Assembly (NCBI GenBank): GCA_945878525.1
Contig: CAMCTU010000007.1
Coordinates: forward strand, 1-43,191
Direction: 5' to 3'
Length of the DNA: 43,191 bases
From: Sphingobacterium thalpophilum
GTDB taxonomy: Bacteria > Bacteroidota > Bacteroidia > Sphingobacteriales > Sphingobacteriaceae
Positions 1-43,191 of the stretch are shown piece by piece. The notes under the pieces are model-generated. The model had not been told where the DNA came from. It saw only the letters and a program-made list of their open reading frames with translations, and searched no databases. Each line of letters begins with the position of its first letter. Positions within the stretch are counted from its first letter, which is position 1. The position numbers and the translations under genes were made by a program.

Positions 1-911
1 GACATCATAAAGTCCCATACTCTTTCAAAGGAGTTGTAATCCATATTTAATCCCTTTACAAATGCTTTACCCGGCGCACGGAGTGTTGGATGGGTATGAG
101 CACCGCCAATAATCTTGTAAAGTATCACATCATTTTTGCCTTTATAATGCTGAATTTCAACTGTTGAATTATCACCGGTTTCAAGATCAGGCAAATAGGT
201 AATTTCTGCTTTTTTCTTTACTCCATTTCTGGCTACCCAATAGGCCACATTTTCATCGCCGGATAAAATTACCGGGGTGCGGGTAACTTTAATTGTGCCA
301 CCGTTCCATTTAATTACAGAATCGGCGGTACCACTTGTAATTATTATTGGTATCGGTTTAGCCTGAGAAAATTCACGGGCTACATTCGGACTGATAGTCG
401 ATACAAATGGGGCAATTGCCCTGATTTTCTCAGGAATGTCACAGCTTAAACGATAAGTCATCATTCCCCCGTTAGAACTTCCTGAGAAATAAATCCTGTT
501 GGGATTTGCTTTGAACTCCCGGATGAAAAGGTCAATTAAAGCATTTAAAAAACCTACATCATTAACACTGTCGGTCAATGGATAACTTCCTCCCAATTTA
601 TCATTCCAGTGTTTGGATACTGCATTCGGATATACAACGATAGCTTTATCACGCTCGGCACGGGCATGATATTGAGGCCCAAGCACGTTCACGCCAATCT
701 GGGCACTGGCACCCATTCCATGGAGAAAAAAGACTACAGGGATATTGACCGAGTGATCAATTCCGGAGGGAATATAATACATGTATTTACGATTCAAACC
801 TTCATAAGTCATGGAATCAGTATACAGCCCCTGAGTTTTAACTGATTGACCATAACTAAGTGAGCTTAAAAACAGGTAGAAACAAAAACAAATAACTCTA
901 ATTTTCATCAT
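1..911 (-). CDS. Secreted CE1/PHB-depolymerase-like esterase (LpqC type), 3' end cut by the window
   Basis: Read on the minus strand this is an open frame of 303 codons that runs off the left edge, so only the C-terminus is missing. It begins with two adjacent Met codons (911 or 908) and a Sec signal peptide ending near residue 21 (LSSLSYGQ). Visible alpha/beta-hydrolase features are the oxyanion motif FLHGMG (residues 62-67), the nucleophile elbow GSSNG with Ser146, a likely acid Asp197 in SGTADS, and a likely His272 in GGAHTHP. The family includes polyhydroxybutyrate depolymerase-like, feruloyl and acetyl esterases. Beside a glycan locus, a role in removing ester groups from polysaccharide is the more likely guess, but the substrate is unknown. 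It is divergent from lutA across a 271-base gap. Confidence 0.75.
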   Translation of the reverse strand, partial: MMKIRVICFCFYLFLSSLSYGQSVKTQGLYTDSMTYEGLNRKYMYYIPSGIDHSVNIPVVFFLHGMGASAQIGVNVLGPQYHARAERDKAIVVYPNAVSKHWNDKLGGSYPLTDSVNDVGFLNALIDLFIREFKANPNRIYFSGSSNGGMMTYRLSCDIPEKIRAIAPFVSTISPNVAREFSQAKPIPIIITSGTADSVIKWNGGTIKVTRTPVILSGDENVAYWVARNGVKKKAEITYLPDLETGDNSTVEIQHYKGKNDVILYKIIGGAHTHPTLRAPGKAFVKGLNMDYNSFERVWDFMM

Positions 912-1031
912 ACGAAAAATCAATATTGACCATGATCATCAAGTATCTGAAAAATTTATGAAAAATTCTTTGTTTAGCATGTAATAATCAACTTTTATCT
1001 GTTTTAACTTTCCAAAAAATGTGTATTTTGC

Positions 1032-1062
1032 TTTGCGAATGATTGCGTGTCTGATAGATTTT
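1032..1062 (+). promoter_or_regulatory. Candidate promoter of the lut operon
   Basis: TTTG at 1032-1035 is followed by 19 bases and TAGATTTT at 1055-1062. This is one mismatch from the Bacteroidota -7 element TAnnTTTG, with normal spacing. The start of transcription would be near 1069, leaving a leader of about 115 bases before lutA. No operator was recognised with confidence in the AT-rich leader. Confidence 0.4.
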
Positions 1063-1182
1063 TCAAATCAAAATCTATTAAGATCATGCTGTGATTTAAT
1101 TAATCATAATCTAAAAAGGAATGATTTTTTTATCAAAAGTTTTGATCATACGCATACAAGATAAAATCAAAAAAATAGTCAG

Positions 1183-1929
1183 ATGAAAATTGGTCTTTTT
1201 ATACCATGTTATGTAAATCAGTTGTATCCGAATGCTGCAATAGCTACGCTGGAACTACTGCAAAAGTTAGGTGCTGAGGTTAGCTATCCTTCAAAACAAA
1301 CCTGTTGCGGTCAGCCAATGGCCAATTCGGGCTATGAACATCTTACACAATCATGTAATGATCTTTTTGTTGAAAATTTCTCAGGTTTTGATTACATAGT
1401 AGCCCCATCCGCAAGCTGTGTATTGCATGTGAAAGATCATTTACATTCTCATAAAGATGAAGTTGCGGCCACAGAAATACGTGGTAGGATTTACGAACTA
1501 GTGGAATTTCTTACCGATGTTTTAAAGATAGAGAAACTTGATGCCCATTTTCCTCATAAAGTTGGTGTCCATCAGAGTTGCCATGGATTAAGGGGACTTC
1601 ATTTGGCGCAAATGTCTGAGCTTGTTTCTCAGGATTTTTCTAAGCCCAAAAAATTGTTGGGTATGGTTTCCGGACTTGAGCTTACAGAACTAGACCGGGT
1701 GGATGAGTGTTGTGGATTCGGAGGGCTTTTCTGTATTGCAGAGGAAGCTGTATCTGTAAAAATGGGCAAGGACCGGATTACAGATCATACTAAGAATGGT
1801 GCAGAGTATATAACTTCACCTGACTTATCTTGTCTGATGCACATGGAGGGAATCATGCATAGAAATAAAAGTAAAGTCAAGATAATACATATAGCAGAAA
1901 TATTAAACAGCTCATCCATAAAGGCATGA
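1183..1929 (+). CDS. lutA: LutA/YkgE-type (Fe-S)-binding subunit of an L-lactate oxidation complex
   Basis: This 248-residue protein has the duplicated CCG cysteine-rich domain of the LutA/GlpC/HdrB group. Visible motifs are CCG at residues 41-43, PSASC (Cys79), QSCH (Cys133), and ECCGFGGLFC with Cys176, Cys177 and Cys184, which together can bind an Fe-S cluster. It is normal length for LutA and has no signal peptide, so it acts in the cytoplasm. Known LutABC complexes oxidise L-lactate to pyruvate. Its stop overlaps the lutB start by four bases (ATGA), so the two are translationally coupled. It is first in an operon with lutB, lutC and a malate-synthase-like gene, so another 2-hydroxyacid such as glycolate is possible. 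Confidence 0.88.
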   Translation: MKIGLFIPCYVNQLYPNAAIATLELLQKLGAEVSYPSKQTCCGQPMANSGYEHLTQSCNDLFVENFSGFDYIVAPSASCVLHVKDHLHSHKDEVAATEIRGRIYELVEFLTDVLKIEKLDAHFPHKVGVHQSCHGLRGLHLAQMSELVSQDFSKPKKLLGMVSGLELTELDRVDECCGFGGLFCIAEEAVSVKMGKDRITDHTKNGAEYITSPDLSCLMHMEGIMHRNKSKVKIIHIAEILNSSSIKA

Positions 1930-3302
1930 AAAGTAACTTAGATCACGCAGCATTAGCAGAAGAATTTAATAAAGATGAAGAACGTGTCGACTGGCATGAT
2001 GGTTCACTTTGGTGGATCAGACAAAAGCGCGACAGGGCCGCAAATCAAACTCCGCAATGGGAGGAATTGCGTGAAGCGGCCTCAGCCATAAAATCCAATG
2101 TAATTTCCAATTTGCACGATTATCTCATTCAATTTGAGGAAAATCTGAAGAAAAATGGAGTTAAGGTTTACTGGGCATCTGATGCAGAGGAGCATAATCA
2201 GATTGTTTATTCTATCCTAAAGGAAAAGGAAATTACTCAGATGGTTAAAAGTAAGTCTATGCTTACTGAAGAATGCCATTTAAATGAATACTTGGAAGAC
2301 CGGGGAATTGAGGTAATAAACTCTGACCTTGGGGAATATATACAACAAATTGATAATGAGCCGCCTAGTCATATTGTATTGCCATGCATTCACAAACGTA
2401 AAGAAGAAATAGGCGAGTTATTTCATGAGCATCTCGGAACAGAAAAAGGTCTTTCAGATCCAACTTTATTAACCAGGGTAGCACGCAAACACCTTAACAA
2501 TGTATTCCTGACACGTCGTGCAGCACTCACCGGCGTCAATTTTGCTGTTGCTGAAACCGGTGAGTATGTGGTTTGTACCAACGAGGGAAATGCAGATATG
2601 GGTGCACATCTTTCTGAGGTTCAAATTGCTTCCATGGGATTAGAAAAGATTATTCCGGAGCGTAAGCACCTTGGGGTATTTTTAAGATTATTGGCTCGAA
2701 GTGCAATTGGGCAGCCAATAACCATTTATTCCAGTCATTACAAGAAACCTCGTCAAGGACAGGAGATGCACCTAATATTAGTTGATAAGGGTAGAAGTGA
2801 TTTATTGGCCCGGCCAGATTTCAGAGATTCTTTAAAGTGTATTAAATGCGGTGCTTGTATGAATACTTGTCCGGTTTACCGTAAAAGTGGCGGTTTAAGT
2901 TATCATAATACTATCTCCGGACCGATCGGGGCAATTCTTGCGCCAAATCTGGATATGAAACAGCATGCAGATCTGCCCTTTGCTTCAACACTTTGTGGTT
3001 CATGTACCAATGTATGTCCGGTTAAGATTCCAATTCATGATCAGCTTTATAAATGGCGTCAGGAAATTGTGAGGCTAGGTTATTCAGCTAACCGTAAGAC
3101 CTTCAGCATGAAGGCAATGGCACTAACTCTTTCTTCCCCCGAAATTTATAAGACAGCAGGGAAAACGGGACGCTGGTTATTGAATAATGCGCCTTTTGCA
3201 ATCAATAATAAGTTCAATCCATGGTATAAGCAGCGCGACATGCCGGATAGTACACAGGAATCTTTTGGAGAGTGGTATGCAAAGAATGGTTCAAAGAAAT
3301 GA
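1926..3302 (+). CDS. lutB: LutB-type iron-sulfur LUD-domain protein of lactate utilisation
   Basis: This 458-residue protein has an N-terminal LUD domain (about residues 70-300) followed by a two-cluster ferredoxin-like segment. The first cluster motif is CIKCGACMNTCP, starting at Cys305. The second is CGSCTNVCP, starting at Cys357. The domain order and length match LutB/YkgF, the electron-transferring subunit of LutABC. The start ATG lies inside the lutA stop (ATGA), which supports it. lutC follows after 15 bases. The protein is predicted cytoplasmic or loosely membrane-associated. No odd residue loss was seen in either cluster motif. Confidence 0.9.
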   Translation: MKSNLDHAALAEEFNKDEERVDWHDGSLWWIRQKRDRAANQTPQWEELREAASAIKSNVISNLHDYLIQFEENLKKNGVKVYWASDAEEHNQIVYSILKEKEITQMVKSKSMLTEECHLNEYLEDRGIEVINSDLGEYIQQIDNEPPSHIVLPCIHKRKEEIGELFHEHLGTEKGLSDPTLLTRVARKHLNNVFLTRRAALTGVNFAVAETGEYVVCTNEGNADMGAHLSEVQIASMGLEKIIPERKHLGVFLRLLARSAIGQPITIYSSHYKKPRQGQEMHLILVDKGRSDLLARPDFRDSLKCIKCGACMNTCPVYRKSGGLSYHNTISGPIGAILAPNLDMKQHADLPFASTLCGSCTNVCPVKIPIHDQLYKWRQEIVRLGYSANRKTFSMKAMALTLSSPEIYKTAGKTGRWLLNNAPFAINNKFNPWYKQRDMPDSTQESFGEWYAKNGSKK

Positions 3303-3317
3303 TAAAAAGTAATATTA

Positions 3318-3902
3318 ATGAGTAGCAGAGAAAATATATTGACGGCTGTCAAAAAAAATCAGCCACCACTTACAGCCCTTCCAGATATTTCCATGTTTAA
3401 GGTGCATGAGGTAGATATTGTTAAAAAGTACAGTGAAATGTTTGCTGGCATTGGTGGTTTACTTGTTTCGGCAGGAAGTATTGAGAATGTAAAGGAACAG
3501 ATTCGAATGAATTTTGATCAAGGCAGGCGAATTCTCACAACACTTCCTGAATTATCTGATGTTGCGGAGTTATGTGATCCAGAATCAGATCCTCACAGTC
3601 TGTTGGATGTAGAGTTAGCCATTATTGAAGCGCGTTTTGCAGTAGCAGAAAATGGTGCAGTTTGGTTAACAGAAGATGTTATGGGGCACCGAATATTACC
3701 ATACATTGCCCAGCATCTTGCAGTAATTGTTTCTGAAAGTAACATTGTTTCAACTATGCATGATGCCTACAACAAAATAGGTTCAGAAGATTATGGCTTC
3801 GGAGGTTTTATCGGCGGCCCTTCCAAAACAGCCGATATTGAGCAGGCATTGGTGCTAGGTGCTCATGGTCCTTTGAGTATGACCGTTTATCTGATTAAAT
3901 AA
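3318..3902 (+). CDS. lutC: LutC-type LUD-domain protein of lactate utilisation
   Basis: This 194-residue protein consists of a single LUD domain. The segment with ARFAVAENGAVWL at about residues 94-106 and the glycine-rich C-terminal part (GFGGFIGGPSKTADIEQ, then LGAHGP) are typical of LutC/YkgG. It completes the lutABC set and starts 15 bases after lutB. The malate-synthase-like gene follows after 15 bases, so all four genes should share one transcript. LutC is required for LutABC function in characterised species, but its exact role in the complex is not settled. Confidence 0.87.
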   Translation: MSSRENILTAVKKNQPPLTALPDISMFKVHEVDIVKKYSEMFAGIGGLLVSAGSIENVKEQIRMNFDQGRRILTTLPELSDVAELCDPESDPHSLLDVELAIIEARFAVAENGAVWLTEDVMGHRILPYIAQHLAVIVSESNIVSTMHDAYNKIGSEDYGFGGFIGGPSKTADIEQALVLGAHGPLSMTVYLIK

Positions 3903-3917
3903 TTTACCCTGATACAA

Positions 3918-5804
3918 ATGAAGAACGATTCAATCATTATTCGTGATAATTTAAAAGAGAAGTATAGAGATATTTATACTGATGAGGTTTTGCTGGCCTT
4001 GAATACAATGGCCCATTTTAATAAATCAGTGAAGGATTTAATGAACGAGCGGATCAAACGCCGTAATGATCGTCATATCAACAACAAACGAATTGAGTTC
4101 TATCATCCTGATAGTCTGATTCCAGGTTCAAACATTAAAGTTTCTGATGCCAGGGAAGGAAGGTTTGAAGGTTCTGTTATTCCTCATGATCTTATGCAGC
4201 AATGGATTCAGGGCACAGGACCTGCAGCAAAACCCAATGCAACTCTTGAGAGCAGTATTAGGAACGCAGCTTACGCGCTTTTATCAGGAGCTGATGGCTG
4301 GATGTTTGACGGAGAAGATGCTCTTGGTCAAATTGATAGTATGTCACTAGATAACCAGCGAAATTTAAAACTTGCAATTGCCAAAGATCTGGTTTTTTTA
4401 AAAGTGGCAGAACAGGTTGCCTCCGAAATGAATCGCTGGTCGGAGGGTTTCTTGGGTCAGAAAATTGTCGGGGACTGGAAAAGCCAACTTGATTTTACAA
4501 CTAAGATTTTCCGTTGCCGCGGACTACATTTAGACGACAGGCATATTCGTGATTCTGAAGGTGTAGCCTTAGCAGCATCGATTGCCGACCTTTGCCTGTA
4601 TGTAGTTAACAATTACAAGCAATTAAGGAAGGCAGGTTCATCAATTGTTCTGTATCTGCCTAAAATCCAAACTGCTGCTGAGGCCGCCTTATGGAATAGC
4701 ATGTTGAGTGCTTTGGAAGATCATCTTGGATTAGAAAACGGAACGATTAAAGTATATCTGCTGGTAGAGCAACTTGAAGCTACCTACCAGTTAATGGAGA
4801 TCAGAGCTGTTCTGGGTAAACATTTTGTAGGTTATAATACCGGTCGTTGGGATTATATTAACAGTGTTTCTGATGCAATGGCATGGGATAAGAACTTTAT
4901 TAATCCTAACATAGAATCAGTCACCATGACTTATGGTTATATGCGTAACTATGAAGACAGGGTTCGCAGAGCAGTAAATACACCTGATGTTAATGGAAAT
5001 TGTGCGATCTGGCAAGGAGGAATGGAACCTAATATTCCTGTGGGATCTGAAGAAGGTGTTGCTGCAAGCATGAAGAGAGCACTGGCAGGAGCAGAAAGAG
5101 AGCAACGCGAAGGAGCGAGTGGAAAATGGGTTGCCCATTGGAAAATGGTAAATATTGTAAGGCCGGTGTGGGAAAAGATAGCGGAAGCCAATCAGGTTGG
5201 TCGTAAATTTTCGGCTCTGACTTACACACAACAGGATGCTGATGGTTTGATTTTGCTTGAACCGGCGCCGATTACAATCAGGGGAGCCAGAAATTTGATT
5301 AGTGTTGCGATACAGTACGGTAATGCTTTTGCCCAAGGTATGCAGGCAGCAGCGCTAAAGGCTGCAGATGATTTTGGTAATGATGACATCCTCTATCTGA
5401 TGGAGGATATGGCTACAGGAGAGATCAGGCTAAGCATCGTTTGGGAATGGGTACATAAAGGTGCTGTATTTACCGAGGATGATGCTGAAACGGGTATCAA
5501 AATTGGGGATAAGTTTAGTTATGATTTACTGAAAAGGCTGATCGATGAAGAATATGAAAAGCTGTTAAAGGCTGATAATAAAGACGTTTACGATGCTTCA
5601 AAAACAACAACCTTGCCAATTGCGCGGGAGATTGCAGAGATTTATGTTTTTAATGAATTTAAAATTCCTTGGTTTATAGACCTGCTTAACATTAATCTGA
5701 ACAATGAGGATCTTGCTGAGGCCAGAAAAAGAATAGCAGATTATATCGAAACTTTCAAACTGGAAGGCAAACGTATAACAGAAAACCCTGATTTTATTGT
5801 TTAG
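3918..5804 (+). CDS. Malate synthase-like enzyme
   Basis: This 628-residue protein shows malate synthase A landmarks in order: a GADGWMFDGEDALG segment near residue 122-135, RCRGLHLDDRH near 199-209, VEQLEATYQLMEI near 282-294 followed by VGYNTGRWDYI, SGKWVAH near 402-408, and MEDMATGEI at 495-503, where the catalytic Asp (497) of the family lies. Malate synthase joins glyoxylate and acetyl-CoA to give malate. It is roughly 90 residues longer than usual MSA proteins, and several motifs diverge, so it may be a subfamily with a shifted substrate. No isocitrate lyase is encoded here. Its place 15 bases behind lutC suggests that it consumes a 2-oxoacid made by LutABC, possibly glyoxylate from glycolate; that is inference. 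Confidence 0.72.
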   Translation: MKNDSIIIRDNLKEKYRDIYTDEVLLALNTMAHFNKSVKDLMNERIKRRNDRHINNKRIEFYHPDSLIPGSNIKVSDAREGRFEGSVIPHDLMQQWIQGTGPAAKPNATLESSIRNAAYALLSGADGWMFDGEDALGQIDSMSLDNQRNLKLAIAKDLVFLKVAEQVASEMNRWSEGFLGQKIVGDWKSQLDFTTKIFRCRGLHLDDRHIRDSEGVALAASIADLCLYVVNNYKQLRKAGSSIVLYLPKIQTAAEAALWNSMLSALEDHLGLENGTIKVYLLVEQLEATYQLMEIRAVLGKHFVGYNTGRWDYINSVSDAMAWDKNFINPNIESVTMTYGYMRNYEDRVRRAVNTPDVNGNCAIWQGGMEPNIPVGSEEGVAASMKRALAGAEREQREGASGKWVAHWKMVNIVRPVWEKIAEANQVGRKFSALTYTQQDADGLILLEPAPITIRGARNLISVAIQYGNAFAQGMQAAALKAADDFGNDDILYLMEDMATGEIRLSIVWEWVHKGAVFTEDDAETGIKIGDKFSYDLLKRLIDEEYEKLLKADNKDVYDASKTTTLPIAREIAEIYVFNEFKIPWFIDLLNINLNNEDLAEARKRIADYIETFKLEGKRITENPDFIV

Positions 5805-5872
5805 ATAATTTAATGGTAACAGTTTTTTAAGATGAGATTTTTATCAAATCTGAAATAAATTTCAACCGGTTT

Positions 5873-7315
5873 ATGATGATTCGTTTTAGTACCATGCTGG
5901 CCACGGTTGTTTGTTTGCTGAATTTCCTGTTGGTATTTCCTGTTTTAGTATTTTCTCAAGCTCAGCGGCCCAATATCATATTTATCTTAACGGATGATCA
6001 ACGTTGGGATGCTTTGGGCTTTGCTGGAAATCCAATTATCAAGACTCCGGAAATGGACGCTCTGGCAAGATCCGGGACTTATTTCAAGAATGCATTTTCA
6101 ACAACACCAATTTGTGCAGCAAGCAGAGCTTCAATTCTAAGCGGTTTGTATGAGAGAACTCATGGTTATACCTTCCAAAAACCCAAACTCCAACAAGCAT
6201 ATTCTGAAATGATATTTCCCAAAATTTTGAAGGAAAATGGTTATCATGTTGGTTTTTTTGGAAAATTGGGAGTTAATATGAATAAGCCTGAACAATATTT
6301 TGATCAGAGTGATTTTTATGACCGGGGTATCGAACCAGACCGGCGTGGGTACTTTTATAAAACTATTGGTAAGGACACCGTTCATCTCACAAGATACAGC
6401 GGATCTCAGGCCCAGGATTTTATTAATAATGCTCCAAAAAACAAACCTTTTTGCCTTTCAGTTTTTTTTAGTGCCCCTCACGCACAAGACCCGGCAAAAG
6501 ATCAATTTTTTTGGCAGGAAAAATCAGATAAACTTTATAAGGATATAGTCTTCCCTGAACCCATTTTATCAGATGACAAATATTTCAATCAATTACCTGC
6601 GGAAGTAAAAAATGGTTTCAACAGAACAAGATGGAAATGGCGATTTGATACCCCGGATAAGTATCAAAAAAGTATGCAGGGATATTATCGGATGATTACA
6701 GAAATAGATGATGAAATTGGAATGCTTCGTAAATTATTAAAGCAAAAGGGCTTGTCTGAAAATACCATTATAATTGTGATGGGCGATAACGGATATTTTA
6801 CGGGTGATCGCCAGCTTGCAGATAAGTGGCTGATGTACGATGCATCAATTCGAATTCCTCTTATTATTTATGATCCTAGAATAAACAATCCTTCGTCTAT
6901 TGATGCCATGGTTTTGAATATTGATGTATCTAAATCAATTCTAGAGTTTGCAGGGTTACATGCGCCCAATAATTATCAGGGTATAAGTCTCAATTCTTTT
7001 CTACTGAAAGGAAATAAAACTTCAATAGTAAGAAAAGATATTTTAATAGAACACCTGTGGAAATTACCTGAAATTCCATCCAGTGAAGGTATTCGAACTG
7101 CCCGATGGAAATTTTTTCGGTATAAATTAATCAAGGCTCCTGAAGAATTATACGATTTACGGAATGATCCCCTTGAAACTATTAATTTGGCAGGAGTTGC
7201 CCGGTATTCAAAACAGATTTATAAATTGAAAAAGCAATTAAATGCCCGCTCTGAAAAATATACTTCTGAAAAACTTGTTCCTGATGAACCGGAAATTACA
7301 AACATGAAGTTTTGA
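5873..7315 (+). CDS. Secreted S1-family sulfatase (FGly type)
   Basis: This 480-residue protein has a Sec signal peptide cleaved near residue 29 (VLVFSQA). The metal-binding pair is Asp41-Asp42 in LTDDQRWDALG. The formylglycine site is CAASR starting at Cys81, a CxASR variant of the usual CxPSR that is common in Bacteroidota sulfatases. The C-terminal metal site is MGDNG with Asp305 and Asn306, and the tail has the family's ELYDLRNDPLE segment. It should remove O- or N-sulfate from glycan fragments in the periplasm; the position specificity cannot be read from the sequence. It lies 68 bases after the malate-synthase-like gene and 36 bases before the serine hydrolase. No sulfatase-maturing enzyme is encoded in this window. 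MetMet at the start leaves 5873 or 5876 open. Confidence 0.88.
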   Translation: MMIRFSTMLATVVCLLNFLLVFPVLVFSQAQRPNIIFILTDDQRWDALGFAGNPIIKTPEMDALARSGTYFKNAFSTTPICAASRASILSGLYERTHGYTFQKPKLQQAYSEMIFPKILKENGYHVGFFGKLGVNMNKPEQYFDQSDFYDRGIEPDRRGYFYKTIGKDTVHLTRYSGSQAQDFINNAPKNKPFCLSVFFSAPHAQDPAKDQFFWQEKSDKLYKDIVFPEPILSDDKYFNQLPAEVKNGFNRTRWKWRFDTPDKYQKSMQGYYRMITEIDDEIGMLRKLLKQKGLSENTIIIVMGDNGYFTGDRQLADKWLMYDASIRIPLIIYDPRINNPSSIDAMVLNIDVSKSILEFAGLHAPNNYQGISLNSFLLKGNKTSIVRKDILIEHLWKLPEIPSSEGIRTARWKFFRYKLIKAPEELYDLRNDPLETINLAGVARYSKQIYKLKKQLNARSEKYTSEKLVPDEPEITNMKF

Positions 7316-7351
7316 TAAAATATTAATTCAATAGATTTTAAATCATAAACT

Positions 7352-8254
7352 ATGAAAAAACTTCCATTAATATTACTCTATTTTTTTATGATTGTTTACT
7401 GCAATTCCTATGCACAGTCATCAGCCAGGGATATTCTAAAACAGAAAACAGAAAAGGATCTGCAAACAATCATAACCCGCTCATCTTCTTTAACGGGTTT
7501 TATGGCTATTGATTTAACAAGCGGAGAATCAATAGGGATTAATGAGGAAATTACTTTTACACAGGCGAGTGCAATCAAAATCCCAATTCTGATGGAGGTT
7601 TATAAACAGGCACATGAAAAGAAGTTTGCACTCACTGATTTAAGGCCATTATTACCTTCCAATACAGTAGCCGGTTCAGGTATTCTCAATGTTATGGTTG
7701 ATCCGGTCAATCTAAGTATTCGGAATTTATGTGTCTTAATGATTGGACTAAGTGATAACTCCGCTACTAATACTTTGATTGAATTGGTTGGGATGAAAAA
7801 TGTAACCAATACCATGAATTCCCTTGGATTCTCAAATACCAGATTACAGCGCAGAATGATTGATCAGCCTGCTTCTTTAAGAAATGAAGAAAATATTTCA
7901 ACTCCTGCAGAAGCGGTAGGAATTATGAAATTATTGTTTGATGGTAAATTTATCGATAAGTCTACTTCAGATCAGATTTTATCTATTCTGCAAAAAAATC
8001 CCATTGAGAATAGCAAATTAGCAGTCAGTCTGCCGGAAAATGTTAAAATTGCCTTTAAACCTGGCGGAATGGGTGGAGTATCTACAGAATGGGCTATTGT
8101 TTATTTGTCAAACAGACCCTATGCACTGGCAATAATGGAAAATTATAAAACCCCTGTAACTCCCTTGGACATTATAAGTTCACTATCAAGAAGGGTTTAT
8201 GATTATTTTTCGATGATGAAAGCTACGAAATACGGGGTGATAATTGAGAATTGA
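7352..8254 (+). CDS. Secreted class-A beta-lactamase-like serine hydrolase
   Basis: This 300-residue protein has a Sec signal (cleavage near YAQS, residue 22) and the penicillin-binding fold motifs SAIK (Ser73, Lys76) and SDN (134-136). The third motif is KPG instead of KTG. No EPELN-like omega-loop motif carrying the class A deacylation Glu166 can be found between SDN and KPG; the corresponding region reads RRMIDQPASL. It belongs to the beta-lactamase2 family (PF13354), but hydrolysis of beta-lactams is doubtful. A D-alanyl peptidase- or esterase-like role in the periplasm is equally possible. The last codons (IIEN and stop) lie inside a long palindrome, so the C-terminus may have been set by insertion of that repeat. 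Confidence 0.75.
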   Translation: MKKLPLILLYFFMIVYCNSYAQSSARDILKQKTEKDLQTIITRSSSLTGFMAIDLTSGESIGINEEITFTQASAIKIPILMEVYKQAHEKKFALTDLRPLLPSNTVAGSGILNVMVDPVNLSIRNLCVLMIGLSDNSATNTLIELVGMKNVTNTMNSLGFSNTRLQRRMIDQPASLRNEENISTPAEAVGIMKLLFDGKFIDKSTSDQILSILQKNPIENSKLAVSLPENVKIAFKPGGMGGVSTEWAIVYLSNRPYALAIMENYKTPVTPLDIISSLSRRVYDYFSMMKATKYGVIIEN

Positions 8255-8345
8255 GAGTGGAGAATTGAAAGTTTAATTTAGAGATAAGAATATTGTTCTC
8301 GATTCAGAACTTTAATTCTCAACTATCCACTCTTAATTCTCAACT
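8243..8345. terminator. Long imperfect palindrome between convergent genes, probable bidirectional terminator and repeat element
   Basis: The left arm at 8243-8274 (ATTGAGAATTGAGAGTGGAG and onward) pairs with the right arm at 8308-8345, giving a stem of about 30 base pairs with a few mismatches around an AT-rich loop. Both arms are built from repeats of the word GAGAATTGA. It overlaps the stop codon of the serine hydrolase and the stop codon of the convergent receptor-like gene, so it can end transcription from both sides. The word structure resembles interspersed intergenic repeats of Sphingobacteriaceae; genome-wide copy number cannot be judged here. Confidence 0.6.
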
Positions 8346-10974
8346 ACCTCGGTGGTGCTCCTCCTCCTCCAAACTTATTTAATCTCATTGCAAACGACAA
8401 CATAAAATACTGCCCTAGCCGATTTATTTGTCGGTCAATGATAATATTATCGAATACATCTCTTGAAATACCTGTGTTTTGATTTAAGAGGTCATTTCCT
8501 TCAAAACGTATAGTTCCATTATTCCCTTTAAGGAAACGATATTCTGTATATAGACGCAGAATGGTTGGGTTTCTCACAATCCCATTATCAAAGCCGTTAT
8601 TTATAGTTTTTCTAAGATCGTATCCTAACGTAAGATCCTTGAAAAAGTAATTTCTTCCACGTAATTGAAAACTCAGACTATTGGTTTGGCGATCTGTGAA
8701 ATTCGTTTGAGAATACTGAGTCTTATTAATGGAATAAGAAGTTTCCAATTCTAAGTCTATCACATCATTTATATCTACCTCGAATTCTAGCTCTTGTCTG
8801 ACCAGAAAGTTTTTGGCAACGTTTCTATTCTGATCGATATAGGCCACATTGTTATTCAGATTTGCCGAGCCTGAATAGGTTAGGGTATACTTACGCTCTG
8901 CAAAAGGCTTGCCATAGGAATAATCGCCACGAAGCGAATAAAATCCATCAGTATTGATGTAGCTTGTTAGCTGATTTACCGTGTTTGGAATCTGAATTTT
9001 GGTGGTCACAATTTTATCTTGTGTTTGACTGAGTGAGAGGTTGGCATATAGTACATGGCCCATGTTCCAGTCAGACTGATTGTATCTTGCATTGAAACTA
9101 TGTACAAATTCCGGCTTTAAATCAGGATTACCTGTAATGGTATTTTGAAGATTAGAATTATCGGTTATAGGTTGCAATTGAAGAAAGCCAGGCTGGTTAT
9201 TGCGACCCCAGTAATTAACATTTAATGATTGTTGTTTTGAAAAATTATATACCATTCGAGCTGAAGGTATCAGATTAAATGTTCGTTTATTGGTATTAAT
9301 ATCCCTGCTGATATTTTGACCCTTAAGAATTGCAGGTTGGCCACTAAATCCCAGAGTGTAATTGAATTTCTCTTCGATAAATCTGTAATTTGCTCCAAAC
9401 CTGTGCGTATAAAATTGAAACTCATAATTATTACTCAGATTGGTATTGAATATCTGATTCCCATTAATTACATCATTGGTTATGCGGTCGGTAGTTGTTC
9501 CTGACCTGCTGTGACTGTAATTAAACTCTATGAAGTTTTTTGCCCATAATGGCTCCATATAAGTAATGTTCGACCATAGTGAATAGTTATTGTTTGAATT
9601 TGCAATTAATTGATTCTGAATTCGTGTTGAGTCACGTCCAGCAAGCCTGGTTAGGTAATTATTGAAAACATCGCGATCATTATTACCATTTGAATAGTTC
9701 AAGTTTCCACTCAAACTCATATTCCTTCCCTTCTTGGCAAACTTGTGATTATAATAGAAATTCGTTCCCGTGTTTAAACTTATGGAATTCGTGCCGGAAA
9801 TATTATTTCTAATGGTGTTTAAGGTTTGCTGGGATATATTAGTTTCTCCAAGATTCGAAGAAAGGTTTGAATTGTAAGAAAATCTGGGAGAAATTCTGAT
9901 GAAGGTTAATGTATCAGGTTTCAAAACAATATTGCCCGAAAAGTCATGACTTTTATTATCGCTATTATTATCTGAGACAGCATTCTCAAGCCTGGTAAAA
10001 TTCTCTAGAAAATTTTGTGATATAGTCTTGCTTAAAGTCTCGTTTCTACGATTATTAAAACTGTACCCGGCATCTGCGGATACCTTTTTACTCCATTCGT
10101 TCCGGTAGTTCATATTTGCAGAGTTCGTACTTGTAATACCATTGGAATTCCCTCCACGCATGTTGATATTATTGACTGTACCGTCAAATGAAAGCTGTCG
10201 TTCGCCTTTAAATGTGTTTCCTCTCAAACTGGTATTATATCTGTCTTCATTACCCATTCCACCAAAAATTCTGGCAGAGTACCCACGCTTTTTATCTTCC
10301 TGGATTGTTAGATTCAATACTTTTTCAGCTACTCCAGTTTTTACACCAGTTATATTCGCATGATCACCATAATCATCAATGATCTGAAGATTTTTGATAA
10401 TATCTGCAGGAAGGTTTTTTATTGCAGTAGCTACATCTGTTCCGAAAAAATCCTTTCCATTGATTCTTATTTTGGTAATTGCTTCACCTTGGGTTGTAAC
10501 ATTCCCATCAGCATCTACTTTAACACCTGGAAGCTTTCTTAGAATCTCATCCACGGCATCTCCCTGTCTAACAGGGAAGGAGGAAGCATTAAATGTAACC
10601 GTGTCTTCACTGATTTTAATTGCTGTAACAGCAGTGATAACAACCTCATCTAAACTATTGGAGGTGGGTTTTAAAATGATTGGAGGCAATTGCAATGAAT
10701 TACCACTGGATATGATGTATGCTTTGATAAATGTCTTAAATCCTATAAATGCAGCAGAAAGTGTAAAATTAGTCCACTTAACATTATTTATATTGAAGTT
10801 TCCATCAAGATCGACAGACGTTTGAATGCTGTCTTGCCCATTTTTTAGTTTAATTAAGGTTCCTGTAAGAGGAATTCCGGCTGTATCTAGAACATTTCCC
10901 TTTACCTGATAATTCTGTGAATAACTTAAGAAGGATATTGAAGCTAAAAGCAGGGTAAGAAAAAATCCTCTCAT
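8344..10974 (-). CDS. Outer-membrane beta-barrel protein, TonB-receptor-like, with carboxypeptidase-like regulatory domain
   Basis: This 876-residue protein has a Sec signal cleaved near residue 19 (FLSYSQ). A carboxypeptidase-D regulatory-like domain follows at about residues 22-110 (VKGNVLDTAGIPLTGTLIKL), then a plug-like segment at about 120-225 (VDEILRKLPGVKVDADGN, KIRINGKDFFG), then a long Asn/Ser/Thr-rich beta-barrel. The C-terminus is a short GGGGAPPR tail. It fits the 'outer membrane beta-barrel protein family' (PF14905) and is unlike SusC because no SusD gene is beside it. Ligand and function are unknown; transport or surface binding is likely. It is transcribed alone, divergent from the epimerase operon and convergent with the serine hydrolase. 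Confidence 0.8.
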   Translation of the reverse strand: MRGFFLTLLLASISFLSYSQNYQVKGNVLDTAGIPLTGTLIKLKNGQDSIQTSVDLDGNFNINNVKWTNFTLSAAFIGFKTFIKAYIISSGNSLQLPPIILKPTSNSLDEVVITAVTAIKISEDTVTFNASSFPVRQGDAVDEILRKLPGVKVDADGNVTTQGEAITKIRINGKDFFGTDVATAIKNLPADIIKNLQIIDDYGDHANITGVKTGVAEKVLNLTIQEDKKRGYSARIFGGMGNEDRYNTSLRGNTFKGERQLSFDGTVNNINMRGGNSNGITSTNSANMNYRNEWSKKVSADAGYSFNNRRNETLSKTISQNFLENFTRLENAVSDNNSDNKSHDFSGNIVLKPDTLTFIRISPRFSYNSNLSSNLGETNISQQTLNTIRNNISGTNSISLNTGTNFYYNHKFAKKGRNMSLSGNLNYSNGNNDRDVFNNYLTRLAGRDSTRIQNQLIANSNNNYSLWSNITYMEPLWAKNFIEFNYSHSRSGTTTDRITNDVINGNQIFNTNLSNNYEFQFYTHRFGANYRFIEEKFNYTLGFSGQPAILKGQNISRDINTNKRTFNLIPSARMVYNFSKQQSLNVNYWGRNNQPGFLQLQPITDNSNLQNTITGNPDLKPEFVHSFNARYNQSDWNMGHVLYANLSLSQTQDKIVTTKIQIPNTVNQLTSYINTDGFYSLRGDYSYGKPFAERKYTLTYSGSANLNNNVAYIDQNRNVAKNFLVRQELEFEVDINDVIDLELETSYSINKTQYSQTNFTDRQTNSLSFQLRGRNYFFKDLTLGYDLRKTINNGFDNGIVRNPTILRLYTEYRFLKGNNGTIRFEGNDLLNQNTGISRDVFDNIIIDRQINRLGQYFMLSFAMRLNKFGGGGAPPR

Positions 10975-11016
10975 AAATTAATCGTTTCAATTATATGGTT
11001 GTTTAAGTCTTAAATT

Positions 11017-11072
11017 TAGATAACCTCGTGATATCATGGTTTAAATATCTAAACTACCTTTACTTTTAAAGG
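11017..11072. other. Inverted repeats in the leader region of the receptor-like gene
   Basis: TTTAGATA at 11015-11022 faces TATCTAAA at 11046-11053, with further pairing inside (AACC/GGTT). A second small hairpin follows: ACCTTTA and TAAAGGT at 11056-11072. Both lie in the 5' untranslated region of the minus-strand gene that starts at 10974. They could be an operator or an RNA structure. Nothing else was recognised in the 406-base gap 10975-11380 apart from the two promoter candidates listed and a short CCCGA/TCGGG inverted repeat at 11290-11323. Confidence 0.3.
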
Positions 11073-11075
11073 TGG

Positions 11076-11083
11076 CAAATATA
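11076..11083 (-). promoter_or_regulatory. Candidate -7 promoter element of the receptor-like gene
   Basis: On the minus strand 11083-11076 reads TATATTTG, an exact match to the Bacteroidota -7 element TAnnTTTG. A TTG lies 15 bases further upstream, which is closer than usual, so only the -7 element is well supported. The transcript would start about 95 bases before the ATG at 10974. Confidence 0.35.
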
Positions 11084-11208
11084 ACTTTAAGCAATATTCA
11101 AGCCATTTAATGTGCAGTATTGTTACACAGATTGTACAATCATTTTACATTAATTTGTTTTTGAACGCCTGATTGCAAGTCATCAAGTTTCACAGACTCC
11201 TGATTTCA

Positions 11209-11237
11209 TTGTTTTATTATACGCGATTATATGTTTG
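11209..11237 (+). promoter_or_regulatory. Candidate promoter of the epimerase operon
   Basis: TTG at 11209-11211 is followed by 18 bases and TATGTTTG at 11230-11237, an exact TAnnTTTG match. This is the best promoter match seen in the window. The leader to the first gene would be about 140 bases and contains the inverted repeat CCCGA/TCGGG (11290-11294 and 11319-11323), which could be regulatory. Confidence 0.5.
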
Positions 11238-11380
11238 TTTACCTACCCATTAGGGTCTTGAGCCAAATTTTTAATTTTAAAGAAGGATACCCGATATTAA
11301 ATAAATTGTATTTTTAGTTCGGGCAATTAATCATTTATAGAAAGCTAACCAGGAGAATTAACTAGTTTTTATTAGAACTT

Positions 11381-12688
11381 ATGAAAAGAAGACAATTTAT
11401 GTCTAACACGTTGTTTGCAGGTTTAGGAAGTTTGAGCCTTAATACCTATGGATCTGAGCATCTTATTTTTTCTGAAGACAGTGGATTAAACGGCTTAGAC
11501 TTAAACAAGCTACATGATTTTTACCATGCCGAGATCTTCAACAGGTTTATACCCAACATGGATAAGTTTGTCATAGACCATAAGCTTGGTGGCTTCATGA
11601 CATCTGTAGATATTACCAACGGTAAGCAGGTAAATTCTAACAAGACTGCATGGTTTGAAGGCAGAGGAATGTGGACTTATTCTTTTCTTTATAACAACAT
11701 CGAAAAGAATCCTGAATATTTAGAAATAGCAAGAAAATCAAAGGATTTCATTCTTAAACATTTGCCTAAGGATGACAAATTTATTACTTCCTCTTACAGC
11801 AATGATGGAAATCCATTGTCAGGCCCAGGCGATATTTATTCCAGCTTATTTGTTGCAGAAGGACTAGCTGAGTTCGCAAAGGCTACTAACGATAAACAGT
11901 ATTTTAAGATTGCTAAAATGCTTATTTTGTCTTGTCTTGATCGTTACGATAGTCCTGATTATGATTATTATGTTGCCTACCTAAACTCTGAGGCACCTAA
12001 AATTCCTGGCCCAAGGGTTCTTGGCCATTGGATGGTATTTCTGCGTGCTGCCACTCAAATTTTAGAGAATGGCCCGGATGCTGAAATGGAGAAATTAGCC
12101 GATAGATGCCTGGATGCTTGTCTGAATCATCACTTAAATCCAAAGTATAACTTGTTTAATGAGGTTTTAAATCATGATTTCAGTCGAACGGATAATTCTT
12201 ACAAGGATTTTGCCTATACAGGTCATGGTATAGAAATGTGTTGGATGTTGCACTTCGAAGCTGTCCGAAGAAAGGATAAAAAGCTTTTTGACAGAATTAC
12301 TGAGGTGTTTAAAAGTCATATTAATGTTGCTCATGATGATGTTTATGGCGGATATTTCAGATCACTTGATCATGTAGACAATAATATCTGGAAGGTAGAC
12401 AAGGTACTTTGGCTTCAGGAGGAAGTCTTGATAGGTAGTATGTTTATCGCTGAGCATACCGGAGAGGAATGGGCTAAAAAGCTTTTTAATGAAACACTTG
12501 AATATGTTTTGAAGAGTTTTGCAAAGCCAGGTAATTTATTTTGGGCTTCTGCCGGCGACCGCTTTGTGAAAGAATATGCTAAAACAAGAGCTGAACATTA
12601 TCATCATCCCCGGCACCTGATGCTTAATTTGCTTTCTTTGAAGAGAATGATTAAACGTAAAGGTAAAACATCCGGACTATTTGAATGA
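11381..12688 (+). CDS. Tat-exported AGE-family (N-acylglucosamine 2-epimerase-like) protein, copy 1
   Basis: This 435-residue protein opens with a twin-arginine signal (KRRQF then FAGLGSLSL) and continues as an (alpha/alpha)6 barrel of the AGE family (PF07221). The two catalytic His regions are visible: GHGIE (His282, Glu285), matching the family HxxE motif, and YHHPRH (His408), matching the family HxPR motif. Characterised members epimerise or isomerise N-acylglucosamine, mannose/glucose or cellobiose and are usually cytoplasmic, so export is unusual. The next gene is a paralogue whose longest frame overlaps this stop by four bases (ATGA). The substrate is unknown; an oligosaccharide or uronate-containing product of the lyases nearby is plausible. 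Confidence 0.85.
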   Translation: MKRRQFMSNTLFAGLGSLSLNTYGSEHLIFSEDSGLNGLDLNKLHDFYHAEIFNRFIPNMDKFVIDHKLGGFMTSVDITNGKQVNSNKTAWFEGRGMWTYSFLYNNIEKNPEYLEIARKSKDFILKHLPKDDKFITSSYSNDGNPLSGPGDIYSSLFVAEGLAEFAKATNDKQYFKIAKMLILSCLDRYDSPDYDYYVAYLNSEAPKIPGPRVLGHWMVFLRAATQILENGPDAEMEKLADRCLDACLNHHLNPKYNLFNEVLNHDFSRTDNSYKDFAYTGHGIEMCWMLHFEAVRRKDKKLFDRITEVFKSHINVAHDDVYGGYFRSLDHVDNNIWKVDKVLWLQEEVLIGSMFIAEHTGEEWAKKLFNETLEYVLKSFAKPGNLFWASAGDRFVKEYAKTRAEHYHHPRHLMLNLLSLKRMIKRKGKTSGLFE

Positions 12689-12717
12689 AATCAGCCTTTG
12701 TCTTGAAACAATACAAT

Positions 12718-14055
12718 ATGAAAAACAATGAATATTCCCGGCGTAAATTCTTAAAGAATAATACCTTAGCTGGATTGGGTTTAATGGCCTCGGCAACTCT
12801 CGCAGGATCTGTTTTGCCAGACGTAAGTCTTGCTTCACAATCTCTGGATCTGAAAAAGATTAGTGGTCTGGATTTTAAAAAGCTTCGTGAAGAGTACAGT
12901 GAGGCCTTGTTAGGTAAATTCATTCCAAATATGGATAAGTATATTGTGGATCATGAATTAGGGGGTTTTATGTGTTCTGTGGATATTCTTACCAGAAAGC
13001 TTGTCAATACCACTAAGCGGGCATGGTATGAAGGAAGGGGAATATGGATGTATTCTTTTCTTTATAATAATCTGGATAAGAACCCATCTTATCTTGAGAT
13101 CGCTCGTAAATCCAAGGACTTTATTTTAAAGCGCTTTCCTACAGATGGCAGTTATTATATCTCCTCTTTCACTAAGGAGGGGGATCCAATTGGTGATACC
13201 GAAGGGGATATTTACGGGAACCTCTTTGTAGCAGAAGGACTTGCTGAATATGCAAAGGCTGTTAACGAAACAAAGTATTTTGAGCAGGCAAAAGAAATTG
13301 TCCTAAATGCTGTTCAGCGTTATGACAGACCAGAATTTACCTATAATTATAAGGCAGAAAGCAGAATAGCCGGGCCTCGTATTCTCGGGCATTGGATGAT
13401 TCTGCTAAGTGTATGCACACAAATGCTCAGGCAAAAAAATGATAATGAAATCAGAGCCCTTGCTGATCGATGCGTTGATGCTATTATGAATCATCACCTG
13501 AATTCTGACTACAGACTTTTGAATGAAGCACTGGGGCATGATTTAAATCCTTTAAGCGATCCTGTAGCCTCCCAATACGGCGATCTTGGTCATGGTTGTG
13601 AAACTCTTGCATTTGTAATGAACTATGCAGTTCTGACTAAGGACGCCAGTCTCTTTCATCGTTCTGCTAAAGAATTTAAAAGACATGTGGATACTTCCTG
13701 GGATGATGTTTATGGGGGTTATTATCATGAACTCACAAACGTAAATAATAATACCTGGACTTTGAACAAATTACGCTGGGTTCATGAAGAGATTCTGATT
13801 GGAGCAATGATCCTGATTGAACATACCGGAGATGAATGGGCAATTAATTGTTACGCCAGAACTGAGGAGTATATCAGAAAGAAATATGTTCGGCCTGAAT
13901 ATGCATTTGTGATTGATAGTGGAGACAGAAAAATGGAAAATCATACCCAGATAAGAGCAGAACACTATCATTATCCAAGACAGTTAATGGTTGGCTTACT
14001 CGCGATCGATCGTATAACGAGCAGAGGTGAAAAGCCTTCAGGAATTTTTTCCTGA
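12718..14055 (+). CDS. Tat-exported AGE-family protein, copy 2
   Basis: This is a close paralogue of the preceding gene. It shares PNMDK, DHxLGGFM, the WYEGRG/WFEGRG segment and KSKDFILK. The chosen start at 12718 places the Tat motif SRRKFLKNN six residues in, giving 445 residues. An ATG at 12685, overlapping the upstream stop as ATGA, would add 11 residues and could be used for coupling. Catalytic residues are retained: GHGCE with His292 and Glu295, and HYPR with His418. The pair probably arose by tandem duplication. Different active-site surroundings (GHGCETLAF versus GHGIEMCWM) suggest different substrates or steps. The function is inferred from the family only. Confidence 0.84.
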   Translation: MKNNEYSRRKFLKNNTLAGLGLMASATLAGSVLPDVSLASQSLDLKKISGLDFKKLREEYSEALLGKFIPNMDKYIVDHELGGFMCSVDILTRKLVNTTKRAWYEGRGIWMYSFLYNNLDKNPSYLEIARKSKDFILKRFPTDGSYYISSFTKEGDPIGDTEGDIYGNLFVAEGLAEYAKAVNETKYFEQAKEIVLNAVQRYDRPEFTYNYKAESRIAGPRILGHWMILLSVCTQMLRQKNDNEIRALADRCVDAIMNHHLNSDYRLLNEALGHDLNPLSDPVASQYGDLGHGCETLAFVMNYAVLTKDASLFHRSAKEFKRHVDTSWDDVYGGYYHELTNVNNNTWTLNKLRWVHEEILIGAMILIEHTGDEWAINCYARTEEYIRKKYVRPEYAFVIDSGDRKMENHTQIRAEHYHYPRQLMVGLLAIDRITSRGEKPSGIFS

Positions 14056-14060
14056 ATCGT

Positions 14061-14072
14061 AACGTAAACGTA
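14061..14072. promoter_or_regulatory. Possible operator, copy 1 (LacI-like palindrome)
   Basis: AACGTAAACGTA lies 43 bases before the aldo/keto reductase start. It is one base away from the perfect TACGT-AA-ACGTA palindrome found at 22460-22471 and contains the GTAAACG core typical of LacI-family operators. No LacI-type regulator gene is in the window, so this rests on the repeat alone. Confidence 0.35.
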
Positions 14073-14115
14073 TATTGAGACTTTATTTTTTCAATAATTA
14101 TAATAAAATTCCCCG

Positions 14116-15168
14116 ATGATTAAACAGAAATATGAAGGCCAGGCATTTTACAATGCGCCATTCGTGGTTGAAAATTTTAATGGTATGCCTTACCGCTTAC
14201 TCGGCAAGTCCGGATTAAAGGTTTCAAACATAGGCCTTGGAACCTGGAAAATGGGTTATCCGGAAAGTGGAGATGAGGCACGTATCGATAAGAAAAATTC
14301 ATTTGACATTCTCGACAAGGCTATTGATTTAGGCGTTACTTTCTGGGACACTGCAAACAGATACAATAATGCTTCTGGTAATTGTGAACGAATTATAGGT
14401 AAATGGTTTAAAAAGCATCCTGAACAGAGGCGAAATGTAGTCCTTGCTACAAAAATGTCAGGAACTATGGACGGATTAAGTCCGAATCATTGTGGGATTT
14501 CTAGAGGTAATATCATGGAATCAGTATATGCAAGTCTGGAAAGACTTCAAACTGATCATATCGACCTGCTTTATTTTCACAGATTTGACGGAATAACTCC
14601 TCCTGAAGAAAGTTTGTCAGCAATTGAGGATCTGGTCAGGCAGGATCTAATTCGTTATTTTGCGGTTTCAAATGCCAGTGTTGATATTCTTAAAACTTAC
14701 CAAGCTGTACAATCTCAAATGTCTGTAAGAAGTAGGATACTGGCAGTACAGAATCAGTTTGATTTGCTTGATGGCGAATCAGTAATTGATAAAGGGGTTA
14801 TGGAATATGCCTCAGAACAGGGCATCTCTTTTATAGGCTGGAGTCCAATGGCCAGAGGTCTGCTAAGCAACAGATACCTTAATCCTGTAACTGCCGGCCC
14901 AGGCGATCGTTTGTTTGATGAAGGAGATCTGAAAATAAAGGCAAGTCCTGAAAATATGACTAAACTACACGCACTTGCAGCAATTTCAAACGAAATGGGC
15001 ATTGAACTTAGTCAGCTTGTAATGGCCTATATGTTAACTATGAAAGGTATGGGTCCAATTATTCCATCCTCCTCTAATGTCAAACAGCTTGAGTCAAATG
15101 CAGCTGCCGGCAAACTAATTTTAACTGATAAACAGATTGCTAGTGTCAAGAAAATTGTAAACTACTAG
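14116..15168 (+). CDS. Aldo/keto reductase
   Basis: This 350-residue protein has the full catalytic tetrad: Asp78 in FWDTANRY, Tyr83, Lys113 in LATKMSG, and His155 in LLYFHRFD. The N-terminal strand LGKSGLKVSNIGLGTW and the C-terminal GPIIPSSSNVKQLESN cofactor-binding segment are standard for the NADPH-dependent Kv-beta/Gas-like AKR group. An extra stretch of about 28 residues precedes the first strand, and there is no signal peptide, so it should act in the cytoplasm. It follows the epimerase pair by 60 bases and precedes the lyase-like gene by 9 bases. It probably reduces a keto or aldehyde sugar intermediate of the pathway; the substrate is unknown. Confidence 0.87.
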   Translation: MIKQKYEGQAFYNAPFVVENFNGMPYRLLGKSGLKVSNIGLGTWKMGYPESGDEARIDKKNSFDILDKAIDLGVTFWDTANRYNNASGNCERIIGKWFKKHPEQRRNVVLATKMSGTMDGLSPNHCGISRGNIMESVYASLERLQTDHIDLLYFHRFDGITPPEESLSAIEDLVRQDLIRYFAVSNASVDILKTYQAVQSQMSVRSRILAVQNQFDLLDGESVIDKGVMEYASEQGISFIGWSPMARGLLSNRYLNPVTAGPGDRLFDEGDLKIKASPENMTKLHALAAISNEMGIELSQLVMAYMLTMKGMGPIIPSSSNVKQLESNAAAGKLILTDKQIASVKKIVNY

Positions 15169-15177
15169 TTCATCAAA

Positions 15178-16746
15178 ATGACAATTTTAAGATTTAATTT
15201 CGCCACTTTTTCAATTATTGTACTATCTGTTTTAAACAGTTTTGGGCAAGCCAAAAAACTAGACCAGGATGCCCGTAACGCGATGCTTGCTGCAACCCGC
15301 TTTATGGTAGAAAAGGCAAGCGTGAATGGAGGCTATGTTGCACATTATCTTCCTGATTTTTCCCGTCGATGGGGTGAGCTTGAAGGATTTAAAACTCAGG
15401 TATGGGTTCAAGATCCCGGTACTGTAAGTATGGGAAATGTATTTCTAGATGCTTATGAAGCTACAGGGGATGAATATTATTATCTCGCCGCAGAAAAAGT
15501 TGCCTCTGCACTTATCTGGGGTCAGTTGCCTGAAGGAGGTTGGAATTACATGATTGACTTTGCCGGAGATCGTTCCTTAAAACACTGGTACAATACGATC
15601 GGAAAAAACGCTTGGGGCTTTGAAGAGTACTATTATTATTACGGAACGTCCACATTTGATGATTCCAATACTTCAGGGCCCGCTACTTATCTTCTCAGGC
15701 TCTATCTTCAGAAGATGGATATTAAATACAAACCTGCGCTTGATAAAGCTATCCAGCTTGTTATTGACAGTCAGTATCCGCTTGGTGGATGGCCGCAGCG
15801 ATTCCCACTAAAAGACAATCATCCTAAAAATGGCAAAGAGGATTATTCTGCATATTATACTTATAATGATGAAGTGATTTCAGGTAATATTGATTTTCTG
15901 ATACAGTGTTATATCAGTTTAGGGGAACAACGTTTTCTGGATCCAATTCGTCGGGGAATGAATTTTTACCTGATTACACAACAAGGAAATCCACAGGGCG
16001 GCTGGGGGCAACAATACAATATGGAACTGCAGCCTGCTCATGCAAGAAGTTATGAACCTCCTGCACTGATGCCTGGGTTTACTTATATTCACGTTTTACT
16101 ACTAATGAAATATTACCAGCTCACAGGCGACAGGAAATTTTTGGCACGTATACCTGATGCAATCCAATGGCTTGAAAGCTGCCGTCTACCTGCTGAAAAA
16201 AGTCTGGGAGGTACCCGAACTCATGCTACATTTATTGAAATGGGAACTAACAAAGGCCTATATGCTCACCGCAAAGGTACGGGAGTGAAGGACGGTAAAT
16301 ATTGGTGGGATTATGACGATAATAATCTGCTTGCACATTATGGTGGAAAAACCAATATTAATATTCAATTCCTCAAAGATGAATTCCAAAGGGTAAACGC
16401 ACTTTCATCGGAGGAAGCTACAAGGAATTCACCCTTAAAAGTGGGAATCAGCAAGGATGGTACTTTACCTCAGTCGCAGTTTATTACTGCATCTTCAAAC
16501 GCTGTATTACCCGACGAAACTGCAATTTTGGGTATAATAAAAGCTTTGGATCAGGATCGTTGGCTTGTAAAGCATATTCAAATAAGCAGACCTTTTTCTG
16601 TTTTGCCGGATGGGTCAGAAATGAATACTGCAAAGCTTAGCGATGAAAATGGGAAGGGAATCGTTGATTCATCTGAGCAGCAATACATCTCTACTCGTGA
16701 GTATGAAAAAAATATGGGCTTATTAATCAGATATTTAAAAAGATAA
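15178..16746 (+). CDS. Secreted PL10/pectate-lyase-like (alpha/alpha)-barrel protein
   Basis: This 522-residue protein has a Sec signal (cleaved near NSFGQA, residue 24). Its core resembles the Pec_lyase family (PF09492, PL10): GGWNYM near 121, GGWPQRFP near 202-209, YNDEVISGNIDFL near 229-241, GGWGQQYN near 276-283, and the ARSYEPPALM segment near 290-299, where the family has a conserved Arg. True PL10 enzymes cleave polygalacturonate. The neighbourhood here suggests another uronate-containing glycan or a repurposed toroid, so the substrate should not be taken from the family name. It sits 9 bases after the aldo/keto reductase and 9 bases before the dehydrogenase, firmly inside the operon. 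Confidence 0.7.
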   Translation: MTILRFNFATFSIIVLSVLNSFGQAKKLDQDARNAMLAATRFMVEKASVNGGYVAHYLPDFSRRWGELEGFKTQVWVQDPGTVSMGNVFLDAYEATGDEYYYLAAEKVASALIWGQLPEGGWNYMIDFAGDRSLKHWYNTIGKNAWGFEEYYYYYGTSTFDDSNTSGPATYLLRLYLQKMDIKYKPALDKAIQLVIDSQYPLGGWPQRFPLKDNHPKNGKEDYSAYYTYNDEVISGNIDFLIQCYISLGEQRFLDPIRRGMNFYLITQQGNPQGGWGQQYNMELQPAHARSYEPPALMPGFTYIHVLLLMKYYQLTGDRKFLARIPDAIQWLESCRLPAEKSLGGTRTHATFIEMGTNKGLYAHRKGTGVKDGKYWWDYDDNNLLAHYGGKTNINIQFLKDEFQRVNALSSEEATRNSPLKVGISKDGTLPQSQFITASSNAVLPDETAILGIIKALDQDRWLVKHIQISRPFSVLPDGSEMNTAKLSDENGKGIVDSSEQQYISTREYEKNMGLLIRYLKR

Positions 16747-16755
16747 AAAATAAGA

Positions 16756-18552
16756 ATGAAATTTGAGAATCAATTCCTGGTCAATCTCACGAATCCGGTC
16801 ATCAGAACCGGAATGGTATTGCTACTGATTGTCCTGGTTATATTATCCTGTTCCAAAATTTCCAGGAATTTGCCTGCGGGCTCAGCTGATAATGGCGGAT
16901 TATTCCTTCCGGATAAGTTCGAAGCAGTAGTCGTTGTCGACAGCATCGGTAAAGCAAGGCATCTGGCTGTAAATGACAACGGAGATATTTATGTTAAATT
17001 GACATTTAACAGGGCAATGAAGGGTTCAGGAGGTACAGTAGGTTTGCGTGATCTGAATGGGGATGGCAGAGCTGATTCAATTGTATACTTTGGTGATTAT
17101 AAAGATATCGGAGGCTCAGCAGTTGGAATGACCATACATGAAGGTTATCTCTATACCAGTACCGTTAATCAGGTGCTTAAAAATAAACTGACACCCGGTC
17201 AGTTAGTTCCTCAAAGTAAAACAGAAGTAGTACTGACTGACCTGAGTCCGAATGTGGCCAATAACTGGCATACCACCAAGCCTGTTGCATTTGATCGCAA
17301 AGGTTATATGTATGTTCCCTTTGGCACTCCTTCAGATGCCGGTCAGGATATTACTAAATATGGGCCAATCGGAATCCCGGAAGGTAAAGGTCTAGATCCA
17401 TCACCCGAATTGGAAACCCATGGTGGTATCTGGAGGTTTGATGCTTCCAAAACCAACCAAACCCAAAAGGACGGCTATAAGTTTGCCACTGGTATCAGGA
17501 GTGTAGTTGGGATGGTCTGGAGTCCCTTAGATGATCATTTATACGCAGTTATGAACGGTATTGATAATTTTCGTACGATTTATCCTGATTTATATACTGC
17601 ATGGCAGGCAGCTGTTTTACCTTCTGAGCCATTACTTAAAGTAACAGAGGGATCTGATTTTGGCTGGCCTTATGCCTATTATGATCATATGTTGAAGAAG
17701 AATGTCTTGCAACCAGGATATGGCGGTGATGGTAAGATCATAGGAAGAGCTTCAAAATTTGATGTGCCTGCAATAGGTTTTCCCGGACATTGGGCACCCA
17801 TGGATGTGATGTTTTATCAGGGCAATCAATTCCCTGAACGCTATAAGCAGGGAGCTTTTGTTGCATTTCATGGTTCAACAGATCGGTCTCCCTATCCTCA
17901 GGCAGGTTATATCGTTTGTTTTGTCCCTTTTAAAGATGGAGCGCCTACAGGCAATTGGGAGGTTTTTGCGGATGGGTTTACTGGGGTTGACACTGTCATA
18001 AACACCAGTGATGCCGTTTATCGCCCAATGGGACTTGCAACAGGGCCGGATGGTTCTTTATATATTTCTGAGTCTAATAAAGGTAAGATCTGGCGGGTAA
18101 TGTACAAGGGAAATAAGAACGAGTTTGGGGAGAAAGACCTTGCTGCAATGGAGCTTAGAAAGAGCAGATCCTATATTAAAGCGCCTGATGAAGTAAAGGA
18201 TAATTTGCACAGAGGTGATCGTTTAGCCGGAAGTATCTTATATAATACCTATTGTGCATCCTGTCACCAGCGGGATGGTAAAGGTGATAACAGTCGCTTT
18301 CCACCACTTGCCGGATCTGATTGGGTAAGCGGTGATAAACAAAGGTTGATCAGTGTTATTCTTAATGGATTGGATGGAGAGATCATGGTTAATGGTCAAT
18401 CCTGGCAGGGAATGATGCCTGCGCATGCTGAGTTTTTAGATGATCATGCAATTGCATCAATCTCAACCTATATCCGGCAAAGCTTTGGTAATAAGGCAAG
18501 TCCGGTTAATAGCCTCGAGGTGAGTAAGATCAGAAAAAGTTCCGGGAAATAA
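16756..18552 (+). CDS. Lipoprotein beta-propeller sugar dehydrogenase fused to cytochrome c
   Basis: This 598-residue protein has a lipoprotein signal with the lipobox VILSC at Cys32. Residues about 50-460 form a beta-propeller like soluble aldose/sorbosone dehydrogenases (PQQ-type), with segments such as GVGM-like SVVGMVWSP, EGSDFGWPYAYYDH and GLATGPDGSLYISE. Residues about 485-580 form a class I cytochrome c domain with the haem motif CASCH (Cys500, Cys503, His504) and a likely axial Met near 553 in GMMPAH. It probably oxidises a sugar at C1 in the periplasm and passes electrons to the respiratory chain through its own haem. Cofactor and substrate are inferred. It lies 9 bases after the lyase-like gene. 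Confidence 0.82.
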   Translation: MKFENQFLVNLTNPVIRTGMVLLLIVLVILSCSKISRNLPAGSADNGGLFLPDKFEAVVVVDSIGKARHLAVNDNGDIYVKLTFNRAMKGSGGTVGLRDLNGDGRADSIVYFGDYKDIGGSAVGMTIHEGYLYTSTVNQVLKNKLTPGQLVPQSKTEVVLTDLSPNVANNWHTTKPVAFDRKGYMYVPFGTPSDAGQDITKYGPIGIPEGKGLDPSPELETHGGIWRFDASKTNQTQKDGYKFATGIRSVVGMVWSPLDDHLYAVMNGIDNFRTIYPDLYTAWQAAVLPSEPLLKVTEGSDFGWPYAYYDHMLKKNVLQPGYGGDGKIIGRASKFDVPAIGFPGHWAPMDVMFYQGNQFPERYKQGAFVAFHGSTDRSPYPQAGYIVCFVPFKDGAPTGNWEVFADGFTGVDTVINTSDAVYRPMGLATGPDGSLYISESNKGKIWRVMYKGNKNEFGEKDLAAMELRKSRSYIKAPDEVKDNLHRGDRLAGSILYNTYCASCHQRDGKGDNSRFPPLAGSDWVSGDKQRLISVILNGLDGEIMVNGQSWQGMMPAHAEFLDDHAIASISTYIRQSFGNKASPVNSLEVSKIRKSSGK

Positions 18553-18611
18553 GCCTTGCCTGCTTCTGAATTTGTTAATTAATAACTGACTGTAAGTTTA
18601 AATCAAAAAAC

Positions 18612-19076
18612 ATGAAATCAAAAACTCTATCAGGTGCTCTGCTTATTATTGGATTGACATCCTGTGTAGGCAACGTAACTACTGAATCAAAAAAAGTTTC
18701 TACCGAGCGTAAGATAATTATGCCTGAAGGCTATAACAGGGGCCTGCCTTTTACTCCTGGCATTCTGGTTGACGGAACGCTTTATGTTGCTGGTTTTAGC
18801 GGAGAGGATACTAAAACCGGTGTTATCCCTGAGGACTTTGAAACTGAAGTAAAGCAGACTTTGGATAAGATCGGAGTAATACTCAAAGAAGCCGATATGG
18901 ATTATAAGGACGTAGTATCTGTGCAGGTTTATCTTACTGATATGGAATTATTCGAACGGATGAACACGGTTTACCGTACTTATTTTGATGAACCTCGTCC
19001 AACACGATCAATTATGGGAATCAAAAGCCTGATTGGCCCGGCCAGAATTGAAATTACTGTTACAGCTAAAAAATAA
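18612..19076 (+). CDS. RidA/YjgF-family protein with a lipoprotein signal
   Basis: This 154-residue protein has a lipoprotein signal with lipobox GLTSC (Cys18). It is followed by a normal Rid domain: YVAGFSGED near 58-66, QVYLTDMELF near 105-114, PRPTRS near 128-133 and GPARIEI at 142-148, with Arg145 at the position that binds the substrate carboxylate in active RidA proteins. RidA hydrolyses reactive enamines/imines released by PLP enzymes, normally in the cytoplasm. Here the signal places it in the periplasm or outer membrane, three genes from an exported SelA-like PLP enzyme (two frames downstream). That pairing suggests it clears the enamine that the PLP enzyme makes. Other Rid-family roles remain possible. 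Confidence 0.85.
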   Translation: MKSKTLSGALLIIGLTSCVGNVTTESKKVSTERKIIMPEGYNRGLPFTPGILVDGTLYVAGFSGEDTKTGVIPEDFETEVKQTLDKIGVILKEADMDYKDVVSVQVYLTDMELFERMNTVYRTYFDEPRPTRSIMGIKSLIGPARIEITVTAKK

Positions 19077-19133
19077 TAAATACATAATCCTAATATACGG
19101 CCAGATTGCCACAAATTATCAATTTAGAATATA

Positions 19134-19883
19134 ATGAAAATTAATATATCCAATAATCCTGCCGAATTAGGTGTGGTTTCTGCTGCTGCTGCAATACAAG
19201 GTATAAAAAATGCTATTGCGGATAAAGGACAGGCTAATGTCATTCTTGCAACAGGAGCAAGCCAGTTTGAAACCTTAAAATGCATTGTTCTTGATCAGAG
19301 TATTGATTGGTCCAAAGTAGTGATGTTTCATCTGGATGAATATATCGGATTACCTGAAACAGAACCTGCAAGTTTCAGAAAATATTTAAAAGAGAGATTC
19401 CTTAATCTGGTGTCTCCTTTAAAAGCCAGTTATCTTGTAGATGGAGAGAATGATCCGGAAGCTGAGTGTAAGCGGTTAAATCAGATAATTTCTGAACATC
19501 CCATTGATGTTGCTCTTGTAGGTATTGGTGAAAACGGTCACCTTGCTTTTAATGATCCTCCGGCAGATTTCGACACAGAATTACCTTACATTGTTGTAAA
19601 TCTAGACGAAAAGTGTCGATTACAACAGTTTAATGAAGGTTGGTTTAAATCAATTGATGAAGTGCCAAAGCAAGCAATAAGTATGTCAATTAAACAAATT
19701 TGTAAATCAAAACTGATTATTTGCTCTGTTCCTGATTTAAGAAAAGCCGAAGCAGTTAAGAATTCGCTCGAGAATGAAGTAAGTAATAATTTCCCTGCAA
19801 GTATTTTGCAAACCCATGCCAATTGTGTCTTTTTTCTTGATAAGCCTTCAGCGTCTTTAAGTTCCAAAATAACTAATCAATAG
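19134..19883 (+). CDS. nagB: Glucosamine-6-phosphate deaminase/isomerase-like protein
   Basis: This 249-residue protein belongs to the NagB/6-phosphogluconolactonase family. It has ATGAS (phosphate loop, residues 39-43), FHLDEYIGLP with Asp68, and the active loop GIGENGHLAFNDP with His136. Compared with E. coli NagB, the loop has Asn134 in place of Asp141 (as in Bacillus NagB) and Asp141 in place of Glu148. There is no signal peptide, so it acts in the cytoplasm, converting GlcN-6-P to Fru-6-P and ammonia if it is a true NagB. The stop and the next start are one base apart, linking it tightly to the SelA-like gene. The substitutions leave room for a related sugar-phosphate substrate. Confidence 0.78.
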   Translation: MKINISNNPAELGVVSAAAAIQGIKNAIADKGQANVILATGASQFETLKCIVLDQSIDWSKVVMFHLDEYIGLPETEPASFRKYLKERFLNLVSPLKASYLVDGENDPEAECKRLNQIISEHPIDVALVGIGENGHLAFNDPPADFDTELPYIVVNLDEKCRLQQFNEGWFKSIDEVPKQAISMSIKQICKSKLIICSVPDLRKAEAVKNSLENEVSNNFPASILQTHANCVFFLDKPSASLSSKITNQ

Positions 19884-19884
19884 T

Positions 19885-21099
19885 ATGAAACGAAGAGATC
19901 TGATTAAATACCTCTCGGTTGCCCCATTAGCAGGCGGACTAACAGGTGCTCCTTCTAATTCGGCAAGTGCAGGTGTAAAATCACTTGTAAAACGCGATCT
20001 GGTAAAAGAACTGGGATTAAGAACATTCATTAATGCCTATGGAGTTTATACGACCCATACTGCATCATTAATGCCAGATGAGGTGATGGCTGCAATACAG
20101 GATGCCTCTAAAAAGTATGTTCTGTACAATGACCTTCAGGATAAAGTTGGAGAGAAAATAGCAGCGATGTGCCATTCAGAAGCTGCAATGGTAACTTCAG
20201 GATGCTGGTCCGCACTTGTTCTTGGTACAGCCGGAATTCTAACAGGCATGGATAAGGCTAAAGTTGCCTTATTACCCGACCTTTCAGGATTTGAGAAAAA
20301 TGAGGTCATTCTTCAAAAGACTCATAGTGGTTCGTATGATCATGCCCTTACGAATACAGGAATTAAGCGTGTTTTTGTAGAGACTGTGGAGGAAATGGAA
20401 GCTGCATTCAGTTCAAAAACTGCGATGACCTGGTTTTATAATGAAGCAGATCCATGGGGTAAAATAGGTCATCAGCAATGGCTTGCTCTTTCTAAAAAGC
20501 ATAAAATACCTGCAATGATTGATATTGCGGCTGATGTACCTCCTGTTGAGAACTTATGGAAGTTCAATGATATGGGCTATGATGTGGTTTGTGTTTCTGG
20601 TGGAAAAGCCATACGTGGTCCTCAAAGTGCTGGTATTCTAATGGGCAGAAAAGAGATCATCGCAGCTGCCCGACTAAGTGCGCCTCCGGGTGGAGGTAAT
20701 ATCGGTAGGGGTATGAAAGTGAATAAGGAGGAAATATTCGGGATGTATGCGGCTCTTGATCGTTTTGTTAACCTGGATCATGGGAAGGAATGGAAAATGT
20801 GGGAAGACAGAGCTAATGTAATTCTGGATGCAGTTAAAAAGGTGAACGGAGTTAAAGCTGAAATTTTTGTACCGCCAATTGCAAATGTTACTCCAACTCT
20901 CAGGATTTCATGGGATCAGTCATCGATCAAGTTAACGCCAAGAGAAATGACTTTAAACTTACGCAACGGTGAACCTTCTATAGAGGCACCCAAGAGTATA
21001 AATGATGCAATGATCCTTTCAGTATGGATGATGCAGCCTGGAGATGAGAAAATTGTTGCCAGGCGCTTTACTGAAGAATTGCTTAAAGCCAGAGTTTAA
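19885..21099 (+). CDS. Tat-exported SelA-like PLP enzyme (D-glucosaminate-type ammonia-lyase relative)
   Basis: This 404-residue protein begins with a twin-arginine signal (KRRDLIKYLS, then APLAGG). It is fold-type I PLP-dependent and closest in pattern to the SelA-related group that includes D-glucosaminate-6-phosphate ammonia-lyase (DgaE). Visible features are INAYGVYTTHTASLMP near residue 48-63, TSGCWSALVLGTAG near 103-116, PAMIDIAAD near 208-216, and the PLP-lysine motif SGGKAIRGPQ with Lys241. It would eliminate ammonia from an amino sugar acid or a similar amino acid. A cofactor-bearing enzyme exported folded through Tat is consistent. It is one base from the NagB-like gene and 32 bases before a COG3964 amidohydrolase, the same gene partnership known for cytoplasmic relatives in Firmicutes. 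Confidence 0.78.
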   Translation: MKRRDLIKYLSVAPLAGGLTGAPSNSASAGVKSLVKRDLVKELGLRTFINAYGVYTTHTASLMPDEVMAAIQDASKKYVLYNDLQDKVGEKIAAMCHSEAAMVTSGCWSALVLGTAGILTGMDKAKVALLPDLSGFEKNEVILQKTHSGSYDHALTNTGIKRVFVETVEEMEAAFSSKTAMTWFYNEADPWGKIGHQQWLALSKKHKIPAMIDIAADVPPVENLWKFNDMGYDVVCVSGGKAIRGPQSAGILMGRKEIIAAARLSAPPGGGNIGRGMKVNKEEIFGMYAALDRFVNLDHGKEWKMWEDRANVILDAVKKVNGVKAEIFVPPIANVTPTLRISWDQSSIKLTPREMTLNLRNGEPSIEAPKSINDAMILSVWMMQPGDEKIVARRFTEELLKARV

Positions 21100-21131
21100 C
21101 AAAATTTGGTATTTATTTTAATTAAAAGCTT

Positions 21132-22385
21132 ATGCTACGCAAACCATTTTTTCTATTACTGTCAATTTCCTTGATTTCCATAGCTGTAAATGCACAAAGC
21201 AAATATAAAATCCTTATAAAGGGTGGCCATGTTATTGATGCAAAAAACAATATCAATGAAACAATGGATGTTGCAATTCAGGATGGCAAAATTGTCAGAG
21301 TAGCAAAAAATATTGATACCGCGCTTGCTGTACAGATTGTTGAAGCTACAGGAATGTATGTAACTCCTGGTCTTATTGATTTGCATGCCCATGTTTTCTA
21401 TGGTTTTGATCCGGATAGTTATTTGAGTGGTGGAACTGTGGCTGTACTTCCTGATCAGTCAACTTTCCGGGCAGGTGTAACCACAGTTGTAGATGCCGGA
21501 GGGGCAGGCTGGAAATCTTTTCCAACTTTTAAGAAAAATATCATTGATGTTTCAAAAACAAGGGTTCTTTCATTATTGAATATTGTAGGGGAGGGGATGA
21601 AGGGAATTGAAAAGTATGAACAGAATGTAAGTGATATGGACGCTAAAAAAACTGCTGAAGTTGCACTGGCAAATAAGAATGATGTGGTTGGTTTTAAGGT
21701 TGCACATTTTACGGGATCTGAATGGACTCCAATCAGCAGAGGAGTTGAGGCAGGTATACTGGCTAATATGCCCGTGATGATTGATCTGAACACACTTTTT
21801 ATATCCATTGAAGAGCTGTTTACAAAATATCTTCGTCCCGGGGATATATACACCCATACCTTTATTCAGTCATCAAGGGGAGTAGTAGAGCCCATTGTTG
21901 ATCTCAAAACAAAGAAATTTAAACCTTTCGTACTTGAAGCTCAACGTAAAGGGATCATATTTGATGTTGGATTTGGTGGTGGTAGTTTTAACTTTAATCA
22001 GGCTCTGCCGGCTTTAGAGGCAGGATTTTATCCAAATACTATGGGAACAGACCTTCATCAGGGTAGTGTAAACGGGGCAATGAAGGATCAGCTAAATGTT
22101 TTATCCATCTTCCTGGCGATGGGGATGAAGTTTACTGAACTAATTAAGGCCAGTACCTGGACACCTGCCCAAGTAATAAATCGTAAAGAACTAGGTAATC
22201 TTTCGGTCGGTGCTGTCGCTGATGTTGCAGTTTTAAGCATTCGTGATGGAAAGTTTGGTTTCAGGGATGTCGCCGGTAATAGATTTGATGGTAAACAAAA
22301 GATTGAATGTGAACTGACTATTCGGGATGGAAAAATCGTCTATGATTTGAATGCAATAGCTGGTTTAGTTAGTCAATCGAAGTGA
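21132..22385 (+). CDS. Secreted COG3964-type amidohydrolase/deacetylase
   Basis: This 417-residue protein has a Sec signal (cleaved near VNAQS, residue 21) and an amidohydrolase-superfamily barrel. Metal ligands visible are HAH (His85, His87) in PGLIDLHAH, a likely carbamylated Lys189 in GFKVAHF, His242 in YTHTF, and Asp307 in MGTDLHQG. The flanking beta-sandwich (ILIKGGHVIDAKNN, and SVGAVADVAVLSI) is typical. It resembles the EF0837/Atu3266 group, once misnamed dihydroorotase, whose members deacetylate alpha-acetyl carboxylates. In Firmicutes such genes sit beside SelA-like genes, as here. Export is the unusual point. It is the last gene of the operon; a small hairpin follows. Confidence 0.82.
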   Translation: MLRKPFFLLLSISLISIAVNAQSKYKILIKGGHVIDAKNNINETMDVAIQDGKIVRVAKNIDTALAVQIVEATGMYVTPGLIDLHAHVFYGFDPDSYLSGGTVAVLPDQSTFRAGVTTVVDAGGAGWKSFPTFKKNIIDVSKTRVLSLLNIVGEGMKGIEKYEQNVSDMDAKKTAEVALANKNDVVGFKVAHFTGSEWTPISRGVEAGILANMPVMIDLNTLFISIEELFTKYLRPGDIYTHTFIQSSRGVVEPIVDLKTKKFKPFVLEAQRKGIIFDVGFGGGSFNFNQALPALEAGFYPNTMGTDLHQGSVNGAMKDQLNVLSIFLAMGMKFTELIKASTWTPAQVINRKELGNLSVGAVADVAVLSIRDGKFGFRDVAGNRFDGKQKIECELTIRDGKIVYDLNAIAGLVSQSK

Positions 22386-22395
22386 TTATTATTTT

Positions 22396-22410
22396 GTCTA
22401 ATATTTAGAC
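22396..22410 (+). terminator. Small hairpin after the epimerase-amidohydrolase operon
   Basis: GTCTAA-TAT-TTAGAC forms a 6-base-pair stem with a 3-base loop, 10 bases after the amidohydrolase stop, with T-rich sequence further on (22440-22448). It may be a weak terminator. In the 385-base gap 22386-22770, besides this, only the operator-like palindrome and a promoter candidate were seen. Confidence 0.35.
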
Positions 22411-22459
22411 TATTTCAATTAATCTGATAAAAAATATTATTTTTTTTTGGATTTTCGGG

Positions 22460-22471
22460 TACGTAAACGTA
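22460..22471. promoter_or_regulatory. Possible operator, copy 2 (perfect TACGT-AA-ACGTA palindrome)
   Basis: The 12-base palindrome TACGTAAACGTA lies upstream of the sigma factor gene. Eleven of its twelve bases recur at 14061-14072. The core GTAAACG resembles LacI-family operators. It sits about 160 bases upstream of the promoter candidate, so it may act at a distance or at an upstream promoter. Confidence 0.35.
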
Positions 22472-22619
22472 AATTACTTTCATTAAATGATTCACAAAGG
22501 GACTGGTTTTTTTCTAAATAATACATTTTGTGATTTTTTTATTACTAAAGAATACATATTGTTAGTTTTTTGATGCTTAAAACAGTCAAATTTTAAGATT
22601 GTATTATTTGTTTATTTAA

Positions 22620-22650
22620 TTGTTTTAATGTTTTCTAATAGTTAAGTTTA
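22620..22650 (+). promoter_or_regulatory. Candidate promoter of the ECF sigma gene
   Basis: TTG at 22620-22622 is followed by 20 bases and TAAGTTTA at 22643-22650, one mismatch from TAnnTTTG. The resulting leader would be about 115 bases. The surrounding DNA is very AT-rich, so a chance match is possible. Confidence 0.3.
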
Positions 22651-22770
22651 AGTGAACTTTATATGAAAGGCTAAAAGAAGAATTGAATTGTATATTTCAG
22701 AACTTAATACACCTCACTAATTTATATCTCTTTAATAATGGATTGCTGTTTTGTTTAAAAATCTTAATTA

Positions 22771-23313
22771 ATGGAAGTTATTAACCCGGAAGTTCAGGAT
22801 GACAGATTTTTACTGTTGGAGTTGCAGGAAGGTAAACGGACTGCTTTTAATATTTTATATAACAAATACTGGGAACAGGCCTATTCAAATGCTTATAAAC
22901 GGTTAAAGGATGAGGATCAGTCAAAGGATATTGTTCAGGAGATTTTCGTGAGTATTTGGGTTAACAGGCATAACCCAATAAGTAATTTTCCTGCGTATTT
23001 AAGCACTTCAGTTCGTAATCAGGTATTTAAACTTGCCGCAAAGAACAAAAATTTAACACCCTATTTAGACGTGTTTGAGAATATACCTGATGAGCATGAT
23101 CGTGCCGATTCCAATATTCTATGGCAGGAGTTTTATTCGGCTTATGAGCGATTATTACTCACACTTCCTCCTAAAAGGCAACAAATATTCAGACTTCGGT
23201 TCCACAATGATGTTCCCACCAAGGCAATTGCAGCTCAGATGCAGATTTCCAGGAAAACTGTACAGAATCAGTTGGGAAAAGCAATTGAGCAATTACGCGT
23301 TTTCTTTTACTAA
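22771..23313 (+). CDS. ECF-type RNA polymerase sigma factor of the PUL
   Basis: This 180-residue protein has sigma region 2 at about residues 14-80 (AFNILYNKYWEQAY, then DIVQEIFVSIW) and region 4 at about 120-175 (LTLPPKRQQIFRLRF, then the helix-turn-helix AIAAQMQISRKTVQNQL). Length and pattern match the FecI-like, Bacteroidota-specific sigma-70 family usually linked to SusC/SusD loci. It is followed by a FecR-type anti-sigma and a SusC with an STN domain, so it should be released when SusC binds its ligand and should activate the SusCD genes and perhaps the downstream enzymes. The start at 22771 gives a complete region 2. Confidence 0.92.
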   Translation: MEVINPEVQDDRFLLLELQEGKRTAFNILYNKYWEQAYSNAYKRLKDEDQSKDIVQEIFVSIWVNRHNPISNFPAYLSTSVRNQVFKLAAKNKNLTPYLDVFENIPDEHDRADSNILWQEFYSAYERLLLTLPPKRQQIFRLRFHNDVPTKAIAAQMQISRKTVQNQLGKAIEQLRVFFY

Positions 23314-23388
23314 TCTTTCTCAGATTTATCAAATTTTAATTGGTACAGTATTAACTGTATTTTAATATCTACCAGAGTTTATTCCCTT

Positions 23389-23417
23389 TTGCCGGTATTC
23401 CGCAGAACATAGAGTTG
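23389..23417 (+). promoter_or_regulatory. Candidate promoter of the anti-sigma gene
   Basis: TTG at 23389-23391 is followed by 18 bases and TAGAGTTG at 23410-23417, one mismatch from TAnnTTTG. It lies in the 207-base gap between the sigma and FecR genes and would let the anti-sigma be made independently of its sigma factor. Confidence 0.28.
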
Positions 23418-23520
23418 TCGGTTATAGCATCGACCATTAGGATTTTAAAATTATTTTAATTTAAGATGGGACTTTTTCATTTTAATTAGTCTGTTATTAG
23501 GGTAGACATGATTTTACTAA

Positions 23521-24507
23521 ATGACCAAAAAATACTTTTCTGAACTACTAGAAAAATACTTAAAGCATAAAGCTTCTGAAGAAGAATGTGAATTGCTTAT
23601 TAAGCATTATAATTTATTTGAATCCGAACAGGATGTTTTTGATTCATTAAGCAGGAATCAGAAAGATGATATTCGAAATGAGGTTGAATCCAGAATTTGG
23701 GATGAAATTCTTGCAGATGAAATAAGTCTGAAAGAAGTTTCTTCTTCAAATTATAAAAGATTGGTTGGTATAGTTTCTCTTGCAGCTGTGTTTTTCTTAA
23801 TAATCAGTTTTGGGGCTTATTTTTTTCAAACTGAACCTGCAAAGCAGACTAATGTTATTTCAAGGCTTACAGATGTTAAGCAAAACAGACTAATTCAGTT
23901 ACCTGATGGAAGTACTGTTATTTTAAAACCGGGTTCCAGGCTAAATTATCCTTCCTCTTTTGACGGACTTGCGCAAAGGGAGGTATACCTTGATGGACAA
24001 GCTTATTTTGATGTTAAGCATAATTCTCTGAAACAATTTATCATTCATACAGGTAAACTTAAGACAATAGTTCTTGGAACAGCATTCGAAATTAATGCCT
24101 GGTCTGATGGTGTCAGTATACAGGTTATAGTGAGTCGCGGTAAGGTTAGAATTGAAGACCAAAACAAGAGGACTTTAGGTGTAATTACACCAAATCAGCA
24201 AATCAGCTATGATAAGAACAACAGGAGCATTGTACAAAAAGTGGTCAATGCTTCCGAATATCTTGAATGGATGGAGCAGGATCTATTACTTAGTGATGTA
24301 ACCGTCGATGAGGCAGCAAGGCTTTTGGAGGGTCGTTACAAGGTTAAAATCTTAATTAATGATGATAGTATCAGATCCAAGCGATTTACCACCATTGTAA
24401 GGAAGGGTGAAACGTTAGATCAGATATTAAAAAGTATATCTGAGTTTAATGAAGCAGTTTATCAATACAGCGATGATAGATCATCAATTACCATAAGCTC
24501 AAAATAG
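23521..24507 (+). CDS. FecR-type anti-sigma factor (inner membrane)
   Basis: This 328-residue protein has a cytoplasmic N-terminal region of about 80 residues that should hold the sigma factor, one membrane helix at about 81-102 (LVGIVSLAAVFFLIISFGAY), a periplasmic FecR domain at about 115-215 (LPDGSTVILKPGSRLNYP, VYLDGQAYFDV, VLGTAFEINAW), and a C-terminal DUF4974/STN-like domain at about 250-326 (LLLSDVTVDEAARLLEGRY). The layout is the standard trans-envelope regulator of Bacteroidota. It would contact the STN domain of the SusC protein in the periplasm. It is unusually far (207 bases) from its sigma gene. A stretch of 218 bases with hairpins separates it from susC. Confidence 0.92.
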   Translation: MTKKYFSELLEKYLKHKASEEECELLIKHYNLFESEQDVFDSLSRNQKDDIRNEVESRIWDEILADEISLKEVSSSNYKRLVGIVSLAAVFFLIISFGAYFFQTEPAKQTNVISRLTDVKQNRLIQLPDGSTVILKPGSRLNYPSSFDGLAQREVYLDGQAYFDVKHNSLKQFIIHTGKLKTIVLGTAFEINAWSDGVSIQVIVSRGKVRIEDQNKRTLGVITPNQQISYDKNNRSIVQKVVNASEYLEWMEQDLLLSDVTVDEAARLLEGRYKVKILINDDSIRSKRFTTIVRKGETLDQILKSISEFNEAVYQYSDDRSSITISSK

Positions 24508-24589
24508 AAGAATTCTTGACTGAGAACCTTTAAATATTAAAAAACAACTGAAACAAAAACTATGAATTTTGACCTAGCCCCATAAAAAA

Positions 24590-24693
24590 CCCTCTGACCT
24601 CCTGTATGAACAGATTATTCAGAGGGATAATTGTTGTCCGACTGCCATCGTCCATCAATTGATGTTTTAAATTCTGTCTTCTAAAACTAGAAG
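24590..24693 (+). promoter_or_regulatory. Leader with hairpins before the SusC gene
   Basis: Three inverted repeats lie in the FecR-SusC gap. CCCTCTGA (24590-24597) pairs with TCAGAGGG (24619-24626). CATCAATTGATG (24653-24664) is a perfect palindrome. CTTCTA (24678-24683) pairs with TAGAAG (24688-24693). They may be part of a structured 5' leader, a terminator for fecR, or sigma or regulator binding sites. No consensus housekeeping promoter was found in this gap, which fits control by the ECF sigma factor. Confidence 0.4.
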
Positions 24694-24725
24694 TCATTTT
24701 GATAAATTTAAACCGATGTAAAACT

Positions 24726-27700
24726 ATGAATATTTTTACCATTCTTGCTGAAAATCAGCAAAAACCTCACTTTGCCTATCATTTAAGGCTACTTTTTGAA
24801 AAACTATTATTGATAATTATGCAACTTAGATTAGCATTTTTTATTGTTTTAACAACATCGATTCAATTATTCTCAGCTCCGCCTGTTAAGAGTCAGGCAA
24901 TTGATAAAGTTGAAATTAAAATTGAGCTTAAAAATGAGTCACTGGTAAAGGCATTTCAAAAAATTGAAAAGCAAACTCAATTTCAATTTATGTACCGTTA
25001 TGCTGATGTAAAGGATATTAATAAGCTGGATTTGTTTGCGGATAGAATGACTATTTCGGATGTCCTCAAAGAATTATTATCTAAAACATCTCTTGATTTT
25101 AAACAGGTTGATAACCGGATTATGATTGTCAATAATCCAAAGTCAGGAAATGAGCTTATTTCGGGTAAAATAAAGGTCAATAACACCGCAAATTTACGGG
25201 ATATTGTAGTAAGAGGCCAGGTTAAAGATGCAAAAGGTGAGACCCTTCCCGGAGTCAGTATTAAGGTGAAGGGAACTGATATTGGTGCATCATCCGATAT
25301 AGACGGAAAATATACTTTAAATGTTCCTGATAATGCAATACTCGTGTTTACTTACATTGGTTATATCACCAAGGAAGTCCCGGTAAATAAACAGGAAGCA
25401 ATCAATGTTATTTTGGATGCGTCTTCAACATCTTTAAGCGAAGTTGTGGTAACTGCATTAGGTATCAGCAGAGAGGCAAAATCACTTACTTTCAGTACCC
25501 AAAGCGTTAAAACTGAAGAGCTTACTCAGGCACGCGAACCGAATGTTATTAATTCCCTTCAAGGAAAAGTAGCAGGTTTATCAATTAATTCTTCAGGTAC
25601 AGGTGTTGGTTCTGCATCTCGTGTGGTACTTCGTGGTAACCGTTCTATCAGTTCTGATAATCAGGTTTTATATGTTATTGATGGTGTGCCTGTTAGAGGT
25701 TTCCCTGATAACCTGAATTCTGATAATATAGCTTCAATAAACGTGTTGAAAGGCCCGAATTCTGCAGCTCTTTACGGTAGCCAGGGTCAAAATGGAGCGA
25801 TCGTTATTGAAACTAAACAAGGAGCAGCAGGGAAGGTTAACGTGTCATTTAATAATACCTATATGTTAAATGAAGCAGTTGATGCAACTCCTTACCAGGG
25901 TATTTACGGACAAGGTTCAGGTGGTGTCTATATAAAAAGTTCTGAAGATTCATGGGGCCCAAAAATGGAAGGTCAAAGTGTTGCAACATGGTCCATCAAT
26001 CCGGCTAATGCAGGCAAGACTTATTCATTTACCAACCAACCTGATGCAAGAAAGGATTTGTATCAAATTGGTGGTAACATAGCTTCTAACTTAATTGCCA
26101 GTATTGGTGGTGAGAAAACACAAAGTGTATTTACTTATACTTTAACTGATGCTGCTGGTATTATTCCTAATAATAAGTTACAAAGGCATAACGTCTCGTT
26201 GAGGGTAACCAATAAACTATCTTCAAAATTAACTCTTGACAGCAAGTTAGATTATATGCGTCAATCTCTTGATAATCAACTTGCTGAAGGTGAAAGTAGT
26301 TTCAACCCGAACAGACAGATCTTAACAATGCCGCCAAATATTCAGACTCCAATGGTGTCTAATTATGAATTTGTTGATGCACAGGGATATACCCGTCAGG
26401 ATTACTGGCTACCAGGAACTACTGTTGGATCAAATCCTTATTGGGCTATGGAGAGAAATTTAAAGAACAACACCGGAAGTAGAATTATAGCGATGACATC
26501 ACTTTCTTACAAGTTCACTGATGCAATCAAAGTAATGGCTCGTGGATCATTTGATGGTGACAATTTTGTTGATACTGAAAAGTCATATTTCGGAACTTAC
26601 AGGGATCCGGCTGGAAGATTTCAGGTGGGTGAGAGTAGTGGTAATCAGGTAAATGGGGACTTATTAGCAACTTATGATAAAGATGTAGCAAAAGACTGGA
26701 ATGTTAACTTCAACCTTGGTGCAAGTATCAGAAGTTTTAGAAATAACACCATGACATCAAGTACAGGTGCTGCCATGCTTGTTCCAAATTTCTTTGCATT
26801 AAATAATACAACTTTGCCAACTGCAACTTATTTCCCGGGCAGTAACTATGAAACACATTCGGTGTTTTCTTCTGCAACCATCGGATTTAAAAATGCAATC
26901 TATTTGGATATAACTGGGCGTAACGATTGGAGTTCTACACTTCCAGCCGCAAATCGTTCATATTTCTATCCATCTCTTGGTTTGGGTGTTATACTTTCTG
27001 ATCTCATGACACTTCCCTCAGCAGTTTCATTTGCTAAAATCAGAGGTACATGGGCACAAGTAGGTAACAGTCCAAGTCCTTACCAATTAGAACGTACAGC
27101 TGCTTTTAGTGCAGGTGGTAATTTGGGGTACCTGGCACTTAGCGGTACATTGCCTAATTCAAATCTTTTTGCTGAGACTACGGTTTCCACTGAGTTCGGT
27201 TTAGATGCACGTTTATTTAATAACAGATTAGGATTTGACTTAACGTTGTATAAAACAAATACAAAAGATCAGTTATTTACAATCGCTCTTCCGGTAGGTT
27301 CTGGAGCAAGTCTTGCATTTATAAACGGTGGAGATGTTCAGAACAAAGGTTTTGAAGCAGTTATTACAAGTACTCCTGTTAAAACAAAGAACTTCAACTG
27401 GGATTTTAATGTAAACTTTGCTGTTAACAAAAATAAGGTGTTAAAACTTTCTGATGAGCGTCCAAGACTTGTTGTGGGTGGTGATTCATTCTTCCGCGAT
27501 TTTGTGGTTGAACAAGGCCAGCCCTATGGAAGATTGTATTCAAGAGGATTTATCAGGGATACACAAGGTAGAGTTGTAGTTGGTGCAAATGGTCTGCCTA
27601 CTTACACTGCAGCAAAATCGGTACTTATTGGTGATATTAATCCAGATTGGACAGGTGGTATTTCTAGCGCATTTTCTTACAAAAGACTAAGTGCTTCATT

Positions 27701-28193
27701 CACAATCTCTCACAAACAAGGTGGTGTTGTAGGTTCCTTAACTGATGCGATTTTAGCCGGTTCTGGTTTATTGGAAGAAACCACGATTGGTAGAGATGGT
27801 ACATTGCTTTTCGGACGTGATGTGTTCAAGAACGAAGTTGGTGTAAAAGCAGATGGCACTCCAAATACTACTCCAGTTTCTGCACAAGCATTTTGGCAAG
27901 GAATCGGTGGTAGAAATGCACCAGTTGGTGAGGCCTTCATTTCTGATGCAACTAATACTAGATTGAGAGAATTTGTTTTGGGATATAATATTCCAAAAAC
28001 AGTATTTGGTAAATTACCTGTATCTTCAGTCAGACTGTCATTAGTTGGAAGAAATCTATTTTTCTTATACAGAGCTTCTAAAACTTTGGATCCTGATTTC
28101 ACAGTTGGAATTGGTAATGATTCAGATGGTTTCCAATCATTTGCTCCACCAACAACAAGATCCTACGGCTTAAATCTTAAGATTGATTTTTAA
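24726..28193 (+). CDS. SusC/RagA-family TonB-dependent receptor with STN signalling domain
   Basis: From the ATG at 24726 the protein has 1155 residues; an upstream TTG at 24699 is less likely, and an internal ATG at 24819 (MQLRLAFF) is another option. The long N-terminus ends in a Sec signal cleaved near VKSQA. An STN domain (about residues 60-130, VEIKIELKNESLVKAFQKI) follows, then a carboxypeptidase-like domain (about 155-235, VRGQVKDAKGETLPGVSIKV), the TonB plug (about 240-365, with SSTSLSEVVVTALG, DNQVLYVIDGVPVRG) and a 22-strand barrel ending in LNLKIDF. It imports glycan fragments across the outer membrane with its SusD partner. The STN domain is the usual contact to FecR, tying uptake to induction. 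Confidence 0.95.
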   Translation: MNIFTILAENQQKPHFAYHLRLLFEKLLLIIMQLRLAFFIVLTTSIQLFSAPPVKSQAIDKVEIKIELKNESLVKAFQKIEKQTQFQFMYRYADVKDINKLDLFADRMTISDVLKELLSKTSLDFKQVDNRIMIVNNPKSGNELISGKIKVNNTANLRDIVVRGQVKDAKGETLPGVSIKVKGTDIGASSDIDGKYTLNVPDNAILVFTYIGYITKEVPVNKQEAINVILDASSTSLSEVVVTALGISREAKSLTFSTQSVKTEELTQAREPNVINSLQGKVAGLSINSSGTGVGSASRVVLRGNRSISSDNQVLYVIDGVPVRGFPDNLNSDNIASINVLKGPNSAALYGSQGQNGAIVIETKQGAAGKVNVSFNNTYMLNEAVDATPYQGIYGQGSGGVYIKSSEDSWGPKMEGQSVATWSINPANAGKTYSFTNQPDARKDLYQIGGNIASNLIASIGGEKTQSVFTYTLTDAAGIIPNNKLQRHNVSLRVTNKLSSKLTLDSKLDYMRQSLDNQLAEGESSFNPNRQILTMPPNIQTPMVSNYEFVDAQGYTRQDYWLPGTTVGSNPYWAMERNLKNNTGSRIIAMTSLSYKFTDAIKVMARGSFDGDNFVDTEKSYFGTYRDPAGRFQVGESSGNQVNGDLLATYDKDVAKDWNVNFNLGASIRSFRNNTMTSSTGAAMLVPNFFALNNTTLPTATYFPGSNYETHSVFSSATIGFKNAIYLDITGRNDWSSTLPAANRSYFYPSLGLGVILSDLMTLPSAVSFAKIRGTWAQVGNSPSPYQLERTAAFSAGGNLGYLALSGTLPNSNLFAETTVSTEFGLDARLFNNRLGFDLTLYKTNTKDQLFTIALPVGSGASLAFINGGDVQNKGFEAVITSTPVKTKNFNWDFNVNFAVNKNKVLKLSDERPRLVVGGDSFFRDFVVEQGQPYGRLYSRGFIRDTQGRVVVGANGLPTYTAAKSVLIGDINPDWTGGISSAFSYKRLSASFTISHKQGGVVGSLTDAILAGSGLLEETTIGRDGTLLFGRDVFKNEVGVKADGTPNTTPVSAQAFWQGIGGRNAPVGEAFISDATNTRLREFVLGYNIPKTVFGKLPVSSVRLSLVGRNLFFLYRASKTLDPDFTVGIGNDSDGFQSFAPPTTRSYGLNLKIDF

Positions 28194-28221
28194 CATTAAC
28201 CATTTTATCAAACAGATTTTT

Positions 28222-29781
28222 ATGATTATAAATAAATTTAAATTCAAGTATGCCAAGTCACTGACTGGTGTATTTACAGCAATGTTGTTGGCAGCTCCAA
28301 TAGCATGTACAGATAAATTTGATGATTTAAATGTTCCAAAACATTTAATTACAGAGAGCCAAATTGATGTAAATCTGTTGGGTCAGGCATTTGCACAGGC
28401 TCAATATTTCGGGCTTCATGCACAGGTCTTTCAGGTTGCACAAAATCTTTACGGTGATATCTATTCGCAGTATTTTGCAACCACTCATGCCAACTTTAAT
28501 TCTGATCAGTTTCAGGATGTAGGTTCATGGACTGCCAGTAACTGGAGTAATTTCTATTCTTCCCCTGCAGTGCAGTTGGATTTGGTGTTGAAAAATACTG
28601 ATGGAGTTGGCAATGCAATCGCTAAAGTTTGGAAAGTGGAGATATATCACCGTATGACAGATTACTTCGGTCCGATCATTTATTCTGAATTCGGCAATAA
28701 GAAAACTAGTACTGCATATGATTCTCAGGAAGCTGTTTATAAAAATTTCTTCAAGGTTTTGGATGAAGCTAGTGTTGTTTTAAAGGCAAATGCAGGTGGA
28801 AGTGCTTTCGCAGCACATGATCAGATTTATTCTGGTAGTGCAGATAAATGGTTAAAATTTGCAAACTCATTACGTTTAAGATTAGCTATACGTCTGGCTT
28901 ACGTTGACCCAGCATTGGCTAAACTAGAGGCTGAGAAAGCAGTTGCTGCTGGTGTATTTACAACAAATGCTGAAGGAGCATTCTTGATATCTACTGCAAA
29001 TTCAATCAATCTCCTTTCACGGATTACTTATATAAATGAGTTCCGTATGAGTGCTACCGCAGCTAGTATATTAAATGGATTTCAGGATCCTCGTATTGGT
29101 GAGTATTATGCTCCTGCAGCTGTTGGTGGTGGATATAAAGGCTTTAGAAATGGTCTTCCCGCGCAAGCTAAATCAGCAGTGCTTAATAATGAGAACTCAT
29201 TCGTAGGTACCAAATGGCTTTCTATTGGAAGAGCAGGTACAACCACTCCAAACAGGGTACTGTCTACATCTGAGGTTTTTTTCCTTAGAGCTGAAGGTGC
29301 CTTAAGAGGCTGGAACATGGGCGGAACTCAACAGGATCTGTATAATGCGGGTATTAGAGCTTCATTAACCGAACGTACCTCAGCTTCATCAGCGGCTATT
29401 GAGGCTTATGTGACGAGTACAAATAAACCTGTTGCTATTGCTGATGCATATAACACTCCGGCAGCTTCTGACATTACTGTTGTTTATGATGCTGCGGGAA
29501 GTTTTGAAAAGAGGTTGGAGCAAATTATCACTCAAAAATGGATTGCTATTTATCCTGATGGTTGGGAGTCATGGACTGAGAGAAGAAGGACAGGATATCC
29601 AAAAGGATACCCAATTATTAACTCTTTAAATCCAGATGTTCCAGTTACAGGAACAATGAAAAGACTTATGTTTACCACAACAGAATATTCAACCAATGCA
29701 GCTGCTGTAACTGCTGCTGTTGGACTGTTGGGAGGTCCTGATAAAAATAGCACCAAACTTTGGTGGGATAAGAAACCTTAA
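28222..29781 (+). CDS. SusD/RagB-family surface glycan-binding lipoprotein (SusD-like_2)
   Basis: From the ATG at 28222 the protein has 519 residues and a lipoprotein signal with lipobox PIAC at Cys29, followed by TDKFDDLN, a typical start of the SusD-like_2 group (PF12771). Helical TPR-like segments follow (KVWKVEIYHRMTDYFGPIIY, ADKWLKFANSLRLRLAIRL), and the C-terminus has QKWIAIYPDGWESWTERRRTGYP, a family hallmark. It forms the lid on the SusC barrel and binds the incoming oligosaccharide outside the cell. It begins 28 bases after susC. A strong terminator lies 16 bases after its stop, so sigma-fecR-susC-susD ends here. Confidence 0.94.
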   Translation: MIINKFKFKYAKSLTGVFTAMLLAAPIACTDKFDDLNVPKHLITESQIDVNLLGQAFAQAQYFGLHAQVFQVAQNLYGDIYSQYFATTHANFNSDQFQDVGSWTASNWSNFYSSPAVQLDLVLKNTDGVGNAIAKVWKVEIYHRMTDYFGPIIYSEFGNKKTSTAYDSQEAVYKNFFKVLDEASVVLKANAGGSAFAAHDQIYSGSADKWLKFANSLRLRLAIRLAYVDPALAKLEAEKAVAAGVFTTNAEGAFLISTANSINLLSRITYINEFRMSATAASILNGFQDPRIGEYYAPAAVGGGYKGFRNGLPAQAKSAVLNNENSFVGTKWLSIGRAGTTTPNRVLSTSEVFFLRAEGALRGWNMGGTQQDLYNAGIRASLTERTSASSAAIEAYVTSTNKPVAIADAYNTPAASDITVVYDAAGSFEKRLEQIITQKWIAIYPDGWESWTERRRTGYPKGYPIINSLNPDVPVTGTMKRLMFTTTEYSTNAAAVTAAVGLLGGPDKNSTKLWWDKKP

Positions 29782-29797
29782 TAATCTATAAAATTAG

Positions 29798-29845
29798 AAT
29801 CAGATAAGGGAGGGATTTAATTCTTCTCTTATCTGATTTTTCATT
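29798..29845 (+). terminator. Strong rho-independent terminator after susD
   Basis: AATCAGATAAG at 29798-29808 pairs perfectly with CTTATCTGATT at 29828-29838 (11-base-pair stem), followed by a T-rich run (TTTTTCATTTTT region). It separates the SusCD unit from the downstream enzyme genes. Confidence 0.8.
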
Positions 29846-29856
29846 TTTCATGATTT

Positions 29857-29892
29857 ATGTACTTAAAATCTTTATGGTTTTAAGAAGTACAT
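29857..29892. other. Inverted repeat in the susD-M28 gap
   Basis: ATGTACTTAAAA at 29857-29868 faces TTTTAAGAAGTACAT at 29878-29892. The outer 8 base pairs (ATGTACTT/AAGTACAT) are perfect, and the inner AAAA/TTTT also pair. It follows the terminator and lies about 165 bases before the M28 peptidase gene; an operator or second hairpin is possible. A weak promoter-like TTG-N18-TAAACTTT lies near 29988-30017. Confidence 0.4.
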
Positions 29893-30056
29893 TTAAAATG
29901 AAATAAGGCATTTTTAATTCCATTGAATTTATTGTTATTGATATTCTCTGGTAAACTTTCTCTGAATTTATTTAACCTCAATTACAATTGTTGTTTAACA
30001 CTACTGAGTTCTAAACTTTTTAAAATAAATTAGCATAGACATCTCTTAAAAATGTA

Positions 30057-31292
30057 ATGATGATTAATAAGAACATTCAGCGTGCTGAATTTATTAAAAT
30101 GACCGGAGGTTTGGCACTTTTAATGCTCAGCAATAAATGGTCTTTCGCTGAACGCAGCTTATCATCTGATCTTGTTTCCACATCACAAAAACGTCAGGAA
30201 TATACCACTTCCTTATTGAAGCGACTCGTGACGGATATCGGTCCGAGGCCAAGTGGCAGTAAAGCCTATGCAAGAGCTGCAAAGATTGTATTGAATGAAA
30301 TGCAGCGCTCCCTTCCTGAAGTTAATTATGATAAATATGAGTTTGATGACTGGGGTCCGGTAAGCAGCTCGGATTTGATTGTGGGAGGGCAGCATATTGA
30401 AGCGATACCACAAAAAAGAGGTTTTGGAACTCCTGCTGAAGGGGTAAAGGGAATATTTATAAAATATGGGCCCGGTTACGCAATTCTGGATGAGCAAAGT
30501 GCTCAGATTCTTGCCTATTTTTCAGTCAATCAATATGGAAGAGCAATTGCTGGCTCGGCAAGCGGAAACCTGGACAAATCAGTCCCTGTTTTCGGACTTG
30601 GGAAACAGGATATTCTCTTGCTTGACCGATTTGCAAAAAATAAAAATCAGGCATGGATTAAATCAGAATATAAACCCATTCACAAAGCCCCGGGAATCAA
30701 TATCATTGGACGCATTCCCGGAAAAAGCAAGAATGAAATTCTGATTATTGCCCATTTGGATACTATTTTTAATACTCCAGGTGCCAATGATAATGCTGCA
30801 TCGGTGATTGTTATGTTAATGCTTTCACATGCAGCATCCGTCAGGGAACATCATCATACCCTGACTTTTGTAGCATCTGATTCGGAGGAATATGTTTTTG
30901 AAGGCGCTTACCATTATTCAGAAGGCCGTATTGCTGATAATACAATGCAAGATATTAAGTACGTCCTTAACTTTGATTCACTCACTTACGGGCCGAATTT
31001 GTGGATCAATTCGAAAGACCAGTTTGTAAAAGATATGATCAGGGATATTCACAAAGACCTGAAGATTGAATCTACTCCGATTTATGGAGAAAATGATGGA
31101 TTCGTAATGGACTCATTACCCTTCAAACCTTCAGGTGCTAAAGCATTGCATGCAAACAGCAGAGGTTATGACGAAAAAACATTACCTGTTTACCACCGAC
31201 CGGATGACACAGCAGATAAAGTCCCTCTCGATTGCGTTGAAATTAGTTTTCAGGTCTTTGATGAGTTCATAAAAAGAGTTGATCGTATTTAA
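30057..31292 (+). CDS. Exported M28-family metallopeptidase/aminopeptidase
   Basis: This 411-residue protein has an N-terminal export signal (FIKMTGGLALLMLSNKWSFA) with no classical RR pair, so Sec or an atypical Tat route. The M28 zinc ligands are all visible: His233 and Asp235 in AHLDT, Asp245 in GANDNAAS, Glu277-Glu278 in SDSEEY, Asp307 in NFDSL, and His380 in YHRPDD. It should cleave amino-terminal or amide bonds in the periplasm. In a glycan locus it may remove a peptide or amino-acyl substituent, but the substrate cannot be told. It opens the third gene cluster after the susD terminator. Start at 30057 or 30060 (MetMet). Confidence 0.86.
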   Translation: MMINKNIQRAEFIKMTGGLALLMLSNKWSFAERSLSSDLVSTSQKRQEYTTSLLKRLVTDIGPRPSGSKAYARAAKIVLNEMQRSLPEVNYDKYEFDDWGPVSSSDLIVGGQHIEAIPQKRGFGTPAEGVKGIFIKYGPGYAILDEQSAQILAYFSVNQYGRAIAGSASGNLDKSVPVFGLGKQDILLLDRFAKNKNQAWIKSEYKPIHKAPGINIIGRIPGKSKNEILIIAHLDTIFNTPGANDNAASVIVMLMLSHAASVREHHHTLTFVASDSEEYVFEGAYHYSEGRIADNTMQDIKYVLNFDSLTYGPNLWINSKDQFVKDMIRDIHKDLKIESTPIYGENDGFVMDSLPFKPSGAKALHANSRGYDEKTLPVYHRPDDTADKVPLDCVEISFQVFDEFIKRVDRI

Positions 31293-31357
31293 AAACTTCA
31301 TCCCTACACTATCTCAGAAGAAATAATAATAATTAATACCATTTAAACAAAGAATAC

Positions 31358-32704
31358 ATGAAAATCGCCGTATTTATCACCTTACTTTTTACTGCAGGAA
31401 TAGCTAATGCCCAATCTGGTGCCGGTTGGTATACCGAGGGGAAGGATTATGCCCCAACCCGAAGAATAAAAATCACAGTTACCAATCCTTTAAATGTACC
31501 CGTTAAAGGATGTCCGATCGTGGTGCCCCGTACATCCTTGCCAATGCAAAATATTCCTGAGCGCTGGATCGGCATAGTTGATCCTAGACTTCCATCTGAT
31601 CCTGAACCTACCCTAGAACAACTTAAAGTTAATAGTGGTTATGTTAGAAGGAAAGAAACCAATGGTCATTATATAGAACTTCAGGTTGATGATAAGAATA
31701 AAGACGGAATTTGGGATGAGATCTTTTTTATGGCAGATATGGCAGCAAAAGAGTCAAGAGATTATTATATCTATATCGACCATTACGAGAGAGGAATGTA
31801 TGAACATCAGGTACATGCATCCATAGCCAATTACGGTCGTCATACCGTTCCTTTATGGGAATCAAAAGACATGGGCTGGAAACTATGGTATCCCCATGAA
31901 GTTGATCTGCATGGTAAAAGAGCTCCAATGCTAACTGCCTATTATGAATACTCAACCAATAAATCAGGCTATTATATGCCATGGGAAATGGGCACAGATA
32001 TCATGACAGTTGCCAATACTTTTGGTGCTGGTGGAATGTGTGTTTTTGAAAACCCGATGGATATGGAGAACCCTGCACGTGCTTATCATTCCCCATTTAA
32101 GAACAAAGGTCCGTTTAACGATAGCCGCTTTGCATTCGATCTGGTATACAATGGTCCGCTTCGCAGTATGATTAAGGTTTCTACCACTAACTGGAATTCA
32201 GGGGAGGGTTTCTATGAACTTGATCAGTATTACACTGCCTATGCAGGTAAAAGCTGGAGTACCGTAGAGACCAAATTCAATGAATTTAATGCGCCGAATT
32301 CCAGTGCGATGTTTGGTGCAGGGATTCGCCGTATTATGAATGAATATACTTCAGTAAATAAAAATGGAATTGCCATTTCAATGGGTAAGGACGTAGAAGC
32401 CAGAATTCCGGATGAGGATATAGGTGATGAGGTTTTAATGGTACCATGGCAGGGAATAGGTTTGGTAATTAAGGATAAATACAGACCCCAATACCAGGCT
32501 ATTAAGAATTTTGGGGGTAACCATGTTTTTAAAATGCCGGTAAGTAAAGATTTAACTTATGAGTACATGATATTCGGAGCATGGAGTTTCGGTGAAGTAA
32601 ACAATAATGAAAAGGATTTTGTAAAGTATGTGGAGGACGAGGCATTGAAATATAATTATCCTCCTCAGATAGCGGTTCATACTTTAGAAACAAAAGCTAA
32701 ATAA
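31358..32704 (+). CDS. Secreted DUF4861-like protein
   Basis: This 448-residue protein has a Sec signal (cleaved near ANAQS, residue 19). The sequence pattern fits the DUF4861 family (PF16153): an N-terminal beta domain (RIKITVTNPLNVPVKGCPIVV), VDDKNKDGIWDEIFFMADM near residues 110-128, then a large beta-sandwich with HGKRAPMLTAYYEYSTN and MIFGAWSFGEVNN. Members are common in Bacteroidota PULs next to polysaccharide lyases; their activity was not known to me with certainty. The Asp-rich segment DDKNKDGIWDE looks like a calcium-binding loop. It is 65 bases after the M28 gene and probably in the same transcript. Confidence 0.68.
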   Translation: MKIAVFITLLFTAGIANAQSGAGWYTEGKDYAPTRRIKITVTNPLNVPVKGCPIVVPRTSLPMQNIPERWIGIVDPRLPSDPEPTLEQLKVNSGYVRRKETNGHYIELQVDDKNKDGIWDEIFFMADMAAKESRDYYIYIDHYERGMYEHQVHASIANYGRHTVPLWESKDMGWKLWYPHEVDLHGKRAPMLTAYYEYSTNKSGYYMPWEMGTDIMTVANTFGAGGMCVFENPMDMENPARAYHSPFKNKGPFNDSRFAFDLVYNGPLRSMIKVSTTNWNSGEGFYELDQYYTAYAGKSWSTVETKFNEFNAPNSSAMFGAGIRRIMNEYTSVNKNGIAISMGKDVEARIPDEDIGDEVLMVPWQGIGLVIKDKYRPQYQAIKNFGGNHVFKMPVSKDLTYEYMIFGAWSFGEVNNNEKDFVKYVEDEALKYNYPPQIAVHTLETKAK

Positions 32705-32834
32705 AACAGATAGATGATCAGGTGCAGTAATTCTTTAATGTGCTTGTTCTCCTTTTTTAATTAATCAGCAGATTTAAATTTCTGCAATTGTGAGTCAAAT
32801 CTTCGGGATTTTCAACAATTATATTTATCAGGCT

Positions 32835-34316
32835 ATGAAAACAACCTATATTTCAAAGGTATCATCAATCATTCTGATTGTATTTATCTGTTTTACTGAA
32901 AGTCTTGCGGCACAGATAAAAGTGGGTGTTGCAGAAACGGTAATCACACCGCCAAATCCCATCGGAGTAAAGATGGCGGGATACGACAGGGGCTCCAATA
33001 CCTCAACCGGTGTTCACGATGATCTCTTTGCCCGAAGTCTGGTTGTAGAAGCTGCCGATGGAATAAGCGCTGCAATGATTACTGTTGCTGTAGTAAATAT
33101 GTCTGAACTGGTGATGGATCAGATCCGTACCGGGGTAAATAAGGAAACCGGTATTCCTTTTAAAAATGTAATTATTTCATCTACTCACACACATTCCGGG
33201 CCTGTGATGGGTAATCTTGAGGATGCCTACATTAAATTTTTCATTAGCAGGACTGTTCAAAGTGCTGCAAATGCATGGAAGGGCAGAGTTAATGGGAAGA
33301 TTGGAGCAGGTTCAATAGAAGTATTTGGAATGGCGATGAACGACAGAAGGATGGAGCATGGTGGTGTTCCACCTGATCCTGAAGCTGCAGTCATTAAAGT
33401 TGAGAATGCTCAGGGCAAATTATTAGGGGTATTTTTCAATTATGGTTGTCATCCCTCTGTATTGGATCTTCATAATTTTAAATTTACTGAAGACTGGCCT
33501 TATTTTTCGATAAAAGGAATAAAGGAGAAATTACCTAAAGGTGTTGTCGTTGGTTATTTTCAATCTGCACAAGGTGATGCCAAGGTGGGCTATCAGGCAG
33601 AATTATCAGCAGTAGGTGCCTTTATGCAGGGAATCAGGAGTTTTGAATTTGCCGAAAAGAAAGGCCTTGTGCTTACTGAAGCTGTGCTCAGAATTTTGCC
33701 AGAGATCAAAACTTCTGCAAACCTGGATGTAAAAGTTACCTATGATAAATTCAAAATTCCAATCCGGACAAATTTCCCTTACACACATGAAGAAGCCCTT
33801 CGCTGGCAGGAGCAGGCAAAAAAGACTTTAGAAGAAAAGGAAAAATTGGTCATTTATTATCCCAAAGACCTTGAGGGAGTTGAACGATTAAATGAAGCCG
33901 CCCGTGAATTGGTTGCTAAAGGTGAAATAGGGAAAACCATCGGACCAAGAACTCTGGATAAGTATAAAGTGGATTATTGGCTTGCTAACCAGGCAGTAAA
34001 TCAGTCGAAGCGGATTGAATCCCTGCCCGAAAATCCTGCTCCGTATTTAATGCCCATGCAGGCTATTCGCATTGGAACAATGGTTTTTGTAACCTTCCCT
34101 GCTGAAGTCTTTACTGAAATTGGTTTAAGCGTTAAACAGAGATCGCCTTTTGCAAATACGTTTATTTTGGGTGTAGCAGGCGGATTTAATGGCTATATCG
34201 CAACCGCTGCTGAGTATATTGAGGGAGGTTATGCCGTTAATGGAAGTCCTTATGCGCCTCAGGCGGAGCAGGCCTTAATTGATGCGTCGATGGAATTGAT
34301 TAATAGAGTAAAGTGA
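32835..34316 (+). CDS. Secreted neutral/alkaline ceramidase-like hydrolase, copy 1
   Basis: From the ATG at 32835 this is a 493-residue protein with a Sec signal ending near SLAAQ. It begins with the family's VGVAETVITPP, followed by KMAGYDRG and GVHDDLFARSLVVE. It carries the probable zinc motif SSTHTHSGP and the FNYGCHPSVL segment, all typical of the neutral ceramidase N-terminal family (PF04734) as found in bacterial glycan loci. It is shorter than true ceramidases (about 650-750 residues) and lacks their C-terminal domain, so an amidase or esterase acting on acylated sugars is more likely than ceramide cleavage. A second member starts at 43092, so the cluster is flanked by two. A frame opening at 32790 is less likely because the signal would be interior. 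Confidence 0.82.
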   Translation: MKTTYISKVSSIILIVFICFTESLAAQIKVGVAETVITPPNPIGVKMAGYDRGSNTSTGVHDDLFARSLVVEAADGISAAMITVAVVNMSELVMDQIRTGVNKETGIPFKNVIISSTHTHSGPVMGNLEDAYIKFFISRTVQSAANAWKGRVNGKIGAGSIEVFGMAMNDRRMEHGGVPPDPEAAVIKVENAQGKLLGVFFNYGCHPSVLDLHNFKFTEDWPYFSIKGIKEKLPKGVVVGYFQSAQGDAKVGYQAELSAVGAFMQGIRSFEFAEKKGLVLTEAVLRILPEIKTSANLDVKVTYDKFKIPIRTNFPYTHEEALRWQEQAKKTLEEKEKLVIYYPKDLEGVERLNEAARELVAKGEIGKTIGPRTLDKYKVDYWLANQAVNQSKRIESLPENPAPYLMPMQAIRIGTMVFVTFPAEVFTEIGLSVKQRSPFANTFILGVAGGFNGYIATAAEYIEGGYAVNGSPYAPQAEQALIDASMELINRVK

Positions 34317-34321
34317 GTAAA

Positions 34322-34445
34322 TAATTGACAGTTTACAGTTGACAATTAAATCGAGCGTTGACTATAACTACATAAATCAAATGAAGCAGGATGTCATCCC
34401 GAAAGCAGCCCTTCAACAGTTGAGGGAACTCAGCGATTTTAAGAA
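34322..34445. repeat. Relics of interspersed intergenic repeats
   Basis: In the 259-base gap 34317-34575, TTGACAGTT (34325) recurs as TTGACAATT (34339). Around 34390-34435 lies GATGTCATCCCGA and CAGTTGAGGGAACTCAG, resembling the common 'GTCATCC' intergenic repeats of Bacteroidota. No gene was seen in this gap; the remainder is AT-rich. Confidence 0.4.
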
Positions 34446-34534
34446 GATTTAAAATAAAAAAATATAATCCATCTTAATAATAAGGTCAGTATCGTAAAAT
34501 GAACCATTAAATTACATATCACTGGTAACACATT

Positions 34535-34562
34535 TCAGACATCAGATTTCAGATATCAGACA
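34535..34562. repeat. TCAGA-word repeat tract, copy 1
   Basis: The tract TTCAGACATCAGATTTCAG, continued by ATATCAGACAAC, repeats the word TCAGA four times, just before the heparinase-like gene. A related tract lies at 38890-38937, mainly in the opposite orientation, also directly before a gene. It is probably an interspersed repeat family rather than a CRISPR array. Confidence 0.4.
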
Positions 34563-34575
34563 ACAAAAACACACA

Positions 34576-37500
34576 ATGAAATTAAAAACAATACTACCTT
34601 TCCTTTCACTCTTCCTTTTTGTAACTGCATCAAAAGGACAAACATCCGGAAGCAGGGTTCCCTATGTCATCCATGATAATTTCGATACAGGAGAAATGTT
34701 TACCTGGGAACCTTATCCTTATCAGCAGGATACTGGTTATGATCCTTTATTTGGTACAAAGAAAGAGCCTGCTTTTGGAGGAAAGGGGAGTTCTCTTTCT
34801 CGAATAACCAAGCCGAATGATGCCAATGATCTGAGTCAGGGTTTTACGAAGCGAATTGATATGTATTCTTTGAATACTACCCGGCTCAAGTTTGCATATT
34901 ATTTTATAAGTGACAGAAAACCTGAGAAGCTGGATGTTTCCCTCGGGACTTTTGACGGGAAATTATTTACCCACACCATTTTATCACCAAAGGCAAATAC
35001 TTGGGTTGAGGTGGATATCCCGCTAAATTCATTTGCTCTAAATGGAGTATCATTAATGGAAGGAGCTCATTTACAAGTTGTTGTTTTGAAAGCATTTTAT
35101 CCTTTGGTTAATCACTTACCAAGCTATAGCATGTTGGTTGACGAGTTTAAGCTGAATGGTGAAAGATCAAGGCAGTTTATCGCACAATCGCCCCGCTCAA
35201 CCTGGTTTGAACAGTTTGGCCATGCAGTATTAAACAAACATTATTCAAGTGGCGAAATAATTAATCTGAGTTTATCAGCCGAGCAAGGTAAATCAATTAG
35301 TGAAGTAAGTGCTGAGCTTATCAGTCCGGAGAATAAAACGGTATTAAATACTATCAAATTTTATGATGATGGAAGTCATGGCGATTTACAAGCTTCGGAT
35401 GGCATATGGTCAAACAATGTGGTTTATACGATTAAGCCTACAGATCCGCGCGGTCAGTGGAAGCTCAGGGCTAAGTCTGGAATAGGATCAGATCAATTTT
35501 CCTGGGATTTATGGTTCATCGTTCCTGTTTCTGAACTCGCAGCAGGTGTTCATCCAAGAGTTTTTCATTCTCAGGCTCAACTGGATGCCCGTATGGCAGG
35601 ACCAGAGCCTGAGTCCGCTAAAAAACTTCTAAATAATTTAATTCAAAATTATAAACCATCAGCAATTGATATAGAGAATCTTCCCGCTCAGAATATGGTC
35701 GCACCCGAGTCGGTAACCGGCGGGCCCTACGCAAGTGCCAGTATGGGAGGATGGTACAATACGCAGAATGCTTTGGCCAGAGTGATCTCTAACGAAGCCT
35801 GGCAATATGCATTAACAAAAAATATGGATGCTGCCAATCGGGCAAAAGCTGCACTTTTAAAGATCAGTAAATTGCCATCTTGGAACCACCCTTGGATGGA
35901 AGCCAACGGTAATCATACTTACTATCCTGGAGCTCCAGCAGCAATTGCAGCGGGTATAGGCTATGATATCTTGTATAATTTACTTACTGCTGATGAGCAA
36001 AAAACTATCCGTAATGGCATTATGGCAAATTCGATCAAACCATTTTATCGTGATATGGTTGAGCTGAATCGTATGCCATCAAGCAATTCAAATCACATTG
36101 GAGTGATACTTTCAGGAGTAGGGGTAGCTGCGATGGCCATTGCAAACGATGATCAGAATTTACCGGGATTGGAGCCTTATCTGTCGGGCATTCTTGCCAA
36201 GACCAAGCAGTTTATCAACCGTACTGTGTTGCCCGAAGGCAGCTATAATGAGCCCTATACTTACCAGGAAATGGGTTTTCGGGAATTGGTTGAATTTTTA
36301 TATTCATTGGAACGAAATTTTGGAGTTGATTATACCTCTACCACCAATTTAAAAGAGTTTTATCAGTATCCGATCTATGTTACTCAGGCTAAGGATGGAG
36401 CATATCAGGATTTAGGAGATGTTTCCCATACTTACAATTTCACCCAGCAGCCTATGCAGTGGCTTGTTTATAAAATGAAAGATCCATTCATGTATAAATA
36501 TGTAAAGCCTTCATGGGATTCAGGTAGGGCCAGGGGTGGAATTATTCCCTATTTATGGTATACAGAAGGGATCACACCGGTTGGTAGGGAAACACTTCCA
36601 TTGTCAAAACATTTTGAAGGCAAAGGGCATATGGTTAGCAGAACTTCATGGGAGGACTCCGGGACGGTGATGATATTTAAGGCAGGACCAAATGGGAATC
36701 ATTATCATGCAGATCAGGGGACTATTCTGTTAACACATAACGGAGAAGAACTGTTAAGTGATGCAGGTCATAGTAGTGATTATTATGCAAATCTGTATTT
36801 CCCGGGTTATTATACTCAGGCAATCGGTCATAATGTTATGTTGTTAGATATGAATGCCGAAAGCCAGGCAGTAGGTGATTTTGAAAACGGTATTGCTGCC
36901 CTCAGAACGCATCCTGAAATTACGCAATCTTTTGCCGGAAATAATGCGATGGCTGCTGTGGGTGATCTGACAAGTGTTTATAAAAATAAGGTTTCAAAAT
37001 ATACCCGGACTTTATTGAGCTCAAAGAATGGTCCTGTTTTTCTTTTTGATCAGATAAAAAGTCAGGAGGCACATGCTTACAACTGGATTTTTCATGCCGA
37101 GCATACGAATGGTAAAAGTTCAATTGCTTTTTCAGATAATCGTATGACTATAAGCCGCCCGGCAGCCCGTTTAACAATGGATATTCTTACTCCTCAGGTA
37201 TTAACAAGCCGAATCAGAAATTCAGACCGGGACGAGAGTTTTATTGCCATTTCCTCCGAAAAGCTAAAAGATGCAGATTTTCTGGCTGTTATGGTGCCTG
37301 AAAGTAAATCTTCGAATGCTGATTATTCATCCCGACTAAAACCAAAGCGCATTGATTCAAATGGATGGATTGGAGCCATGCTCAATGAAGGAAGTTCTGT
37401 TCATTATGGGTTTTTCAGATTAAATGAAGCTCCAGATCCTAGTATTGAAGGCTTTAAAACAGATGCTTCCAAATTCTCTGCACTTGTATCAAACAATAAG

Positions 37501-37776
37501 CTTAAGGAAGCCTATTTTGATGGAAAGACCTTTGAAGGATATGGTTCCGTACTGAAATTCAGTGCTCCGGTTGCGGTTTCTTTGGAAGTGTCTTCTTTGG
37601 AAACTATTCTTGAACTGAAATCGGATAGCCCTGTTGAAATGATAATGGCCATTGGTTCAAAACCCAATTCTATCAGTCGTAATAGTATATTGTTGAAAAA
37701 CTGGAAATATGATCAGAAGTTAAATGTCTTGATTATCAACCTACCTAAGGGTCAGTCCAAAATTTCGATAAATTAA
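34576..37776 (+). CDS. Large secreted heparinase II/III-like polysaccharide lyase
   Basis: This 1066-residue protein has a Sec signal (cleaved near SKGQT, residue 22), an N-terminal beta-sandwich binding-like domain (about 30-195, DNFDTGEMFTWEP), an Ig-like domain (about 205-325, with FYDDGSHGDLQASDGIWS), an (alpha/alpha) toroid (about 335-650, with SSNSNHIGVILSG near 502-514), and a heparinase II/III beta-sandwich (PF07940) with GNHYHADQG (His709, His711, Asp713) and GHNVML (His752). Family members (PL12, PL15, PL17, PL21) cleave heparan sulfate, alginate or similar uronates by beta-elimination. The extra N-terminal domains make it far longer than PL21 or PL12 enzymes. It is the likely backbone lyase of the locus; the substrate is unresolved. 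Confidence 0.83.
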   Translation: MKLKTILPFLSLFLFVTASKGQTSGSRVPYVIHDNFDTGEMFTWEPYPYQQDTGYDPLFGTKKEPAFGGKGSSLSRITKPNDANDLSQGFTKRIDMYSLNTTRLKFAYYFISDRKPEKLDVSLGTFDGKLFTHTILSPKANTWVEVDIPLNSFALNGVSLMEGAHLQVVVLKAFYPLVNHLPSYSMLVDEFKLNGERSRQFIAQSPRSTWFEQFGHAVLNKHYSSGEIINLSLSAEQGKSISEVSAELISPENKTVLNTIKFYDDGSHGDLQASDGIWSNNVVYTIKPTDPRGQWKLRAKSGIGSDQFSWDLWFIVPVSELAAGVHPRVFHSQAQLDARMAGPEPESAKKLLNNLIQNYKPSAIDIENLPAQNMVAPESVTGGPYASASMGGWYNTQNALARVISNEAWQYALTKNMDAANRAKAALLKISKLPSWNHPWMEANGNHTYYPGAPAAIAAGIGYDILYNLLTADEQKTIRNGIMANSIKPFYRDMVELNRMPSSNSNHIGVILSGVGVAAMAIANDDQNLPGLEPYLSGILAKTKQFINRTVLPEGSYNEPYTYQEMGFRELVEFLYSLERNFGVDYTSTTNLKEFYQYPIYVTQAKDGAYQDLGDVSHTYNFTQQPMQWLVYKMKDPFMYKYVKPSWDSGRARGGIIPYLWYTEGITPVGRETLPLSKHFEGKGHMVSRTSWEDSGTVMIFKAGPNGNHYHADQGTILLTHNGEELLSDAGHSSDYYANLYFPGYYTQAIGHNVMLLDMNAESQAVGDFENGIAALRTHPEITQSFAGNNAMAAVGDLTSVYKNKVSKYTRTLLSSKNGPVFLFDQIKSQEAHAYNWIFHAEHTNGKSSIAFSDNRMTISRPAARLTMDILTPQVLTSRIRNSDRDESFIAISSEKLKDADFLAVMVPESKSSNADYSSRLKPKRIDSNGWIGAMLNEGSSVHYGFFRLNEAPDPSIEGFKTDASKFSALVSNNKLKEAYFDGKTFEGYGSVLKFSAPVAVSLEVSSLETILELKSDSPVEMIMAIGSKPNSISRNSILLKNWKYDQKLNVLIINLPKGQSKISIN

Positions 37777-37889
37777 TCTGATGCATCGTTTGTTAAATTA
37801 AACACATATAACAGAGAATTTTAAAGCTATTTTTATTTTGAGATACCTATTTTTTCAAGCTATGCTTCAATCCTAATTTATTTAACAAA

Positions 37890-38894
37890 ATGAGGCATTT
37901 AGTCCTGTTATTTGGAATTTTAATCGGTACTGGCTCTGGTTTAATTGCTCAAAAAAATACCTTAAACTGGGTTCAAGAAAGCCCTGAAGCAGCCTGGCAA
38001 GCCAGGGATTCTCAGGGTGAGTTTGTTTTTAAAGGCCATATGTGGATTCTTGGGGGATGGTTTACACCTCAGTTACCTAATCCGCGGGATGTATGGAAGT
38101 CTCCTGATGGAAAGAACTGGACCCGTGTTGTAGAAACCGCACCATGGCAGCATAGTGATCTTCCTGCAGCAATGGTATTTAAAAACCGAATGTGGATTAT
38201 GGGAGGCCGTAAATTACCGGGTACTAATACCAGTAATCAGGTTTGGTCATCAAAGGATGGCGCTGACTGGGTGCTTGAAACTCCAAATGCAGGATGGAGC
38301 CCTAGATTGGCACCCGGCTTTGTAGTTTTTAAAGACCGTATGTGGATCATGGGCGGTACCAGTGATTTTTATAAGAATAATGATACTACGCTTTTCAACG
38401 ATGTCTGGTCATCAGCCGACGGCAAAGAATGGAAGCTTGAACTGGCGAACGCACCCTGGTCAAAAAGGACTCACGGGCAGGCACTTGTATTTGACGGAAA
38501 AATATGGATCATAGGCGGTGGAACGCGCGCTCCAAAAGTAAATTCATTGAATGATGTCTGGTGTTCTGAAGATGGGATAAACTGGACACAGGTCACTGCA
38601 TCTGCTTCGTGGGATCCTAGGATATGGTTTTCTGCACTGGTTTACAGAAACAGGATGTGGGTATTGGGTGGCTGGGCAGATTCCGGCAATAAATGCGACG
38701 TTTGGTATTCAAAAGATGGTAAAAACTGGACAGAACTAAAATCTGATGTTAAATGGAGCAAGCGGCATGAGCAAGCTGCATTTGTATTTAAAGATAAGAT
38801 CTGGATTGCCGGCGGCGCAGCAGAACCAAACTATTTACTGGATAGTGAGGTGTGGAGTTTGAAGGTGCCTAGAGGGTGGTTTGGGGAGAATTGA
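37890..38894 (+). CDS. Secreted six-bladed kelch-like beta-propeller protein
   Basis: This 334-residue protein has a Sec signal (cleaved near GLIAQ, residue 20). It is made of six repeats of about 50 residues with the core FKxRMWIMGG, then DVWSSxDGxxWxxE, then APWxxR (starts near residues 48, 94, 143, 199, 250 and 294). The N-terminal strand NWVQESPEAAW closes the ring by supplying the end of the last blade. Kelch-like propellers of this type are binding scaffolds or lack a known activity; a galactose-oxidase-like copper site was not visible. The stop codon lies at the edge of a repeat tract. A role in glycan binding or as a mutarotase/epimerase-like accessory is possible. Confidence 0.72.
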   Translation: MRHLVLLFGILIGTGSGLIAQKNTLNWVQESPEAAWQARDSQGEFVFKGHMWILGGWFTPQLPNPRDVWKSPDGKNWTRVVETAPWQHSDLPAAMVFKNRMWIMGGRKLPGTNTSNQVWSSKDGADWVLETPNAGWSPRLAPGFVVFKDRMWIMGGTSDFYKNNDTTLFNDVWSSADGKEWKLELANAPWSKRTHGQALVFDGKIWIIGGGTRAPKVNSLNDVWCSEDGINWTQVTASASWDPRIWFSALVYRNRMWVLGGWADSGNKCDVWYSKDGKNWTELKSDVKWSKRHEQAAFVFKDKIWIAGGAAEPNYLLDSEVWSLKVPRGWFGEN

Positions 38895-38937
38895 GATGTC
38901 TCATGTCTGATGTCAGATGTCGGATACTTCAGACCTC
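38890..38937. repeat. TCAGATG-word repeat tract, copy 2
   Basis: From the kelch gene's stop codon the sequence repeats ATGTCTCATGTCTGATGTCA and similar words up to the pre-gene region of the CBM9-like gene. It relates to the tract at 34535-34562 in inverse orientation. It fills most of the 65-base gap before 38960. Confidence 0.4.
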
Positions 38938-38959
38938 ATACATTAATAAATATACAACT

Positions 38960-39688
38960 ATGAAAAAAATATCATTTTTACTCTTATTTGCCTTCATCTG
39001 TATGCTGACGGTAGCGAACTCAACTGAGAAACCTTCTGTTTACAAAGTCAAAAAGATCAAAGGTTCAATGAAAATTGATGCAAATTGGGATAAGCTCCAA
39101 TGGAAGAAGATAAAAGAAATTCCAATCCGGAATTTCATGGGAAAATTACCTGCATTCCAACCTGTTGTAACTGCAAAAATGATGTACGATGCTGAGAATG
39201 TTTATTTGATTTATAAAGTTGTAGATCGTCATGTCCGGATTCAAACTACAAAGTTTAATGGCCCTGTTTCAACGGATGCCTGTGTTGAATTCTTTTTCTC
39301 ACCAGATTCGGATTGGCCACTCAGATATTTTAATGTAGAAATCAATGCCGGCGGGACAGGCTTGATGTCTTATCACAAAGATGGCAAACGGACTAATCTA
39401 AAAGAAGAAGACTTCAGTGTTGTAGAAATAGCCCACACCTTACCCAAAAAGCTTGAACAGGAGATTTCAGAACCTGTAACCTGGTTCCTAGAATTTAAAA
39501 TGCCACTTTCCTTGCTTGCAACATATGGAAACTTTACCCAACCTGAAAAAGGCGTTCAATGGAAAGCCAATTTCTATAAAACATCAAGCCGCAGTACCAA
39601 TCCGCATTATATAACCTGGAATCTTGTTCAGAATCCGGTTCCACAGTTTCATCTTCCACAATTTTTTGGTACTTTGATATTCAAATAA
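38960..39688 (+). CDS. Secreted CBM9-like carbohydrate-binding protein
   Basis: From the ATG at 38960 this is a 242-residue protein with a Sec signal (MKKISFLLLFAFICM, cleaved near ANS). The core fits the family-9-like carbohydrate-binding domain (PF06452): IKGSMKIDANWDKLQWKKIK near the start, AKMMYDAENVYLIYKVVD near 72-89, DACVEFFFSPD near 109-119, and WFLEFKMPLSLL near 176-187. It would bind sugar ends in the periplasm or outside. An in-frame ATG at 38876 overlaps the kelch gene but would bury the signal peptide, so it was not used. The third AGE gene follows after 38 bases. Confidence 0.75.
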   Translation: MKKISFLLLFAFICMLTVANSTEKPSVYKVKKIKGSMKIDANWDKLQWKKIKEIPIRNFMGKLPAFQPVVTAKMMYDAENVYLIYKVVDRHVRIQTTKFNGPVSTDACVEFFFSPDSDWPLRYFNVEINAGGTGLMSYHKDGKRTNLKEEDFSVVEIAHTLPKKLEQEISEPVTWFLEFKMPLSLLATYGNFTQPEKGVQWKANFYKTSSRSTNPHYITWNLVQNPVPQFHLPQFFGTLIFK

Positions 39689-39726
39689 TCCCGCAGGGGC
39701 AGGATAAACCCATTAACATAAATCAG

Positions 39727-41088
39727 ATGAAAAGTGCTGACTCTTCAAGACGACATTTTCTCAAAAAAAACTCTTTTGCGGGATTAGGTGCAATGATAGG
39801 AATCGGGCTAAGCCCGGAGATTCTGGCTTCAGATAGGATTGCTGAAGCAGTGCAAACGGAATCCCTTAGTGAAAAACCTTTTATCGAAGGAACAATCGCT
39901 AAGCTTGGAGGAATGTCACTTCCCGATCTGCTGAAATATCATCAAAACTATCTCAAAGAGATTTATATTCCCAATTGGGAGCGTGGTATTGATCACAAGT
40001 ATGGTGGTTTTGCCAATGCGATAAGTCCGGGACAGGAACCTGATTTTGAAAAGAAAGGCATGTATTACCAGGGCAGGGCTGTCTGGATGTTCTCTTATCT
40101 CTATAATCATATTACCCATGATAAAAAGCATCTGGAAGTAGCGATAAAGGGCCGTGATTTCCTGATAAAAAGTGCAATGACGGATGACTACAAATGGGCA
40201 TCCTTTGTGAGTCGCGACGGAAAGAAGAAGCTGACAGAACCTTTGGACCATTATGGGGATATCTACATGATACAGGGTTTAGCAGAATTGTATATCGCAA
40301 CAAAGGATCCAAAAGATCTTGATCTGGCCATCAAAACGGCAATATCAGTAAAAGATCGGCTATTATCTCCAACTTATCAGCATGTTGATGCACATACCGA
40401 GGCTTTGGAGCCGGGAACCCGGCGTCTTCCAAGCTGGCAACACTTTTTAGCCGCTTTAACTCCATTGCTGAAGGTTAGTCGTGATCCTGCGGTTGAGCGT
40501 ATTGCCCTTTACTGTGTACGGGTGATTTGTGAGCATCACTGGCAGCCAAAGGAGGGCGTGTTGCTCGAATTGCTCGACGACTATTTTAGACCTTATACCT
40601 TTGATGCACCGAACTGGGGGACTTTTTATCCCCAGGGTGTAAGCGGCTGGCATTCAATTCAGGCTTGCTGGATGGTGATGAATGAAGCCCTGAGAGTCTC
40701 TCATATCCCGACCTTTAGAAAAGGACTGGAAATGGGAATTTCGACACTCGAAAAGACCTATATTCCCACAAAAGGAATGCCATCTGATATGGATCATGGT
40801 GGTTTATCACTAAGCAATCCGAAAGCTAAATTGAATGAGAATGGTAACGTTGTTTGGGGTGCTCTAGATGATGTTCTAGTCTTTTGCCTTTTGACAATCG
40901 AGCATAGCCATGATCCTACGGTAATAAATTATTATAATGACTGCTTTAAGCTTTATTCCAGTAAACCTGAGAAAATTGTTACCAATGGTTTATTGCACAC
41001 TCCAAGGCAATTTTTTTATTCGATAGAGATTTTGGAAAGAATCATCGCAAGGGGTGGTAAAGTGTCAGGAATTGTATCCAAATCCTGA
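39727..41088 (+). CDS. Tat-exported AGE-family protein, copy 3 (altered active site)
   Basis: This 453-residue protein opens with a clear Tat signal (SSRRHFLKKN, then FAGLGAMIGIGL). The AGE barrel is recognisable from DHKYGGFANA, YYQGRAVWMFSYLYN and the closing RIIARGGKVSGI, parallel to copies 1 and 2. The HxPR motif is kept as HTPR (His424), but the HxxE motif reads HSIQ (His309, Gln312), replacing the conserved Glu. In characterised AGE enzymes that Glu helps bind or polarise the sugar, so activity may be changed or lost. It lies about 28 kb from copies 1 and 2 and is more divergent. Function unknown; a binding protein or an isomerase for a different sugar are options. Confidence 0.82.
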   Translation: MKSADSSRRHFLKKNSFAGLGAMIGIGLSPEILASDRIAEAVQTESLSEKPFIEGTIAKLGGMSLPDLLKYHQNYLKEIYIPNWERGIDHKYGGFANAISPGQEPDFEKKGMYYQGRAVWMFSYLYNHITHDKKHLEVAIKGRDFLIKSAMTDDYKWASFVSRDGKKKLTEPLDHYGDIYMIQGLAELYIATKDPKDLDLAIKTAISVKDRLLSPTYQHVDAHTEALEPGTRRLPSWQHFLAALTPLLKVSRDPAVERIALYCVRVICEHHWQPKEGVLLELLDDYFRPYTFDAPNWGTFYPQGVSGWHSIQACWMVMNEALRVSHIPTFRKGLEMGISTLEKTYIPTKGMPSDMDHGGLSLSNPKAKLNENGNVVWGALDDVLVFCLLTIEHSHDPTVINYYNDCFKLYSSKPEKIVTNGLLHTPRQFFYSIEILERIIARGGKVSGIVSKS

Positions 41089-41152
41089 TTTTTTTATACT
41101 AATTAATCTATATTCCACTTTTAAAATATACTATCTACTATAATTATATAAA

Positions 41153-42907
41153 ATGAGTAATTCCAGACGCGAATTCATCAAAAAGAATTCAATTACACTA
41201 TTAGGAACTACCGTATTGGCGGCGAACCCAGGCAACCTGCTAGCCTCTACCGCGGATTTTTTATTGCCCCAAACTAAAGACCTTTTGTTTTTTGATGCTT
41301 TTGCACGCATTGGTCCAAGAAGGTACAAGCATCCGGGTGAAAAGTGGCAGCTGGAAGATCTCATCAAAGAATTAAATCATTGTTCTATTTCCGGTGCGTT
41401 GGTAGCATCAACTTTATCATTGAGCTATGATGCCATGTATTCTAACCTTGAATTAAGCAATAATCTAAAGCCCTATCCTAATTTATTTGGTATGTGGAAT
41501 GTGTTGCCTCATCATACGAATGAATGCCTTCCTCCGGCTCTGTTAAAGCTAAAGATGGCTGAGCACAATGTTCGCGCGGTTACGATACATCCTGCATCAA
41601 ATGGCTGGGATTGGAGCGCCCAATCAAGTCAGGAACTGATGAAGTACCTGAATGATAATAAGGTATTTACCATCACTACAGTATCCGAAATTGGGGGCTG
41701 GAAGGAAATGAATGAATTTCTTACACGCTATAAATCAATTCCGCTGCTTGTTTCCGGTATTAGCTGGGGGGAGCAGCGTTATGCGATCGGACTTCTGAAG
41801 GATCATCCTAATTTCCATATCAGTTTTGATCGCATGCAGATCAATGAGGGATTAGAGTTCTTGTACAAAAAAGGGCATATCAACCAATTAATATTTGCGA
41901 CAGATGCGCCTACCATGTCGGCCGGAGCACATCGTACCTATATCGATTATGCAGACATCCCGGATGAGGCTAAAGCAAAAGTGGCAGGTGGAAATCTGAT
42001 ACGCCTGCTAGGGGGTCAACGCCCTCCGAAAGTTCATACAAACAGGTCTGAGGATATTTTAATGAGTGCTGTTCGGAATGGAAAACCATTACCTGTTCCG
42101 GTGATCGATATGCATATGCATATGCTTCATGAGGGGGTAAATGGAGCTGGTGGTACCGGTTATCATATGGAGAATGGCGGACCAAAAGGTATTTTCAAAA
42201 TGATGGAAAAACTGGGTGTTGTTGGTGGTGGATTTATGAGTTGGAACGGTGTGGTTAGTAACGATTCTGTGCAGGGTAATAAATTGGTGAAAGAAGCTTT
42301 GGATGTCTCTCCAAAGGGTTATTGGGGACTCGTAACTTTTAGCCCAACACATTATACACAGGAGGAGCTTGCTGTAATGATTCCTGAAGTTTACGCAGAT
42401 AAACGTATTATCGGAATGAAGCCTTATCACTTCTATGGAATGGAATACTTTAATCCCGCTTATGATATCTGGTGGGAATATGGAAATAAGAACGGTTTAT
42501 ATGCCTTGATTCATCCTTCCAGAGGCGATTTACTTGAAGTTGATAAACTCGCTGAGAAGTATAAAAATGTACGCTGGGTAATTGCCCATGCCGGTGGAAG
42601 CTATAAAATGGCCGATATGGTAATTGCAGTGATGAAGAAACACAAAAATGTCTTTGCAGAAATTACCCTTACTCCGGTTCCATTAGGGGTTATTGAATAT
42701 ATGGTCGATGCTCTGGGGGATGACCGGATTTTGTATGGTTCGGATCTTCCTATGCGTGACCCGCGTCAGCAGTTGGGCTGGCTGGTATTTTCGAATCTGC
42801 CATTGGCAAGCAAGAAGAAGATCCTGGGTGAAAATGCCTATGCGGTTATTGAGCCTTGTATTAAGAATATGCCGGAGTATAATGTTCCATTGATATTTAG
42901 AAAGTGA
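41153..42907 (+). CDS. Tat-exported tandem amidohydrolase_2 protein (N-terminal half degenerate)
   Basis: This 584-residue protein starts with a Tat signal (NSRREFIKKN). It holds two amidohydrolase_2-like barrels (PF04909). The first (about 40-290) has TIHPASNGWDW and ends in FATDAPTMS, but its start reads DAFARIGPRRY, without the HxH metal pair. The second (about 315-575) keeps the whole set: HMH (His321, His323) in VIDMHMHM, His454 in IHPSR, His479 in IAHAGG, and Asp531 in YGSDLPMRD. The second half is probably the active hydrolase, lactonase or decarboxylase-like enzyme; the first may shape the site or bind substrate. It starts 64 bases after the third AGE gene. Confidence 0.8.
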   Translation: MSNSRREFIKKNSITLLGTTVLAANPGNLLASTADFLLPQTKDLLFFDAFARIGPRRYKHPGEKWQLEDLIKELNHCSISGALVASTLSLSYDAMYSNLELSNNLKPYPNLFGMWNVLPHHTNECLPPALLKLKMAEHNVRAVTIHPASNGWDWSAQSSQELMKYLNDNKVFTITTVSEIGGWKEMNEFLTRYKSIPLLVSGISWGEQRYAIGLLKDHPNFHISFDRMQINEGLEFLYKKGHINQLIFATDAPTMSAGAHRTYIDYADIPDEAKAKVAGGNLIRLLGGQRPPKVHTNRSEDILMSAVRNGKPLPVPVIDMHMHMLHEGVNGAGGTGYHMENGGPKGIFKMMEKLGVVGGGFMSWNGVVSNDSVQGNKLVKEALDVSPKGYWGLVTFSPTHYTQEELAVMIPEVYADKRIIGMKPYHFYGMEYFNPAYDIWWEYGNKNGLYALIHPSRGDLLEVDKLAEKYKNVRWVIAHAGGSYKMADMVIAVMKKHKNVFAEITLTPVPLGVIEYMVDALGDDRILYGSDLPMRDPRQQLGWLVFSNLPLASKKKILGENAYAVIEPCIKNMPEYNVPLIFRK

Positions 42908-42914
42908 GAAAGAA

Positions 42915-43070
42915 CCCAGAGCCAGGACACAAAAAGTGAAAAGTAAATAATCTCTAGCATTCGCGTCTTAGCGATAGAAAAATAAGGAGTTTTTTTAAAA
43001 CCTTGAATGCAAGGAGTATAAAATGTTGAAAAGATTCTTGCTAAGCCTCAGAAACGCAAAATAATTAGAC
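42915..43070. repeat. Degenerate interspersed intergenic repeat
   Basis: Between the amidohydrolase and the last gene lie fragments such as CGCGTCTTAGCGA, ACCTTGAATGCAAGGAG and CTAAGCCTCAGAAACGCAAA. They resemble the 'cgcaaag/gcgtctt' intergenic repeats found across Bacteroidota genomes, in decayed form. No gene was seen here. Confidence 0.4.
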
Positions 43071-43091
43071 GACAGTAATTTGTTTTTGATA

Positions 43092-43191
43092 ATGAATAGA
43101 CTAATGAGCAAAATTTTTATAGCGAGTGTACTCTTATCAAGCCCAGCTCTCGCCCAATGGCAGGCAGGTATTGCCAAAGCAGATATTACCC
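43092..43191 (+). CDS. Neutral/alkaline ceramidase-like hydrolase, copy 2 (5' fragment, cut by window end)
   Basis: The frame opens at ATG 43092 (or in-frame ATG 43104) with a Sec signal (SKIFIASVLLSSPALAQ) followed by WQAGIAKADIT, the same opening strand as the neutral ceramidase-like family and as VGVAETVITPP in the copy at 32835. Only 33 codons are inside the window. The signal peptide and the family start motif are the only evidence. Confidence 0.6.
   Translation, partial: MNRLMSKIFIASVLLSSPALAQWQAGIAKADIT

Follow-up and report, generated by a model that had tools for sequence, protein, structure and literature searches.

AGE-family genes with export signals

To our knowledge, the characterised AGE enzymes are cytoplasmic. 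Does the locus described here, in which AGE-family proteins begin with Tat-like signals, encode epimerases that would act in the periplasm, and on which sugars? The window, by which we mean the whole stretch of 43,191 nucleotides that was analysed, is contig C7 of a Sphingobacterium thalpophilum genome of 3.07 Mb, and it carries three such genes:

11381-12688, + strand: AGE-A, Tat-signal AGE-family putative epimerase, 435 aa; R95, H282, E285, E348 and HxPR intact; pocket residues G215/V219
12685-14055, + strand: AGE-B, Tat-signal AGE-family putative epimerase, 456 aa as called, likely start at 12718; R118, H303, E306, E369, H429 and R432 intact; pocket residues G235/I239
39727-41088, + strand: AGE-C, divergent Tat-signal AGE-family protein with HSIQ, LDD and HTPR; activity doubtful

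All three exceed the cut-off of the Pfam profile PF07221 (23.4 bits), with 70.6 bits for AGE-A, 83.3 for AGE-B and 30.9 for AGE-C, and the NCBIfam equivalog NF052547 is the top match of each (145-155 bits for AGE-A and AGE-B, 91 for AGE-C), short of its cut-off of 600. A fourth AGE homologue of the genome, encoded on contig C178, lacks a signal and is near canonical AGE (260 bits). The original prediction of two adjacent AGE-family paralogues with Tat signals is thus confirmed, with both open reading frames on the + strand and a shared identity of 48-49%; it had placed them back to back, however, and the two genes run head to tail, AGE-A before AGE-B, with a 4-base overlap as called. An in-frame ATG of AGE-B at 12718 gives MKNNEYSRRKFLK, the form of start also found in its orthologues, and is probably the true start, so that the overlap is probably not real.

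AGE-A begins with MKRRQFMSNTLFAGLG, and the N-terminal regions of AGE-B and AGE-C include EYSRRKFLKNNTLAGLGL and SSRRHFLKKNSFAGLG, respectively. The twin-arginine motifs read KRRQFM, SRRKFL and SRRHFL, and are followed in AGE-A and AGE-B by a hydrophobic stretch. The motif is kept in 12 of 12 AGE-A orthologues and in 14 of 14 B-group proteins examined, down to ~45% identity, and chance is therefore not a reasonable explanation; twin arginines are also present in every aligned orthologue of AGE-C. With a twin-arginine motif, a hydrophobic stretch and one TatC gene in the genome, AGE-A and AGE-B have the sequence features of Tat substrates and are probably an exported variant of the AGE family. 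It is very improbable that the N-terminal motif is non-functional and the two proteins ordinary cytoplasmic AGEs: a sister clade without signals speaks for this, but motif and hydrophobic stretch occur in all A/B orthologues to the same identity and in 47 of 78 GTDB loci from several phyla, TatC is present, and the signal region is modelled with low confidence (residues 1-52 of the AGE-B model, except for a short stretch).

Fold and active site

The model of AGE-B (pLDDT 85.8, pTM 0.84) has a predicted fold closest to that of AGE. In VIA-align comparisons its best match is porcine AGE (1fp3; Z 46.7 over 381 residues, 2.4 A), and the AGEs of P. heparinus, Nostoc and Anabaena reach Z 46.5, 45.6 and 42.9. 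Cellobiose 2-epimerases (Z ~42-43, best 42.7) are tied with the Anabaena AGE and lie below the remaining AGEs, followed by mannose isomerase (Z 40) and YihS (Z 37-38). The closest PDB sequence relatives of AGE-A and AGE-B are likewise GlcNAc 2-epimerases, namely the cyanobacterial AGE structures (E 1e-27 to 1e-29), with cellobiose epimerases at E ~4e-8 or weaker. The idea of a glycosidase was set aside, since the fold neighbours from GH76, GH88/105 and the lyases (Z ~24-28) score far under AGE.

Residues are compared here in the numbering of nAGE10 (PMC6333288), whose R58, F116, A173 and I177 were reproduced exactly. In the alignment both AGE-A and AGE-B retain R58, H240, E243, E309 and the terminal HxPR, in agreement with the HxxE and HxPR motifs reported as intact when the pair was first noticed (GHGIE and HHPR in AGE-A, GHGCE and HYPR in AGE-B). 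Phe116, Ala173 and Ile177 form the proposed N-acetyl pocket of nAGE10, with a small and an aliphatic residue at 173 and 177, whereas RmCE and YihS have Asn and His at the 173/177 positions, where they contact O2 (PMC6333288). The equivalents of A173/I177 are G/V in AGE-A and G/I in AGE-B, the latter combination also being that of P. heparinus AGE; by contrast, the Phe116 position is Tyr in both, as in the cellobiose epimerases (RmCE) and YihS. The third His and the O2-contacting Asn of cellobiose 2-epimerase and YihS are absent from both aligned proteins, which have Ile/Val and Gly there. By these residues the pocket is mixed: mostly, not wholly, AGE-like. The GGKWKG segment that precedes HxPR in the genome's own canonical AGE is replaced in AGE-A and AGE-B; we take this segment to lie near the proposed C-terminal nucleotide site of AGE.

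These comparisons bear on an alternative in which AGE-A and AGE-B are exported epimerases or isomerases of neutral or uronic reducing sugars or oligosaccharides, of the cellobiose/mannobiose 2-epimerase or mannose isomerase type, which would trim lyase products. The Tyr at the Phe116 position argues for it, as do the PL10-like and heparinase-like lyases and the SusCD genes of the locus (see below), but Gly and Ile/Val replace the O2-contacting Asn/His, the top PDB similarities in both sequence and fold are GlcNAc epimerases, and amino-sugar genes recur near relatives. We regard this alternative as unlikely.

In AGE-C the catalytic signature is partly lost. HSIQ replaces HxxE, LDD (in LDDV, the second Glu being Asp) replaces the EE motif, and PSWQHF replaces GHWMI, HTPR being kept; HSIQ, LDD and PSWQHF are identical in four orthologues. 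The third AGE-like protein predicted at 39727 has its Tat signal, PF07221 match and HTPR motif confirmed, and its catalytic activity is doubtful. Its model is poor (pLDDT 54.6, from 5 near-identical sequences), so that membership of the family rests on the Pfam match. AGE-C is also the member for which a further explanation is most likely, namely that the proteins are exported non-catalytic sugar-binding proteins or catalyse a different reaction on the (alpha/alpha)6 scaffold. Its HSIQ and LDD motifs and its lack of the pocket motif, seen in all 5 orthologues, are consistent with this, as are two degenerate AGE paralogues in relatives and the occurrence of the same fold, at lower Z, in glycosidases and lyases; every catalytic residue is nevertheless retained in AGE-A and AGE-B, clade-wide and in the signal-less sisters, and we consider the explanation improbable.

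A rare clade in several phyla

Among named genomes, the closest relatives of the pair are mostly from Daejeonella (Sphingobacteriaceae), a genus with which the genome of the window was grouped on this basis, and 13 of 20 Daejeonella genomes carry the two genes next to each other. Among 395 evenly sampled Bacteroidota genomes, a close AGE-B homologue (E < 1e-60) occurs in 2 of the 394 others, and no close AGE-C homologue was found besides the window's own. A pattern-based scan of GTDB contigs yielded 78 clade loci, from Bacteroidota, Acidobacteriota, Latescibacterota, KSB1, Omnitrophota, Verrucomicrobia, Actinomycetota (Jiangella) and others. A simple rule assigned a Tat motif to 47 of these loci and no evident signal to 20, with 11 ambiguous; the counts are approximate because the start was taken as the first start codon after a stop.

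Phylogenetic analysis, which had been proposed as a check, separates the A/B clade from four usable canonical AGEs with an SH-aLRT of 100. This outgroup consists of the Nostoc, P. heparinus, own C178 and L030 rows, two of them partial and taken from alignment printouts; four canonical AGE rows were left out of the tree, and L034_canon, a faulty sequence with a false branch of 8.12, was disregarded. AGE-A and AGE-B fall inside a group of 35 rows, most of them Tat proteins (SH-aLRT 100), outside which lie the signal-less sister genes of Sphingobacteriaceae, and exported and signal-less members are interleaved in the clade tree. AGE-C sits on a branch of 3.6 and its placement is unsure. To judge by the sequences, this is a rare AGE clade, mostly Tat-exported and spread over several phyla, and an exported AGE is thus not peculiar to this locus. 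Three exported AGE-like proteins had been thought unusual: this holds for three in one locus, but not for a single exported AGE, Tat signals being carried by most of a rare clade. No exported AGE is described in the open-licence papers that we searched.

Some members depart from the common pattern. Two clade paralogues, L045:11411-12763 and L050:10230-11480, have GLGVQ and GIGIQ in place of the catalytic His/Glu, and the second also lacks a signal. In a Bryobacteraceae locus (L103), the open reading frame ending at ~11329 has a CutC-like N-terminal part in frame upstream of the AGE domain, which may be a fusion or an artefact of the start call.

Gene neighbourhood

The pair heads a nine-gene run (11381-22385), and polysaccharide-lyase, sulfatase and SusCD genes are found in the same locus. 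The genes that follow the pair in the run, and two further genes of the window, are:

14116-15168, + strand: aldo/keto reductase (PF00248), no signal
15178-16746, + strand: PL10-like pectic acid lyase homologue, putative Sec signal
16756-18552, + strand: GSDH-like/PVC-type heme-binding protein with CxxCH, putative lipoprotein
18612-19076, + strand: RidA-family protein, lipoprotein-like signal
19134-19883, + strand: NagB-like protein, 148 bits, below the TIGR00502 cut-off of 236.9; no signal
19885-21099, + strand: DgaE-like PLP ammonia-lyase, Tat signal KRRDLI, SGGKA lysine motif retained
21132-22385, + strand: exported amidohydrolase/deacetylase (PRK09237/NF006689, 408 bits, above cut-off)
32790-34316, + strand: neutral-ceramidase-like protein (PF04734), of a family that recurs beside the exported AGE clade in other phyla
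34576-37776, + strand: heparinase II/III-like lyase (PF07940), of a family that recurs beside the exported AGE clade in Acidobacteriota

Read by eye, Tat-looking signals are also present in the DgaE-like protein and in an amidohydrolase-2 protein at 41153, lipoprotein-like signals in the RidA and GSDH-like proteins, and a Sec-like signal in the amidohydrolase at 21132. The RidA lipoprotein, NagB-like, Tat-type DgaE-like and exported PRK09237 amidohydrolase genes are consecutive (18612-22385) and possibly form an exported set degrading amino-sugar acids. In an alignment with B. subtilis NagB, the SRT stretch is not conserved in the NagB-like protein (19134-19883); if SRT is the phosphate-binding region, its substrate may be unphosphorylated. 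The window encodes neither NagA nor an obvious source of ManNAc. Upstream of the locus, at 1183-5804, lies a LUD/LutABC-like cluster with a malate-synthase-like gene, conserved across Daejeonella.

In most of the Daejeonella loci seen, the order A, B, aldo/keto reductase, PL10-like, GSDH-like, RidA, NagB-like, DgaE-like and amidohydrolase is kept, the GSDH-like gene being missing from one. The genes after the pair differ from this order in Daejeonella JGW-45 and in D. lutea, of which strain DSM 22385 carries the pair. JGW-45 has, after the pair, genes for a sulfatase with an SGSH_C domain, an aldo/keto reductase, an FGE-like protein, a member of the Nramp family, NagA (317 bits, exceeding the TIGR00221 cut-off of 225.65), a NagB-like protein and an MFS transporter resembling NagP (366 bits, under the cut-off of 625). 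Beyond Daejeonella the neighbourhoods are highly variable. NagA is encoded near three signal-less sister genes (297, 283 and 272 bits, all above the same TIGR00221 cut-off), a NagK-like BadF-family protein is present in three Acidobacteriota loci of the clade, and clade loci of Acidobacteriota and Bacteroidales repeatedly contain ceramidase-like, DegT, SSS and heparinase II/III-like genes. Of 13 sister genes, 9 have a NagB-like gene nearby, compared with 1 of 20 canonical AGE homologues from the same family (Fisher p 1.6e-4). Ceramidase-like genes are found at 12 of 51 clade loci and at none of the 20 canonical ones (p 0.015). Both values are indicative only, the tests treating related loci as independent and the enrichment being biased towards clade loci because the neighbour families were derived from the relatives' own loci.

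Two other features of these neighbourhoods were unforeseen or lack a family assignment. Nramp-family transporter genes adjoin AGE/NagA/NagB-like operons (L047:5260-6525, L059:4136-5368 and L094), which is unexpected for sugar loci, and large proteins of no assigned family (cluster c48) are encoded beside SusCD in two AGE loci (L039:3421-5694 and L045:147-2159).

Proposed function

An N-acetylhexosamine is the best guess for the substrate, because NagA, NagB-like, NagK-like and NagP-like genes are found in operons of relatives. We give about an even chance to the proposal that AGE-A and AGE-B are active 2-epimerases of the AGE type, exported by Tat and periplasmic, which most likely interconvert GlcNAc and ManNAc; export, activity, substrate and direction of the reaction are all inferred. 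Both proteins would fold in the cytoplasm, pass through the Tat system and then work in the periplasm, where they would interconvert ManNAc and GlcNAc by deprotonation and reprotonation at C2. Alternatively, their substrate could be the reducing-end N-acetylhexosamine of short lyase or sulfatase products. The epimerised pool would then enter one downstream amino-sugar route. Of the initial idea of isomerases acting on oligosaccharides in the periplasm, the Tat-signal AGE-type proteins, the intact site of AGE-A and AGE-B and the linked lyase, sulfatase and SusCD genes hold, but an oligosaccharide substrate finds no support in that form, since the specificity positions and the recurrent NagA, NagB, NagK and NagP neighbours point to an N-acetylhexosamine.

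The later steps at this locus are more tentative: the heme-linked GSDH-like protein might oxidise the product at C1, the exported amidohydrolase might remove the acetyl group, and deamination by the DgaE-like enzyme with RidA might then give a keto-deoxy acid. As a whole, the run 11381-22385 may conceivably encode an extracytoplasmic pathway, in which ManNAc would be converted to GlcNAc in the periplasm and oxidised by the heme-linked dehydrogenase to an N-acetyl aldonic acid, the exported deacetylase, Tat-type ammonia-lyase and RidA lipoprotein would release ammonia, and the keto-deoxy acid would be taken up; we put this forward as a speculative scheme with a rather low likelihood. The oxidoreductases also suggest that the substrate of AGE-A and AGE-B could be an oxidised amino sugar or another sugar derivative (for instance a 3-keto sugar or a deacetylated hexosamine). 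GSDH-like proteins and oxidoreductases of the GMC or Gfo/Idh/MocA type are often encoded near the signal-less sister genes, and the window operon itself has an aldo/keto reductase gene besides that for the heme-linked GSDH-like protein. The catalytic and pocket residues match those of GlcNAc epimerases, however, and we judge action on such derivatives quite unlikely.

Relation to known systems

With AGE/RnBP (PF07221; P. heparinus 8bry, Nostoc nAGE10 6f04, porcine 1fp3), AGE-A and AGE-B share the fold, the catalytic Arg/His/Glu/Glu/HxPR and the small plus aliphatic residues at the 173/177 positions of the N-acetyl pocket; they differ from canonical AGE by an identity of ~20-24%, a separate clade, the Tat signal, Tyr for Phe116 and the replaced GGKWKG segment. 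Cellobiose 2-epimerase and YihS have in common with them the superfamily, the fold, the catalytic His pair and Tyr at 116, but their third His and Asn (PMC6333288) are missing from the pair, and their sequence scores are lower, as are most of their fold scores. As in NagA/NagB catabolism of GlcNAc, relatives lie beside NagA (above cut-off), NagB-like, NagK-like or NagP-like genes, whereas the window has one sub-cut-off NagB-like gene only and no NagA.

The Ong route of oxidative chitin use in Pseudoalteromonas is cytoplasmic, leads from N-acetylglucosaminate to 2-keto-3-deoxygluconate and requires the RidA protein OngD for growth (PMC9537276). By functional class alone, the window resembles it in its RidA protein and its candidates for a PLP deaminase/ammonia-lyase and an amidohydrolase deacetylase (PMC9537276). 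In contrast to the cytoplasmic OngB and OngC, however, these deacetylase and deaminase candidates have Sec- and Tat-like signals, and the ong cluster has no described epimerase (PMC9537276). No KdgK was found among the annotated open reading frames of the window.

AGE-A and AGE-B are a rare, probably exported form of a known enzyme family that probably acts here on an N-acetylhexosamine, and what is new about them is their location and genetic setting rather than the chemistry. Many AGE enzymes are activated by ATP, which is not expected in the periplasm. A Tat-exported AGE clade in which the active site is kept and the proposed nucleotide segment is changed offers a direct test of ATP-free extracytoplasmic epimerisation, and flags uncharacterised loci of Bacteroidota and Acidobacteriota as candidates for using polymers of amino sugars. 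Should the exported deaminating enzymes encoded downstream act as proposed, part of sugar catabolism would be periplasmic, and if the run 11381-22385 is indeed an extracytoplasmic pathway, steps known from the cytoplasm would be shifted to the periplasm.
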